From Acholoe squamosa (lineage: Eukaryota; Annelida; Polychaeta; Phyllodocida; Polynoidae): a stretch of DNA of 64,000 bases. The notes beneath the pieces were generated by a model, which saw nothing but the letters and a program-made list of their open reading frames with translations, was not told the origin of the DNA and ran no database searches. Below, piece by piece: positions 1-64,000 of the stretch. Each line of letters begins with the position of its first letter. Position 1 is the stretch's first letter. The stretch is taken from the NCBI GenBank assembly GCA_949317995.1, contig OX439050.1, positions 5,742,771 to 5,806,770 of the forward strand, given 5' to 3'. The translations under genes and the position numbers were made by a program.

Positions 1-236
1 CTCATAAGGGGATAAAATATGTCTCTACCTTTTTTTTCTTGGAATGGACGCGTATCGGATTTCCATTTTGTTTCGCGTGCACGAAAAAAGTTGTGTCATT
101 CATTTATATAAAAATGTTGTGAAATGTTTTGTTTGAATGCTGTTGCAAAAGATGTCATTCATTCATTAAAAATTATATCACCTACTTCTCTGAGATGGTT
201 CTCTTTTCATGTTCATAAGTAAATATTTTTTCAAAC
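1..236 (+). promoter_or_regulatory. AT-rich intergenic region upstream of element A integrase
   Basis: No gene is seen here. A TGAGAT motif at 191-196 lies about 46 bases before the integrase start. The same motif type precedes many late-block genes in both elements, so this may hold a promoter. That is inference from position and recurrence only. Confidence 0.3.
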
Positions 237-1181
237 ATGGACAAAGAAAATATTTTGAAAAAGATTTATTTCACTCCTTCTCATCCTTCATCTTTTTCTT
301 CTGTTAAAAAATTATATGAAGCAGCTAAAAAAATAGATTAAAAAATAACGAAAAAGGACGTTCTAAATTTTCTCCGTAACACTAGAACTTATACTTCACA
401 TAAGAAAATAACATATAAATTTCTTCGAAGAAAAACAATAGTGAAAGGCATAAACGATCAATGGCAAATTGATTTAATAAGTATTTTTAACCTTAAAGAT
501 CAAAACGATGGAATAAAATATTTGTTAGCCTGTATAGATTGTTTTTCACGTTATGCTTATGTTGAACCTTTAGAGAACAAAACTGCATATGTCACTCTAG
601 ACAGCTTCAAAAAAATTTTGTTCAAAAGCAAAGTTAATCCCAACTTAATACAATTAGATGAAGGAAGCGAATTTAAAGGTGTTTTTCAAAAATTTTTAAA
701 AGAAAATGAGATAAAATTTTTCAGTACTTCTCAAGACACTAAATGTGCTATAGTAGAAAGATTCAATCGTACCATACAAGACAAAATATATAAATATCTT
801 TCTTTCAAAAAGAGTCTGAGATATATAGACGTTCTACAGGAGTTAGTTAAAAGTTATAATCATAATAAACATAGAACATTAGGAATAAGTCCTTCTGAAG
901 TAACCAAATCAAACAAAAAAAAAATATGGTTAAAGCAATACGGAAAATATTTGTACAGCAAAAGAATTAATCTGCCTTTTAAAGTAGGAGATAAAGTACG
1001 AATAAGTAAATATAAGACTGCTTTCAGGAGAGGGTATTCTTCTCATTCGAAAGAAGAAATATTTCAAATAGTATATGTTCTTAGAACATGGCCTGCTACT
1101 TATGTGTTAACAGACAAAAATAATGAAATATTGAGCGGTAGTTTTTATAAAGAAGAATTAAACAAAATAAAAGGAAAATAA
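237..1181 (+). pseudogene. Retroviral-type integrase (rve, DDE), broken by one stop codon
   Basis: The product would join element ends to host DNA. The frame starts at the ATG at 237 and aligns along its whole length with the intact integrase of element B, including the PSHPSSFSSVKKLY segment near the N terminus. A TAA at 339-341 stands where B has lysine, so translation is cut after 34 codons. Downstream the catalytic core is intact: the first Asp in WQIDLIS, the second in LDEGSEF, and the Glu in AIVERF. The C-terminal SH3-like segment (KVGDKVRISK) is also present. Re-initiation at an internal start could give a 246-residue core protein, but this would lack the N-terminal domain. Identification of the family is secure; loss of function is likely. 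Confidence 0.9.
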
Positions 1182-1184
1182 AAA

Positions 1185-1848
1185 ATGGAAGACATAGAAT
1201 TCCCTGTTTTCAATGCATGTATTAGAATTCCGTTTTCTATGATCATAGCAGGACCAAGCAACAGTGGAAAAACTACTTTTGTGTATGATCTATTAAAAAA
1301 TAATGAGCGAATAATAGAAAAAAAAAATAGACTATGTCATATGGTGTTATGGTCAAACCCCTCCTGCAAAAAAAGACTTCATGGAGGGGAAAAGCATAAC
1401 ATTTTTGAACGGTATTCCTTCTTCTTTTGATAAATATATAAAACCTGACCTTAATGGACTTGTTATTTTAGATGATTTAATGAAAGAATGTGGAAATAAT
1501 CCTGAAATAGGAAAACTTTTCACTCAAACATGTCATCATGAATCGATAAATGTTATATATATTTCACAAAATTATTATTCTGAAGGAAAAGAAAGGCAAA
1601 CTGTTAATAGAAATGCGACGTATTTAGTTATTTTTAATTCACCTTTAGATCAAACTGTCCCTCTAACATTAGGGAGAAAACTGTTGCCTAAAAATTATAA
1701 AACTTTCGTTAATATTTTTAATGAAGCAACTAGGAAACCACATTCCTATCTTTTAATAGATGGTCATCAAAAAACTCCTCAAGAATACAGATTTAAGAGC
1801 AACATATTTGACATAGGACAAGAGGTGTATATACCTAACAAAACATAA
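1185..1848 (+). pseudogene. FtsK/HerA-type genome-packaging ATPase, frameshifted
   Basis: Polinton and adintovirus ATPases of this type are thought to pump DNA into the capsid. The Walker A motif GPSNSGKT is near residue 27 and matches the intact copy in element B. After the isoleucine-rich stretch, the reading frame changes at a run of A residues near 1317-1327. From there the homologous sequence continues in another frame (CYGQTPPAKK onward). That frame includes the Walker B segment LVILDDLM and the conserved C-terminal DGHQKTPQ. The gene follows the integrase by three bases, as expected for a compact viral block. One frameshift explains the break; an assembly error in the homopolymer cannot be excluded. 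Confidence 0.88.
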
Positions 1849-1952
1849 AACAGAAAACAACTATACATGTATGAACCAACATAAAGTTCGTGAGATTGAG
1901 TAAAATATATGAAAAAAAATAAAAGTTTTTGTGTGATAGTTGATTTATAAGA

Positions 1953-2423
1953 ATGCCACCATTAAAGAAAAAAAGCATGTTTCTAAAAGAAAAGGAAAAA
2001 AAACAATAAAAAAGAAATCAGTTGTAGCAAAAAGAAAAAAAAGAACTAGCTGCAAACGACCAAAAAGAAAAATCAAGAAAAAACCAGCAAACATCAGATC
2101 AGTCAAAAGATTAGCTTTTTTGACAATGTTAGGAAACACAAAAAAACAAAAGAAAAAAAGATTTGTTAATAGAATATGCAGATAAAGAAGATTTAGATTC
2201 TATATGTCAGTGCATTTTTAATGTTCTTACAGGAAACATTAAATTAAATTCAGTGTCTTATTCAAAGTTAAAAAAATACAAGAACACTTTAAGATATCTT
2301 ATTAATAGACGTGTGAATAACAAAAAAAGGAAAGCAGTTTTAAAACAAAAAGGTGGATTTCTATCTCTTCTCCTCCCTTTAGCAGTGTCCTTAATAGGAG
2401 GATTGGCAGGTGCAAAAAATTAA
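1953..2423 (+). pseudogene. Small basic core-like protein (adenovirus pX-like candidate), frameshifted
   Basis: This is the counterpart of the intact 130-residue gene at 40846-41238 in element B. The N-terminal half is very rich in Lys and Arg. The C-terminal half carries the segment LKQKGGFLSLLLPLA and ends in a Gly/Ala-rich hydrophobic tail. The likely ATG at 1953 opens a frame that ends after 18 codons. The basic region continues in a second frame and the conserved C-terminal part (EYADKEDLDSICQCIFNVL) in a third. The shifts lie in A-rich runs, one near 2150-2165. A basic N terminus with a hydrophobic Gly-rich tail fits a DNA-binding virion core protein. The adenovirus pX comparison is inference from small size and composition. 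Confidence 0.65.
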
Positions 2424-2427
2424 TATT

Positions 2428-3186
2428 ATGGCTAGCTTCAAAAAAAGTATAGTTATACCTTTAGCAACTTACAAAAAATTATCTTCAGCAAAAAATCATA
2501 CTAATGAAAAAAACACTGACCAAGAAAAAAATCCTGCTCTCGAAAGGCAACAAGAATTATTAGCGCAAAGAATGTATGACATGAAACCGTATAAGATATT
2601 AAGCACAAATCAAAATATAGCTAAAGACTCGGCTTTCATGTATTCTGCTCCTACAGAAAAGCCAAAAATAACTAAAAAAAACAATCGTCCTTATATCAAA
2701 AAAAAATATCCTTTAGAAGATCAAAACATGGAAGACAAACAAAGAAATGAAAGCAATTATTCTACAGATGCTACAGACGATGAATTTTCTGAAGACGGCA
2801 ATTTGGATGAAACTCTTCTTCAAGAAAAAGAAAAGCCCCTTCTGAAAAAAACAACTACAGAAGATACTGAAGATAAAAATAACGACACCGACTATCTTTC
2901 TGCAAATGAAGAAGACAAAATAGGAGAAGCCAGCGGAGGCATAGTGAAAACTCCAATAAAAAATATCCCTCCTCTCCCTTTTGAAGAAAAGCAATCTAGC
3001 AAAGAAAGAGACGTAAAAGTATCTTACCCAAGCCCACAAGAAGACGTCTTCGGGAAAATTAAAACAAACAAAAATTTGTCAGGAAAGCCGTCACCTTATT
3101 CTACTCGATCTGGAAGAAGAACCAAAAAAAACCAAAATATTCTTCTAAGGAATGGGCATCTGACTGGTAGAGATAAATTGTTTTGA
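2428..3186 (+). CDS. Acidic/Ser-rich protein with IVIPLATYKKL N terminus
   Basis: The function is not known to me. The start at ATG 2428 is chosen because the product then begins MASFKKSIVIPLATYKKL, matching MSHSFKESVIIPLSLYKKY of the element B gene in the same position. A shared segment rich in Gln and Arg (NPALERQQELLAQRM) follows. After that the protein is low-complexity: Glu, Asp, Ser and Thr dominate residues 110-180, and the C terminus is basic (SGRRTKKNQN). Compared with B it lacks a central domain of roughly 100 residues. It sits between the core-like and pVI-like genes, which suggests a virion or assembly role. The frame is open over about 252 codons. Confidence 0.7.
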   Translation: MASFKKSIVIPLATYKKLSSAKNHTNEKNTDQEKNPALERQQELLAQRMYDMKPYKILSTNQNIAKDSAFMYSAPTEKPKITKKNNRPYIKKKYPLEDQNMEDKQRNESNYSTDATDDEFSEDGNLDETLLQEKEKPLLKKTTTEDTEDKNNDTDYLSANEEDKIGEASGGIVKTPIKNIPPLPFEEKQSSKERDVKVSYPSPQEDVFGKIKTNKNLSGKPSPYSTRSGRRTKKNQNILLRNGHLTGRDKLF

Positions 3187-3220
3187 GATAAATCAAAAAA
3201 ATAAATAAAAATACATCAAA

Positions 3221-3460
3221 ATGTATTCTAACGATTCACCTGAAGATATATATTATAAACATTTTTTAACTAAGCGATCTTATCCTTATGATGTACAGTA
3301 TGGAAAAGGATACTATTCTTTAACCCCCTTCGTAGGAAGCAGAAATCAAAAAGGTTATGGGCTAGGTGGTATTTTAAAAGGATTGTTTAAGACAGTTATT
3401 CCTTTGGTGAAACCTGTTGTGGCATCAGCCGCAAAAGGAATAGGAAAAAGAGCCTTAACG
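3221..3460 (+). pseudogene. pVI-like minor virion protein, 5' part, split by retrotransposon
   Basis: The 5' fragment encodes an N-terminal leader and then QKGYGLGGILKGLFKTVIPL, a Gly-rich amphipathic segment. The matching segment in the intact element B gene is QKGYGLGNIFAGLFKKVVPL. Such segments resemble the membrane-active N terminus of adenovirus protein VI, which helps the particle cross the endosome; this role is inferred. The frame runs to the ALT codons at the Ngaro insertion point and continues at 8803. Without the insertion the two parts would be collinear with the B gene. Confidence 0.8.
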
Positions 3461-3670
3461 GGTGAGACCAATCCTGATTGGTCTATGTATTGATACGGTC
3501 AGTACCACTACTACTCACCCACCTGCTACTCCTACACACACACACACACACACACTGCTACTCCTCCCTGAACATACCTGTGGGCAGTGACCCACTACTG
3601 CAGCCTGCCAGCCTAAGGGCACACACACATGGGACTCTTCCACTGCTTCAATTTTTTGTTTTTTTTTATG
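3461..3670 (+). repeat. Ngaro split direct repeat A1
   Basis: It begins GGTGAGACCAATCC and ends in a T-run before ATG. It is nearly identical to A2 at 8489-8689. Both contain a CA microsatellite, longer in A1. It acts as the left end of the element and probably holds the transcription start. Confidence 0.85.
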
Positions 3671-3674
3671 CATC

Positions 3675-5606
3675 ATGGTGGTTTGTTTGGTATGCCAACA
3701 GGCATACCATGGCAACAAAAAGCACTGCCCCAACTGTGGGGTGCTAAACCACAAACTCACGGAGGAGACCAGGAGTAATGCAGTTTTTCATGAGGAAGAA
3801 GGGGGAGACCAAGGAGCTTCCAATATGGCCACCCCCTTGGGAGAGAGAAGGCAGAGTAATACACAGCCAAAGTCACCAGAAGCTATTCTCCAGGAGAAGA
3901 TTGCTATAGCAGAAGAGAAGGCAGGACTACTCAGGAAAAAAGGTGACCTCTTAGCATTAGAAGAAAGGCTAGCCTTAATTGACTTAGAGAATGCAGAACT
4001 GGAGGAGGATTACAAAAAATCCCTCAAAGACATACAGCAGAAGCAGCAGAGTGCTGCACACAAGAGGAGGGGTGCATTCGTAAATTTTCATGATTTGACT
4101 GCACCTAACAGCAGCTATTACCAGGGAGAAACGTTTACGAACACACCCAGGAGCAGCAGCAGATACGCCGACGACCGAGCGGAGTACACAACATTTACGA
4201 ATGCAGCCAGCAGCGCCAAAGCCGAGGACGCCCGGACCTTGCCGAGCGCCTCCGAAGGCATATCCAACCCGAACACGGCCGTACACATACGGAGATACCC
4301 GAACGCCGCCGAAAACGGGCTCGGAGAGAGTCGGGGACGGTCGGCAGATGTACGGAGAATACCGAACGCCACTTCGGGTTTGTTCGGCGACGTAAACTCC
4401 TACAGCAGATTGAAAAAGAGCGGTCACGGCTTGGATTACGATACACACCAGAGAGCAAACGCAAGCGGCATATTAACCAACGAGGATATACCGAGCGCTG
4501 CCGACAGCCTAGGTCGGAAACTTTCGGATTACGTCGGCTCGGGCAAGCTCGGCAATGTTCGTGAACGCTCGGGAGTGCAAGATGGCGTTCCTTCCGCTTT
4601 CGCCGAGGGAGACAATTTGCAGCAGGAGTTTATGCTTTTTTTGGCTGGAAAACAGCAAAAATTGCTCAATCAGGCCAAGCAGAACCCAGTAGGCAGTGCT
4701 CCAGTCCCAACCACAGCAGCACAGGAGGTACCACAGCTGTATTACTTGGATAGGACACCCTACACTGGGTCTTTGCCTGACACACAACATCAACAACACA
4801 GGATCACACCACCCAAGCTTCCCCCCTCTGCTACCATCCAGGCTGGATTATCAACTGCAGGCCTGACAGCTGAGAATATGGGCGTGGAGGGGGACCTTGC
4901 CGGCTACCTGGATGCAAAGGACCAAGGTGACTTGTTATCCACTTTATTTAAGATAGGTGAAGCTTCTAAGAAAAAGAGGTCACAACACTGGTTAAGGCCA
5001 GATTACCACATTCCCACTGACAAAGTCTACTCTGATATGACATACAGAGAGCTAATATATGGTATGACATGTGTCCAGGAGAAGTTAGCTATTGCTAATT
5101 TACCACAGTGGTCTGCAAAAAGTTATGGTGACCATATGAGATTCGTAGCTAGGAAGGGTCTCAATGCCACTTATACCTCGAGTGCACTAGCTAAATATGA
5201 GCACGATCTCACTACTAGAGTGATTTCAGGGGAGTTACCCGGATTTCAGACAGCTGAGCACGCATCAGTCTCTGATAATTTGGGCTCCGATAACCTACAG
5301 GTGGTACAGGATTTGAAGGCTGAATTAGCCAGATTAAAAGCAGGTAACAAACAAGGCACTAAAGGTAAAGGCCCCTCTACTCAAAACAGAATCCATTGCC
5401 CTACGGATGTTTGTGCTTTGTTCAATTTCACTAGATGTTGGTATAACCCATGTAACAGGCAACACGTATGCGCGGTATGTAAGGGCCCCCACCCAGCAAA
5501 AGGGGGGTGCAAAAATCAGCCAACAACCACAAGCAGTGGAGCAAACAATAATGCGGGAGGGGGGTCAACCTTTTTCGCACCACCGATCCACTCCCGCGTA
5601 TCTTGA
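3675..5606 (+). CDS. gag: Ngaro-type Gag-like protein
   Basis: This 643-residue protein would coat the retrotransposon RNA. Residues 10-25 carry a short zinc-ribbon-like CxxC..CxxC segment (CLVCQQAYHGNKKHCPNCG). A charged helical stretch at about 65-130 looks coiled-coil. The middle (about 150-310) has imperfect repeats built around NA/PNA with Ser and Arg, and higher GC content than the rest. Residues 450-540 form a conserved-looking helical region (YRELIYGMTCVQEKL). Near the C terminus a Cys/His cluster, with CAVCKGPHPAKGGC at its end, resembles the zinc-knuckle-like end of DIRS-order Gag proteins. The frame ends in a TGA that is followed in the same frame by the RT region, so stop readthrough is possible. 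The gene begins just after repeat A1. Confidence 0.8.
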   Translation: MVVCLVCQQAYHGNKKHCPNCGVLNHKLTEETRSNAVFHEEEGGDQGASNMATPLGERRQSNTQPKSPEAILQEKIAIAEEKAGLLRKKGDLLALEERLALIDLENAELEEDYKKSLKDIQQKQQSAAHKRRGAFVNFHDLTAPNSSYYQGETFTNTPRSSSRYADDRAEYTTFTNAASSAKAEDARTLPSASEGISNPNTAVHIRRYPNAAENGLGESRGRSADVRRIPNATSGLFGDVNSYSRLKKSGHGLDYDTHQRANASGILTNEDIPSAADSLGRKLSDYVGSGKLGNVRERSGVQDGVPSAFAEGDNLQQEFMLFLAGKQQKLLNQAKQNPVGSAPVPTTAAQEVPQLYYLDRTPYTGSLPDTQHQQHRITPPKLPPSATIQAGLSTAGLTAENMGVEGDLAGYLDAKDQGDLLSTLFKIGEASKKKRSQHWLRPDYHIPTDKVYSDMTYRELIYGMTCVQEKLAIANLPQWSAKSYGDHMRFVARKGLNATYTSSALAKYEHDLTTRVISGELPGFQTAEHASVSDNLGSDNLQVVQDLKAELARLKAGNKQGTKGKGPSTQNRIHCPTDVCALFNFTRCWYNPCNRQHVCAVCKGPHPAKGGCKNQPTTTSSGANNNAGGGSTFFAPPIHSRVS

Positions 5607-7391
5607 TGTACAAATAATATTGACGGTGCCCATGATATTCCGGATTCCTACGGTTCCGCGGTCAATGTAACAACCGACAATTTACCAGACATTTATTGTG
5701 ATAGAGACTCGCTTGTGTGTACTTCGGACATATCAGAATTATTGTCAATTTATGTAAGCTATGCTCCATTGTGGGATATTAACTCCACCCATATCCTAAA
5801 AGGGGTCAGATCTCAAATGAAACCCGCAGGCTGGTTATCAATGCTTAGTGGAGGCCCTAATTCGGTTTATGGTACAAATGGTTGGGATTATGACGCCGCA
5901 TTCCTAATGGACGGCATAATGCACGGGTTTAAAGTAGTGGACCCAAACACACATATTAGTGAGTATAGCACTAAGAACTATGTACCCCAAGAAGCAAGGA
6001 ACTTCATTGATAACCTGCTAAAGACAGAAGTAGACCAAGGCAAATTGTCTATAGTCACAGCAGCACCTACTTGCATCCACGCCTTAGGTGCGGTTGAGAA
6101 AAGAGATGGCGGTTATAGACCGGTAACGGACGCCAGTAGACCAGAAGGTCTATCTATTAATTCACACATGAACGAGACATTCCACCACTTTAGTTACACT
6201 AGCATCGATGATGTGACCAAGGTGCTCCGACCCGGTATGTTCATGGCAGTCACAGACATTTCCGCAGCATACCGCTCTATTATGATTAGGCCAAGCGATA
6301 GGCAATTCCAGGGCCTACAGTGGACATTCGACTCACAGAAAGTGTATTTAGTGGACAATTTTGTGTCATTCGGCACTAGAATGGCTGCATTCCTCTTTAA
6401 TAGGATTACTGACAGCATAGCTCGTTATATGAGAGCTAACGGTTATTATTGCTTTAATTATCTCGATGACTTACTTACTATGGGTAACTCATATGCGGAG
6501 TGCCAAAAAGCACAGTTGTTTCTACATAGCACACTCCACTCGTTGGGTTTTTTCTTATCCTATAAGAAGGTTCTTTCACCTGCACAAGTTCAAATTTATC
6601 TAGGGATAGAAATTGACTCACTACAAATGTGCCTCAGACTACCGGAGAGCAAGATCAATAAATTGCACAGTGAGCTACGTTTCTTTGTAGGTCGTCGAAG
6701 GGCAACCAAGAAACAGCTGCGCCGTTTATGCGGGATCTTAGCACACTGCTCTACTTTAGTCAGGGGGGGCAGGACATTCTCTCACAGAGTCATAGGCATG
6801 TTATCTGCGTTCACGAGCACTAAAAGGTACATAACCCTCTCTACCGGGTTCTTCAAGGACCTAGACTGGTGGCTAAGATTCGCAAAGTGGTTTAATGGCG
6901 AAGCAAAAATTGTCAGCACTCTACCGTCCACAAAAAGTGACTTATACATGGACGCATCAGACAGGGGTTACGGTGTCAGGTACGGCAAGGACTGGATATG
7001 TGCAGGTTGGGGATGCAGGATCAGTATGAACATAGACAGTCATGGACACTGCCTCCCGCCACCTAGTCAATTCGTGCCTGAAAACATAAACATCAGGGAG
7101 CTATACCCCATCTTAATGGCGATTAATAGGTGGGGACCTTTGTGGCGCAATAGGAAAATTGTCTGTTACACGGATAACACCCATGTAGTAAGCGCACTGA
7201 ATAAGGGCAAAAGTACAAATACAAGAGCGATGGACTTCCTGAGAGAACTGTTTTGGCTTACAGCTCTTTATAACTGCCATATTGTAGCATTACATATCCC
7301 AGGACGACTTAATGTCCTTGCAGATGCTTTGTCAAGAGTGTTATATTACCCGCATAACCTTCCTATGTATCTATGTTGTAGCGGCGGCTAA
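5607..7391 (+). CDS. pol: Reverse transcriptase / RNase H of Ngaro-type element
   Basis: This enzyme copies the element RNA and degrades the template. The RT domain shows DISAAYRSI (motif with catalytic Asp) and YLDDLL near residue 250, counted from the GTG at 5715. RNase H follows with DLYMDASDRGYGV, the NIRELYPI helix, CYTDNTHVV and a final LADALSR. The frame is open from the base after the gag TGA and is in the same frame as gag. No ATG occurs before the RT domain, so it is probably made by readthrough of the gag stop; GTG at 5715 is only a formal start. The 3' end overlaps the recombinase frame by 80 bases. All key residues are present. Confidence 0.9.
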   Translation, partial: CTNNIDGAHDIPDSYGSAVNVTTDNLPDIYCDRDSLVCTSDISELLSIYVSYAPLWDINSTHILKGVRSQMKPAGWLSMLSGGPNSVYGTNGWDYDAAFLMDGIMHGFKVVDPNTHISEYSTKNYVPQEARNFIDNLLKTEVDQGKLSIVTAAPTCIHALGAVEKRDGGYRPVTDASRPEGLSINSHMNETFHHFSYTSIDDVTKVLRPGMFMAVTDISAAYRSIMIRPSDRQFQGLQWTFDSQKVYLVDNFVSFGTRMAAFLFNRITDSIARYMRANGYYCFNYLDDLLTMGNSYAECQKAQLFLHSTLHSLGFFLSYKKVLSPAQVQIYLGIEIDSLQMCLRLPESKINKLHSELRFFVGRRRATKKQLRRLCGILAHCSTLVRGGRTFSHRVIGMLSAFTSTKRYITLSTGFFKDLDWWLRFAKWFNGEAKIVSTLPSTKSDLYMDASDRGYGVRYGKDWICAGWGCRISMNIDSHGHCLPPPSQFVPENINIRELYPILMAINRWGPLWRNRKIVCYTDNTHVVSALNKGKSTNTRAMDFLRELFWLTALYNCHIVALHIPGRLNVLADALSRVLYYPHNLPMYLCCSGG

Positions 7392-8370
7392 GCTATGCGA
7401 AGATTTGGACATGAAAGCGGCAATAGCGAGAGCGCATGCTTGGAGCGTTTCCACCTGGAAAACTAAATGCAGCCAATGGAAAAGATTTATTGTGTTCTGT
7501 ACCATCTCTGCCTCTACAGTCGTACCCACTTCGGTTCAGACCATGTGTCGATATTCAGTGTACCTGTCTTCGGACTTGAAGTATAGCACTATAGACAATT
7601 ACGTGAGTGCAGTGATAAGTTTAAATGCACATTATGGCTACGACGTAGCTTGGATAAGGACAAATTTTATGTTTAAGTGTACTATGTCAGGTCTGCGCAG
7701 GATCCTCGGTGACCCTATACCCACTAGAGTCACACTGTCAGTTTCGCAACTCTTGGACATGTCTACAAGGGTGAATCTAGCAGTACCTGACCATTTAGCT
7801 ATGTGGGCGTGCATCGTTACTAGCTTCAGGACCCTTCTCAGGAAGAGCAACCTAGTAGTAGACAACGCAGCAAAAGCATCACCACACTTTCTAAGAAGAA
7901 AGTCTGTATCATTCACTAGCTGGGGTATGATTGTCACGGTTTCAAGCTCAAAAACAATCCAATTTGGACAGAGAGTCCACCACATCCCGGTCGTAGGAGT
8001 CCCTAACTCACCACTTTGTGCAGTATCTTTACTCAAGAGACACTTTGACGGTACCCCCACGACAGACCCTGAAGCACCCGCCTTCCTAGTGCGCAAAGGG
8101 AATTCGCTGGTCCCATTACAATACTCAGCACTACTTAAGTTCCTGAAACACCTACTAAGTACTATTGGGATAGATACAAACAGGGCCGGAATACATTCTC
8201 TGAGACGTTCAGGCGCTGCCTTTATGCACCTGTGCGGTATCCCACTAGAGGACATCAGATACACCGGTGACTGGACAAGCTTGTCTGCTCTTTTGTACTT
8301 AGCCAAACCACTTGGTACCAGGATAGATATAGACAATATAGTCGCCACGGCACTGAAAGCTACTTTTTAG
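7312..8370 (+). CDS. Tyrosine recombinase of Ngaro-type element
   Basis: This enzyme integrates the circular cDNA by site-specific-like recombination, replacing a retroviral DDE integrase. The C-terminal catalytic domain shows an Arg-containing helix (SFRTLLRKSNLVV), the HSLRRSGA motif that supplies His and Arg, and the final Tyr in LSALLYLAKP. The N-terminal part (HAWSVSTWKTKCSQWKRF) matches the DNA-binding SAM-like region of the family. The 352-residue length is normal. The ATG at 7312 lies inside the end of the RT frame in a different phase, the usual overlap in DIRS-order elements. No stop or frameshift is visible. Confidence 0.9.
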   Translation: MSLQMLCQECYITRITFLCIYVVAAAKLCEDLDMKAAIARAHAWSVSTWKTKCSQWKRFIVFCTISASTVVPTSVQTMCRYSVYLSSDLKYSTIDNYVSAVISLNAHYGYDVAWIRTNFMFKCTMSGLRRILGDPIPTRVTLSVSQLLDMSTRVNLAVPDHLAMWACIVTSFRTLLRKSNLVVDNAAKASPHFLRRKSVSFTSWGMIVTVSSSKTIQFGQRVHHIPVVGVPNSPLCAVSLLKRHFDGTPTTDPEAPAFLVRKGNSLVPLQYSALLKFLKHLLSTIGIDTNRAGIHSLRRSGAAFMHLCGIPLEDIRYTGDWTSLSALLYLAKPLGTRIDIDNIVATALKATF

Positions 8371-8417
8371 ACATACTAATGTGTAGAGTATCAGGACTAT
8401 ATCATTGTTCTGGTGTT

Positions 8418-8487
8418 GCCGGGTCATTTGGACTCAGTTTAGCCCAGACCGCAGCTACTCGTCCTTCATTACTGTTCCAGAATCAAT
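8418..8487 (+). repeat. Ngaro split direct repeat B1
   Basis: This 70-base repeat starts GCCGGGTCATTTGG and ends AATCAAT. It differs from B2 at 8733-8802 by one base seen by eye (A versus G in GCAGCT-A/G-CTCG). It immediately precedes A2, separated by two bases at most. Confidence 0.85.
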
Positions 8488-8488
8488 G

Positions 8489-8689
8489 GGTGAGACCAAT
8501 CCTGATTGGTCTATGTATTGATACGGTCAGTACCACTACTACTCACCCACCTGCTACTCCTACACACACACACACACACACTGCTACTCCTCCCTGAACA
8601 TACCTGTGGGCAGTGACCCACTACTGCAGCCTGCCAGCCTAAGGGCACACACACATGGGACTCTTCCACTGCTTCAATTTTTTTTTATG
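8489..8689 (+). repeat. Ngaro split direct repeat A2
   Basis: This is the second copy of the left-end repeat A1, with a shorter CA run. It lies between B1 and B2, giving the B1-A2-B2 order used for template switching and circle formation in Ngaro elements. Confidence 0.85.
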
Positions 8690-8732
8690 TAATTTCTCTG
8701 TATTAATATGTTATTACTTGTTAATAAATAGG

Positions 8733-8802
8733 GCCGGGTCATTTGGACTCAGTTTAGCCCAGACCGCAGCTGCTCGTCCTTCATTACTGTTCCAGAATCA
8801 AT
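8733..8802 (+). repeat. Ngaro split direct repeat B2 (right end)
   Basis: This is the second copy of B1 and ends AATCAAT at the exact point where the interrupted pVI-like coding sequence resumes. About 43 AT-rich bases separate it from A2. Confidence 0.85.
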
Positions 8803-9004
8803 AGGAGGAATTAAAGTAGCAAAAAATATCATGAAAGGTGAAAACTTTAAACGAGCTTTAAAAAGAGAAGCTCAAGAAACTTTGTCTGATTTAGGCAAAG
8901 AAGTTATTTCACATGTAACCAAGAAAAGAAAAGTTAATAAAACGATCACAAATAAAAAAAGAAATAGATTTAGAAGAAATTTCAAGAAAGATATCTTTGG
9001 TTAA
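8803..9004 (+). pseudogene. pVI-like minor virion protein, 3' part
   Basis: After the retrotransposon, the frame encodes GGIKVAKNIMKGENFKRAL and a Lys/Arg-rich tail, then stops at TAA 9002-9004. It aligns with the second half of the element B gene (GGINVAENVLSGGNIKEAL and its basic tail). The basic C terminus fits a DNA- or protease-cofactor-binding role as in adenovirus pVI, which is inference. It is separated from its 5' part by 5.3 kb and cannot be expressed as one protein. Confidence 0.8.
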
Positions 9005-9082
9005 CATAAAATAACCTGAGATTACTAAAAAGAAGAGAAAAACAAACAAATATTTTTGAAGTTTGTTCATCCTCTTAAAAAA

Positions 9083-10435
9083 ATGTCATTGTTAGATGAA
9101 GATCCTTGTTTTTGTGTAGCCTCGGAATTTGATTTTACTCATGTTCCTCCAACAGATATAAGTAGAGTTAAAACTGATTATGAAAAAGTTGAGCCCACTG
9201 CTTCTCCTAACAGCACTACAGCTTAATTCACTTTAAAATCTAAACATACAGATTTCATTTCTTTGCACGACAGTTTTATTCAAGTGTCTGGCAAAATATT
9301 AAAAGCCGACAAACAAAATCCAGATGCTCCAGCTAACGATGGGACAATAAACGATAAAGCTAAAGTTTTTCCAGTGAATTATTTTGCTTCTACTATGTTT
9401 AAAAATGTGAAACTTTCTATAGCAGGAATACGAATATCAGACAGCAATGATTTGCACGGATATAGATCTATTCTGGAATATATTTTAAGTTATGATCCAA
9501 CCACTGCTAAACACTTGGGAGCTTTGGCTATGTATTACAAAGACGATAAAGATTTCAACGAAGTAACAAATGTTAACAGCGACGATCATAATTCTGGAGT
9601 GAAAGCACGTTATAACAAAACTAAAAACGGGAAATTATTTGAAGTCATAGGACGAATTCATAATGACCTTTTTGCTCAGGTCAAAGTGTTACCTGGAGAT
9701 CTGCCTCTTACTATAGAATTTGATAGAGCAGACGAAGACTTTTGTTTGATGTCTAAATTAGGAACACAAAAATACATAATAGACATACAGGGCATACATT
9801 TATTCATAAAAAGAATAAGAGTGTCTGAAAAATTCCATAAAAAAATAATGGATGCTAGAATGGTTACTCCGTATTGGGATTATCCTGTAAACAAAATAGA
9901 CATGAAATACGTCACTTTTGGTCCTCAGAAATCTATTTTGCAAGCCTCTCATATAGTGAACAACACTCCTCTTCCAAAAAGAGTCATCATAGGGTTAGTT
10001 CATTTAGATGCCTTTACAGGAAGTCATAATCGTAATCCATTTCAATTTGAGCACTTCAAAGCAAAGGAAATAGAACTAAAAGTGAATGACGGTGGAACTC
10101 CTTTTTATCACTATGAATTAGATTACCCTAATGATTTATACAATATGGCCTACCTAGCTCTTATACGGTCTACAGGTTCAATTTTCAGAGACGATACGAT
10201 AGATATTTCTTTCGACAAATTCAAAAAAGGACATTGTCTTTACTGTTTTGACATATCTAAAAACGGAATAACGTCAGGCACATTTGAATATTCAGAAAAT
10301 GGTTCTTTAGGATTTGTCATAAAACTAGAAGAAGAATTAACCCATGGAGTAGCAGCTATCATATATTTAGAACATCATGAACTCCTGAGATTAGATTCTA
10401 GCAATATATTAAGAGCAAAATCTGAAATAGCATAA
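9083..10435 (+). pseudogene. Hexon-like (double jelly-roll) major capsid protein, one nonsense codon
   Basis: It aligns over its length with the intact element B capsid gene (449 residues). The start at ATG 9083 gives MSLLDEDPCFCVASEFDF, matching MSLIDESPCHCISSDLDF in B. A TAA at 9224-9226, codon 48, stands where B has Gln, so a single base change truncates the protein. Downstream all conserved blocks remain, including DFISLHDSFIQV, SDSNDLHGYRS, PGDLPLTIEFDRADE and YVTFGPQKSILQ. The family is the widespread F54H12.2-like protein of animal Polintons, which I take to be the hexon-like shell protein. A MetGly-free restart at the ATG-less region before 9263 would lose the first strand. An assembly error at one base is possible but other genes are broken too. 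Confidence 0.82.
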
Positions 10436-10444
10436 TTCCTAAAA

Positions 10445-10984
10445 ATGAATGGAGCGGAAATAAATTTTTTCTTGCAGAAAATTAAAAGAAAAAAAGAAGG
10501 AAATTATGGTGTTTATTCAGCTGACACTATACCTGCAGTGAAATCATTTCCTACAGGTTATGTAGTCAACACCGACAACAGTAACTTACCCGGAGAACAT
10601 TGGGTAGCTTTTTATTATGAAAAACCTCGTAAACTAGCTGAATATTTCGATTCATATGGCTTCAGTCCTATGCGAAAGAGTTTTCTGAAAGCTTTGCCTA
10701 AAAAATATAAATATTCCTCTCATTCTATTCAAGGACTTTTTTCTATGACTTGTGGTTTATATTGCTTGTTCTTTTTAGAAAAACAAGCTGAGAATAAGAC
10801 AATGCAACAAGTTATATCTAGCTTCACTTCAGATCCTGATTGGAATGACAGTAAAGTAAAACAATACTTTTTAAAGAAAAAACAAAATAATCGAAGCAAA
10901 AAGAAATCCTTGTTTTGTAACAAACAAATTTGTTCTACAAAAAATAATTTTCTAAGAACAACACAAAAAAGAAAAAAAGATTAA
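10445..10984 (+). CDS. Adenain-type cysteine protease
   Basis: This enzyme would cleave virion precursor proteins during maturation, as adenovirus protease does. The catalytic set can be read directly: His52 in GEHWVAF, Asp69 in EYFDSYG, Gln96 in SIQGL and Cys103 in TCGLYC. The copy in element B has the same residues at the same numbers. The 179-residue length is close to the family norm. The C-terminal 40 residues are Lys-rich, which could bind DNA. It begins nine bases after the capsid gene. The frame is intact despite the damage to neighbouring genes. Confidence 0.92.
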   Translation: MNGAEINFFLQKIKRKKEGNYGVYSADTIPAVKSFPTGYVVNTDNSNLPGEHWVAFYYEKPRKLAEYFDSYGFSPMRKSFLKALPKKYKYSSHSIQGLFSMTCGLYCLFFLEKQAENKTMQQVISSFTSDPDWNDSKVKQYFLKKKQNNRSKKKSLFCNKQICSTKNNFLRTTQKRKKD

Positions 10985-11070
10985 TGTATTATTTCTTTTT
11001 CATCTTGTCTTGGAAATTATTTGCCGATTTGTTGGAACTAATCATCATAAAAAGATATTTTTTTTAAAAA

Positions 11071-11549
11071 ATGAGCGAACCTGAAAAAAAAGAAGGAAGC
11101 ATGAAAAGTTTAAGCAAAATAAATAACTTGATTTCAAACGGGAAAGTAGGAGCAGGAGGAGTAGTTTTTACTCTTATTTTAAGCATTGTTGTCATTATCT
11201 TAGAAACGCGTAAACAATCTCCTCTTCTTTACAGAAAGGAGATGAAATATTTTTGTCTTGTACAGAAAGCGGAAATATTTATCATAACAATGAAAAAACT
11301 CAAACTTTCCTGTCTTGTTTTGTTACTAATGTAAATCATAGAAAAACATGGACATATCCTGTCATAGGATCTTCTGTTTCTAACCATGACTTAAAATCTA
11401 CTCAAATAAATGAAAACCAAGACACTAATAACATAATGTACGAAAAAAATAATCAATTACTAACTACCGTAGCAAATCAAGAATATTTGCCCGACTCAAA
11501 TGTATTCACTGAAGAAACAAAAGATCCTGAGATACTCAAAAAATTATAA
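11071..11549 (+). pseudogene. Single-pass membrane protein, frameshifted
   Basis: The N-terminal part starts with a short polar segment (MKSLSKINNL inside), then one membrane helix at about residues 30-46 (GVVFTLILSIVVIIL). The same layout occurs in the intact 109-residue gene of element B. After the helix the frame shifts near 11235-11255. The C-terminal part continues in the other frame, with LSCTESGNIYHNN and a second Cys in FLSCF, both matching B (TCSESGYQF and FFSC). Two conserved Cys suggest a disulfide in an outside domain. The role is unknown; its place between protease and coiled-coil genes suggests a virion membrane or entry-related protein, which is inference. Confidence 0.65.
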
Positions 11550-11617
11550 GAATGAACATCTTTCTCGTGTGAGACCTAAAAAATATATAATTTAAGATTA
11601 TTTCTCAAGTCTTAATC

Positions 11618-12070
11618 ATGGATACAAAAGAGAACAAAGTCATTTTTGAAGTAAAACGCAGTGAAATACTTGAAAAAATATGCTTACATCAAGGCACTAA
11701 TATATCTCTGTTAGAAGAAGAAAGACGTGAACACATTAATATCATAAAAGAGGAAGAAAAAAATAATCTCAATCTTACTTTACAATTAAGAGAAGCACGA
11801 AATGAAAATATGAATTTAATGGCTCACAGGAAGGCATACAACTTAGCTAAAGCAGAGAGAATATATAACATCAGGAGAGGTTCTTATCCGTATGGTCGTA
11901 CAGTAGCCGACGGTGATGACTCAGAAGAAGAAGGCAGTAAAATTGTAACAGACGGCGAAACTTGTGATGTGCCAGATTCTATGCCTTCTGATGTTTTAAT
12001 GGAGACTTATAGGAAAAAGCCAAACGAAGCTTTTCATTTAAATTCAGAAAGAAAACATGAAAGTGATTAA
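11618..12070 (+). CDS. Coiled-coil protein with conserved acidic C-terminal motif
   Basis: The function is unknown. Residues 15-90 form a long charged helix (repeated Glu, Lys, Leu) likely to be a coiled coil. A basic HRKAYNLAKAERIYNIRR segment follows, then YGRTVADGDDSEEE. Element B has a 130-residue homologue in the same position with QKRAATLARYNMEYERK and YGKIVCDGENDESE, so the last part is the best-conserved region. A TGAGACC motif about 50 bases upstream resembles the recurrent upstream motif of this block. The product is 150 residues and the frame is intact. Confidence 0.7.
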   Translation: MDTKENKVIFEVKRSEILEKICLHQGTNISLLEEERREHINIIKEEEKNNLNLTLQLREARNENMNLMAHRKAYNLAKAERIYNIRRGSYPYGRTVADGDDSEEEGSKIVTDGETCDVPDSMPSDVLMETYRKKPNEAFHLNSERKHESD

Positions 12071-12140
12071 GAAATAAAAACATAGATGAGATAAGTGAAC
12101 AAACAGACTTTATGTGAACATTGATCTGCGTCAAAGTAAC

Positions 12141-12389
12141 ATGAACAATTGTTCTGATTGGAAGCCTTCGCTAGAAGACGGGGTGTGTCCTGATTGCATA
12201 CATAAAATAGAAACCCTTGAAGAAACAAGAAAAAGGCAACAAAACCAAGTTCGCATTCTTAGAGCAGAGAGAAAAAAGAATCAAGAAATAATCAAATCTT
12301 TAGGAAACAAAAATAATATTCTTGTGCAACGAATCACAGAAAAACAAGAGAAACTTTTGTCTGGCTTCATGAGCAGAACACTACGCTGA
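12141..12389 (+). CDS. Small coiled-coil protein with CxxC
   Basis: The ATG at 12141 is preferred over an upstream GTG because it follows a TGAGATAAG motif by about 50 bases. The 82-residue product has an N-terminal Cys pair (CPDC) after a Cys/Trp segment and then a continuous Arg/Lys/Glu-rich helix, probably a coiled coil (RILRAERKKNQEIIKSL). No counterpart is visible in element B. It ends two bases before the next start. No function can be assigned. Confidence 0.55.
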   Translation: MNNCSDWKPSLEDGVCPDCIHKIETLEETRKRQQNQVRILRAERKKNQEIIKSLGNKNNILVQRITEKQEKLLSGFMSRTLR

Positions 12390-12390
12390 T

Positions 12391-13038
12391 ATGGGAAAGT
12401 ACACTTTTAAAATAAAAAAACTGTTGAAACACGCAAACTGGGAAGACAATGAAGCCATTAAATACATAAAATCTAAAAAAGAAAAAATAACTTGCAACAA
12501 TTCTTTCTTGAAACTTCTCTTGCAACATTTCGAACAGGTTTTAAGGCATAGACAAATGATATGTTTCACTTTTTACCTTTTAGAAAACGTGTTTGACAAA
12601 ACAGATAAAATGTGTTTAACAGAACGAATAATGATGCATGACTTATCTAAGTTTTCAATGAGAGAAGCCATAGGTTACACCTTTAAGTTCCATACTGAAA
12701 ATGGACCAAAAAATTCCCAAGAAAAAACAACTTGGGAAAATGCTTTATTTCATCACTATGAAAACAATGATCATCATCCTGAATATTACAGAGAAGGAAA
12801 TATGGGAAAATATGCTTTAATTGAAAGTGTGATAGACATGTTAGCTTGTCATGCAGAACGAGATCTGAAGCCAGAAGAAATAAATGTTCATGGTATTTTA
12901 GACGGAGATCTTTCTATCACCAATCTTTTGGACATAAATCCTATATACTTAGAAAGATATACTGAAGAAGATAAAGAAAAAGTGAAAGAATATCTGTCTT
13001 CGTGGAAAGATATTTTGTCTTGCAACTTATCTAAATAA
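12391..13038 (+). CDS. DUF5662-like protein (putative metal-dependent HD-type hydrolase)
   Basis: The 215-residue product contains the pattern typical of DUF5662 proteins of phages and large DNA viruses: MMHDLSKFSMREAIGY near residue 85, ALFHHYENNDHHPEYYRE near residue 120, and an ESVIDMLACHAER helix after it. The clustered His and Asp residues probably bind metal, as in HD-domain enzymes; the reaction is not established. The N-terminal half contains a helix with His-Arg (VLRHRQM), also usual in this family. It follows the coiled-coil gene almost without gap, so the two may be co-transcribed. Element B has no equivalent gene, so it was gained in A or lost in B. Confidence 0.75.
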   Translation: MGKYTFKIKKLLKHANWEDNEAIKYIKSKKEKITCNNSFLKLLLQHFEQVLRHRQMICFTFYLLENVFDKTDKMCLTERIMMHDLSKFSMREAIGYTFKFHTENGPKNSQEKTTWENALFHHYENNDHHPEYYREGNMGKYALIESVIDMLACHAERDLKPEEINVHGILDGDLSITNLLDINPIYLERYTEEDKEKVKEYLSSWKDILSCNLSK

Positions 13039-13043
13039 AAAAA

Positions 13044-13220
13044 ATGATTAAAATAAAAAACATAGGTAGTCTTAAAATATATGAAATTTTTTTGTTATTG
13101 TTTCTTTTCTTTTGTGCTACATATGGATTCATAAGCGTTATATACTATTTCATATATGGATTAATAACTGCTATAATTTTTTATCCTGTTTTCTTTTCTT
13201 CTATGTCTATTTATGCTTAA
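13044..13220 (+). CDS. Very small hydrophobic membrane protein
   Basis: This open frame of 58 codons starts six bases after the previous stop. After a 13-residue polar start, almost the whole product is hydrophobic, with two membrane-helix-like stretches (FLLLFLFFCATYGFI and GLITAIIFYPVFF) separated by a Tyr-rich turn. It lies in a compact gene block on the same strand, which supports it being real. There is no counterpart in B and no family is recognised. Confidence 0.45.
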   Translation: MIKIKNIGSLKIYEIFLLLFLFFCATYGFISVIYYFIYGLITAIIFYPVFFSSMSIYA

Positions 13221-13435
13221 TATACATTTACTCGATATACCTGTTTTGTAACAATCTGGAACTTAATTTTACTTCCTTGAGATAAGATATAATCCTCATG
13301 TTACGAGCATCTAAAATTCTTCTTAAGTACATATATCGAGGAAGTACATGTGTCATTTTAATAATTGGTCTATGTATTTTTGATTTATTTCTTTTCCTAC
13401 TTTTGATTGTCACTCTAATCCTTTGAAGGTAAAAA

Positions 13436-14041
13436 ATGCCTTTACCTACTTATTACTTTCAAGATGATTTAGGATATTCAGATATCTTTCTTCAAAAAAT
13501 CTCTGTATCGTTAGCACGTCAATGGATGACCTTAGGAGTATATCTTGGCATCCCTCATGCTAAACTTGAAAGCATGAACAAGACGAAAACTCCAACTGCT
13601 ATGGGCATAGAGATGCTGAATAAATGGTGGAGAGAAGTTCCTTACTACTTACGAACAGAAGAACTGATGACAAGTTTAAAGGAAAACCACAGAATAGACT
13701 TGGTGGAATTCACTGAAAATTTCTTCAAAGAAAAAAAACTAGAAGAGTATGACGTGGAATCGACCTCCGTGCAAATGTATTTCAGCTTATTGAGTGAAAA
13801 AATGTCAAGAGACTGGAAGGACATAGCTACATATCTACATATCACGTCTGACGAAAGAGGAACAATATCGTCCCAGCCCGAACAAGACATAGCTCAATTA
13901 ACCTTCAATGTCTTAAAAATGTGGCAAAGATCTAAGTACAGTGCTACTCATCAACTGATGAAAGCAGTACACGACATGAAAAGAAATGATGTGCTAAACA
14001 TGATATTCCTTGAATTCGATAAAAGAACAGGAACAAACTGA
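13436..14041 (+). CDS. Tandem death-domain protein
   Basis: The 201-residue product consists of two death-domain-like repeats. The first, about residues 14-98, shows LARQWMTLGVYLGIPHAKLE, then EMLNKWWRE and a SLKENHRIDLVEF helix. The second, about 108-195, shows MSRDWKDIATYLHI, then LKMWQRSKY and MKRNDVLNMIF. The conserved Trp after the first helix, the L..W pattern of helix 4 and the acidic or polar 'R.DL' last helix fit death domains such as those of FADD and ankyrins. Death domains pair with each other in apoptosis and innate immune signalling, so a viral copy may act as a decoy; this is inference. A diverged homologue occupies the same place in element B. Confidence 0.8.
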   Translation: MPLPTYYFQDDLGYSDIFLQKISVSLARQWMTLGVYLGIPHAKLESMNKTKTPTAMGIEMLNKWWREVPYYLRTEELMTSLKENHRIDLVEFTENFFKEKKLEEYDVESTSVQMYFSLLSEKMSRDWKDIATYLHITSDERGTISSQPEQDIAQLTFNVLKMWQRSKYSATHQLMKAVHDMKRNDVLNMIFLEFDKRTGTN

Positions 14042-14256
14042 AAATGAAAAACTGTCTTTACACATGTGACAATCAAAATAAAATCATATAAAAAATTATT
14101 TCATTTTGTTTGTTTGGTTATTTACTTACTTGAGAATCATAACAATAGGCATCACATCATGTCATATAAAACTGAACGAAAATATCTGTTCTAAAATACA
14201 GTAAAATAGCAGGTTCCTTCTCTCCTACTGAAGAGGAAAATAACATAGGGATTCAA
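14042..14256. other. Intergenic stretch with lost 5' end of dUTPase-like gene
   Basis: No complete gene is seen. From 14176 the frame of the next gene is already open and reads KIAGSFSPTEEENNIGIQ, which looks like the N terminus of a dUTPase but lacks an ATG. This suggests the original start has been lost. Confidence 0.5.
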
Positions 14257-14661
14257 ATGTACAGTTCATATAACCATACTGTTCCTAATAATACAGCATG
14301 TACAATTACAACAGAAGTTAAAGTTGCTATCCCTAAAGGTTATTATGGTATAATTTTACCTCTATGCAAATCAAGGAAACATAACTTTGTGTTTATCAAC
14401 CAAAAAATAATAGACGAAGATTACAGAGGGTATATTACCATTGTTTTATTTAACTTCGGAGAAGAAGACCTAAAAATAAAAAGTGGTGATGCTGTTGCGC
14501 GACTTGTTTTACAAAAAATTTATCCTATAAAATTAGAAGAACGTTCTAAGCTTGAAAACACTGAAAAAGGTGAAAAACTCTCTCAATTAGCTTACAGCAA
14601 AATATATGAAGAAATTTACAATGAAAATCTTAAATATTACAGCAAAGATCGTCTTAAATGA
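14257..14661 (+). pseudogene. Degenerate dUTPase-like protein (first of two)
   Basis: Trimeric dUTPases convert dUTP to dUMP and keep uracil out of DNA. This copy keeps the order of the fold: IPKGYYGIILPL, then KIIDEDYRGYITIVLFNFG, then GDAVARLVLQKI and a TEKGEKLSQ end. However, the segment equal to the PKSGLA motif of the second copy reads KSRKHNF, so the uracil- and phosphate-binding residues of that motif are missing. The N-terminal part lies upstream of the first ATG. It is therefore either a decayed enzyme or a derived non-catalytic dUTPase-fold protein. It sits directly before an intact-motif copy, implying tandem duplication. Confidence 0.7.
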
Positions 14662-14735
14662 ACTAAAACAAAGAAAACATCTCTGTGAATAGGGTTATAT
14701 TAAACAACAAAACAACTGAAATAACGTTCAGCAAA

Positions 14736-15513
14736 ATGGCACGTTGTCAAGATTCTTTCTATATAACTCTTGTAAAAGACAAACCAAATACACTGTTAGT
14801 AACGACATGCCAAAAATCTGCTTTACTGCCTGCCTCACCTATTCTCCAACCTGTTATGCATTATGTCAAAGCATCAACAAAAGCATTGAAGCCAACCAGA
14901 TCCACAAAAAAATCTGCAGGGTTTGATTTATATAGTGCTTATGATTATATTATTCCTGCTAAAGAAAAAAAAATTGGTACAAAGTGATATAATACTTTGC
15001 ATACCTACAGGATGCTACGGTCGCATAGCACCAAAATCAGGACTTGCTCTTAATCATTTCATCGATGTAGGAGCAGGGGTAATAGATGAAGACTACAGAG
15101 GAAAAATTGGTGTTTTGCTGTTTAATTTTGGAAATGAAGTCTTCGAAATAAAACATGGAGATCAAATAGCTCAAATAATATTAGAAAAAATTCTCATCCC
15201 TGAGCTAGAAGAAGTATGTACACCTGATAAAACCGAAAGAAATAATCAAGGTTTTGGATCAGGCAAAAAGATATCTGCTTCACTGAAAGAAAAAAACGAC
15301 TGTGAAGAAAGTGATTCTGGAGAAAGTGACTCGTCTGAAGAATCAGATATAGAACAATCTCATTCAGCTGATGAAACGTCGTCTGAAGAACAAGAATTTT
15401 ATTCAGCGGAAGAAGAACCAACTGATGAAAAAGGTTCTGATGAAATCGACCCCTCCAAAAATGAATTAATGTCTTTAGAGGAATTCTTAAAGTTGATTCT
15501 AACAAACAACTAG
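14736..15513 (+). pseudogene. dut: dUTPase with acidic C-terminal extension, frameshifted at an A-run
   Basis: Catalytic motifs are recognisable in order: [11 protein letters not shown] (motif 1), [10 protein letters not shown] (motif 2), [21 protein letters not shown] (motifs 2-3, including the catalytic Asp), [12 protein letters not shown] and a C-terminal NNQGFGSGK that closes the active site. Motif 1 lies in one frame and the rest in another; the shift is at a run of A residues near 14968-14977. About 60 residues of unrelated sequence precede motif 1. An acidic Ser/Glu-rich tail of about 70 residues follows the enzyme domain. The frame shift could be decay, sequencing error or slippage. 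No dUTPase gene is seen in element B. Confidence 0.82.
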
Positions 15514-15665
15514 GTGGCGAAAATTTACAATGGTATTGGTTCAATGAATCACATTATTCATGAAGTCGCTCTTTCTATGTAAAAAATACTCTAATAAAAA
15601 AGTAAACTAAGCAAGAACATTGTTGTGATAAACAGAATAAAAACATATACAAAACAAGCAACAAA

Positions 15666-16268
15666 ATGGAATACGATACAAACATGGATCTATACTTACT
15701 TAGCACCTTAGAAGATTGTTTATGTGATTATTGTTTAACTCAAAATAATACGTTTCCATATAAAAACAATAATATTTTTCCATATGAAAATACTAAAGTT
15801 ATTACTTTTATATTAAAAAATGAAACGGCAGAAATCTTTTTGAAAAAATGGAAAAACGATAGTGTTCAATCTTCTCCCTTATTAAATAAGGTAATAGAAA
15901 GTTTAAAAGAATTCGATAAGTTATTGAAAAGTTTTGAAGTTGATTATTTTGGAGTCATATGGAAAAGTCGAGAAAATTCAAGGCATAGCAATATATCAAT
16001 AATATTCCACGGAAATGCTTATGTTAAAATAAACCCTAACAGTGCTACTACATTAAACACAGTACTTGAATCTAAAGAATATAAAACACTGTTAAAATCT
16101 ACAAGTTTTAACCTAAATTATCAAACAATAATGTACAGAAGTGAATTTCATTGTTTACTAGAACGCATATGTAATTCATTCTATGCTTCTCTCTTCATCA
16201 ATGATGAATTTATGTTTCATTTTTTGGGCTGGAAGAACATAAATAAAGCAGTACATTATCTAATATGA
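15666..16268 (+). CDS. CxCxxC protein of unknown function
   Basis: The product is 200 residues with a near-terminal DLYLLSTLEDCLCDYC segment. The CxCxxC spacing and preceding YYL-like residues resemble the starts of the first two genes of element B (GFCECFYC and ELCSCHNC), so these may form one family; the rest of the sequence is too diverged to judge by eye. The remainder is Asn- and Lys-rich with no recognisable domain. It is the last intact frame of element A. Shortly downstream (16441-16540) a broken copy of its C-terminal region occurs. Confidence 0.6.
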   Translation: MEYDTNMDLYLLSTLEDCLCDYCLTQNNTFPYKNNNIFPYENTKVITFILKNETAEIFLKKWKNDSVQSSPLLNKVIESLKEFDKLLKSFEVDYFGVIWKSRENSRHSNISIIFHGNAYVKINPNSATTLNTVLESKEYKTLLKSTSFNLNYQTIMYRSEFHCLLERICNSFYASLFINDEFMFHFLGWKNINKAVHYLI

Positions 16269-16440
16269 ATTGAAACTAAAAAAAAGAATGTTGAAACTTT
16301 TCTTTGTGTTGTATCTTTTTATTGACTTTCAAAAAACAAAATACCTTTGTAATAATCTAAAAAGTCAATAAATAATCAAAAAGAATATAACAATGAACAA
16401 CGATACAACAAAAGTGGACGAAAGCTACTCAGCATCTTAC

Positions 16441-16540
16441 AAGATTCCAATTATGTTATTCATTGTTATTGTAACTCATTCTCCGCCTCTCTATTCATAA
16501 ACGATAAAGGAATAAATTGGATTATCTGTTGGATTGTCTG
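16441..16540 (+). pseudogene. Fragment duplicated from the end of the preceding gene
   Basis: One frame here reads CNSFSASLFINDKG, which matches CNSFYASLFINDEF near the C terminus of the gene ending at 16268. Flanking bases are also similar. The fragment lacks a start and is out of frame at its ends. It indicates a former tandem copy or a local duplication of the gene end. Confidence 0.6.
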
Positions 16541-17292
16541 ACTATATAATATGTCTCAAAAAGAACAATAAAGAAAAAATAAAAATATTATGACTTCTCG
16601 TTTCACTTGCAATCTACATTTTCTCAAAAATACAGGTCTTTTCTGGATTCCTTCAATCCTTCTTCAATCCTCCTTCAATCCTTCTTCAATCCTCTCTAAT
16701 CCTAGTGGTCTCTCAGTGCTTTCCTCTGTACCAAAAGCTCAGCTGAGAACCTTGTGACATGCACAGCTGAGAGTAACCTTGTGACATGAGCACCACTTGA
16801 CCTCTTTTGTATTTAAAACCTAAAGTGATATAATTACTATTTCTAAAATAATCCTATTCTAAATATATCTATAAACGAGCTCTTTTATGAATAATCTAAA
16901 TATATCTATAAACGATCTCTTTTATAGATAAATTAAATATATCTATAAACGACCTCTTTTATAAATAATCTAAAAATAGGAGGTCTTCTCTGGATAATCC
17001 AAATATGGTGGTCTTTTCTGGATATAATCCAGAAAAGACCAACTATTATACTACTAATACCGACGCATGTGAGACCTTCTGGGGTCAGAAAATGAGGGAA
17101 ACGGACAGGGGGTGGGCTAAAATTTGTAGACTAGGGGGTTTAAAAAGAGATGAAAACGGACAGGGGGAGGGGGCTAAAATTTACAGTCTAGGGGCTCAGA
17201 AAAGGAGGCTCCAATTACCGACTGTTGGCCGTTTACACTATCTGTGCGATTCAAAATAACCCTACTGCTTTACTGCAGCCGAGTACACTTTA
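16541..17292. repeat. Intergenic region with short tandem repeats and a palindrome
   Basis: No gene is supported. CCTTCAATCCTT-type units repeat at about 16646-16700. A unit of roughly 40 bases containing AAATATATCTATAAACGA repeats about three times at 16850-16980. A perfect palindrome follows at 17010-17040 with 14-base arms (GGTCTTTTCTGGAT) and a 3-base centre. Confidence 0.6.
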
Positions 17293-17366
17293 CACTGTAG
17301 ACCTATGGGCGTTCCGTACCTCCAGGCTCCACAATGGAGGTACGGAACGCCCATAGGTCTACAGTG
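17293..17366. repeat. Perfect 32-base inverted repeat (hairpin)
   Basis: The arms 17293-17324 and 17335-17366 are exact reverse complements around the 10-base centre GGCTCCACAA. The arms contain CCTATGGGCGTTCCG. No gene is linked to it. It lies seven bases before the left arm of a larger inverted repeat. Confidence 0.9.
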
Positions 17367-17589
17367 CAAGTAGCAGCGGGGCCAATGTTCAGCTTTCACT
17401 GCATCCAGGATGGACTCCTGCTCGCCCATTAGTAGTCCATCCTAGATGTACTCTGCCTAGCCAATCAGCGGCGGCCTGCTGCCCCCTGCTTACACGCACC
17501 TCGCCGAGGTGAGAATAGCAGCACTATTCTCACCTCGACATGGTGAAGACAAAGTTCCTTATTTTCACCTTGAGGAGGTAGAGGTACAG

Positions 17590-18430
17590 CAGCCTGAGCA
17601 GGCCATACCAGGGGGGCTTCCCGGCCCCAAAATGGCCAAAATTTTTACACCCCTCCCTTTGTTAGGGAGTGGTCATTTTTTAACAACGGGGGGGGGGGGG
17701 GGTTGGTGGGTTTGGGGGGGGACAAAAAATTTAGACCCCTCTTAGGGAGTGGTCATTATTTATCAACAGGGGGGTGGTGGGTTTTCGCACAGATGCACGA
17801 AAACTTTTCACGCCCCCCTCGACGGCAGTCAAAATCTTTTGCGCCCCCCCGCGCCGGAGGCCAGGAGAATTTTCTCGCCCTTCTTTGATCTATAGTAGTG
17901 CGCGGGCTTTTTTGCTAAAAAGAGGGTGAATTTTTTTAGCCCCCCTCAAGAGGGGTCTGAAAATTTTATGCCCCCCTCAAACCCCCCTGTTGATATATAA
18001 TGACCACTCCCTTAGGAGGGGACAAAAAAAATGTCGCCCTTTTTGAGCGAAAAAGCCCGGGCGCCACTAAAGAATAAAAGGGGGGCACGGAAAAATTTCA
18101 GACCCCTCCGAGGGGGGTGCGGAAATTTTTTTGCCGCACACGCGCTGAATTTCACCAACCCCCCCCCTGTTGACATGGGGACCCCCCATCTAGACCCCCA
18201 GAGGGGGTCAGAATTTTTTCAAGCACTTGACCGGGGGGTCAGATTTTGTACTGCCATCTTCTCGCAAACCCACCGACCCCCGCCCTCTTGTTGAAAAATG
18301 ATCATGCCCTTAGGGACTAGAATTATTAGGTAGTGCATGGGTGGTGCATTTGAGGGGGGGGGCGTAAAATTTTTAGTGGCCTCCCGAGGGGGAGTGTAAA
18401 AAATGTCGTCCCATCTTGAGGGGGGGCGGG
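17590..18430. repeat. G/C-homopolymer-rich repeat region
   Basis: Runs of G or C of 6 to 14 bases alternate with AAATTTT-type stretches and with TTAGGGAGTGGTCATT or its complement. Related phrases (for example TCGACGGCAGTCAAAATC and a CTTTGA segment) recur in similar order at about 55290-55460. The short frames here are by-products of composition. Confidence 0.75.
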
Positions 18431-18432
18431 GG

Positions 18433-18780
18433 CGGCTGCGATGTACAAAGCAGTCATTGTACATCAAGGCAGTAGAAGACTGATCTTCTACATCCCAGAT
18501 GTACAAAGCAGTGCTTGTACATCTAGGGTGTAGAACATGTTCCTTCTGCATCCCAGATGTACAGAGCAGTGATTGTACATCCAGGGTGTAGAACATGTTC
18601 CTTCCACATCCCAGATGCACAAAGCAGTCATTGTACATCCAGGGTGTAGAACATGTTCCTTCTACATCAGAGATGTACAAATTGGTCATTGTACATCTAG
18701 GGTGTAGAAAACTGATGTTCTACATCCCAGATGTACAAAGCAGTGATTGTACATCTAAGGTGTAGAAGATGGGCGGTGAG
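18433..18780. repeat. 58-base tandem repeat, six copies
   Basis: Units begin CATCCCAGATGTACAAAG and recur at 18433, 18491, 18549, 18607, 18665 and 18723, an exact 58-base spacing. Each unit includes GATGTAC and GTACATC in opposite orientation, so every unit can fold. The long minus-strand open frame across it is a result of the periodicity. Confidence 0.9.
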
Positions 18781-18906
18781 GCGGCCGCAGAGTAAGGCAG
18801 CAGGCCGCCGCTGATTGGCTAGGCAGAGTACATCTAGGATGGACTACTAATGGGCGAGCAGGAGTCCATCCTGGATGCAGTGAAAGCTGAACATCGGCCC
18901 CGCTGC

Positions 18907-20120
18907 CTGCGGGCAGCGTACACTTCAGCGTCGCCATGCCGCCTGGTGGGAAACACGGGAACCGTCTGTACACAGATCGCAGGAAGAACGGCCCATTTGC
19001 GTCGCTACCTGTCGCCAAACCTCCAACTATACAGAGATTCCCCTCCCTCTGTGACGTCATCAGGCCATCTTGTGGAACCCCCTCTGTTTAAGAAGGAGCC
19101 ACAGTCGGCTAGTACACCGTGCTAGGCGGTGTGGGACAAAATAATCGTGGAGTTTACACCATTTCTGCAGGATTTAAAAGAAGCCACTCGTGGGTTTTAC
19201 GTGATGACCAAGACCACAAGCTGACACGAGTTGGAATGGGTGAGTAGGGACGTCTGGTTTGGAAGATTTCAGGGGAGAAACACTGGATTTGTGGTTGTGC
19301 CTCAGCCTCAGGCTTAGACGGAACCATCGCTAGGTATGTGAATGAAAAATTAAAAGTCATTATTACATATTTGGCTTTACCCTAGCTGTATTAAGGGGCA
19401 TGTGAGAAATATAAGTCTTTTGGAATTTTTGAAATCAAGTAATATTTGAGGCTGTGAGGGGACCTTTCATGAGACAAGGTTGGGCAGATTTTTGTCATAA
19501 TTTTAAACTTTACAAAGAGAGATGGTCTGTGATCACATCCATGTATTTTACTCAAATTTTAACACGTTTCTATTACCCTAAACTATATATTTTCTGAAAG
19601 CTCTTAATCTTGCGGACATTTTGCAACTTTTTCTGTGTCTCTATGATGTATACAACAGAAATTATGAATTTTTGCAGAAAAAAAGTGTGAAAAAACCTTA
19701 GAAATTAATCAATGAGAAAATCTGAGGAGCTTAGATAGGTATGTGCTCACTGTTCAATCTTCTTCAAACTTGACATACATCATCTTAAGTGTTTAATTTA
19801 ACTCCTTATGATATTTTGAATGCTCCTCTTACTTGCCATGAGGTAAAGGTTATCAGTAGAAGTTGATGTTCATCTTAATTAAGCTGTAATTAATTAACTA
19901 CCAATACCTCCTTGAAATTAAGGTAATGACAGCACAGAGAATCTTATGTACATAATATTAGAATTTTAAAGTGAATTGATGCATCAACTTAAACCATATT
20001 TATAGCCTAATAACTGAGAGCTACATGTGTACACCCCCTAAAAAGCGTCACAGAATGTAGTGACACACGTCCATGCTCATAGTGGTGCCGACGTTCACAT
20101 ACCTACCATCGCTAAAGGAG
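18907..20120. other. Intergenic DNA, no gene recognised
   Basis: This stretch is mixed composition at first and AT-rich after about 19350. Short frames exist but none has family features or splice context that I can support. Confidence 0.6.
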
Positions 20121-20440
20121 CCTCTGAATGAACATATCAGGGCCCAGTTAGCTGGGTACCTCAGGCTCAGGTAACAAAGTCAGCCAAGAATTTGGACTTC
20201 AACAGAAATACACGGGTTACATTACATATGAAAGACCTTGAAAATTACAATTCATAGGTCTTTGAATCAAGTTGATACACCCATTAAAAGTATTTTTATA
20301 TAAGTTTACATTTTGGAAACATGAAATACATTCTGTCAGTTCTCACCCTGTATATTTGCTCAAATAGTTTAGATAAGCCCGCTCATTAAACATGCACTGG
20401 GCTACCCAGCTAACCGGGCCCTGATATATTCATTCAGAGG
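20121..20440. mobile_element. MITE-like sequence with 38-base imperfect inverted termini
   Basis: The left arm starts CCTCTGAATGAACATATCAG (20121-20158) and the right arm at 20403-20440 is its reverse complement with a few mismatches. The interior has no gene. The size, about 320 bases, suits a non-autonomous DNA transposon. Confidence 0.7.
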
Positions 20441-20500
20441 CCCAGCAATTGATGTCCACTGAGTCTGCAGAGGGCTCAGCCTAGTCTTCCTGGGCCCCAG

Positions 20501-20700
20501 NNNNNNNNNNNNNNNNNNNNNNNNNNNNNNNNNNNNNNNNNNNNNNNNNNNNNNNNNNNNNNNNNNNNNNNNNNNNNNNNNNNNNNNNNNNNNNNNNNNN
20601 NNNNNNNNNNNNNNNNNNNNNNNNNNNNNNNNNNNNNNNNNNNNNNNNNNNNNNNNNNNNNNNNNNNNNNNNNNNNNNNNNNNNNNNNNNNNNNNNNNNN
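20501..20700. other. Assembly gap of 200 N
   Basis: Unknown bases; the true gap length may differ. Confidence 0.99.
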
Positions 20701-21179
20701 CATGGTTTTTTAACTTTGAAAAATCACAGAGGTGTTTTACACCATGTTATGAAGTTAATATTTTAAGATAAACGAAGTTTTACTATTTTTTAAACGAATT
20801 TTGTTAATAAAAGTAACATTGAGTAAGTATCTTTTGTTTTTTCGTTAGTTTTGTATAAGGAAAATATGCTGGTATTTAAGGTGCTTTAGATCGAGGAGTT
20901 ACACCCGCTGACTCTAGCACAGTGGTGGACGCTACCAAATTAGAGCTCCATTAAAGATAATTAAGCTGTCTTGTGAAATCTTTATTTTGTTATATGTAAT
21001 AGGATCATTGGTAAATTAACATAGAATGTTTTGCTGTAATAAGATACGGCTATTTCTATGTGAATTCTTCACTGCCGCCGCGAGAAGGCTATCCTATAGA
21101 GCAGCATTTAAATTTTGATCTTAATGGTCTAAAATTTCCCTGTTTTAAAATGTAGTTTATGTATGGGAACTTAGATACT

Positions 21180-21893
21180 TTATGATATAAACCCCTGATT
21201 TATGTAGATTTTGTGTAATATATCATACACATTGGGGTATTCAGTAGGAGCACATCCAGTGTGACATTTTTCTATTTTTTTTAAACACAATTTGAACAGA
21301 TCGGAAGAATATACGAAACAACAGCCTTTGATAACATAAAGTTTTTTCTTGTTAAAAAATCTGCTATAATGCCAAAAGGTTCCTACCAGTGCTTCTTTTA
21401 TGGAATTTTTGTTAAGTGATTCATTTTTTATCCAGCTTTGGATGATTGAACTTTTTACCCCATTGCGATGAGCACTGGTGTTAACCTTTAAGATATCTAA
21501 TATATCTTTAACTGAAATGCGATGACATAAGATGTGAACAAGCCAATAAACATGAGCATCGTCCATTATCCCATGGAACATGGTGGCTCTTATTAGCATT
21601 CTCAATGGTATACCATGGGCACAATCTGTGGCTGTATATGAGCTGTCTTTTTCTTCAATATTTTTTTGAAATTTTTCAACAAGAAATTTCAGATGGTTGT
21701 GAAAAGGACACAGGTTTTTTTTAGCTGGTTTCTGACATTCTGTTGCAGTACCATTAAGTGCTGAACACTTACCACGGTGTGTCACTGGATCTGCTCTCTT
21801 GTCTCTTAGCTCCCATAGGAATTTAGTATTGATGTTGTATTGAAAAACCTTCATAAAAGGTATAGTAGCCTCAAGTAAACCAAAGGATTCCAT
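21180..21893 (-). CDS. Unidentified reading frame, probably an exon
   Basis: The frame encodes 237 residues from an ATG at 21893. On the minus strand it stays open upstream to at least 21945, where a TTTTCATTAG acceptor-like sequence precedes RVKFLITTHSAITAW. This suggests that the ORF is the last exon of a longer gene. The sequence has a Cys/His-rich part (KCSALNGTATECQKP with CPFHNH) that may bind zinc, and a helical C-terminal part. No homologue is recognised. It could be a host gene or a transposon-derived gene. The flanks have no other coding features. Support rests on length and on amino-acid composition that looks like a real protein. Confidence 0.5.
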   Translation of the reverse strand: MESFGLLEATIPFMKVFQYNINTKFLWELRDKRADPVTHRGKCSALNGTATECQKPAKKNLCPFHNHLKFLVEKFQKNIEEKDSSYTATDCAHGIPLRMLIRATMFHGIMDDAHVYWLVHILCHRISVKDILDILKVNTSAHRNGVKSSIIQSWIKNESLNKNSIKEALVGTFWHYSRFFNKKKLYVIKGCCFVYSSDLFKLCLKKIEKCHTGCAPTEYPNVYDILHKIYINQGFIS

Positions 21894-21945
21894 CTTGTCT
21901 CGCCAAGCAGTTATAGCAGAGTGAGTCGTTATTAAAAACTTGACC

Positions 21946-23535
21946 CTAATGAAAATTGGGGGTTGACCTGCATCTTTCTTTGTTGTAGCGTTAAGTAAGG
22001 TTAAACAATATTAAAGTATTTGTTTCACAACATTTTGTTGTTTTTTTTTTACTTCTTTCTCTTTATAAACTATTATGATGATAAAAATATTGGTTTTAGC
22101 TTTAAAATTTACACCTGTTTAAGTATAAAGCTTTAAAAAAATCATTTTCAATGTTTTTTTAAACTAAGTTTACAATAAATTTGGTTGGCCTTATGTAAGG
22201 CGTCATGTGTGTTTCGAAATCATGTAGGGAGCGCCTTTAGCAAATTGCTGACCAGTGGTCATCTCATTATCACTCATGTCCTTAGTAAGGTCAGCATAGC
22301 TTAGGGCTAAAGCTGACCGCTGTTGACCATTTTTATGAGGGACACTACAACGATATAGCTCCAGGTAGTTGTCATTTCGAAGTAATTACATGCAACTTTT
22401 TTATGGTCAGCTTCTTGCTTTGATTCATGTTCACATTTTAGATGTTGACTTTAATTTACATCATTTGGACATTGCATAATGGTATAATATTTCGTTATAA
22501 TTAAACATTAATAAAACACTATCTTGTTTGCTTGATAGCATTTATTTTACCTAAAAGATTCATACCATATATGAGTGCTATCTTAGCAATATAACACAGA
22601 TATAAAATCTAAGTAAGTTAAGGATAACTAGAGACTATGGTATATATCCTGATTACTGGTTTTTAATATGCATTGATGAAGAGATAGTGAGATTGCTTTA
22701 TAGCACTTCATTGGAGCATCATGATGACCAATGGGTATAATATATAAGCAGACTGATGGACACCACCACTAAACTAAAGATAAAAGATCGTTAGCAGCTC
22801 TGCATGGTTTATAGGATGCTCCAATGAATTCTTGTTGAGCAGATTTATCCATATTTCATTGGAGCATCATGATGACCTATAGGTACAATATATAAGCAGA
22901 CTGATAAACACCAGCACTAAAGTATACGGCACATGGCTATTGTATTATTGACCAATGGGAAGCATCCCTGGCATTTACTGCAGAGACGGGGGCTGAAGGT
23001 GTTAGTCATAGTGCAGTCGGGGTCTAATGGCGGCCTCCATAGCCTAATGTGCTAATGCCCTATAGATAAATGATTGTTAGCATAAGTGTTAACCTAGGAT
23101 TCCTTTGAACCTTTTTTGTACTGGCTGAAATCTAACACTACAATAGCTTGCATATGTAGCACATATATAGGTAATTTAAGAGTTAACATGGAGTTTCCAT
23201 GAAATCTTATACAATTTTAATAGCGCTTTATTTTTATATCATATAAAAAAGTTATGATATAGTTCTATTTAAGATACTTTTTGAGCTTAATATGATGAGT
23301 AAATAATTGCTTTTACATATTGCTATTTAAGGGTGAGATACTTTAAGATATCTTAAATAAGTGACCCATAGGATGGCGACTATGATCAGATCTAAATCAT
23401 GATACAGAAATGATGTTATCATGATTTTTAGTGCTTAACTGTTTATAACTTATTGCTTTTTAAGTGATCCTTCTGTTTGGGTTTTATCTCAAACAAAAAT
23501 ATGGTGGCTTTTACCATACAATATAGCGGGATAAT
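21946..23535. repeat. AT-rich intergenic DNA with a diverged direct repeat
   Basis: No gene is seen. Two copies of a segment of about 70 bases, at 22707-22778 and 22858-22925, share CATTGGAGCATCATGATGACC and ATATATAAGCAGACTGAT. The GCATCATG core also marks the hairpin repeats in the 55.9-63.8 kb part. Confidence 0.6.
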
Positions 23536-24361
23536 TTATAATTCCTGCATTTCCACTGATTCCCCACCAGACAGTGGTTCTGCACATTCGCTCCATAGTG
23601 ATTCCCCTCTTTCCATGTATGCCATTCTTTTGGTTTTATTTTCTTTAGTTTTTTCCCTCTTCATTAATTTGATGCCAAAAGTTATAGCCAGAATGAGACA
23701 AATCATGAAACCCAAAGCAGTGATCACATTGGTATATACCAAGGTGTTAGAGAGCTGTTGACTTATACCTTGAGGCAAATTAGTTACTAAGGTTCCATCC
23801 TGCGTTGTGGCATATGTTGGAGACATAAAGCTTCCAGATATGGCATTTATGAGAGTAGTCCTATGGCGAAATGGAAGGTTAGTTTTTTCCTCAGGCATTG
23901 GACTTGTTTCAAAATTAGCTGACACAGTGCTTATTTCCATTGTTTCACCTGCAGATGTGAAATTTAAATATGAGGTGACAGCTGCTTTCAAAGGCGAGGA
24001 GGGGAAAGATGTTGCAACATTTGCCACAGTGGTGACATCACTTCCCCTGTCTATATAAATGGAGGAGCTCTGATCAGCATCATCATTCACACGGGTGGAC
24101 GTCAACACGCTGTCTGCACGAGGAGAATTTTTCTCCAGAGTTTCTGAGCCATTGTCTATATAAGCTGAGGTGCTGTCTGAATTTGTAGTTAAGCTAGCAC
24201 TTTCAGCGGTCACTTCTATATGATAATTTGCTGCTTTAGTAGTTGCTGATGACTTCTTTATGAAGAGAACGGTCTCAGTTGATGCTATCTCACTTTTGGG
24301 ATAGATGCTAGCGCTGCTAGTTGACGCTCTCACACCTTTAGGATAGGTAAGTTGAATTTTC
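23536..24361 (-). CDS. Exon 2 of mucin-like type I membrane protein gene
   Basis: With exon 1 (25251-25516) this gives a 363-residue protein. The acceptor reads TTTCCCACAG and the exon begins in the phase left by exon 1, giving RKIQLTYPKGVRAS across the junction. The outside part is rich in Ser, Thr and Ala, with a few N-x-S/T sites, like a mucin-type stalk. A membrane helix lies near the end (ALGFMICLILAITFGIKLM), followed by a basic stop-transfer (KREKTKENKTKR) and a 30-residue cytoplasmic tail with acidic Glu/Ser. The function is unknown; a surface receptor or adhesion role is possible. The intron contains a 280-base tandem duplication. Confidence 0.7.
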
Positions 24362-24394
24362 CTGTGGGAAATAATTATTTTCTATATTTTTTTA

Positions 24395-24954
24395 TACGAG
24401 AAATTTTTTATCATCTAAGCTGGGGGGTCAAACTCATGTTTAGGATAGTTTACCTTCAGTTAGGTCTGAAACACATTATGGTTATACATTGTAGTTTTTC
24501 CCAGGTGAGAAAAATCGAAGCCACGTGTGTTGAAGACTGGGGGGAGATATTTTTTTAAGCTAGCAGGGTTTTTGTTAGAGAGGATAACACTTAGTCGCCC
24601 TTTTTTTCCCTATTGAAACAAGAAATAAACTACAAAGGAAAAAGTGAGCTTTTTTTAGTTTAAGTTAGATAAATTCCGAGAATTTTTTTATTATCTAAGC
24701 CGGGGGGTCAAACTCATGTTTAGGATAGTTTACCTTTAGTTAGGTCTGAAACACATTACGGTTATACATTGTAGTTTTTCCCAGGTGAGAAAAATCGAAG
24801 CCACGTGTGTTGAAGACTGGGGGAGATATTTTTTTGAAGCTAGCAGGGTTTTTGTTAGAGAGGATAACACTCAGTCGCCCTTTTTTCCCATTTAAACAAG
24901 AAATAAACTACAAAGGAAAAAGTGAGCTTCTTTAGTTTAAGTTAAATAAATTGC
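24395..24954. repeat. 280-base tandem duplication inside an intron
   Basis: Two nearly identical copies are offset by 280 bases (for example GGGGGGTCAAACTCATG at 24422 and 24702). Differences are a few substitutions and T-run lengths. It lies between the two exons of the minus-strand membrane-protein gene, so it is a recent event in its intron. Confidence 0.9.
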
Positions 24955-25250
24955 TGCTTTTAAAATATACCATAGCATGCTTCATTGCAAACTTTTGTGA
25001 GGAGCTTAAAACTAGCTTTAAATTTAGTTCATAGATCGAGTGGTTTAGTACATGTATATTTCACAGGAGGTCGCCAGCAGCATGTAAGTTTACCTGTTAC
25101 CTGACTGAAATCACTGGTGCATGACCTTACCTGCTACCTTGCTGACCTATTCTCAGGGCTATAACTTGCACATGCGCAGAGGACTTGACTTTGGCTACAC
25201 AAAGGACATTAATCGTCATATTATTAAGTATCAACTTTTCACAAACTTAC

Positions 25251-25516
25251 CTACATGTTCCATAGGAGCAATAGAAAATAGGTATTCCTTGTATCTCAAT
25301 TCTTCTTAAGAAGGGGAAAGTATTGGTGCTGTAATTTATGTGGTTTATATCAACGAAATCTTCCCATTCTACAAAGGAGCTTTTCACTGTGTCCACCGTG
25401 GCACGTGTTGGTAGACAGTTGTCACATTTTAAATGCTGTTTTTTTTCACAAAAACACGATTTTGCCTCTATGATAGAAACAGCAGAGAGCAGAACAAATA
25501 TAACCGTGCAGTACAT
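25251..25516 (-). CDS. Exon 1 of mucin-like membrane protein gene (signal peptide)
   Basis: The frame starts with MYCTVIFVLLSAVSIIEA, a typical signal peptide with cleavage likely before KSCFC. A small Cys-rich domain follows, with CFC, CDNC, FYC and GTC. The exon ends in AG before the donor GTAAGT, leaving two bases of a codon that exon 2 completes. Phase agreement and a clean donor and acceptor make the two-exon model likely. No domain family is recognised for the Cys-rich part. The first exon lies on the same strand 0.9 kb upstream of exon 2. Confidence 0.72.
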
Positions 25517-27640
25517 GGTGCTTGCTTAGAATGAAGAAAGAATAGCTCGCTAAGGGAATTGAGGGAACAACAGACTCGACCCTATTCTTTATCTATGATT
25601 TAAGTAGAACGCATGGTGTTAACTTACATCTTACATTCCGCTCTGTCGATACTCTCCATTTAAGTTAGGTGTAAACAGCTTTATACACCAGCCATTAAGA
25701 CCAGGAACATGACCCAGCTGTTCTGATACTCTAACCAAAGAATGGACCTGTTTACCGTATTTCCCCATGTATAAAACTGAGCTAATACAAGCAAAACTGT
25801 CAAATTAACTGGGTCTATATGTTATGCACCAAGTAGGAATGGACACAATTCCGGAATTGCCCATTACTGATTTTGCCCAATTCTGGAATTGTCCTCTCTT
25901 AGGCTGCGCAATTCAGGAAAATTTAACCCTTTAGACCTTAAAACGGCCAAAAACGGCCGGGTCTAGTCTCCTCAAAACGACCATTGACGGTCGATTTTTG
26001 AACAATTTTCACTGATTTTTCATGGCAAGACAAAAGCAAATATCACTGATGAGAAATTAACAGAAGTTGCTGTTCCTGTTTGATACTGTTCAGCCAAACT
26101 TAAAAGTTGAATTCTTATCACCATATGAGCATTAGAAAATTTACAAAGGTTTAAAGTGAGGTGAAGGGCCAAAAAAATGCCCATTTTTAGCTAAAATCGG
26201 TGAAATCTTGAGGAAATAAAGCATTGTTTCCTACAATTGGTTGAGGTCTAAAGAGTTAAATGAAATAAACATTCTAACATTGCACAAAGGTTTGCAAAAT
26301 GTCCATCCTTGAAAATTCCTTGATACCTTTGGTTTAAAGAGTGATGGGTAACTCATAATTGCACCAGAGTTTGTTGTTTGACAGTCCCAATGTGTCATTC
26401 TCACAGCTTAATTCACACCTAAAGTTAGATGTAAGATGCTTCAAACATACCCTATACAACACCCATTACAGCTTGTGGGCGAGGTGAAAAATAAAATGAC
26501 ACATAAATTTTAGAGATCTGATTTTAAATCAAATTGTTCCAACAGAATTATCTATTAGGCTTTATTATTCCTAAACTGTGCAAATTCCCATATTGTGCAT
26601 AACATATACACAGGGTAGGGATATACATGGGCTAAGGACTACAGTGTTTTTTTTCACATATTTTGAATATAACTTAGTTAATACACGAGGTAGACCAATA
26701 CACTTGACTAAGCCAATACACGGGGAAATACGCTACATAGAGCTTTAACTGAAAGGTGATGGAATATATTTATAGCAGAGATTTAGAGCTGTTAATTCTT
26801 TTATAAAAATGGCAGATATGCTGTATCTCAAGGGAATTTGCAAGCCAGAGTTAACACATGATAGCTCATATTGTATGTGAGATTCTTTTATGCTTAGGGG
26901 ATTTTGGTTCATACAATTAGTTTTGAGAGCATGGATTGCTATAGCAAAGACCAGTTTTACTAATTGGCTTTCCCATTTAGTGGGCTAAGGTTTCATATTG
27001 TGAGAAATTAAGTTACATTTATGTTGCAAGTTTACTCATTATGCTTTAGGCAAACTGGGTTTAGTAGTTTGGCTTGCTTAGGGTCTCAAATTGCTAAAAC
27101 CCACATTGGCAAGATCTTTTTAAGATAAAAAATAGTTATAGAGCTGAGTGACAAGGGACAAAAGCACTTTATAAAATTAACAATTTGACAACAGCACTCA
27201 GATAATTGAATTAAACTGTCAGCGTGAATTTCTCCATGAAATTGTTATATGATTTTAAATATCAAACTGTCAGCGTGTATTTTTCCTTCATATTGTTAGT
27301 GCGAATGCTTTATAGCTGTATGAATTCCATTATTCAATGAACTTTTAGACATGTAGTAACTTATAAAAAATCTTTAAATGTGCAATGAAGCTCATACACA
27401 CAAATGCATTATGGTATTGTTAATAACACTGAGAATTGTTGCTTTTTCTTAATTTAATAGCAGTTTAAAAACATTGAGTTATAAAGACAAAGAGCAAGAA
27501 ACTGAACTTTTTGTAATAGCCATATAATATTTGATATGCTAAATCTACATTATTTGACTTACAGAAAAAAGCTGCGGTTCCATTCCTTAATGCTCGTTTG
27601 CTGAGAGTCAACTAGACGTTCCACAAATGGGCTACAGATG
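25517..27640. other. AT-rich intergenic DNA, no gene recognised
   Basis: No supported coding sequence. A short direct repeat with AACTGTCAGCGTG occurs at about 27217 and 27269. A segment near 25930-25995 has AAACGGCC repeats. Confidence 0.6.
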
Positions 27641-27878
27641 GTCTACCTTTAGACATCCATGAAAAGGATCGCTCGATTTAAGTGAAGCTGTTTGGACTCT
27701 GATCGTTCTCAGAAAGCGCTGAAAACTCGTAAAGCTTCACCTAGGATAAAAGCTGAGTCCACTTTTAAAGGTAGACACTGTAAACTTTTATCAAACTAAT
27801 GCAAGTGTCCATTGAACAAGTGTTTATTCAAATTGTTCTTGAAAAGCGCTGAAAACTTTTAAAGCCTTATTGCTGTAA
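27641..27878. repeat. Repeats just upstream of element B first gene
   Basis: The 14-base AAGCGCTGAAAACT occurs at 27714 and 27844, inside a less exact repeat of about 36 bases. An 11-base inverted pair GTCTACCTTTA / TAAAGGTAGAC lies at 27641 and 27766. This may be the leader or terminal region of element B, but no matching copy was found at the right end. Confidence 0.45.
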
Positions 27879-28337
27879 ATGGATTTGGCTAAACTAGAAG
27901 AGGAAAAACCAATTGATATTTATTATCTTTTAATCAATTTTACAACAAACGGTCAAGGATTTTGTGAATGTTTTTATTGTAATTTTCTTGGAACAACACA
28001 TTTTCATGCATCTTTTAAACCATATGAACATATTTGCCCTCCTTATGAGGTTATAACTCACGACTTAGTTGAAAAAGTGTCAGAAATAGCAGAACAGATT
28101 AATCATCAGTTTCATCCAATTACTACTTTAAAAAATCTTTGTTTAAGTTTATCTAAAGTTTACCTTAAAGACACTAGGAGAGAAAAGCTCCTTTCTATTT
28201 TACCTTTGAGCTTAGTAGATGATATTTTATTTGAAGAAGATTTCATTAAAAAAACTAAGCGACTAAGCATAAACCATCTTCCTATTTTATTGAAACATCA
28301 CATAGGAGAGCAAATTGTTTACTGTCTCTATGACTAG
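27879..28337 (+). CDS. CxCxxC protein 1
   Basis: The product is 152 residues. Its start (IDIYYLLINFTTNGQGFCECFYC) has a YYLL segment before a CxCxxC motif. Two further genes in this window, the next gene here and the last gene of element A, have a similar motif near their start. A possible Zn site could be made with the His residues that follow. The C-terminal half is Leu-rich and helical. It overlaps the next gene by 23 bases. The function is unknown. Confidence 0.6.
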   Translation: MDLAKLEEEKPIDIYYLLINFTTNGQGFCECFYCNFLGTTHFHASFKPYEHICPPYEVITHDLVEKVSEIAEQINHQFHPITTLKNLCLSLSKVYLKDTRREKLLSILPLSLVDDILFEEDFIKKTKRLSINHLPILLKHHIGEQIVYCLYD

Positions 28338-28695
28338 GTTTTATCTCGCATTTAAAGATAGTCAAACTGAAGAACTTTGCTCTTGTCATAATTGTACATA
28401 TATGCTACATACTTTAGACATAGCAGATTTTTCTGCCAAATATATTACATTTAATCAGATTATAACAGAAACATGTGTATACAATGCGAATTTAGCTCTT
28501 AATGATTACACCAAAGTAAATCCTCGAGATATAGTAAATACACCTTCTTATTATCAGGCTCCTTTTTTTGATTTTCACTTTACAACTAGCATTTTTTTAT
28601 TTTCCATAGTTCAGCATGAGGGCTATATTCCTATGAAAAAGTTGCGTAGTGAAGATGAATTTTTTCCTTCATTGGGAGAAATATCAAAGTTATAG
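28315..28695 (+). CDS. CxCxxC protein 2
   Basis: This 126-residue product begins with a short leader and FYLAFKDSQTEELCSCHNC, again an aromatic-Tyr-Leu segment and CxCxxC. The likely start is M1 or M6 (28330). It overlaps the preceding gene and ends ten bases before the next ORF. The rest has no recognisable motif. The gene pair probably arose by duplication and diverged strongly. Confidence 0.55.
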   Translation: MFTVSMTRFYLAFKDSQTEELCSCHNCTYMLHTLDIADFSAKYITFNQIITETCVYNANLALNDYTKVNPRDIVNTPSYYQAPFFDFHFTTSIFLFSIVQHEGYIPMKKLRSEDEFFPSLGEISKL

Positions 28696-28713
28696 ATTTT
28701 AGGGTTGCTTTCA

Positions 28714-29331
28714 ATGCCTATAGATTATTCTACCCATCTAGTTGTGTTAGGATTAACAGCATTGCCTAAGTCATCTTTTGACATACTTTCATTTCAAAGA
28801 GAGGTGGTGAATTCTTCTTCTTATAGAGGTTCTATAGTGTACTCTGAAAAAGATTACACTTTAAAATTTACTAAAAATAATTATTGTTATATATTTATAA
28901 AAAATAGTATCCCTCGTATTTTATCTAAGATAGAAGACTTTATTTATTCCTCATGCATTAATTTTTTTGAAAAATACAGCAAAGATAATATAATTCAATA
29001 CAGTTTAGACATTGTAAATATTCAAATATCTTTTACTATAATTAAAGAAGGAATTAAATTTCATGATTTTTGCTTTAAAATAGTGTCAAGTTTAGAAAAG
29101 GGCTATAGCATAGAAGTTAAAGAATCGAATTCATATGAGTCAATATGGTTGGAAATAAACCATAACTTATTAAACTCAAAGCAATCTTTTGATGCTATTA
29201 GGTTTTCTTCTCTTAGAATAAAAAATAAAGGAACAACTTTTTCTTTTACTCACACTTTTACTGGAAGTTGTATAACTAAAGATATAAATCAATTTCTGTT
29301 TTTATGCAATCTTGTTGAGAAAGTTATATGA
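28714..29331 (+). CDS. Hypothetical protein
   Basis: The ATG at 28714 is preferred over a non-ATG start nine bases earlier. The 205-residue product is rich in Ser, Phe, Ile and Lys, with alternating hydrophobic stretches that look like beta strands (SYRGSIVYSEKDYTLKF, YCYIFIKN). It has no Cys motif and no signal or membrane helix. It belongs to the left-end block of small genes. No family is recognised. Confidence 0.5.
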   Translation: MPIDYSTHLVVLGLTALPKSSFDILSFQREVVNSSSYRGSIVYSEKDYTLKFTKNNYCYIFIKNSIPRILSKIEDFIYSSCINFFEKYSKDNIIQYSLDIVNIQISFTIIKEGIKFHDFCFKIVSSLEKGYSIEVKESNSYESIWLEINHNLLNSKQSFDAIRFSSLRIKNKGTTFSFTHTFTGSCITKDINQFLFLCNLVEKVI

Positions 29332-29375
29332 AGCTAAGGTTCTCTGTAAACTATATTTTAATAATAAATTAATTC

Positions 29376-30533
29376 ATGGCTTCTGTCATAGATAATTTAT
29401 TAAGGGTGATACTGGTTTATTTATTAGAGGATACTCCTAGCAATACAGAATATTGGGACAGGGTTCATTTATGTGAAGAACATAATTTAAATTTTGCTTT
29501 GCATCACCTATATAAAAAGTATCATCACAACAAAGAATCTTACATAGATCCTTTAATTCAGGAAACTAAATCGTCTCTTCATTCTTACATTAAAAAAAAT
29601 AAAAAAATTAGACAATTTTATGAGGTTTTATGCGGAGAAAATAATGGTATAATAAAAGATATAACTTCTTCAGAAAGTATTTTGATAAAATGTTTGGTTG
29701 AAATTCTCCAAATAAATATCATTTTTTATTACAGCCACGATAAATCTTCAGAATACAGAAGCTCAAAACAGAGTTTAAAACCAGGGAAAGGACTTTCATT
29801 GTATTTCAACTTTTTTACTTCATTAGTAGAAAAAGTAAATGATGAATTGTATCACATGCCTTCTTTAGAAAAATTGTCAGATTCAGCTTTAAGTTCTTTT
29901 AATTCTTGTAAAAAAGAGAGCATCACGTCCACTTCTCAATTAAAATTAAAAGACAAAAATAAAAGCCGGTCTAATATTAAACAGCGACCATCCTCTTCAG
30001 AGCAAAACAGTTCTACAGAAAGTGAGAGTGACAATGACCCAGTAAAAAAAAAAGATCACCCTGCTTTCATTCAATCACAGCAAAAATTACTAGGTATTTT
30101 ACATAAAGATTTAGAAGAAAGTGACAGTAATGAAGAAGATATAAAAGGAACACATTCTCTTCAAAAAAGAAAGAAAGTTAGCAAAACTTTATCAGACAGC
30201 AATGATGATTTAAGTGAGGAAGAAATTACTGATTTTAAAAATAAAGTTCAAAATAAAAAGAGAAAAATTCCTTTATCAGTAAGCCATCAGGTAAAAGAAC
30301 TATCTGAATTTAATCCAACATCTACTTTATTTGAACCACAAACAGATACTTGCAGAGCAAATTTGGAAAGGACTATAGCTATATGCGATAGAATAAAGAG
30401 TCACGCAGAAGTATTTTTAAGGAATATTTTACCAGATAATATAAACAGATGTGCATGTTGTTTTTTACATTGCACACCTCCTTTAATTAAAGGTACTAAA
30501 GGACGAAGAGGACCTAAAAGTAAAATCAAGTAG
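29376..30533 (+). CDS. Large protein with helical N domain and acidic middle
   Basis: The 385-residue product has an ordered N-terminal domain (about 1-165), a low-complexity Ser/Lys/Glu/Asp region (about 170-300, with several ESDSNEED-type acidic patches typical of casein-kinase-2 sites), and a C-terminal domain with CACCFLHC (about 360). The N domain has an ILIKCLVEILQINIIFYYSH segment that resembles the last part of OTU-type folds, but the catalytic Cys is not evident, so I do not assign that family. A segment RTIAICDRIKSH near 335 resembles ESIILCDKIKD at the end of the next small gene. Its role is unknown; it may act on DNA or RNA through the basic Cys end. Confidence 0.5.
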   Translation: MASVIDNLLRVILVYLLEDTPSNTEYWDRVHLCEEHNLNFALHHLYKKYHHNKESYIDPLIQETKSSLHSYIKKNKKIRQFYEVLCGENNGIIKDITSSESILIKCLVEILQINIIFYYSHDKSSEYRSSKQSLKPGKGLSLYFNFFTSLVEKVNDELYHMPSLEKLSDSALSSFNSCKKESITSTSQLKLKDKNKSRSNIKQRPSSSEQNSSTESESDNDPVKKKDHPAFIQSQQKLLGILHKDLEESDSNEEDIKGTHSLQKRKKVSKTLSDSNDDLSEEEITDFKNKVQNKKRKIPLSVSHQVKELSEFNPTSTLFEPQTDTCRANLERTIAICDRIKSHAEVFLRNILPDNINRCACCFLHCTPPLIKGTKGRRGPKSKIK

Positions 30534-30564
30534 CAGTTAAAAAACTTTTCATCTTTAAAATCTT

Positions 30565-30753
30565 ATGGATATTGATGATATTTTACGTTTCATTGATAAA
30601 AAAAAACTTAATGAAAAAATTTTTCAATGTAATTTAAACACGAAAAAATATTTAAAAAACAAAGAGAAAGTAACTTGTAAAGTGTTCCCCAATAACCATC
30701 TCCCGAATTGTATAGAAGAAAGCATCATTTTATGCGATAAAATAAAAGACTAA
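30565..30753 (+). CDS. Small Lys-rich protein
   Basis: A 62-residue product with a charged helical start (DIDDILRFIDKKKL) and an end (ESIILCDKIKD) that resembles part of the C-terminal region of the preceding protein. It lies two bases before the next gene. No family is recognised. Confidence 0.45.
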   Translation: MDIDDILRFIDKKKLNEKIFQCNLNTKKYLKNKEKVTCKVFPNNHLPNCIEESIILCDKIKD

Positions 30754-30755
30754 CC

Positions 30756-31661
30756 ATGAATAGTTTTATAGAAATAGATTTAGATAGTTCTTTGTTGTAT
30801 GAAAGATGTCACTATTTTAAAAGCTATCAATCTTTTTATGGTAAAGAAAAGAAAGAGCTTAGCTTAGAAATACCTGCTATAAAATATATGAATATTTCTG
30901 AATGCTCCTATTTAATGATGACCTTATCAGAAGAAGATGAATTATGTCACATTCTTTTAAATGATATTAGAGATATTAAAAGTATTGTTTTTTTTGCAAT
31001 TTTTTTTCAAAGTGATTTCTTGTATGAATATATAAAAAGTCGGTGTATAAATAATGTGGAAGAAGTTCCTTGCGTTATCAAAATGGCTATTTTCTTTATG
31101 GGAGAATTTCACAAGTTTTCTTTAGAAATAATTTGGTTTGCGGCCGATTTTTTAAGAGTACCTCGAGTATATGAAATCCTTGAATGTATGAAAGACTGTG
31201 AGGATAATTATAGCGAAACTACTGCATTAACTATGACTATTAGGAAAAGGAAATTTACTCAATATAAACGTGTCAAAAAACTTAAAAAAAAGATGAAAAT
31301 AGCCAATATGATATATAACAATTGCCTGAGATTTTTAACTTATTGTTGTGCATCTTGTGGAAGATTTCACAAAGCAGACAGGACAAACAGAAAAAGAGCA
31401 TTATCTAAAATAACATATATGCAATGTTGTGGGAGCCCAAGTAAAACAAGATGTCTCGAATTTTTACAATATTTTTCCTCTTATGTTGAAAACCAAAGGG
31501 TTGCGAGATGTAAAAACTGTTTTATTCCTTGGTTTGATGGAAAACCTACTTGCACCCCTCTTTATGCAAAGTTTCAAAACAAAAAATATACTGAAATACG
31601 TAGAAATCTAATATTAGATAGGATAGATTTCTTTTGTAAACCACTTAATGAAATAAGATAA
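30756..31661 (+). CDS. Zinc-binding protein, paralogue 1
   Basis: The 301-residue product has an N-terminal helical domain of about 160 residues and a Cys/His domain near residues 195-275. The Cys pattern runs CCASCGRFHKAD, QCCGS, CKNC and CTPLYAKFQN. The next gene has the same layout with CALC, CCGKPIH and CPFC, so the two are paralogues; overall identity is low. The last Cys region resembles a RING or related cross-brace, which would suggest ubiquitin ligase or host-factor binding; the typical His is less clear here than in paralogue 2. The N domain could be BTB-like, but I cannot confirm that. Confidence 0.55.
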   Translation: MNSFIEIDLDSSLLYERCHYFKSYQSFYGKEKKELSLEIPAIKYMNISECSYLMMTLSEEDELCHILLNDIRDIKSIVFFAIFFQSDFLYEYIKSRCINNVEEVPCVIKMAIFFMGEFHKFSLEIIWFAADFLRVPRVYEILECMKDCEDNYSETTALTMTIRKRKFTQYKRVKKLKKKMKIANMIYNNCLRFLTYCCASCGRFHKADRTNRKRALSKITYMQCCGSPSKTRCLEFLQYFSSYVENQRVARCKNCFIPWFDGKPTCTPLYAKFQNKKYTEIRRNLILDRIDFFCKPLNEIR

Positions 31662-31937
31662 AAGATTTTTTCTTTTTATCTTTGTTGTAAAGTTGGTTTA
31701 ATTTTAGTTGATATTTGTAAAGTATAACAAGTACATGTAAAATTAAAGGTTTTTTAGTTATTATAGAGGTATAGATAAATTAGAAATTAGTTTGTACAGC
31801 TTCATTAAAACAGCTTTGATAAACAATATAAAAATAAATAAGTGAGGATACAAGTTCTCATGGTAGAAAGGATTAAGGTAATTTAATCATTTGTTAAGCA
31901 TTTTATCATATTTAAACTTGTATTTATCTATGTAACT
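31662..31937. promoter_or_regulatory. AT-rich gap between two paralogous genes
   Basis: No gene is seen in this 276-base gap, which is unusually long for this compact element. It may hold a promoter for paralogue 2; no motif was recognised. Confidence 0.3.
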
Positions 31938-32828
31938 ATGTTGCTTGATGTGAACATAGAGCTGCTTAAAGAAAGAGTAGAGTACATTTCATGTTTGTGC
32001 TCTTTTAACAATGTTACTTCAAATATGCAGAAATTTAAAATTTGCTTAAATGTGAGCATACCAAATCAAACGTTTATGAGTGCCAAAGAATGTTCTAGCA
32101 TATTTTCTGTTTTATCTGATGAATTCATTGACATATCAAACATTAAAACAGAAGCTCTTGTATATTTTTCTCATTATTTCCAATGTTATTTTATGTTCTC
32201 AGAAATAAAAAATATGATAATACAAGAGGAAATTAAAGCTGCTAGAGTTTTAATCACATCCAGTATCTTATTAGGAGAGAATCATTCTTTTACTAAAGAA
32301 ATATGTAAATTTATAAGTGATCTTGTTGGTTACAATGAAGAAGCAATATTTCATCTCATAAAAAATAAAAATAAACGTAAAGGCACAAGACAGTATGCCT
32401 CTTCAAGGCTTCAAAGTAAAATAAAAGAAAAAGTAAGAGAAAAACGTTTATTTTACAGTAATGTGTATTTGGGATGTGCTTTATGTAGAAGGGTAGTTCT
32501 TGTAAGCAAAAAACATGAAAGTAATATAGAATACACAATATGTTGTGGCAAACCTATTCATAAGCATTGCTACGCAAGTGTGGTTCATTGTCATTTAAAA
32601 TATACCAAAAATGATGGTGAAGTAGTTGTGATTAATTTAGAAATGAATTGTCCATTTTGTCACATGAAATGGTTAAATGGGAATCCTGTTTGTGATGCTA
32701 TGTTTTTGAAATGGAACCAAAGAGAAAATTTTACTTACCTGGTGAAATACACTACAGATCATTTAGCTCTATGTTTAAATGAGTATGAAACTAGCATAAA
32801 TCGTCACATAAAAAACAAGTTAATGTAA
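31938..32828 (+). CDS. RING-like zinc-binding protein, paralogue 2
   Basis: The 296-residue product has a helical N-terminal domain (about 1-150) and a cross-brace-like zinc domain near 175-255: CALCRR, YTICCGKPIHKHCY, then CPFCHMKWLNG and a last Cys. The C-x2-C, C-C-x3-H-x2-C, C-x2-C order resembles RING fingers, some of which are viral E3 ubiquitin ligases. A linker rich in Lys and Arg separates the domains. Its placement just before the virion-like protein and polymerase and its similarity to the preceding gene suggest an accessory host-interaction role. That role is inference. Confidence 0.6.
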   Translation: MLLDVNIELLKERVEYISCLCSFNNVTSNMQKFKICLNVSIPNQTFMSAKECSSIFSVLSDEFIDISNIKTEALVYFSHYFQCYFMFSEIKNMIIQEEIKAARVLITSSILLGENHSFTKEICKFISDLVGYNEEAIFHLIKNKNKRKGTRQYASSRLQSKIKEKVREKRLFYSNVYLGCALCRRVVLVSKKHESNIEYTICCGKPIHKHCYASVVHCHLKYTKNDGEVVVINLEMNCPFCHMKWLNGNPVCDAMFLKWNQRENFTYLVKYTTDHLALCLNEYETSINRHIKNKLM

Positions 32829-32850
32829 ACCAAAATGAGATTAAAAATAA

Positions 32851-33828
32851 ATGAAGCTTATGGGTGAACAAAAAATGGCTCACTCAGATGACTTTTATGT
32901 TACTCTACCTTCTAATACTATTCATTCATCTCGGATTAATAAAACAAGTCATTTTTTTGTAGAAATTCCTGGAAAATTTCATTTAGAAGGTCATTGGGAG
33001 GTGGCCATAGTAGAAATAAACCTTCCTGTATCCTGGTACAATATTCCACAGGATCCTCCACAAGATCGAACTTTTGCTATTTACAGAAAAGAAATGGGGG
33101 TCAATGATGAATTACATGTATTAGAAGAAGGAGAAATAGACACTGTTAGAACAGACATGAGCTTTCACACTAAAATGATGCCATATGGAAATTATGGTAA
33201 TATAGAGAATTATATAGATGTAATGAATAAGTTAATGAAATCAATAGAGTTAGCCGAAAAAAATTTAGATTTTTTTCATTTGGCTAGAGAGCCTTACATT
33301 AGTATAGAAAAAGAAAATTTAAAGCCTGTTTTACATGTAGCAAGGGGAGATACTGTGTGGATGCCTTCCTCTTTGTCTGATATTCTTTGCTTAACAAATG
33401 CAGAAGGAGGTATTAAAGATGAAACTGATTCAAAAGTAACAGGTTACTATGGCCTTCCTTTAGAATCCATAGATGATTATAATAATTTATTATTTCAAAA
33501 AAAAATACATAAACATTATGCTTCTTATAAAGCAACAGGAGTACCTTCTTTAAGTTCTCGTTCTTCAAATATTTATTTATATACCAATATAGTTTCTAAT
33601 GAAGTTGTTGGAAATGTTCAAGTTCCTCTTTTAAGAGTTATAAGATGTAATGGCTTGTTTGGAGAAGATTTTAAAATGATATTTACTTCTCCCTATTATA
33701 AAAAAGTTAAAATGTCTGAGATACACGAAATAGAAATAGAAATAGTTGATGACCAAGGAAAACTTATAAAATTTGAGTATGGCAAAGTATTTGTAGTACT
33801 TCACTTTCGCCGTTGTAAACTCAGATAA
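32851..33828 (+). CDS. Putative virion-associated protein (SDDFYVTLPSNT family)
   Basis: The 325-residue product starts MKLMGEQKMAHSDDFYVTL. An internal Met at residue 9 (32875) may be the real start because related proteins in animal Polinton and adintovirus genomes begin near DDFYVTLPSN. A conserved block HLEGHWEVAIVEINLPVSW follows. The fold is probably beta-rich. I know the family only as a frequent neighbour of PolB in aquatic-invertebrate elements; an outer-capsid or fibre-like role is a guess. It overlaps the polymerase start by one base (ATGA overlap), implying coupled expression. A TGAGAT motif lies just before the gene. Confidence 0.6.
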   Translation: MKLMGEQKMAHSDDFYVTLPSNTIHSSRINKTSHFFVEIPGKFHLEGHWEVAIVEINLPVSWYNIPQDPPQDRTFAIYRKEMGVNDELHVLEEGEIDTVRTDMSFHTKMMPYGNYGNIENYIDVMNKLMKSIELAEKNLDFFHLAREPYISIEKENLKPVLHVARGDTVWMPSSLSDILCLTNAEGGIKDETDSKVTGYYGLPLESIDDYNNLLFQKKIHKHYASYKATGVPSLSSRSSNIYLYTNIVSNEVVGNVQVPLLRVIRCNGLFGEDFKMIFTSPYYKKVKMSEIHEIEIEIVDDQGKLIKFEYGKVFVVLHFRRCKLR

Positions 33829-36800
33829 TGAATCGAAGAAATGGTTTCAGGAATATTGCAATAGAATATAATTTGGTCCCTAAAATATATAATCATGACT
33901 TAGAATTTTTTTTAAGATATATATCAAACAGAGTTACATCTAAAATAAAAAAGTGGATGTTAAAGCATGGTGGAGTTAAGTTCCAATTAGGTCTTAATAC
34001 ATTTTTAGCCAAATATAAAATAGAAACTAACCAACATTTTGAAATAAAACCTTGGTTTCAAAGTCCAGTAGCTGTAATTCTAAATGTAAAATCTATAGAA
34101 GAAAAAGTTTATGAAGCCATCAGAATCATTTCTGCTTTTTTTGATTCTTTTATTCAACTAGGATCTGGATGGTTTTTAAAAGAAATTATATGTTTGCGAA
34201 TTTCTATTTATAGATATAATCCTTTGGGAGGTTATAAGCCTTCTGATATAGACAGTATTTTGTTTAAGAAAAGATCATTGCTTAATATTAAAGGAGCAGG
34301 AAATAAATGTTTTCTTTTTAGCATATTAGCTGCCTTGTTTAAAAGTAAAACAAATGCAAACAGAGCAAGCACTTATTTACCTTACTTGCAAAGTTTAAAT
34401 ATATCCTGTCTTTCTTTTCCTGTAAAACTTGGTCAAATAGCTAAATTTGAAGAAAAAAACCACATAACTGTAAATGTTTTTGGTATATTTAAAAATAAAA
34501 ACGAAAATTATCATCCATATCCTATGTATATTTCTACTAATTTTAATGAAGAAAAACATTTAAATCATGTTAACCTTTTACTATATCGAGAACATTATTG
34601 GCTTATAAGAGACATGAGTAAGTTTGTTAGACCCTTTTTTTATAAGAAAACAAGATATTATTGTCATAAATGTTTAACTTCTTTTTTAAAAAAAAATGAT
34701 CTCCTTTTTCATACCCAAAAAACCTGTGACAATAATAGCTTCTTTGGTCAATCATATATAATGCCCATAAAAGGAAGCAAAGTTGAATACAAAGATTATT
34801 CTAAACAAATTAAAAACCCTTTTATCATATATGCAGACTTTGAAACATTTAATCAAAAATTAAAAGTGCCCGTTAAAAGGGGAAATATCACAATAAAAAC
34901 TAGACAAAAATTAAATGCTATAGGTGCAGTTTTAATTTCAAAGTATGAGAAATATTCACAGACACCATTTTTATATATAGGACGTTATGTTTTAAAAAAA
35001 TTTGTGAATTACTTATATCAAAAAAGAGCAGAGATATCTCATATTTTAGATAAAAATAGGAAGCCGATTTTTTTAACAATGGAAGACATAAGCAGAATTC
35101 ATAAACAAACAAAATGTTATTTGTGTCATGTTTCATTTAAAAATAAAAAAATTAAAAAAGTATTGGACCATGCCCATATAGGTCGAGAAGGCAAGGGGCG
35201 AGATGTTAACTATGCTTGCAATAGATGTAATTTAAGCCATTCTTCTCTTAGAATGGACACATTGAAAATACCAATTGTTATGCATAATGCTATGAATTTT
35301 GATTTACATTTTATAGTAAAAAAGCTCTATAAATATATTCAAAATGATGATATAAGAGTTCTTCCTAGATCTTCTGAAAAATTTTTAACTTTACAATTTG
35401 AAAATTTTTACTTTTTAGATTCATTCCAATTTTTATCTGCCTCTTTGTCACACTTGGCAGATCTTTTAGCTGCTAATAATGTAGATAATTTCATAGAAAC
35501 CAAAAAAAACTTAACCAAAAAGGAATTATTACCTTATGTAATAAAAAAGGGAATTATGTGTTATGATTACATAGATTCATGGGAAAAATTAAAAGAAAAA
35601 AATCTACCTGTTAGATCCCATTTCTATAATAAGCTAACTAAAGAAAATATATCTAAAGAAGCTTACACTCATGCTAAAACAATGTTTAATTTGTTGAATT
35701 GTAAATCTTTAGGAAGCTATTTAAAAGAATACCTTAAAATTGATGTTTTACTATTATGCGATGTATTTGAATCTTTTAGAGAAAGAAGTTTAGAAAATTA
35801 TGGTTTAGATCCTGCGAAATTCCTTACTGCTCCATCTCTTAGTTATCAGGCTATGTTAAAACACACAAAGATACAGCTTGATCTTTTAGATGATATAGAT
35901 AAACATAACTTTATTGAAAAAGGTATACGCGGAGGTATTACAAACGTTGTACAACGATATGTTAAAGTAAAAAACGATTCCCAACATTTGGTTTATTATG
36001 ATTGTAATAATCTTTATGGTCATGCTATGTGTCAAGAACTTCCCACTCATGATTTTGTTTGGTTACCGTCTTCTAGTTATTCTAAGTTTAATGTATTAGA
36101 AGTAGCTAACAACAGTGATGAAGGCTATATATTAGAAGTTACTTTATTGTATCCAAGGCATTTACATTTTTTGCATGATGATTTTCCACTGGCTCCAGAA
36201 AAAAAAGAGATATTTCATGATGAGTTATCTCCATATGCTAAAGATTTATTACATAAATTAAATATTAAATACAAAAAAAGTGGGAATAAGCTAATATGTG
36301 ATTTAAAAGAGAAAAAAAATTATGTTGTTCACTATAAGAATTTAAAACTATACCTTAAATTAGGGATGAAAATAGTTAAAATACATAAAATTCTATCTTT
36401 TAAACAATCTGCTTGGATGAAAAAATATATTGACTTTAATAACACTAAACGGAGAGAATCAACTTCTTCTTTCGATAAAGCATTTTTTAAGTTAATGACT
36501 AATTCATGTTTTGGAAAATGCATGGAAAATGTTAAAAAAAGGAAAAATCTAACCCTTACTTCATGTAAAATTAAATGTAAAAAACTTATTCGAAAACCTA
36601 CTTTTCATTCCTTGTATTTTTTAGACAAAGATTATGTAGGAATACAAAATGTTAAAGAACAAGTATATTTGGACAAGCCGATATATCTTGGATTTACTAT
36701 ATTAGAATTATCTAAAATGCACATGTTTTGGTTCCATTATAAGGTAATGTTACCTACTTTTTCTTTATCCGTTATTAACTTGTTATATTCAGACACAGAT

Positions 36801-37319
36801 TCATTCATATATTTTATAGAAGATGAACATTTTATTGAAAAGCTGAAAAGTATAAAAGAATATTTTGATTTTTCAAATCTTAAACTAGATCACCCCTTGC
36901 ACTGTACTGAGAATTGTAGAGTATTAGGAAAATTTAAGGATGAAAGTGAGGGAAAAAAAATAAAAGAATTCATTGGTTTACGTCCTAAGATGTATTCTAT
37001 TTTATTTGAATCAAATAAAGAAACAAAAAGAGTAAAAGGTGTTAAAAAAAGTAATATAAGAGATATGAGACATGACCAGTTTAAAAAAGTATTGTTTAAA
37101 AAGAAATTTCATCGAGAATCATATCATGCTATGAGAAGTTACAATCATAAAGTACATGTAATAAAAGAAAATAAACTGGCTCTTTCACCTTTTGAAGATA
37201 AACGTTGGCTACAAAAAGATGGAATCAAATCTTTTGCTTATGGGAATCATATGATCAATGTGCGTAAAAGACATAAATATTTTGATTCATCTGTAAATTT
37301 AAAAAAAAAAAAATTTTAA
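33828..37319 (+). CDS. polB: Protein-primed family B DNA polymerase (Polinton PolB)
   Basis: This 1163-residue enzyme would copy the element from protein primers at its ends. Domains, in order: an N-terminal segment with GNKCFLFSILAAL near residue 158 and HYWLIRDM near 257, which looks like an OTU-type cysteine protease fold; a zinc finger (YYCHKCLTSF...KTC) near 280-302; the exonuclease with ADFETF near 336; an endonuclease-VII-like zinc insert (CYLCHV...LDHAHIG...CNRCN) near 428-467; and the polymerase domain with YYDCNNLYG (motif A, about 722), LMTNSCFGK (motif B, about 888) and YSDTDSF (motif C, about 986). All catalytic Asp residues expected are present. The end is Lys-rich. The gene overlaps the preceding stop and looks intact. 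Confidence 0.95.
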   Translation: MNRRNGFRNIAIEYNLVPKIYNHDLEFFLRYISNRVTSKIKKWMLKHGGVKFQLGLNTFLAKYKIETNQHFEIKPWFQSPVAVILNVKSIEEKVYEAIRIISAFFDSFIQLGSGWFLKEIICLRISIYRYNPLGGYKPSDIDSILFKKRSLLNIKGAGNKCFLFSILAALFKSKTNANRASTYLPYLQSLNISCLSFPVKLGQIAKFEEKNHITVNVFGIFKNKNENYHPYPMYISTNFNEEKHLNHVNLLLYREHYWLIRDMSKFVRPFFYKKTRYYCHKCLTSFLKKNDLLFHTQKTCDNNSFFGQSYIMPIKGSKVEYKDYSKQIKNPFIIYADFETFNQKLKVPVKRGNITIKTRQKLNAIGAVLISKYEKYSQTPFLYIGRYVLKKFVNYLYQKRAEISHILDKNRKPIFLTMEDISRIHKQTKCYLCHVSFKNKKIKKVLDHAHIGREGKGRDVNYACNRCNLSHSSLRMDTLKIPIVMHNAMNFDLHFIVKKLYKYIQNDDIRVLPRSSEKFLTLQFENFYFLDSFQFLSASLSHLADLLAANNVDNFIETKKNLTKKELLPYVIKKGIMCYDYIDSWEKLKEKNLPVRSHFYNKLTKENISKEAYTHAKTMFNLLNCKSLGSYLKEYLKIDVLLLCDVFESFRERSLENYGLDPAKFLTAPSLSYQAMLKHTKIQLDLLDDIDKHNFIEKGIRGGITNVVQRYVKVKNDSQHLVYYDCNNLYGHAMCQELPTHDFVWLPSSSYSKFNVLEVANNSDEGYILEVTLLYPRHLHFLHDDFPLAPEKKEIFHDELSPYAKDLLHKLNIKYKKSGNKLICDLKEKKNYVVHYKNLKLYLKLGMKIVKIHKILSFKQSAWMKKYIDFNNTKRRESTSSFDKAFFKLMTNSCFGKCMENVKKRKNLTLTSCKIKCKKLIRKPTFHSLYFLDKDYVGIQNVKEQVYLDKPIYLGFTILELSKMHMFWFHYKVMLPTFSLSVINLLYSDTDSFIYFIEDEHFIEKLKSIKEYFDFSNLKLDHPLHCTENCRVLGKFKDESEGKKIKEFIGLRPKMYSILFESNKETKRVKGVKKSNIRDMRHDQFKKVLFKKKFHRESYHAMRSYNHKVHVIKENKLALSPFEDKRWLQKDGIKSFAYGNHMINVRKRHKYFDSSVNLKKKKF

Positions 37320-37540
37320 ATTAAACTAAAAAGGCATAACATTGTGTATGGAACAGTGAAAATATACTTGAGATTACTTGTGTTATACTGTTTTAAAACA
37401 AATGAAATTCACCTTTTGGATCTAAACAGCAGGGTATTTTATATCAACATAAAGAAATCATTTCTAAGCACTTAAAAGTTAATATTTTAAAAATCTATTT
37501 TCAAAGAAATCACAAATTAATTTAAAAGAAATTACTTCTG

Positions 37541-37852
37541 ATGGCTTCTAAATTTCACACCATTCCTTTTGGGAAAAAAAAGAGAATAGATATAACTAGA
37601 TTTAGAGGAAAAGAATATATTCATTTGCATGATATGACTAAAGATAAAAATATGAGCTTGCAAAAATCTGAATATGATGAACTTATAAAATTAAAGGTTA
37701 AAATAGAAAAAAGAATAAAAAAGATTAAAAGTCCTAAAGAAACAGAAACAAAAAATGAAGGTAAAAAGAAAAGTAAATCATCAGTTAAAAGAGACAGTGA
37801 TGAAAGTGACAGCGATAATTCCTATGTAGATAGTAATTCTGACAGTGATTAA
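37541..37852 (+). CDS. PC4/SUB1-like single-stranded-DNA-binding protein
   Basis: The first 65 residues match the PC4 (transcription coactivator p15) pattern: an aromatic-Gly start (IPFGKKKRIDITRFRGKEYI) forming strands, then a Ser-containing turn and a helix SEYDELIKLKVKIEKRIKK. PC4 dimers bind single-stranded DNA and help transcription or replication. The C-terminal 40 residues are Ser/Asp/Lys-rich, similar to the acidic Ser region of cellular PC4 but at the other end. The product is 103 residues, shorter than cellular SUB1. It follows PolB by about 220 bases, which suits a replication or late transcription role. Assignment is by motif only. Confidence 0.65.
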   Translation: MASKFHTIPFGKKKRIDITRFRGKEYIHLHDMTKDKNMSLQKSEYDELIKLKVKIEKRIKKIKSPKETETKNEGKKKSKSSVKRDSDESDSDNSYVDSNSDSD

Positions 37853-37962
37853 AAATAATTTTAAGAAAAAGTCTGTGGGATAGACATCTTTAGGTGAACA
37901 TAATTAGCTAAAAAACAATCAACTTTTAATGTTTGTTTTCCAAATATTTTTATATATTTAAA

Positions 37963-38472
37963 ATGGGCGAATTATGTATATATTGTGGTATTTGTGATGA
38001 CTTAAAAACTGGAAAAAAATATTGTATTCCTTGTTATGAAAATATGTACAAAGAATGTATCCGCTGTCATAGACCCTTACATTCCGCTCATTTTTTTAGT
38101 CGACACCCATCTAGATGTAATTCATGTCATGAAAAATATGAATTGGAGAAATTAAAATCAAAGAGCAAAGATTCTTTTAAAAAAAAGGACGAAAAAGAAA
38201 AAAAAATAATTACTAAAAATCTGAAAAAAAGAAGTAATGTCCTTTCTAACAAAATTATCGATTTAACTGAAAAAAAAAGTAAAAAAATTACATTAAGCAA
38301 CAGTCAAAATGAAAAAGAAACAGGTAAAAACACATCTGCTTGTAAAGATAACAATACAGTTTTAAATTTAACAAAAAAGACAAATGAGCCACTACAGCTT
38401 ACTCTTAAAATAAGTTGCAAAAAGGGAAATATTTATCCAAAAAAATCTAAAACTGTTGATGTCATTCTTTAA
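37963..38472 (+). CDS. Zinc-ribbon protein with long Lys-rich tail
   Basis: The start at ATG 37963 (MGELCIYCGICDDL) is preferred; an ATG ten codons upstream would add a hydrophobic leader (MFSKYFYIFK) that is not seen in zinc-ribbon proteins. The N-terminal 55 residues contain five CxxC-type pairs: CIYC, CIPC, CIRC and CNSC with a spaced His, arranged like two zinc ribbons. The remaining 100 residues are Lys, Ser and Asn rich and probably disordered. A TGGGATAGAC motif, also found before the capsid gene, lies about 85 bases upstream. A transcription or DNA-binding role is plausible, no family is assigned. Confidence 0.6.
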   Translation: MGELCIYCGICDDLKTGKKYCIPCYENMYKECIRCHRPLHSAHFFSRHPSRCNSCHEKYELEKLKSKSKDSFKKKDEKEKKIITKNLKKRSNVLSNKIIDLTEKKSKKITLSNSQNEKETGKNTSACKDNNTVLNLTKKTNEPLQLTLKISCKKGNIYPKKSKTVDVIL

Positions 38473-39099
38473 AATATTTCTTGTTTGCTTTTAAATGTTT
38501 TTTCATGTGCCTGTATTGAAAATATTATTTTGTATTATTATAACAAGTTGTGTATATAGTAAAAGAGAATTCATATTTAGTAAGTATTAGCTGCTTATAT
38601 ATTAGTTTAAACCTAAAAAGTTTATTTTTTGTGTTTCTTTTTTTCAGTGAAATGATATTTTGTACTTTTAAATGATGTTTATTGATGTCATATATCTACA
38701 TTGAAATGCTTAGTGAACAAATCAAATAATACGCTATCATGATACTTTGTTGTTGTTGTTGTTGTTGTTAGGAATCTGGTATTTGTCCTTAAGGATATTA
38801 ACTTATTATTGGGTGTGTAAATACTAAGATCCTAACATTGTTTTTTTATGTAATTTTACTTTTAATTCATCAGGATACGTGCATTTGTTCCAAACATAGT
38901 TTATAAATGTTTTCATTTCATGTACTAAATGTGACAAATCATATTTACCATCGCACACTAGTTAAAAGTAAAACATAACTTAAGAATTGTAATGAGATGG
39001 TTAGTAAACAAGAGGGTTAAATGCATGCTTTAATGTTTTAAGGACTGCACCTGTTTCAAACATAACATGTTTACATCTTTATATGTTTATTCTTAAGAA
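38473..39099. other. Long AT-rich intergenic region between early and late blocks
   Basis: No gene is seen in 627 bases, the longest gap inside element B. A TTG microsatellite (about seven units) lies at 38746-38768. The gap separates the polymerase block from the integrase-capsid block and may hold promoter or terminator elements. Confidence 0.6.
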
Positions 39100-39114
39100 G
39101 TGTTTAATTTTAAT

Positions 39115-40098
39115 ATGGCAAAAAAAGAAGAAATAAAAAGAAACCAAGAAATAAAAAGGTTGTTTGAAAGTATTTACTTTAACCCAAGTCATCCTTCATC
39201 TTTTAGTTCTGTGAAAAAGTTATATAAATCTGCTAAAAAAAAAGACAAAAAAATAACTTTAAAAGACGCTGAAATATTTTTACAAAATACTAGAACTTAT
39301 ACTTCACACAAACCTATACAATATAACTTTTTAAGACGAAAAACTATTGTAAAAGGATTAAATGATCAATGGCAGTTAGATTTAATAAGTACTTTCCAAA
39401 TTAGACGATATAATAACAACATTTCATATTTATTAGCTGCTATAGATTGCTTTTCCAGATATGCTTACATAGAACCTCTTAAAGACAAAAAAGCAGAAAC
39501 AACATTAATAGGCTTTAAAGCTATATTATTTAGGGCAAAACACAAGCCTAGGCTTATTCAAGTAGATGAAGGTAGTGAATTTAAGGGTGTTTTTAAGAAA
39601 TATCTCATTAACCAAAATATTCACTCTTTTAGCACATCACAAGACACAAAGGCTGCAATAGTTGAACGTTTTATAAGAACTATACAAAATAAAATACATC
39701 GATTTTTAACCTTTAAAAAAAGCTTGAGATATATCGATGATTTGCAAGACATTGTACTTAGCTACAATAAAAGTCCACATCGTACTCTAGGAATTAGCCC
39801 CTCTGAAGTTGATGAAAAAAACCAAAAGATAATTTGGGACAAACAATACAAACCATATTTACATTCTAGAAGAATACAACTTCCTTTCTCAGTAGGAGAT
39901 AAAGTAAAAATCACAACTAAAAGAAAAACATTTACTAAAGGATATAAGCCAAATTGGCAAAAAGAAATATTTCAAGTAGCTTTTGTGCTTAGAACATGGC
40001 CACCTACTTATATATTATTAGATGAAAACAATGAAATACTTACTGGTAGTTTTTATGCACAAGAATTAAATAAGATACAAGATGGTAGAAAAAACTAA
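39115..40098 (+). CDS. Retroviral-type integrase (rve, DDE)
   Basis: This enzyme would insert the linear element into host DNA. The start at ATG 39115 (MAKKEEIKR) fits the N terminus of the element A copy better than the ATG at 39100, which adds MFNFN. Catalytic residues are Asp94 in WQLDLIS, Asp156 in QVDEGSEF and Glu189 in AIVERF (numbered from 39100). The N-terminal region is helical and basic and has no visible HHCC zinc motif. The C-terminal SH3-like segment shows PFSVGDKVKI. The frame is intact, and its last 17 bases overlap the ATPase start, implying coupled expression. Confidence 0.95.
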   Translation: MAKKEEIKRNQEIKRLFESIYFNPSHPSSFSSVKKLYKSAKKKDKKITLKDAEIFLQNTRTYTSHKPIQYNFLRRKTIVKGLNDQWQLDLISTFQIRRYNNNISYLLAAIDCFSRYAYIEPLKDKKAETTLIGFKAILFRAKHKPRLIQVDEGSEFKGVFKKYLINQNIHSFSTSQDTKAAIVERFIRTIQNKIHRFLTFKKSLRYIDDLQDIVLSYNKSPHRTLGISPSEVDEKNQKIIWDKQYKPYLHSRRIQLPFSVGDKVKITTKRKTFTKGYKPNWQKEIFQVAFVLRTWPPTYILLDENNEILTGSFYAQELNKIQDGRKN

Positions 40099-40756
40099 AA
40101 CTAAAGACATAGAATTAATTGATGCGAGATTAAAAACTCCATTTTCTATGATAATAGCAGGCCCTAGTAATTCAGGAAAAACCAGTTTTCTTCTTAATCT
40201 TTTAAAAAATATGGATCGCATTATAGACAATGAATTTAAAAAAATAAACTGGTTTTATGGACAAAGTCCCCCTTCTGATGTAATTGATTTAAACTTAAAA
40301 AACATTAATTTTATTCAAGGGTTGCCTCATACTTTTGATGATTATATATCACCTAATAATCACGAGCTTATAGTGTTAGATGATTTAATGATGGAATGTT
40401 CTAAGGATCCATTAGTTACAGATTTATTTACTAAGCGTTCTCATCATGATGGTTTAAGTGTGGTATTTATTACGCAGAATTTTTTTTGTGAAGGAAAAGA
40501 AAGAAAAACATTGGCAAAAAATGCAACTTACTTAGTAATATTTAATTCTCCTTTGGATCAAACAATATCCCATTCTTTAGGAAGAAAACTTATGCCTGAT
40601 CGAGTAAAAACTTTTCATGATATATTTTCAGCTGCAACAAATTCTCCTCATGGATATTTATTTATAGATGGTCATCAAAAAAGAAACAAAGATCTCATGT
40701 TTAGAACAGATATTTTTTCTGATTCACAGCGAATATTTATACCAAATAAAAAGTAA
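40082..40756 (+). CDS. FtsK/HerA-type genome-packaging ATPase
   Basis: The 224-residue product carries GPSNSGKT (Walker A) at residues 27-34 and ELIVLDDLM (Walker B) near 95-103, followed by the sensor-like VVFITQNFF segment near 136. These are the marks of the A32/FtsK-HerA superfamily ATPases of Polintons and adintoviruses, which drive DNA packaging into preformed capsids. Length is normal for the family. It overlaps the integrase gene by 17 bases. All motifs are intact. Confidence 0.92.
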   Translation: MVEKTKTKDIELIDARLKTPFSMIIAGPSNSGKTSFLLNLLKNMDRIIDNEFKKINWFYGQSPPSDVIDLNLKNINFIQGLPHTFDDYISPNNHELIVLDDLMMECSKDPLVTDLFTKRSHHDGLSVVFITQNFFCEGKERKTLAKNATYLVIFNSPLDQTISHSLGRKLMPDRVKTFHDIFSAATNSPHGYLFIDGHQKRNKDLMFRTDIFSDSQRIFIPNKK

Positions 40757-40845
40757 AAACTTACATGAGATAAGTGAAGTTTAGAAGTTTGCACTATAAA
40801 AAAAAATCAGATTTTTTATCTTTGATAAATAAAATACTTTAAAAA
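40757..40845 (+). promoter_or_regulatory. Candidate late-promoter motif TGAGATAAG
   Basis: TGAGATAAG at 40766-40774 lies about 75 bases before the next start. Related sequences occur upstream of many other late-block genes in both elements (see findings). Confidence 0.4.
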
Positions 40846-41238
40846 ATGGCTAAAACACAAGTAAAGAAAAGGAAAGTTGGAGTTAAAAAAAAGAAATGTT
40901 GCAACATAATAAAACATCAGCATTTTCTTTCATTGCTAGCCTCAGCCAAAAATGCCAAAAAAAGAAATATATTAATTGATTTTGCATCAAAAAAAGACTT
41001 AGATGCAATATACCAATGCATATTTAATGTGTTAGCTGGTAATGTGCCTATAGATAAAAAAACACATTCAAAGCTAAAACGTCATAAAAATACTTTGAGG
41101 TTGCTAGTTAGCAAAAAAGGAGTTAGTGAAGCAAGAAGGAAATCAACTTTAAAACAAAAAGGAGGATTTTTACAATTTTTACTCCCATTGTTGTCTGGTA
41201 TTATACCTGCAATAGCCGGCGCTATAACAGGAAGGTGA
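40846..41238 (+). CDS. Small basic core-like protein (adenovirus pX-like candidate)
   Basis: The 130-residue product starts with a Lys/Arg-rich segment (KRKVGVKKKKCC), has a helical middle (IDFASKKDLDAIYQCIFNVL) and ends with TLKQKGGFLQFLLPLLSGIIPAIAGAI, a Gly-rich hydrophobic tail. The same order is found in the broken copy of element A. Basic, small proteins with a hydrophobic end occur as core or membrane-active proteins in adenoviruses and adintoviruses, so a virion DNA-binding role is inferred. The KGGF junction could be a protease site, since the adenain-type protease often cuts after Gly-Gly; this is untested. Confidence 0.6.
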   Translation: MAKTQVKKRKVGVKKKKCCNIIKHQHFLSLLASAKNAKKRNILIDFASKKDLDAIYQCIFNVLAGNVPIDKKTHSKLKRHKNTLRLLVSKKGVSEARRKSTLKQKGGFLQFLLPLLSGIIPAIAGAITGR

Positions 41239-41254
41239 AAAAATAAAATAAAAT

Positions 41255-42442
41255 ATGAGTCACAGTTTTAAAGAAAGTGTAATTATACCCTTATCTTTAT
41301 ATAAAAAATATGAAAAAATGTTAAATATGAATAAAAATGAAGATAATATATCAAATACTTTAAAAACCAAAAATATACAAAGCGAAATAAATGAAAATTC
41401 AAAACAGGAAAATCCTGTTTTAAAAAGACAGGAAGAATTAATAAATCAGCGAGTGTTTAAAATAAATCCCTACTCTATATATTCTACTGAAAACACTGAT
41501 CAACTTCCTGTAGAAGTAAACAACCTAGAATCTAAACCTAAGGAAACATCACAAATAGGTATAACCATAAACTACATTCTTGACAAAGTACCCTTGGCAC
41601 AAAGACCAAACATTAAAATGATCTTAGAAAAAATGTTAGAAAATAAGTACCAATGGGACACAGCTGGAGAAATAAGTTATGATTCAAAGAAAATAGCGAA
41701 TTCAAATATCATTGATATAATGAAATATTTTTCAAAATCTGGTTTTAAAAATGAGCCTACAGGTACACAAACATTATATTCACATCTCATTACTATCTTA
41801 CCCCCTTCTTGGATAAAAAATAAACCAAGTATGGCGCAAAAAAAAAGATCGAGCTCTTATATTCCTGGACCATATCCAAGTGAAGACATAATGACAGATA
41901 TAATATATCATACTAAAAAACTGAAAAAAAAAGAAGATGAATTAAAACAAGGAACTCATGACCTGAAAGAGGGGGCAACTAACATATTAGATATAACTCC
42001 TCCTACTTTCACAAATGTGTCTATGGATGATGATGATGATGATGATGATAATGATGAATATCCTTCAGATGATGAATATGAATCTAAGAATTTATTTTCT
42101 CCCAAAGATTTACCACCTTTTTCCAAAAGTAAAATGCATACCTCAACTCCAAAAAGCATATCACTTGGAAAAATTTTAGAAACCAAAACTCCTGTTTTTT
42201 CACCTTTAACCAAAACATCGCCTATACCTACTGTAAGTAAATCCCCTGTTTCACAGCAAAAAACATTATTGAAAAAAGACATTTTTACTAGAGAAGAAGA
42301 TGAGGACACAGAAGCATCTGTACAACTACATCCTAGACAAAAAATATATGAGCAAGAGTCTTTACTTTTAAGCAAACGAAAGCCTAAACCAAATAAATTG
42401 TTTTTAGGAAAAGAGTGGGTAACAAACTGGAGAAAAAAATAA
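41255..42442 (+). CDS. Large acidic protein with conserved central domain
   Basis: The 395-residue product begins MSHSFKESVIIPLSLYKKY, a start shared with the element A homologue. Residues 95-200 form a domain with INYILDKVPLAQRPNIKMIL, KYQWDTAGEISYD and LYSHLITILPPSW; similar domains occur in many hypothetical proteins of aquatic-invertebrate elements. The remaining 190 residues are Ser/Pro/Lys-rich with a run of Asp near 263-271 and end basic. It sits between the core-like and pVI-like genes. Structural or assembly roles are possible. The A copy lacks the central domain, so domain loss or gain has occurred. Confidence 0.65.
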   Translation: MSHSFKESVIIPLSLYKKYEKMLNMNKNEDNISNTLKTKNIQSEINENSKQENPVLKRQEELINQRVFKINPYSIYSTENTDQLPVEVNNLESKPKETSQIGITINYILDKVPLAQRPNIKMILEKMLENKYQWDTAGEISYDSKKIANSNIIDIMKYFSKSGFKNEPTGTQTLYSHLITILPPSWIKNKPSMAQKKRSSSYIPGPYPSEDIMTDIIYHTKKLKKKEDELKQGTHDLKEGATNILDITPPTFTNVSMDDDDDDDDNDEYPSDDEYESKNLFSPKDLPPFSKSKMHTSTPKSISLGKILETKTPVFSPLTKTSPIPTVSKSPVSQQKTLLKKDIFTREEDEDTEASVQLHPRQKIYEQESLLLSKRKPKPNKLFLGKEWVTNWRKK

Positions 42443-42561
42443 GAGAAAATAAAGTTGAGATAAGATGAGATATACTTTATTTTAATAAATCTTTTCTTTT
42501 AATTTATATATATATATATATATATTATACGATTTTCCTTCATTTAAATTTTATTTAAAAA
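42443..42561 (+). promoter_or_regulatory. Candidate promoter region with TGAGATAAGATGAGAT and TA repeat
   Basis: Two overlapping TGAGAT motifs at 42456 and 42465 lie about 100 bases before the pVI-like gene. A TA dinucleotide run of about ten units at 42506-42525 follows. The arrangement resembles the other late-block gaps. Confidence 0.4.
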
Positions 42562-43038
42562 ATGGTTATGCATCAACATTACAGTTCAAACCAAAGGAAA
42601 AACGATAGAGCATTATATCACAACTTATTTGAAAAAAAAAATGCCTATCCTCTTCAATACATTCAACATGGTCAAGGGCTCCCAGTTTTCATGGGGACTA
42701 AATATCAAAAAGGATATGGTTTAGGTAATATTTTTGCTGGCTTATTTAAAAAAGTTGTTCCGCTTATAGCACCAGTGCTTAAGTCAGCTGCTAAAGGAGT
42801 AGGCAAAAGAATGTTAAAAGGAGGGATAAATGTTGCAGAAAATGTTTTATCTGGAGGGAACATAAAAGAGGCATTAAAAGATGAGGCTCAATCCAGCTTA
42901 AATGATTTAAGTTCAAGCGCTTTAAATTATGTAGGAAACAGAATAAATAAACCTAAAACCAAAAAAAGAATTAACTCTAGCACCAAAAGATCCAAAATTA
43001 AAAAAAAAAAAACATACTCAAGAGATATTTTTGATTAG
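42562..43038 (+). CDS. pVI-like minor virion protein
   Basis: The 158-residue product has a polar start and then YQKGYGLGNIFAGLFKKVVPL near residues 53-73, a Gly-containing amphipathic segment, followed by APVLKSAAKGVGKRM. The C-terminal 40 residues are strongly basic (KTKKRINSSTKRSKIKKKK). The layout fits adenovirus protein VI, whose N-terminal helix disrupts membranes and whose tail binds DNA and activates the protease; these roles are inferred. The homologue in element A is split by a retrotransposon. A first ATG at 42562 gives MVMHQHYSS; the third codon is also Met and may be used instead. Confidence 0.7.
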   Translation: MVMHQHYSSNQRKNDRALYHNLFEKKNAYPLQYIQHGQGLPVFMGTKYQKGYGLGNIFAGLFKKVVPLIAPVLKSAAKGVGKRMLKGGINVAENVLSGGNIKEALKDEAQSSLNDLSSSALNYVGNRINKPKTKKRINSSTKRSKIKKKKTYSRDIFD

Positions 43039-43104
43039 CCAAACTTAAAATATACTGCTGGGATAGACACCTATAGAAAGTTAAAAAAGTAAAAACAATT
43101 TAAA
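43039..43104 (+). promoter_or_regulatory. Candidate promoter of capsid gene
   Basis: TGGGATAGACACC near 43059 lies about 45 bases before the capsid start. It nearly repeats TGGGATAGACATC before the zinc-ribbon gene and belongs to the wider TGAGATAA-like set. Confidence 0.4.
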
Positions 43105-44454
43105 ATGTCACTCATAGATGAGAGTCCTTGTCACTGTATAAGTTCAGATTTAGATTTTGACAGTGTGCCTTTAGCAAATACTTCTGTTGAAAAAAACTAT
43201 TATGAAAAAGTTGAGCCTACGGCATCTGCAAACAGTGGTACTGTTCAATTTTCTCTTAAGTCAAACAACAAGGATTTCATTTCTTTACATGACAGCTTTA
43301 TCCAAATAAAAGCAAAAATATTAAAAGAAGACAAAACAGCTCCAAGTGCTCCTGATGCAAACACTCCAAATGTAATTAAAGACGAAGCAAGGGTGTTTCC
43401 AGTAAACTTTTTTGGAGCAAGCATATTTAAAAATGTAAAAGCATTCATCAATGGTATAAGGATATCAGAAAGTAATGACTTATATGCATACAAAGCTATG
43501 TTTGAAATGCTGCTTAGCTATGATCCATTAGTTGCTAGCCGACTGGGTATACTATCTTTATTTTACAAAGACACCAAAGATTTTAATGAAATAGAAAATG
43601 TAAATAGTAATACACACAATGCAGGTGTCAAGCAGCGCTATAATTTAACTAAAAACGGAACAGAAATAGAAATGTTGTGTCGAGTTCACAATGACTTGTT
43701 CGCACAAACTAAGATGTTTCCGGGGGATTTACCTCTTATCATAGAATTCGATAGATCAGATGAAAAGTTTTGTTTAATGGCAAAAGAAGCTGACAAAAAA
43801 TATATAATTCAAATAGAAGATATGAATATGTTCATAAAAAGATATCGTCTAACAGATAGTTTTTACAATGAATTAATGAGAGCACGATTAGATCAGAATT
43901 TCACTTTAAAATATAATATGAGGAAAACATTAATGAAATATGTTACTTTTGGTCCTAATAAATCAATATTACAAGGATCACATATTGTAAATAACACAGA
44001 ATTACCAAAAAGAGTCATTATCTCTTTAGTAAGACTCGATGGCTTCTCGGGTCATTATAATCATAATCCATTTAAATTTGATAACTTCAATGTAACAGAA
44101 GTAGAATTAAAAGTTAACGATGGAGGTACACCTTTTTATCAATATAATATAGATTTTCCCAACAATAAATATTTCATGGCATATTTAGCTATGCTAAAAG
44201 GTACAGGAAATATATTCAGAAATGAACCTGTGAATATAACCCCTGAAGAATTTAAAAATGGATATGCGCTTTACTGTTTTGATTTATCAAGAAATGGAAT
44301 TAATTCAGAAACGTTTGAACTATCAGAAAACGGATCTTTAAGCTTCACTTTTAAATTGGGAACAGTCCCCACCCATGGAATAGCAGCTGTTATTTATTTA
44401 GAATACGATTCTCTTTTAATATTGGGACCTAACAATGCCACTTCATTAAAATAA
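43105..44454 (+). CDS. Hexon-like major capsid protein
   Basis: The 449-residue product belongs to the F54H12.2-like family of animal Polintons and adintoviruses, which I take to be the double jelly-roll shell protein. Conserved blocks appear in order: a start with SDLDFDSVPLANTSVEK, FISLHDSFIQIKAKI, FKNVKAFINGIRISESNDLY, MFPGDLPLIIEFDRSDE, MKYVTFGPNKSILQGSH, LPKRVIISLVRLDGFSG, YFMAYLAMLKGTG and a final ELSENGSLSFTFKL. The pattern of beta-strand blocks fits two jelly rolls. It is shorter than adenovirus hexon, as usual in these elements. The frame is intact, in contrast to the copy in element A. It is followed by the protease after four bases. Confidence 0.82.
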   Translation: MSLIDESPCHCISSDLDFDSVPLANTSVEKNYYEKVEPTASANSGTVQFSLKSNNKDFISLHDSFIQIKAKILKEDKTAPSAPDANTPNVIKDEARVFPVNFFGASIFKNVKAFINGIRISESNDLYAYKAMFEMLLSYDPLVASRLGILSLFYKDTKDFNEIENVNSNTHNAGVKQRYNLTKNGTEIEMLCRVHNDLFAQTKMFPGDLPLIIEFDRSDEKFCLMAKEADKKYIIQIEDMNMFIKRYRLTDSFYNELMRARLDQNFTLKYNMRKTLMKYVTFGPNKSILQGSHIVNNTELPKRVIISLVRLDGFSGHYNHNPFKFDNFNVTEVELKVNDGGTPFYQYNIDFPNNKYFMAYLAMLKGTGNIFRNEPVNITPEEFKNGYALYCFDLSRNGINSETFELSENGSLSFTFKLGTVPTHGIAAVIYLEYDSLLILGPNNATSLK

Positions 44455-44458
44455 TAAA

Positions 44459-44986
44459 ATGAACGGTGAGGAATTAATAAGCATTTTAGAAAAAGATAAA
44501 AATATAACCAAAGGAAATTATGGTATTTATGCAGCAGATAAAATCCCCATTATAAAATCTTATCCTACAGCTTTCATAGCAAATACAGATGTAAGCTATC
44601 TTCCTGGAGAACACTGGGTAGCATTTTATTTTAAATCTAAAAATAATATTCCTGAATATTTTGATTCATATGGATTACCTCCAATAAGATATTCTTTTTT
44701 AAAAAAATTATCCAAAAAATACAAATATTCTTCACATACTATACAAGCATTAACATCTTTAAGATGTGGAGAATACTGCTTATATTTTTTAAAAAAAAGA
44801 GCCTCTAATATAAGCATGCAAAAAATTATATCTAGTTTTTCTTCTGACACTTTGTGGAATGAAAAAAAGATTCAACTCTACATAAATAAACAAATAAACA
44901 CTCCTGTGAATAAAAAAAGAAAAGGATCCAACTATGGACAATATAGCATTAAACATTGTGATTTCATAAACAACTTAAAAAAATGA
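44459..44986 (+). CDS. Adenain-type cysteine protease
   Basis: The catalytic set is complete: His52 in GEHWVAF, Asp69 in EYFDSYG, Gln96 in TIQAL and Cys103 in RCGEYC. The enzyme would cleave capsid and core precursors late in assembly. It is 175 residues, normal for the family. It starts four bases after the capsid gene. The tail is Lys-rich. Position and motifs make it the counterpart of the element A protease. Confidence 0.93.
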   Translation: MNGEELISILEKDKNITKGNYGIYAADKIPIIKSYPTAFIANTDVSYLPGEHWVAFYFKSKNNIPEYFDSYGLPPIRYSFLKKLSKKYKYSSHTIQALTSLRCGEYCLYFLKKRASNISMQKIISSFSSDTLWNEKKIQLYINKQINTPVNKKRKGSNYGQYSIKHCDFINNLKK

Positions 44987-45077
44987 AAAGCTTTATATAA
45001 AAACAAAAATTTTAATTTTTTTTTCACAATTTCCACACATTTATTGGTGAAAAATTAAATAACTATTAAAAAACACT

Positions 45078-45407
45078 ATGAAAGGATTATCATCAATTAA
45101 TAAAATAAAAAAAAATAAAATTGGAACAGCTGGAGCACTACTTATTTTTTTCCTTACAACCATAGGCATTTTAATAGAAATTAAATATGGTAAATTAAAT
45201 GAAGAAATATATCTCACATGTTCTGAATCAGGGTATCAATTTAAAAATAATATAAAAATAAAATCATTTTTTAGCTGCTCAGTTCAAAAAAATGATACAT
45301 CCAATGATATATTTGTTCCTTACATTGAAATGAACTTAAAAAAAACAGAATCATCAGATATTAATTTTAACAATGAACACAAAAATAACTCCTATGAAAT
45401 TTTTTAA
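45078..45407 (+). CDS. Single-pass membrane protein
   Basis: The 109-residue product has a basic 14-residue start, one membrane helix (IGTAGALLIFFLTTIGILIEI) at about 15-35, then an outside-type domain with two Cys (LTCSESGY and FFSC). The element A copy shares these parts but is frameshifted. It probably sits in a membrane with the C-terminal domain outside. Its role is unknown; similar small membrane proteins of adintovirus-like elements may help entry or assembly. Confidence 0.65.
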   Translation: MKGLSSINKIKKNKIGTAGALLIFFLTTIGILIEIKYGKLNEEIYLTCSESGYQFKNNIKIKSFFSCSVQKNDTSNDIFVPYIEMNLKKTESSDINFNNEHKNNSYEIF

Positions 45408-45492
45408 AAGAGAAGTAATATCATATGAGAAACTAGGATGAGATTAAAAGCAAAAGCCTTCTTCATTCAAAAGTAATACAAAGTTTATTGAA

Positions 45493-45885
45493 ATGGACAA
45501 CCACAAAGTTATTCAAGATGAGGATGAATTACATATTTTAGAAAAGATCACAAATGCTCAACATAATTACATTTTCAAGCTCATACAAATTAAAAATAAT
45601 TTGCAAAATCAACTAAAAGAAGAAAAAGGTATAAATAACATATTAAAAGAACAACTCCAAGATTCTCAAAAAAAAGTAATGGAGGGCTTTGCACAAAAAC
45701 GAGCTGCCACTTTGGCTCGATATAACATGGAATACGAGCGAAAAAACAGAAATTTTAACTACATGAAAAATTATGGAAAAATAGTATGTGATGGAGAAAA
45801 CGATGAAAGTGAAAATAATAAAACACAGGCTTGTGCTTCCATTGCTAGTGATAGTTATATATCCAATGAAGATGAAATAGATTAA
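45493..45885 (+). CDS. Coiled-coil protein with acidic C terminus
   Basis: The 130-residue product has a long charged helix (about 12-85) that is likely to form a coiled coil, then QKRAATLARYNMEYERK and YGKIVCDGENDESE. The A homologue has the same two last blocks. A TGAGATTAAAAG motif lies about 50 bases upstream. No family is known to me. Confidence 0.65.
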   Translation: MDNHKVIQDEDELHILEKITNAQHNYIFKLIQIKNNLQNQLKEEKGINNILKEQLQDSQKKVMEGFAQKRAATLARYNMEYERKNRNFNYMKNYGKIVCDGENDESENNKTQACASIASDSYISNEDEID

Positions 45886-46096
45886 AAATAAAAATAAGCA
45901 TTTTTAAAAAATCCACCAACAGTATTATAAAAAGTTTAGGTTTTTCTTCATTTTCATTGTAAAAATACATTTGGGATAAAGAAAAAGCGGGTGAAAAATA
46001 AGGAAAGAGTAACTATTTTTACAGAATTTGATTGTGGTTTCATCTTAAATATACATATAAGTAAAACCAAAAAACATTTTCATAAAATAAACAAAT
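45886..46096. other. AT-rich gap where element A has DUF5662 and other genes
   Basis: No gene is seen. In element A the region between the coiled-coil and death-domain genes holds a second coiled-coil gene, a DUF5662-like gene and a small membrane gene; here only about 210 bases separate the homologues. A GGGATAAAG motif is at about 45972. Confidence 0.6.
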
Positions 46097-46693
46097 ATGG
46101 ATAGCTATATAGTTACTCCTATCATCAAATCTTATCCTTCTGATAACACTCTTAAAGAGATAAGCTCCATGTTTTATCATGACTGGAAAAAAATGGGGAT
46201 ATATCTAAACGTCTCAAAAGTAGATTTGATGTCACTAGAGGATCAAAAATCTTTGTATGATATGTCATTAGATATGTTAAATTTATGGTGGGAAAATAAT
46301 CATAGCCTTAATGACCTTAAAAATGCTTTAGAATTAAGCAAACGAAAAGATCTAATTGAATTGGCTAACATATTTTGTATAGAAAATAATATATATCCCT
46401 TTAATATGAATGAAAAAAAAATTCAAATATTATTGTCAAAAATAGCAGAAAATATAGGAAAAGAATGGATAATTATAGGAATTCAACTTGATATACCATA
46501 TGAAACACTCAACATGATAAGAAGTCAAGCATCTTGTAGTAATCCTTGTAATCGAGCATTAGAAGTATTAAAACTGTGGAAAAAGAAGCAGACTTTACCT
46601 GCCTCAGAATTCATAAATGTCCTTAAACATGATATGCGTAGAAATGATATTGCACATTTTTTACAAACTAAAATTATAAATTCCTGCTATTAA
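46097..46693 (+). CDS. Tandem death-domain protein
   Basis: The 198-residue product has two death-domain-like repeats. Repeat 1 (about 15-95) shows MFYHDWKKMGIYLNVSKVDL, LNLWWENN and ALELSKRKDLIELA. Repeat 2 (about 108-193) shows IGKEWIIIGIQLDIPYETL, LKLWKKKQTL and VLKHDMRRNDIAHFL. The Trp of helix 2 and the L..W of helix 4 match FADD- and ankyrin-type death domains. It occupies the same place as the copy in A but has low identity to it, implying long retention. A decoy role in host apoptosis or innate signalling is inferred. No signal peptide or other domain is present. Confidence 0.82.
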   Translation: MDSYIVTPIIKSYPSDNTLKEISSMFYHDWKKMGIYLNVSKVDLMSLEDQKSLYDMSLDMLNLWWENNHSLNDLKNALELSKRKDLIELANIFCIENNIYPFNMNEKKIQILLSKIAENIGKEWIIIGIQLDIPYETLNMIRSQASCSNPCNRALEVLKLWKKKQTLPASEFINVLKHDMRRNDIAHFLQTKIINSCY

Positions 46694-47151
46694 AGAATTT
46701 TATTTAGTAAAAATATTACTTGTAGTATGGTTATAAATGTTAACATTAATTATAAATATATGTCTATTTTTTGTTAAAATGTAATTGTATTTTATTTTAA
46801 ATTTAAGTAAAGTGTCTTGAATGTAGTTTATTAAAGATATATAGTATGTCTTATGTAATTGATTATATCTGGTTACCTTCTTTGTAATGTATACCTTATA
46901 TGTAATTTTTATATCATCAAAAGTAGTTATTAAATGGTTGCCTTCTTTGTAAATATATACTTTATATTTAATTTTTACAATAAGATTAAAAATATGTTTT
47001 ATTTTTAAAATAATAAACGATAAAAAATGTATATGGTATTTCTCGTGTTTTTTTGTTTTTTTAAATCAATTTTTTACACAAAAAACTTTAAAAAACCACA
47101 ACATATGTAGCTGAGACTAAAATGAAACTATGCAAAGCATAAAAATCAGCA
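46694..47151. other. AT-rich intergenic region
   Basis: No gene is seen in 458 bases. A unit containing GGTTACCTTCTTTGTAA and TATATACTTTATAT-type sequence occurs twice, at about 46872-46910 and 46936-46975. A TGAGACTAAAATG motif lies about 43 bases before the next gene. Confidence 0.55.
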
Positions 47152-47865
47152 ATGGTTAAACACATATGTAAATACTATGAAAAAGTGGAAAATTCTTTTG
47201 ATGAATGTATACTTCCTTTTAGGACATGGTCAGTTATGTGTTCATATACATGTAAGCAATGGATAATGCTTCAACCACAGTGGAAGCTTAGATTAAAACT
47301 TGAAATAATTTTATACTTATTTTACAATTTTCACCATAAAAAGTATTCAGAATATCATGATATATGCACTTTTTTAAAAGAAAAAAGTGTAAAAAATATG
47401 ATGTATGAGACATATGATCATATTTTAAAAAAAACTGGGTTTGATATTAAAAATGAGAAATTGGTGCAAAATATAGCTAAAAACATATTACAAAAATATA
47501 AACTCAAAGAATATCATTTATGTTTAATGATACAATGCAAACTTGCTATATTGTATAGCTTAAACATTGCGATTTTTAATAGATTAAAATATAAAAATAA
47601 AAAAAGAAAAGTTTATATTCCAAAAAACCTATATTTACCACAAATGCATAAACATCTTAAACATAGCATACTCAACCTTCCAATACCATCTTCACTTAAA
47701 ACCTTTCTTATGTCAGTAAAAAATAAAAAATACAATGGTGTCTTTCCTAATCATATGTACTTAATGATAGAATGGTTTGCATCAAAGCAAAAAACTAGTT
47801 GGAATACTTTTACATCAAAAATGTCAATCAAAGCTGAACCACTAAAACAGTTTTCATTTCAATGA
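47152..47865 (+). CDS. Hypothetical protein at right end of element B
   Basis: The 237-residue product is helical, Lys-, Tyr- and Leu-rich, with several aromatic residues (SYTCKQWIMLQPQWKLRL). It has no clear zinc motif, signal peptide or membrane helix. The middle (LCLMIQCKLAILYSLNIAIF) is hydrophobic but interrupted. It is the last gene of the element, in the position where element A has dUTPase-like genes. No homologue is recognised. The frame is intact and its composition is like the rest of element B. Confidence 0.5.
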   Translation: MVKHICKYYEKVENSFDECILPFRTWSVMCSYTCKQWIMLQPQWKLRLKLEIILYLFYNFHHKKYSEYHDICTFLKEKSVKNMMYETYDHILKKTGFDIKNEKLVQNIAKNILQKYKLKEYHLCLMIQCKLAILYSLNIAIFNRLKYKNKKRKVYIPKNLYLPQMHKHLKHSILNLPIPSSLKTFLMSVKNKKYNGVFPNHMYLMIEWFASKQKTSWNTFTSKMSIKAEPLKQFSFQ

Positions 47866-47957
47866 AATAAAATCATTTATAATAACAGTTTTTGAAAAAG
47901 TGCTTTTAATCATTATTATCTTTTAAAGGAACCAACCCAAAAACAAGACAAAATCCA

Positions 47958-48245
47958 TACCCTGGAAACACTTTCTCCTAAATTCATGTGATTTTACCAA
48001 AAATTTAATGCATTTCACAATATTAATCATAGGAATTCATGTGAATTTGTGAGCAGCAATTCACGTGAAATTCAACAGACACATGAAAGTCATGTAATTT
48101 CACGTGAATTTCACGTGTACATCTAGCAATAAAAAGAGAAAAACTTGTGAAATCCACAAGAATTCACAAAAATTTCTCTAAACAAAATTTTCATCAGATT
48201 TACTCATGTCAAAGAGGTAAAAAGTTGTTCCTTGTTTCCAGGGTA
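47958..48245. mobile_element. MITE-like sequence with 13-base inverted termini
   Basis: TACCCTGGAAACA at 47958 and its exact reverse complement at 48233-48245 bound 288 bases. The interior contains several CACGTGAAATT / AATTTCACGTG-type palindromes. A short open frame that extends through the right half is not supported as a gene. Family unknown. Confidence 0.6.
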
Positions 48246-48543
48246 GGAACCAGCAAACAATCTGATAGATCAAGGGGTGCTCACATAATGGTTTTCAGGC
48301 GAGCATGCACAACGATGCTAGTTGCAATTTAAAGATACAGGAAATTATTCAACTACAGCGCAGCTCTTTCATCACATTAATGTATTCCTTTTGGTTGGAT
48401 AATAGTTTGTGTCCTTAAAGAAGACTACATAAGGAGTAAAAGTACATCCTTAAAGGACATATAAAGCCAAGCATAGTAGTTGCTTTGCAACCAGTACTTA
48501 AAGCATACTAAACTATGAACATCTGAAGCGCAAAGCAAACCCA

Positions 48544-48653
48544 AGGGGTGTTCATTAAACAACTTAGAAAGTTAGGAGCAAGCGCTAACCCCTCGCACTG
48601 CAACTAAAGAACCAGTGGCAAGCGTGGGTAGCGCGCGCCTATTGAACACCCCT
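48544..48653. mobile_element. Small MITE with AGGGGTGTTCA termini
   Basis: AGGGGTGTTCA at the left and TGAACACCCCT at the right are exact reverse complements, bounding 110 bases rich in GCGC-type palindromes. The size and termini suit a very short non-autonomous transposon. Confidence 0.65.
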
Positions 48654-48937
48654 CTGGAAGCTTTTTTGTGCTCGTCTTCACTTAACACTTAATCTTGTTG
48701 TGCTTTTCATAAAAACTATTAAACATGGCTTTAAACAAAAAAAAGAAAAGAAGCTCTTTCAAATATGGAGAGATCTTAAAAAGATAAAAAATTGAAATTT
48801 TGGTTCGAGATTAACTGTGGATCACGTGACTACACAAAGTCATCGCTCAAAGTTATCGTAAACAATTACCAAAAATTTGCTCGGAAGTTATTGTGGTTTA
48901 TGCGGTTTGTTAAGTCTCCTATCTGCAATTTTCCACG

Positions 48938-48978
48938 ATGGAGCGTGCTTATTATCGTGTCAGGACAATATTGGACAG
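48938..48978 (+). CDS. Exon 1 of repeat-rich host gene
   Basis: An ATG in good context (CACGATGG) opens a frame of 13 codons (MERAYYRVRTILD) and two bases, ending CAG before GTAAAT. The phase matches exon 2 at 49244. A second upstream ATG in another frame gives a short overlapping frame, so the start is not certain. Confidence 0.5.
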
Positions 48979-49243
48979 GTAAATTAAAGTCTTATCGTCT
49001 TAAATGAACTTTAAACCTCAGTTAAAAAATGCACCGTAAACCTCAGTTAAAAAATGCACCGGTAACTTTTTTAACAGAATCAAGTTCCAACAGAAGCCAA
49101 AAAAAAATCATCGATTCAGTCTATTGCGTGAACTGTCTTAATATAAGCCGTGGTTTATTCTAATATTCAAACCTAAACTAGACTGCCCTGGTACAATCCT
49201 AATAGCAGGTACCATAAATTTTCTTTTTTTCTTCCTTTTTAAG

Positions 49244-50516
49244 CTGGATTTTGTATCCTCGCGGTAACACTAGAGATGTGGGCTCCCAAATCTACTTTAC
49301 ACTTCAGGATACCAGAGATATGTCAACCGATACAAGGCTCGATCAAGACATTAAAGACGTGTTTGCTTCAACCAACACAGGGCTCAATCAAAATACCAGA
49401 GATGTGGTTACATCAAACGATACAAGGTCCAATCAAGATACCAAAGATAGCTCTACTTCAACTGATACGAAGCTCACTAAACATACCAAAGATGGGGCTT
49501 CATCAACTGATGTGAAGCTCTATCAACATACCAAAGATGGAGCATCATTAACTGATGCAAAGCTCGATCAACATACCAAAAATGGGGCTTCATCAACTCA
49601 TACCAAAGATGAGGCTTCATCAAGTAATACCAAAGAAGGGACTTTATCAACTAATGTCAAAGATGGAGCTTCATCAACTAATGTAAAAAATGGAGCTTCA
49701 TCAAACGAGGCTTCATTAACTGATGACAAAGATGAGACCTCATCAACCGATGTCAAAAATGGGGCTGTCAAAGATGGAGCTTCATCAACTAATGTCAAAA
49801 ATGGAGCTTCATCAAACGAGGCTTCATTAACTGATGACAAAGATGAGACCTCATCAACCGATGTCAAAAATGGGGCTAAATGTGATAACTCTAAGCATAG
49901 TGACAACACAAACAGTGGATTTTGTTCGTGTAACTCCAGTGAACATAGTAACAGCACAAACACCGCATTTAGTTCATGCAACTCTGGTGAACCAAGTGAC
50001 AGTCACACCGGTGAAAGCCACCATGAAACATGTGATAATTGTAAACATAGTATCAGCACAAACATTGGATTTAGTTCATGTAACTCTGGTGAACCAAGTA
50101 ACAGTCACACCAGTAAAAGCCACCAGGAAAGATATAACTTTGATGAAGCAAGTGACAGTCTCACCTACGCAGAAGGTGTAGAAGTAAATATAAGCTTGGA
50201 GGCTGAAAATGAAGATACATCATCTAGCAAAAATGAAGGAAAAAAACTTGTGTTCCAAAAATTTGACATCAATCTGAGCGAGTCACAAAGTAAGGCTCTA
50301 TTTAAGAAACCTGTGTTAAGTGTCACGGCATCAGAAATGAGTCCTAACCCAAGAAAAAGGGTAAGATTTTTGCAAGGTATGAAGTTTTCAAATATCATAA
50401 GCTATGGGACCCCTACTGCGCAAAGCACTCGCAGAAAAGTGCGACGTAAACTACATTTTGATTCGCTCAGTGTCAGCAATAGTGTCAGCGACAGTGATGA
50501 TGCAGCCTCATGCTAA
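49244..50516 (+). CDS. Exon 2 of repeat-rich host gene
   Basis: A pyrimidine tract ending AAG precedes the exon, and its first base completes the split codon. The combined product is about 437 residues. Residues after the start form imperfect repeats of about 10-17 residues built on 'DTK' and 'KDGASSTNVK', followed by Cys/Ser/His-rich repeats (SSCNSGEPSDSH) and a basic C-terminal end (RKVRRKLHFDSLS). Part of the array is an exact in-frame duplication of 111 bases (copies starting 49656 and 49767). The low complexity gives no family. The composition suggests a disordered protein, perhaps nuclear. It could also be a non-coding repeat with a long open frame; the splice match argues otherwise. 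Confidence 0.55.
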
Positions 50517-51345
50517 ATGAGACATTAGTCAGAAACAATGTCAGCAACAGTGTCGGTGACAATGATGATGCAGACTCATACTAAATGAGACGTTAATCGT
50601 GTTCAGGTGTAAAACACAGAGTTCAAGTTAAAGTAAAGTGCAATACCAAAAGTTCTCACTCCTATAGCATATATTTGATATCACCACAATGGTTAAAGTT
50701 CTTAATTTAAACTAGTTAATACCATATTAATGGTATGCGATGTTTTATGTCAGATTTCATTTCCCTTTAATTGCATTGTTTTTAAAAAACTAGTAGAAAT
50801 CCATGTTGGTATAGGTTACCAAGTTTTCACTTTTTTTACTATATATTTGATATCACTCCAATGGGCAAAGTTTTCTACTGAAATTTGTTAATGGTATATG
50901 ATAAATCATATCAGATTTTAGTTCCCTAAAGCGTACCTAGTTCTGGTGTAAACCACTCCATATCCAAACTGTTCACATAGGTGCTAAGGTCTGATACATT
51001 ACTGAAACTTGTTAACAGCATCCTAATGGTTTAAAATAAATCATATTAAATTTTAGTTCCCTAAAGCGTACCTAGTTCTTGTGTAAACCAACCCATGTTA
51101 TCCAAACTGTTGACGTAGGTGCTGAGGTGTAGAACAGTTGTTTTTGGTAGTATGGTATAATCAAAGTTATTGTACACAAGGAATGTAATTGCTAACTCAT
51201 TTTCTAAATGACAAAGCTAAATATAGCAATATAACATTGTTGATTACTATTCGAGATCTTAATTAAACATAGTAAATCAAATTTAAGATTTTTGTCTTTT
51301 CTCATAATATTTTATTAGTATAACAAAATTAAAACGTTAAGCTCT
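50517..51345. repeat. Intergenic DNA with diverged tandem repeats
   Basis: A partial copy of the end of the preceding exon (GATGATGCAGACTCAT and a TAAATGAGAC) occurs at 50530-50592. Between about 50650 and 51130, units containing TATATTTGATATCAC and TTTAGTTCCCTAAAGCGTACC recur, the latter 120 bases apart. No gene is seen. Confidence 0.7.
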
Positions 51346-51449
51346 AGTATCCAAGACGGTCTCCTATAAATCACACCTTTTGAATTCAAAATTTTAATTC
51401 AAACTTTGAATCCAAAAGGTGTGATTTATAGGAGACCGTCTTAGATACT
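51346..51449. repeat. Near-perfect 45-base inverted repeat (hairpin)
   Basis: Left arm 51346-51390 and right arm 51405-51449 are reverse complements with two or three mismatches, around a 14-base centre. The arms include GACGGTCTCCTATAAATC. A MITE or cruciform-forming palindrome. Confidence 0.9.
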
Positions 51450-51493
51450 ACTTAGGTCCTAGGGTTAAGATATCAGAGACAAACCCCACTTAA

Positions 51494-51640
51494 AGGGGCC
51501 CTGGCATGGCAAACTACAATATGGGTACCAACCCAAAAATCGTTGCTAAAATCGCAGGAACCAGCGGAGCGCCCTGATTGGTCAATGGGTGGTCACGTGA
51601 CCTTTTAATGCGGGCATGCATTCGCCATGCCAGGGCCCCT
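51494..51640. mobile_element. MITE flanked by TTAA (piggyBac/Kolobok type)
   Basis: The 147-base element has perfect 17-base inverted termini (AGGGGCCCTGGCATGGC) and is directly flanked on both sides by TTAA. TTAA duplications are made by piggyBac and Kolobok transposases. The interior is non-coding. Confidence 0.88.
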
Positions 51641-54600
51641 TTAAGACTAGGGACCCAGTTTTCATTGGGGGCTTGGGAAACTACTCTGAAAATTCCACCA
51701 CCACAACACCAGTGCCACCGCTTACCATCGCTCCTTTAGCGATGGTCCCGTCTAGCACTGGGCCTGTGGGATTTGGTTACCACTTTATATAATTATTGAT
51801 AATTTTCGATTACATGGTCTGATTTACTTACCAATTACACCTTCTTAAAGCTAAATATTGGGAGATAAACATATCTTTGTATGATTGAATTACTAGTTGT
51901 AAAAGTATTTCTAATTTTGAGTTGAAATATGAATTTTGAATAATTTTTTCATGAATTTTCTGGTACTATACATGCAGGAGATTTAAAATCGCAGAAAATC
52001 GCAGCCTTATGGCTGTAAAAACTGACAACATTCAGGTAAATAACATGTTGTAGAATAGCCCTGTAGGTTCTGTTAGCTTCTGTAACAAATATTTATTTGT
52101 GAAAATTGGTCTGAAGTTGTGTAAGTTTATGAGACTGCCCTGCCCTTAATAATCAGTCAATATTTATCAAAATCCACTTTAAATGAAGGTCTACATGTTG
52201 ACAACACATTTACAACATTGTATCTCATCTTATTCTTAGTTGAAAGGGTAATATCCATGCATTTCTGTAATATGTACAAGGCGGCTCAGGTGTCTCAAAC
52301 ACTGTGATCTGACAGAATCATTAAGTTCCCCAAAAAGTTCACTGCCTAAATTTCCTGAAAAACCTATGAATAAAACAAAATATTGTTCCATTGATGTAGA
52401 GCTAGGTTTCACCTTTCATTTGATACAAATTTAAGTAATTCCGTTCAGTAGAACCCTCAAAATCAGTATTTTAGAAACACTAGTTTATCATAGTGACAGA
52501 TACGGGCAGCAAGCGGCAAGATTTGGCCGACTTCGCTAGCTCAGGCTGACACTTGCACTTTGCAGTCTTGACTGGGAGTCTCAGTCCCCAGCCTCGGCCA
52601 GCGTCTATTGATACTCAGTTCAATGTACTCTGTCGGGCTGGAGAGGGCGAGCCTGCTCAGTCCCGCAAAAGGGTCACTTCTTGCAGAATTGACCTGGCCC
52701 TCCATGGAGACGAATGTTGATGCCGCCGCGCTTCCCGGGGTGCCTGGCCTAACGGGGGTTCGGGGGCAGAGCCCCTTTTTAAGGACATACGCCAGAACTC
52801 ATCTGAATTTGAATTACATTCAGATGAGATCATCTGCAACTTATGGAAACTTAAATGGAAGATTATTATTCAGATGAGATCTCATCTGAAAACAGTCAGA
52901 AGTGTGTGACAGCATGGTCCCACCACATTCCTGAAGAACTAAGGCGGCATGAATGTTCGTCTCCAGTGTGACGTCATTCTACTTCCGGCCAGGTTAAAAT
53001 CCCAAGAAGAGACCCAGATGCCTCAGTCCCAGGCCTCGGGCCTGGGTCTCAGTCTCAGTCCCAACTGTTTAGTAGCGATGCCGATGGGCACTCAAAAATT
53101 AGATTTAGTATAATCCAATCGAAAACTATACCCTAGAAAGAAATCTTTGCTACCTAATGCTTCTTGAATGAATGAAATAGACTGATTAGAAGAGGAGTGA
53201 ATTTTTGAATATAAAAGTTAGGAGTATTTCCTGTCACCTTTTTCTGGTCATTATCAGCTCTGTGAGGGAAAATTAGATCAAGTCATGCCTCACTGACCAC
53301 ACTCACTGAGTGGTGCATTTTTGCTATTATCTCATATAAATGCTTATAACTTTCTAACAGTCGAGGTTACAGAGAAGGTCAGATTTGTGCAATTTTGAGC
53401 AAAATATGCTGTTACTTTTTTTCTTCAAGCACTTTTGAGCACACATATATTTAAGAACCATTTTTAGATTCTTGTAGGAAACAAAATTATACGGACATTT
53501 TAGTGGTGGTTCTCAAAGGTACCCCAAAACTTTGTAATTTCAAAAAAATGGTTAAAAATTCGAAATATTTTCATTCAATTTTAGATTTTGTCAAATTCTG
53601 TTTTTCTTCCTTAGACAGGAAGCTTGATATTTTAAGTATAAATTGCTCTTTAAAGTGTGTCATTTGACAAAGAATTGTAGGAATTACAACAAATTTAGTA
53701 ACAGTCACAGCAAACATGGCATTGTTTATACTTGATATTTTAATAAACTAGACATCCCACAAGAAAATGCTTATGATATTCCTATTCTATGTATCTTTTT
53801 ACATAACACACCAAAATATGATGTTTTTCCATGGAACTGAAATACCAAAATTCAGGTCTTGAAGTTGCCCAGTTTACTATAGTGACAGATATGCAGTTGT
53901 CATACTAGTAATTGTGCATGATCAAGTTGTCATATGAGAAATATCATATGACTAGTGGTATATAGTGTAAATCCAACAAGCTCTTATAAATAGTGTTATT
54001 TCCAGTTATCACTGGTTTATTCAGCTTTAGGCAACATGTAAGAAATTTCAATCACACAGTTGTTAATATGCAGGTAATTTCCACATACAGTAAATATACA
54101 AAAGTTCATAGAGTATAATGTTCTGTTCCACTCCACCTGTGAGGTAATAATAATACAATGTCCAGCATAGTTCTAGGTGGGTTCCCACACCTAGCTCCTG
54201 ACCTGCTGCTTAGAGGAATAATGTAATAATAAATAACTTTACCCTCTGGTGGATGTCTTGTAGAAGATAGCCTCTGGCCACTAATGGTTGAATCCTATGC
54301 CTGTCTAGCATAGTTTAACCATAGTGTAGAGGTATAGCAGGTAGCAGGAGATGACTGGAGATGTTACCTCTGGAGCGGTTCTGGAGATTCTGCCTTCTAG
54401 GAGGAGCAGCCAGGCTATTTGTACCATTTCTTGGCTTTGCACCTCAGACTGACTGGGGCCAGTGGCATCTGCCTAACTCTGCAATTGTTTGAGGGGAGTC
54501 ATTCATGTGTCACTGGGTGCACAAAGGACCCCCATGGACGCCTCCATGTCCCCCATTGTCTTGGTCGGTTTTGCAACTTCAGACCCTCATATCTCGGTCG

Positions 54601-55280
54601 TTTACGCCGCTATAACCGCCATTTTGCGCATGCGCAGACTTGAATATGTGAAGTTGTCAACGCCCGCTTTTTGGGCGCTTAACTCGCGCTGGTTTGTCTG
54701 TAGCGCATTCGGAGGTCGAATTAGTCTACATGGCGTAACTTCCTTAATAATAGGAGTTCCGCCTTGTTCTTGGGCTCATTTTGACCGTCTAATTATGGGC
54801 TTTCCATAAATGCTTTGATATTTGACCTAAGTCGCTCAGGAGCGACGCTAGAGCGACCGGAAGGTTATGGTGTCGTGACTTATGTAATCTATTGTTCAGT
54901 GTTTGGGTGCTCAGACACCCATGACGGCGTCAGCAGTGCCCAGGCACCCCTAACGGCCGTTTGCATTCACTTACAAGTTATTATATTGTGCACTGGGTGG
55001 TGTGCAGTGGGGCATGAACGCTCTTATAGAAAGTTTGAGCGCTCTTATAGCCAATCCATGTATTAATTTCTTATGTATTCTTTGATTAATACAGTAATAT
55101 GTCACAATTTATGGAATAATAAAATGGTATATGATACAGTGCTTTTCACGGGCTCCCGGCGCTCATCCCTATGTTTAGTCTTAAATTGCAGTTGCAGTTT
55201 GACCAATATGCAGTACAATACTATTATACTGATCCATTGCCAATTCAATAGGGACCCATGCTATATAAAGGTACATTGAA
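51641..55280. other. Intergenic DNA, no gene recognised
   Basis: Mostly AT-rich. At 52540-53060 it is richer in GC with CAGTCTC / CCCAGGCCTCGG-type repeats and CAGATGAGATC repeats. At 51730 the short palindrome CCATCGCTCCTTTAGCGATGG occurs. Several short open frames at 54.4-55.1 kb have no supporting features. Confidence 0.6.
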
Positions 55281-55625
55281 TTTGAAGAGGGAGGGGGGGG
55301 GGGTCGCGCAAACGTTTTTTACGCTCCCCCTCGAATCTCGATGGCAGTCTCAAAATTTGTTGTGCCCCCTCCCCCTGCGGCACCTCAGCGCCCCTCTTTG
55401 ACTGCTGAAAAAGGGTATTTTTTTACGCCCCCAAAATAAAGAGGGGTAAAAGGTTTTTATCCCCCCCCCCCTTTAGTCTTACTCTTAGCCTTAGCCCTGG
55501 GCCTTAGCCGGCTTAGGAGGGCAATGGAATTTTGACCCCCCCCCCCCACCTACCCTCGCCCCTCATGATCATGCTAGTGGTTGAGGTGTTGTAGAGAGGG
55601 GGGGGAGGAGGGGGGGGTAGGTCAT
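55281..55625. repeat. G/C-homopolymer-rich repeat, second copy
   Basis: Runs of 7 to 13 G or C residues alternate with A/T stretches. Words such as ACGCTCCCCCTCGAA and CGATGGCAGTCTCAAAATTT recall 17800-17850. The order of shared words suggests a dispersed repeat, not chance composition. Confidence 0.7.
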
Positions 55626-57109
55626 AGCTATATAATATAGTCCTACAGACTATAGTATAGGTACAGTGCTGGAATCCTGAATTGAGGACAGTGTATAACA
55701 ATTGGACCTAATCTCTATTTGCAGACGTCGAGTCTCCATCCCTCTCCTGTACTCACAGTACGATGGTCACAGATAGCTTATAGTAAGAGGGTTGAGGAGA
55801 GAGTTTAGTCTTTTGGTTCTTTAAGTGTCGTAAGAGAGTCATCCTTTGACCCTTGAAGTACCGCTGGTGCAGGAGTGCCTAATGCCTATTGGTCGTCATG
55901 ATCCAATGAAGTGCTGGTGAGCAGACTCACCAGCACTTCATTGGTGTATCATGCTGACTAATGGGCATGATGCACTCTTACATCAGCAGCCCTTAAATAA
56001 TGACTCGCTTACAACAAGATGATGATAGGATAACACAAACTCCCTGTTAGCACCGTCCCAAACTGATGCCAGGTCACTATGGGGCCTGGGGGTTAAACTT
56101 CACCCTTTGAGGTCCACTGATGCATCATGGCCATTGGTCGTCATGATGTATGAAACTAGCTGCGGGGAGTAACTCACCAGGGCTACATTCATACATCATG
56201 CCAACCCTACAAGATCGATACACTCACTCCCGGAGGGTCGACATGAGGCACCAAAGAAGTGCTGGTGAGCAGTGTCACCAGCACTTCTTTGGTGCCTCAT
56301 GATGAGGCACGAGCAGCCCTCAAAGGGTTAAAGGAAAGAGGTCCGGGTTCACAGTGCAGGATTGAGGGAGGGGGGGGGGTTATTAGTGGCATTAATCCCA
56401 TCCCCTAAGGACCCCCAACATGCCCAAGGTAGCATTTCCCCCGGGGGGGGGGTAGGGTGAGTCAAGGGGATATAGACCATAGCACGTGTGGTTTATATTA
56501 CGGTACCACTTTGGGGGCTGGACACCTCGGAAGCAGACATTTCCGAAAGCAAGTCATCTCAGAAGCAGACATCTCGGACGCAGATGGCTTTTCTCATTTT
56601 AACAATTTCAAACTGATTTTTTGCCATCCATGATTCTACTGCCTACGGACAGTATCACTAGGCTTGTTGCATCTTCAAATTCAATAAGAACAGAGGGATG
56701 TTATAATATAATGGCTGTATTTTGCACCCTAAATGTCCTACTTCCGAGATGTCCCATTGTCTCTTCCAACGTGTCTGTTTCCGAGATCTCCCTGCTTCTG
56801 AGGTGTCCAGTATTCCTCTTATCATGCATTAGGCTTATAAAGGATAGCAAAAATGTTGCGTATCATTATTCTTTGGGCATAGACTGCCCAAAGAATACTT
56901 ACAAGAACCATGTTCACCGATGTTGAATCGCCCTTCTAGTGTAGACTTGGTATGGCCTAGCCACATATTGCCCTTTTTTTATGCATAGGATTACACATAG
57001 AGTTGCACAGGGACCAACCTATCCTTTTAATATTGGCTGTTAGTGCTTGGACAAAGAAAGTCTACTCACCCTGGATATAGCTGTGAAAACCCATTTTAAC
57101 CCTTTAATG
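55626..57109. repeat. Intergenic DNA with hairpin repeats
   Basis: Two hairpins with AAGTGCTGGTGA / TCACCAGCACTT arms are at about 55906-55944 and 56256-56300, and a larger imperfect one with ACATTCATACATCATG at 56147-56201. They share a core with repeats at 61-64 kb. No gene is seen. Confidence 0.75.
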
Positions 57110-58445
57110 CACTGGTGTCTGTTTCTATAGGGCTATACATAGGGTAGTACATAGGGTTTATGATGCATTGATTCACACTGTGATCCTTACAGGATTAGCA
57201 GGCTGTCCAGGGGCCACACATACTTCCCTATGATGCATTGATGCACTTTAACCCTTTATGGATGGTATGATGCATTGATACACAGTCAACCCTTTATGAA
57301 TGGCATGATGCATTGATTCACGTTAAGCCTTTATAGATAGCATGATGCATTGGTGCACATTTAACTCTTATGGATAGCATGATGCATTGAGGCACATTTA
57401 AACCTTTATGGATAGCATGATGCATTGATGCACAGTTAACCCGTTATGAATGGCATGATGCATTGATACACAGTTAACCCTTTATGAATGGCATGATGCA
57501 TTGATGTACATTTAACCCTTTATAGAAAGCATGATGCATTGATGCACATTTAACCCTTTATGGATGGCATGATGTAGTGATACCTATTTAACTCTTCATG
57601 GATAACATGATGCATTGATGCACTTTAACCCTTTATGAATGGCATGATGCTTTGATGCACTTTAACCCTTTATGGATGGCATGTAGCATTGATGCACAGT
57701 TAACCCTTTATGAATGGCATGATGCAGTGATGCACAGTTAACCCTTTATGGATAGCATGATGCATTGATGCACAGGTAACCCTTTATGGATAGCATGATG
57801 CATTGATGCACTTTAACCCTTTATGGATGACATGATGCATTGATGCACATTTAACCCTTTATGAATGGCATGATGCATTGATTCACTTTAATCCTTTATG
57901 AATGGCATGATGCATTGATACACAGTTAACCCTTTATGAATGACATGTAGCATTGATGCACAGTTAACCCTTTATGGATAGCATGATGCATTGATGCACA
58001 GTTAACCCTTTATGGATGTTACAAAACATTGATACACATTTAACCCCTCATGGACAGCATGATGCATTGATGCACATTTAACCCTTCATGGATAACATGA
58101 TGCATTGATGCACTTTAACCCTTTATGAATGGCATGATGCATTGATGCACTTTAACCCTTTATGGGTGGTATGATGCATTGATACATAGTTAACCCTTTA
58201 TGAATGGCATGATGCATCGATGCACATTTAACCCTTTATGAATGGCAAGATGCATTGATGCACAGTTAACCCCTTAGGGATAGCATGATGCATTGATGCA
58301 CAATTAACCCCTTAGGGATAGCATGATGCATTGATGCACAGTAGACCCCTTAGGGATAGCATGATGCATTGATGCACAGTCAACCCTTTATTGATAGACA
58401 AGGCATTGATGTGCAGTTAACCCTTTTATGGATGGCATGATGCAT
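57110..58445. repeat. Minisatellite, about 38-base unit
   Basis: About 33 copies of a unit of the form CATGATGCATTGATGCACAG followed by TTAACCCTTTATGAATGG are arranged head to tail with small length changes. The unit includes ATGCAT palindromes. Confidence 0.92.
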
Positions 58446-59735
58446 TGTCAGCAAATATGTCAGTAATAATGCACTATTTGTCAGCAATTAGTCAATACAT
58501 GTTAGTAATTGCTCATTATTTGTCAGCAGTTCATCAACATATGTCAGTAATCACTCACTATTTGTCAATATCTGATTGAATATTGAAAATTGAATTGAAA
58601 ATAGCATTAAAAACTCGGGTCTTTTAGGTCTTAGACCTAACCTGCTCCATCTTATAACAAAACCTAGTCCACATGTCAGTAATTACTCACAATTTATCAG
58701 ATATTAGTCAATATATATGTCAGTAATTACTCGCCATTTATCAGCAATTAGTCAATATAATATTATGTTAGTAATTACTCACCATTTGTTAGCAATTAGT
58801 CGAAATATGTCCGTATTTACTCACAATTTGTCAGCAATTAGTCAATATACATCAATACTTAGTCATTCTATATCAGCAATTATCAATACATGTCAGTATT
58901 TACTCACAATCTGTCAGCAATTAGTCAATATATAACCAAGGAATAGCCATTGATTCAATTGTGCATCCTCCCTTTCTCACAATATTAGTCAAAATATGTC
59001 AGTATCTATGGACTATTTGTCAGCAATTAGTTCAAATATGTTAGTAATTGTTCTCTATTTGTCAGCAATTTGTCAATATATGTCAGTAATTATGCACTAT
59101 TTGTCAGCAATTAATCAATATGTCAGTATTTACTCACTATTTGTCAGCACTAGTAATTGTTCACTATTTGTCAGCAATTCTTCAATATATATCAGTATAA
59201 TTTTACTCACAATTTGTCAGCAATTAATCAATATATGTCAGTAATACATGGTAGTAGTTACTTACATTTTATCAGCATTTAGTCAATATATATGTTAGTA
59301 ACTGCTCACTATTTGTCAGCAATTAGTCTATATGTCAGTAATTGCTCACTATTTGTCAGCAATCATTTAATATATATTAGTAATTACTCACTTTTTGTCA
59401 GCAATTAGTCGATATTTGTCAGTAATTGCTCACAATTTATCAGAAATTAGTCAATATATGTCAGTAATTACTCACTCTTTGTCAGCAATTATTCAGGATA
59501 TGTCAGTACTTAGTCACTAGATATCAGAAATTAGTCAACACATGTCAGTATTTACATACAATTTGTCAGCAATTAGTCAATAAATGTCAGTATTTTACTC
59601 ACTTTTTGTCAGCATTCAGTCAATATATGCCAGTACATGTACCTCCTCCTAGGTCGGTAATAATGCAGTATTTGTGAGCAACTATTCAATATATGTCAGT
59701 AATTACTCACTATTTGTCAGCAATTAGTTAAAGCA
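58446..59735. repeat. Second minisatellite, about 42-base unit
   Basis: Diverged copies of a unit TGTCAGTAATTACTCACTA followed by TTTGTCAGCAATTAGTCAATA run across 1.3 kb, interrupted near 58560-58670 and 58930-58990 by other sequence. It abuts the preceding minisatellite directly. The plus-strand open frames in it come from the periodicity. Confidence 0.9.
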
Positions 59736-60640
59736 TAGTTTAGCATAGCACATAGAACACAGTTGCCCATAGATCATTTTAGGGCAATGCCCTATCCTTA
59801 GACATTTTATTAAGTCATGCCTCTTTAGGGGGGGCATTGACAGAATGAAAAAAAAATTATGATTTGTAGGGCTTAAAAAAATGTAAAAATGCATATCAAA
59901 ATACTGTACAAATATTTATGGTCAGTCATAAAGCAAAGATGTTAGAAAAAAGTTCACACCTACCCAACTTTTGTTTGGTCTGAACACTTTAAACCCGGAC
60001 TGTAAGGCAGGGGAGGCTTCCATCTGCAGTGGAGACTGCCAACATGACTGTTTTGTGACTGCATATGGAGTGACCACTGGGATACCACTCTCATTTCACT
60101 CAGTGTCTGCAGTTACTGATCAGTGTCCCACTGCAGCATCACTGAGGATTTCCTGAACCACTGCTACCCCACTCTACCTGTCAGTGTAATATCAGTGGTC
60201 CACTGAAAATTCACTGCCATATCTTTGGGAGATTCTGGTTCAAGTTTAATTGTTGCATATACTTACTTATCAAAAATACAGGTAGACAGTAGTCCAGGAA
60301 AGCTTCACTGGATATGCTTTAAATTAGATAATAATGTTTAAGTTTTCACTTCATACACTTCTGACTCTGTTTCTCTCCCTCCAGTTTAGTGTTTATTCAC
60401 AATTATCCATTTGCCATTAATCAGTGATAAAATAGTGCTTGTCAGATATTTAATCTGGTGGGTTTCCTTAGTGATCTATACATGTATGAATCTATATTGA
60501 TATAAACATATACCCTTAGAGAACATAACTATACACACAAGAATATATATATACATGTATGCAACAGACCTGTTCACCCTCATACACATAATGTTATGAT
60601 GCTCACATACATAGGTCACTATAATGTGGACTCTTAGTGT
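59736..60640. other. Intergenic DNA rich in CACTG/CAGTG words
   Basis: No gene is supported. Between 59960 and 61130, CACTG and CAGTG words are frequent and give weak local similarity. Confidence 0.55.
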
Positions 60641-60644
60641 GTCT

Positions 60645-60720
60645 AGTAGAAATGGCCTAGTGGTCTAAGGTGCTGGAGTAATCTGAAGATCGCAGGTTCA
60701 AGTCCTGCCAGTGGCAGAAA
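60645..60720 (+). repeat. tRNA-derived SINE head
   Basis: An A-box-like TGGCCTAGTGG is followed 37 bases later by a B box GGTTCAAGTCC inside a GCAGG...CCTGC T-stem. The acceptor stem cannot form, so this is a SINE head and not a functional tRNA gene. The element body after 60720 was not delimited. Confidence 0.65.
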
Positions 60721-61150
60721 ACATACTCATTGGTAGTGGGAGATAGAGGAGTGATATGAGAGTCATTGAATGGCTGACCTTGCAGTGTCCCCTGTTTTAG
60801 CACTGCTGCATGGCCTCAGCAGTGGTTGTGCAGTGGCTGCCTTCTTATACACTGCAGAAGCAGTTTGCAGTGAAAAAGCAGTGGTTGGCTGCTTTATCAC
60901 TGCTACCTCATTTACATATTTCGGACAGGCTGTTTTATGACTGCATTCCCACTGCCCTTCCACTGCTAAGGGGCTGTATCACAACTTCCTAAAGCCAAAG
61001 GCCTGGCTCCAGTGGGGGTACAGTTATCACTGCAAATTGACTGAGTAACCACTGTAATACAACTGAAACCTCCACTTCTGATGCACACTGCATCTTGACT
61101 GCGTACTCACTGTTTACCCACTGCATCTTGTCCCGGGAAGGCTGCTGATG
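60721..61150. other. Intergenic DNA, no gene recognised
   Basis: Possible SINE body at the left; CACTG-rich DNA continues to about 61130. Confidence 0.5.
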
Positions 61151-61159
61151 CATTGATGT

Positions 61160-61440
61160 TTGACTCTGGCGACACTGCTCACCAGCACTTCATTGGTGCA
61201 TCATGCTGACCCTATGGGAGTGTATGTATCAACCCTGTAGGGTCGGCATGATGCTCCAATGAAGTGCTGGCGAGACCAGCACTTCATTGGTGCATCATGC
61301 TGACCCTATGGGCGTATATGTACCAACCCCGTAGGGTCGGCATGATGCACCAATGAAGTGCTGGCGAGCAGTCTCACCAGCACTTCATTGGTGCATCATG
61401 ACGACCAATGGTCATGATGCACTCCTGGAGGCGCGACCCT
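61160..61440. repeat. Array of hairpin repeats with GTGCATCATG core
   Basis: Units CACCAGCACTTCATTGG and TGCATCATG alternate with their reverse complements, so at least three adjacent hairpins can form. They are separated by ACCCTATGGG / ACCCCGTAGGG segments. The same units occur singly at 55.9, 56.2, 61.8 and 63.1 kb. Confidence 0.88.
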
Positions 61441-62408
61441 TAAGGGTTACTCAACAGTAGGCGCACTGCGTTGGTGCATCAAACCGACCATTGACACATC
61501 ATTGAGGCAGTACATAAAACAGGGTTCCTTTGATGTTTCTGGGATCAATATCTTTAATTTGAGGCCCCTTTGTTCCACATCATAGAAAACAAGTGTGAAT
61601 CTGTTTTCAAGAACTGATAGTACCAATTTTTGCTCGGTTTACAAGGCGAAGCGCATTCCCCCATCAAGGAGTGAATGGTATCTTAACCGCTAACCCATTC
61701 ATGCCTCATGCCCAATGGTCGTCATTATATATAATTGTAGCCCTTGCCATGACAACATTCGTGTATCAACCTGACCCTATAGGATTGATAGTGGCGGAAG
61801 GTAAGCATGATACGCCAATGAAGTGCCGGGCCAGCAGACTTGCCAGCACTTTATTGGTGCATCATGACGCTCCTGCATCAGCGGCCTGTAAAGCCTGTGA
61901 ATCAATATATACCCATTTGTAGTCACAATGTTTGAATGTAGCCCTGCCTGGCAATAACTCACAAAGTCATGCTGACCCTCCAGCATTAGATAAAAAAAAA
62001 AAAGTTTGGCATCCCGCACCTATGTATTGTTATCGAACCGCTTTGATACCATAACAACAAGGGAACATGTACCTTGACCTTCTCTTAGCTACTTATTTTA
62101 AGGCCATTTATGCACTCCCAGAGGGTCAGCATTGTTATAATATGTCAAAATGTTATCTATATAATATTTCTAAAGACTTTGGTTACCTAGAATGATTATT
62201 TCTAGTCCTGTTAATATTGACCAATCAGAAGCCAGCACCACCTGTATGCTGCAGAGAGTTGTTTGTCCTTGACCTCACACTGAATACACTGTCATGGCCG
62301 ACCAGTCTAGATCCCAGACCTGTGTTGTAGTTTCTATCTAAATACCTGACTCCCAAGTAGCATGATGCGCCAATGTACACTTGATTGGAGCATCATGCTG
62401 ACCAATGA
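61441..62408. other. Intergenic DNA, no gene recognised
   Basis: One hairpin-family fragment is at about 61800-61865. Otherwise nothing is supported. Confidence 0.6.
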
Positions 62409-62676
62409 GGCCTAAAAAAGTTATTGTGTTCAGGTAACGGTGTCGAAAAGAATTAGGGTAGGTAGGGAAATTTGTGGGTTTTTTTGAGAATTTTTTTTTA
62501 AGTCGGCTGTAAATTTTCGTGCCTATGTGACGCGAATTTGATCTGCGAGATCATGGGAAAACTTCCATGTCTCGATAAGTGCCAAAATATCAGATTCTCC
62601 CTGAAATGCCCATAAAAAAATTAGGGTAGGGCCAAGAAATTAGGGTAGGTAACCTGAACACATTTTTTTTTAGGCC
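62409..62676. mobile_element. MITE-like element with about 28-base inverted termini
   Basis: GGCCTAAAAAAGTTATTGTG at the left and a matching reverse complement (GAACACATTTTTTTTTAGGCC part) at the right frame 268 bases. The segment TGTGTTCAGGTAAC is exact in both arms except one insertion. The interior repeats AATTAGGGTAGG. Confidence 0.75.
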
Positions 62677-62851
62677 TGAACATGATGCACTCGTGCATCA
62701 GTAGCCCTTAAAGTGTTATATGATTCAATGAGGGGTAGGTTCCCTGTGATCACGTGACAATTGGGCATTGCTTGGGTAATGAGTGGACAGATCTAACTAA
62801 GAGGAAAACACGTTATTTATCCCTGAAACCTCAGTCAACATTCCGGTACTA

Positions 62852-63076
62852 CTACCGTAATCTCTCGCGTATAAGGCGCACCTCAGGGAGGTCTGTTTCA
62901 CGTATAAGGCGCACCTCTAAGGGCAGATTTTTGTTACTTTAGTACTGTTCTATAGTAAAAATACCCCCCCTATAAGGCGCACCCCAAACTCAAGGCAATG
63001 TCCCTCCCATGTATAAGACTCAGCATAATTTTGTTTGGCGTATAAGACGCGCCTTATACGCGGGAGATTATGGTAG
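62852..63076. mobile_element. MITE with CTACCGTAATCTC termini
   Basis: CTACCGTAATCTCTCGCGTA at the left and its near-perfect reverse complement at the right bound 225 bases. Inside, TATAAGGCGC-type words recur several times in both orientations. Similar sequences are common dispersed repeats in marine animals; the transposase family is not assigned. Confidence 0.8.
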
Positions 63077-64000
63077 TTGTTACATCAAGTACCCCATAAA
63101 TTCCCTTGTATAAGCCTCACCCTCGTATAAGTGCTGGTGAATCTGCTCACCAGCACTTCATTGGTGCATCATGCCGTCCCTCTGGGAGAGTATCAGTCCA
63201 GTAGGGTTGACATGATGCATGAATGTAGACCTGGTGAGTAACTCGCTGCATTCATGCATCATGCCACCGACCAATGAGCATAATGCAATACAGTAAATCC
63301 TCATCAGAACCCAAATCAAATTGCTGGTGGGCAGGCAAGGGAAGGTGCGGCTTATATATTTGAAGGTCAGACAGTTCATTTTTTTGTGATCCACAGAGAA
63401 TAATATTTTATCATTAATGAGAGTGTGTGTGTGTGTGTGGGGGGGGGATCTCAAATACTAAGCAGAAGAGGAACTTAATCACCTTCTTGGAAATTTCTTC
63501 AAAAGCCAGCCCCATAGAAGGGCATTTGGCACTATAGAATAGCCTTAGGTGGGGCTTGTAGCTTATTCCAAAGTTGGATTTGGGTTGAACTCATGTAGCA
63601 GTGTTTTCTACTTGTATGTAGATAATTGAAGCTCCCCACCCACCCTGCCCATTTTATATATTCAACACACGTACATAACACTGACAAGGGTTCTTTTTTT
63701 CTTTTTAAGTGCCAGAGAAATACATGGTGAACATTTTAAAGATCACTAATGCCTTTATTTGTGTCTATGTCGGCATGATGCATGAATGCAGCCCCGGTGA
63801 GTTACGCGCTAGGGCTGCATTCATGCATCATGACGAACCAAGAAAAATGCATCATGAATTAAAGCACTGCGGGAAGATAAAAGAGTTAAAGACCGGGGTT
63901 AAAGATTGACATGAAACACATGGCAGACTGGTATCAAACATGGAATTTTAAGTGAATGAATTTCTTCCTGTAATTTGATTACAGGTACCAGTCTAACAAA
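63077..64000. repeat. Intergenic DNA with hairpin repeats and microsatellite
   Basis: Hairpins are at 63134-63175 (CACCAGCACTTCATTGG family), 63211-63263 and 63774-63832. The last has perfect 21-base arms beginning CATGATGCATGAATGC. A GT repeat followed by a G-run is at 63423-63449. No gene is supported. Confidence 0.8.

Follow-up and report, generated by a model that had tools for sequence, protein, structure and literature searches.

The window, by which we mean the whole stretch of 64,000 nucleotides analysed here (Acholoe squamosa, contig OX439050.1), contains two Polinton/adintovirus-like elements, A and B, each with a gene for a tandem death-domain (DD) protein (Table 1). Element A occupies the first ~16.3 kb of the window and is interrupted at ~3.5-8.7 kb by a DIRS-like retroelement, which has direct repeats that are 99% identical and 5 kb apart and matches a tyrosine-recombinase profile below the cut-off (E 9.5e-4). 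Element B spans ~27.9-47.9 kb and has open PolB-like, integrase, ATPase, PX-like, capsid, protease, TM-like, coiled-coil-like, and DD frames. The integrase, ATPase, and capsid frames of A are broken, as the initial annotation had stated.

Table 1. Genes and other features of elements A and B, in window positions
Feature	Position	Strand	Remarks
Integrase A	342..1181	+	5' part broken; 65.6% to B integrase
Packaging ATPase A	1182..1848	+	two frames; two pieces, 61% and 51% to B
DIRS-like retroelement inside element A	3457..8700 (ends approximate)	+	RVT_1 E 3.6e-10
Major capsid gene A	9029..10435	+	in-frame stop in window copy; 58.9% to B capsid
Adenain-like protease A	10436..10984	+	PF00770 E 4.5e-7, above cut-off
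Coiled-coil-like gene A	11591..12070	+	30.6% to B gene, E 2e-6; coiled coil is the label of the initial annotation only
Small frame between coiled-coil-like gene and DD, A	12099-12389
DUF5662 gene, 5' of DD in A	12373..13038	+	PF18907 E 4e-21
Tandem death-domain gene A	13436..14041	+	201 aa open frame
dUTPase 1, 3' of DD in A	14176..14661	+	PF00692 E 4.5e-22
dUTPase 2, A	14667..15513	+	broken frame in window copy; PF00692 E 2.5e-30 in 14890-15510
PolB-like gene B	33819..37319	+	motifs YSDTDS, DCNNLY, DFET, N-terminal GNKCFLF, by pattern only
Integrase B	39097..40098	+	PF00665 rve E 1.2e-9, above cut-off
Packaging ATPase B	40070..40756	+	PF04665 Pox_A32 E 1e-7, above cut-off
Major capsid gene B	43105..44454	+	27 homologues, up to 77% identity
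Adenain-like protease B	44450..44986	+	55.5% to A; PF00770 E 6e-3, below cut-off
Coiled-coil-like gene B, immediately 5' of DD	45448..45885	+
Tandem death-domain gene B	46097..46693	+	198 aa; PF00531 E 1.4e-12

The four motifs of the PolB-like frame (YSDTDS, DCNNLY, DFET, and GNKCFLF) are taken by us to be those of PolB; the frame has no polymerase match in Pfam and no match in the PDB. The capsid of B matches the double jelly-roll profile PF21738 below the cut-off (E 1e-3). No chromodomain appears in the Pfam scan of the B integrase, and no BIR domain among the scanned frames of A and B (those of A scanned in part). A comparison of 24500-28500 with 46700-53500, using seeds of 10 bases, revealed no terminal inverted repeats of B, the ends of which are not fixed. 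Elsewhere in the window, positions 30741-31661 and 31887-32828 hold a diverged gene pair (24% identical) with Cys/His patterns that look RING-like by eye and with no Pfam match above the cut-off. Satellite arrays of 38-bp and 21-bp units lie at 57230-59731, and a 1.5-kb stretch at 17373-18906 has 58-bp repeats inside 111-bp inverted ends that are 99% identical.

In a piecewise comparison of the two elements, the identity is 66% for the integrase, 59% for the capsid, 55% for the protease, 51% for the ATPase, 31% for the coiled-coil-like protein, and 28% for the DD protein (E 9e-22). In a capsid tree of 29 rows, the partners of A are P0004-P0006 (100/99) and that of B is P0003 (100/98), and A and B thus belong to two lineages. 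The two DD genes had been described as lying at the same place after the coiled-coil gene, with low identity. The low identity is confirmed, and in B the gene does follow the coiled-coil-like gene directly, but in A both the small frame at 12099-12389 and the DUF5662 gene lie between them, and the two positions thus correspond only roughly.

A stop-free run of 202 aa occurs in none of 200 first-order Markov copies of positions 8701-16300. The Pfam death-domain profile PF00531, proposed as a check in the initial annotation, gives 55 bits for the whole A protein and 48 bits for the whole B protein, against a cut-off of 22.6, with two matching stretches in each. When the halves are scored separately, three of the four exceed the cut-off alone (38.5 bits for the C-terminal half of A, and 24.1 and 31.7 bits for the N- and C-terminal halves of B), while the N-terminal half of A is just under it (20.9 bits, E 3.9e-4). 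The Trp of helix 2 and the LxxW of helix 4, already pointed out for both repeats, are invariant across the four repeats of A and B, as is an RxD near the C end; the helix numbering is our assumption. A profile search of the PDB with the DD protein returns FADD (3.3e-8), ankyrin, RIPK1, and PIDD. The structural check proposed at the same time holds in part: the comparison yields an antiparallel six-helix bundle, with the death domains of FADD, RIPK1, ankyrin, and TRADD as best matches, but the single-sequence model of B is unusable (pLDDT 43). The death-effector domain (DED) is absent from the Pfam scan up to E 10, which gave Death and bDLD3 and in which the HMMER filters drop most weak matches. 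The gene product of A and B is thus composed of two death domains, with no further recognisable part.

The 1.48 Gb genome was searched for further copies. The searches score the best candidates only (~150 for DD queries), and all counts given here are lower bounds. The A-type gene is found in at least 150 rows at ≥98% identity, the window copy included, 149 of them stop-free (best 150 of 2051 candidates), and the A-type capsid fragment in at least 103 rows. None of these has a stop within the part used as query, and in the 102 besides the window copy the open frame is longer. For the B-type gene there are at least 78 full-length rows at ≥98% identity, again with the window copy, one of which has a stop; the lower rows comprise broken copies, two rows at 74%, and many at 27-35%. 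At the DNA level, 30 B loci share 98.9-100% identity with the window along 2.6-3.4 kb (two are exact, one being the window itself), and for nine A loci the identity with the window copy is 97.4-97.9%. The pairwise difference among 11 A loci is 0.1-2.3%, except for L063-L065, at 7.6% over a longer stretch. The low divergence of the DD gene among A copies is set aside as evidence, since similarity of the DD gene was the criterion by which L022-L030 had been selected. L063 and L065, to which this does not apply, have 5 and 6 DD differences in 606. The tandem-DD gene has thus undergone a recent multi-copy spread with its elements, and element A of the window, itself degraded, belongs to a young family in which many copies are open.

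These copies bear on the suggestion that the intact DD frame of A, amid broken genes, is remarkable. With 149 of 150 or more A-type rows stop-free and a chance of intactness of ~0.7, we see nothing remarkable in this frame and have dropped the suggestion. It can be mentioned here that the spacer 5' of the A gene (13039-13435) differs by 5.8-7.1% from 11 other copies, in which DUF5662 differs from the window by only 0.2-2.2% and the DD gene by 0.2-1.0%, which may mean that the promoter region has diverged or recombined.

The linkage to virus genes was evaluated with 84 B-type capsid rows and with 78 full-length and 15 broken or partial B-type DD rows. Set aside were, on the DD side, the two rows at 74% and the duplicate second pieces of broken copies and, on the capsid side, one fragment and 10 rows with 61% identity. 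A full-length DD gene lies downstream on the same strand in 72 of the 84, with a spacing of 1600-1700 nt in 66. Ten further capsids, eight of them stop-free, have a broken or partial DD gene, and the remaining two have none, although one of these (C8:53753263) has a 74% DD gene 2.4 kb downstream. Several of the broken B-type copies break at the same residues, which suggests that the element has spread without an intact DD gene and argues against the gene being indispensable.

The dN/dS comparison between the two copies that the initial annotation called for is unusable for A versus B, where dS is saturated at 1.89, and other family pairs were compared instead (NG86 method). The ratio is 0.08 for A versus the related family F1 described below (dN 0.137, with a dS of 1.75 that is near saturation), 0.17 for A versus family F2, 0.49 for B versus its 74% relative L069, and 0.46-0.57 for L070/L071/L074. 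With this overall range of 0.08-0.57, the DD protein is maintained under protein-level constraint, looser in some lineages.

Related tandem-DD genes occur in several genomic settings. Family F1, with a DD protein 76% identical to that of A, comprises 11 loci of 3.2 kb each (L006-L008 and L013-L020) with the order DUF5662-DD-dUTPase-dUTPase; the DUF5662 homologue 5' of the DD gene is 64-65% identical to that of A in all 11. Family F2 (219 aa, 57%; L061, L062, and L064) has the order protease-TM-CC-DUF5662-DD, which is common to the A and F2 loci L061-L065, four of the five also having a capsid gene. The downstream dUTPases of F2 are placed differently: the relatives of the two dUTPase genes of A (window 14176-15513) are found at L061:5083-7786, in another order and further downstream. 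At L012, which resembles the F2 loci, the DD gene is in two frames, and L069 is flanked by homologues of the neighbour genes of B. Two further families, with DD frames of 228 aa and 257-320 aa that are 41-45% identical to the L072 protein, account for ~85 of the best 150 rows, as counted by eye. In the one copy of each that was read, the DD gene directly precedes a packaging ATPase (33% to that of B, E 7e-35) and a PX-like gene.

In a third setting, genes for BIR (IAP-type) proteins lie just 3' of the DD gene, at L070 (E 2.8e-16), L072 (E 1.5e-12), and L074 (E 4.6e-18), and also, by similarity, at L071. The loci L070, L071, and L074 are repeats: their DNA identity is 87-93% for the greater part of the 2 kb that were read, a stretch with no element gene besides DD and BIR. 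In the L072 family a helicase-like frame is found 3.5-4.1 kb downstream of the DD gene in 15 of 15 DD rows used (15 of 150 DD rows and 19 of 70 helicase rows, with a 97-residue DD fragment at C11:33917555 omitted). Its matches to papillomavirus E1 (3.4e-5) and polyomavirus large T (3.5e-4) fall short of the curated cut-offs. Among 89 frames in 13 kb at one such locus, only the DD protein resembles a window element gene, the one other match covering 32 residues of a chance frame inside the window retroelement; the tandem-DD gene therefore resides in at least two kinds of dispersed DNA. Such multi-copy DNA, with E1/large T-like helicase frame, BIR gene, and tandem-DD gene, is represented by L075:3072-3818 together with the L072 family. 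A tandem array at C12:8657557-8679760 contains 14 helicase-like frames, mostly at ~1.5-kb spacing and each with at least one stop. We see even chances that a captured host tandem-DD gene now serves as a common accessory module, having passed between two or more unrelated kinds of element (Polinton/adintovirus-like ones in two gene orders, and BIR-paired ones with the E1/large T-like helicase) and been amplified to hundreds of copies or more, in which case the element-borne death-domain genes may outnumber the host's own. The alternative to such an exchange is old common descent.

As to the origin of the gene, the presumed host death-domain genes of this genome (L001-L004, L009, L010, and L066) include one, L066 on C17, in which two death-domain exons are separated in frame by a 299-nt GT-AG intron; the first domain scores 20.2 bits against PF00531, below the cut-off, and the second 47.2 bits. 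In a tree of 25 rows, from which HL009 and the repeats of L074 are omitted, one branch (91/83) separates first from second repeats, both for nine dispersed tandem-DD genes and for L066, and another (93/89) unites the second repeats of the nine to the exclusion of that of L066; neither support reaches 95/80, the star level of the tool. The first-repeat side also contains five further presumed host domains. Because the intron-split L066 branches near the dispersed genes, the element gene was probably captured from a host cell-death or immunity gene. The most likely ancestor would be a host gene with two death-domain exons, which was captured without its intron and diversified in the elements.

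A search with the first domain of L066 returned one row at 53% and 25 at 46-49%; below these come rows at 33-39%, of which many have the 219-aa frame. The 25 are similar death-domain frames of 126-153 aa, of which 22 lie within ~1.5-281 kb of a long-contig end (e.g., C10:71433-71684, C12:78567611-78567862, and C8:84145557-84145808) and three on C21, C38, and C40. They constitute a subtelomeric death-domain family.

A protein of two death domains and no effector can only bind, nucleate, or cap. On balance, we favor the view that integrating Polinton/adintovirus-like DNA viruses have acquired the gene from the host as an accessory gene, whose product would decoy or cap host death-domain complexes. 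Suppression of host death-domain signaling is, with somewhat better than even confidence, its most likely role, and is favored on account of the BIR neighbors at related loci and by analogy with the known viral death-fold decoys. Upon infection or reactivation, the expressed protein would bind host death-domain adaptors or receptors by homotypic contacts, through surfaces of the FADD/RIPK/PIDD/ankyrin type. Lacking an effector domain, it would cap or sequester the signaling assembly, such that caspase or NF-kB-type output would be blunted and the cell would survive long enough for replication. The decoy or regulator proposed in the initial annotation thus retains the support of the death domains, the virus-gene linkage, the spread, and the constraint, but loses that of the frame-retention argument.

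It is also conceivable, although a good deal less likely, that the tandem death domains act as an agonist that nucleates host assemblies and either switches on NF-kB-like or survival signaling or triggers death for release. An effector-less two-domain protein should be able to nucleate as well as to cap, and the vFLIP of KSHV activates IKK. A precedent is offered by an excerpt of PMC4817188, in which vFLIP activates NF-kB. The BIR neighbors, being of anti-apoptotic type, favor a block of death instead, but NF-kB activation would also fit survival. We consider it rather improbable that the death-domain fold serves as a scaffold, for instance as a partner of the coiled-coil-like protein in the particle or during replication. 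In A, F2, and B the gene comes after those for capsid, protease, TM, and CC, which agrees with such a structural role, but in the single copies of the 228-aa and 257-320-aa families it precedes the ATPase, and its companions in the L072 family are a BIR gene and a helicase-like frame. An accessory role fits better than one in the particle. Still less probable is that the host retains some copies as an antiviral defense against reactivation or superinfection. Host immunity does make use of death-domain proteins, and very many copies are open, but these are young and near-identical, and open frames therefore need no host selection. Presumed host death-domain genes do exist in the genome, yet the idea that the gene is an ordinary host gene lying beside the elements by chance can be practically dismissed in view of its fixed distance and strand relative to the capsid gene in 66 of 84 B-type capsid rows and of the uninterrupted, near-identical dispersed copies.

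A tandem death-domain decoy that is under protein-level constraint, in Polinton-like elements with a recent expansion in an animal genome, would indicate that such elements face host cell-death or Toll/TNF-type immunity. The BIR neighbors of some of the tandem-DD genes suggest two side-by-side arms against cell death, and the several families, together with a probable host relative, would provide a large natural series for testing the evolution of decoys.

In comparison with cellular proteins, the domains of A and B share their fold with FADD, RIPK1, and TRADD and their sequence profile with FADD, RIPK1, and PIDD, but they come as two death domains only, without a recognised DED, kinase, TRADD-N, or LRR part. 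The protein database search with the A protein and an A+B alignment gave no match, and no relative was confirmed in IMG/VR, which was scanned with PolB, integrase, and DD, with a DD alignment of six rows, with two capsid alignments, and with a distant capsid relative. Neither the GTDB contigs with the capsid alignment nor the PDB with the capsid profile gave a match, nor did BFVD at E ≤ 0.001. A weak BFVD match (E 0.31, prob 0.51) is to A0A481YZ84 of Marseillevirus LCMAC202, a protein of 658 aa that is a "Death domain-containing protein" by name. The literature search found no paper joining adintovirus or Polinton with a death domain, although an earlier mention is possible, and in the wider literature no tandem-DD element appears in the titles and abstract starts among the matches listed.

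Death-fold viral decoys are known mainly as DED, CARD, and pyrin pieces in herpes-, pox-, and iridoviruses. The closest in logic are the viral FLIPs (KSHV vFLIP K13 and poxvirus MC159), which are tandem death-effector-domain decoys, acting on signaling through the binding of FADD or procaspase-8; the A and B proteins differ from them in giving Pfam Death rather than DED and in being carried by Polinton/adintovirus-like elements. ORF 006R of bivalve iridovirus 1, described in an excerpt of PMC12452177, is a bivalve-like CARD + RHIM protein. Such iridovirus proteins are, like those of A and B, a host-like death-fold adaptor piece in a DNA virus (same excerpt), but with CARD/RHIM in place of tandem death domains and not from an integrating element.

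The window elements have in common with the adintoviruses and Polintons (Mavericks) the rve integrase, the adenain-like protease, the packaging ATPase, the capsid, and, by motif pattern, the PolB-like gene, of which adenain-like protease and packaging ATPase are typical of adintoviruses. Further marks of adintoviruses are a chromodomain at the C terminus of the integrase, an OTU-like domain at the N terminus of PolB, and a hexon that BLASTp can match to adintovirus hexons; Polintons are marked by terminal inverted repeats. According to an excerpt of PMC11071296, the definition of adintoviruses includes a retrovirus-like (rve) integrase, and most mammal-associated adintoviruses are said there to encode anti-apoptotic homologues and/or candidate oncogenes.
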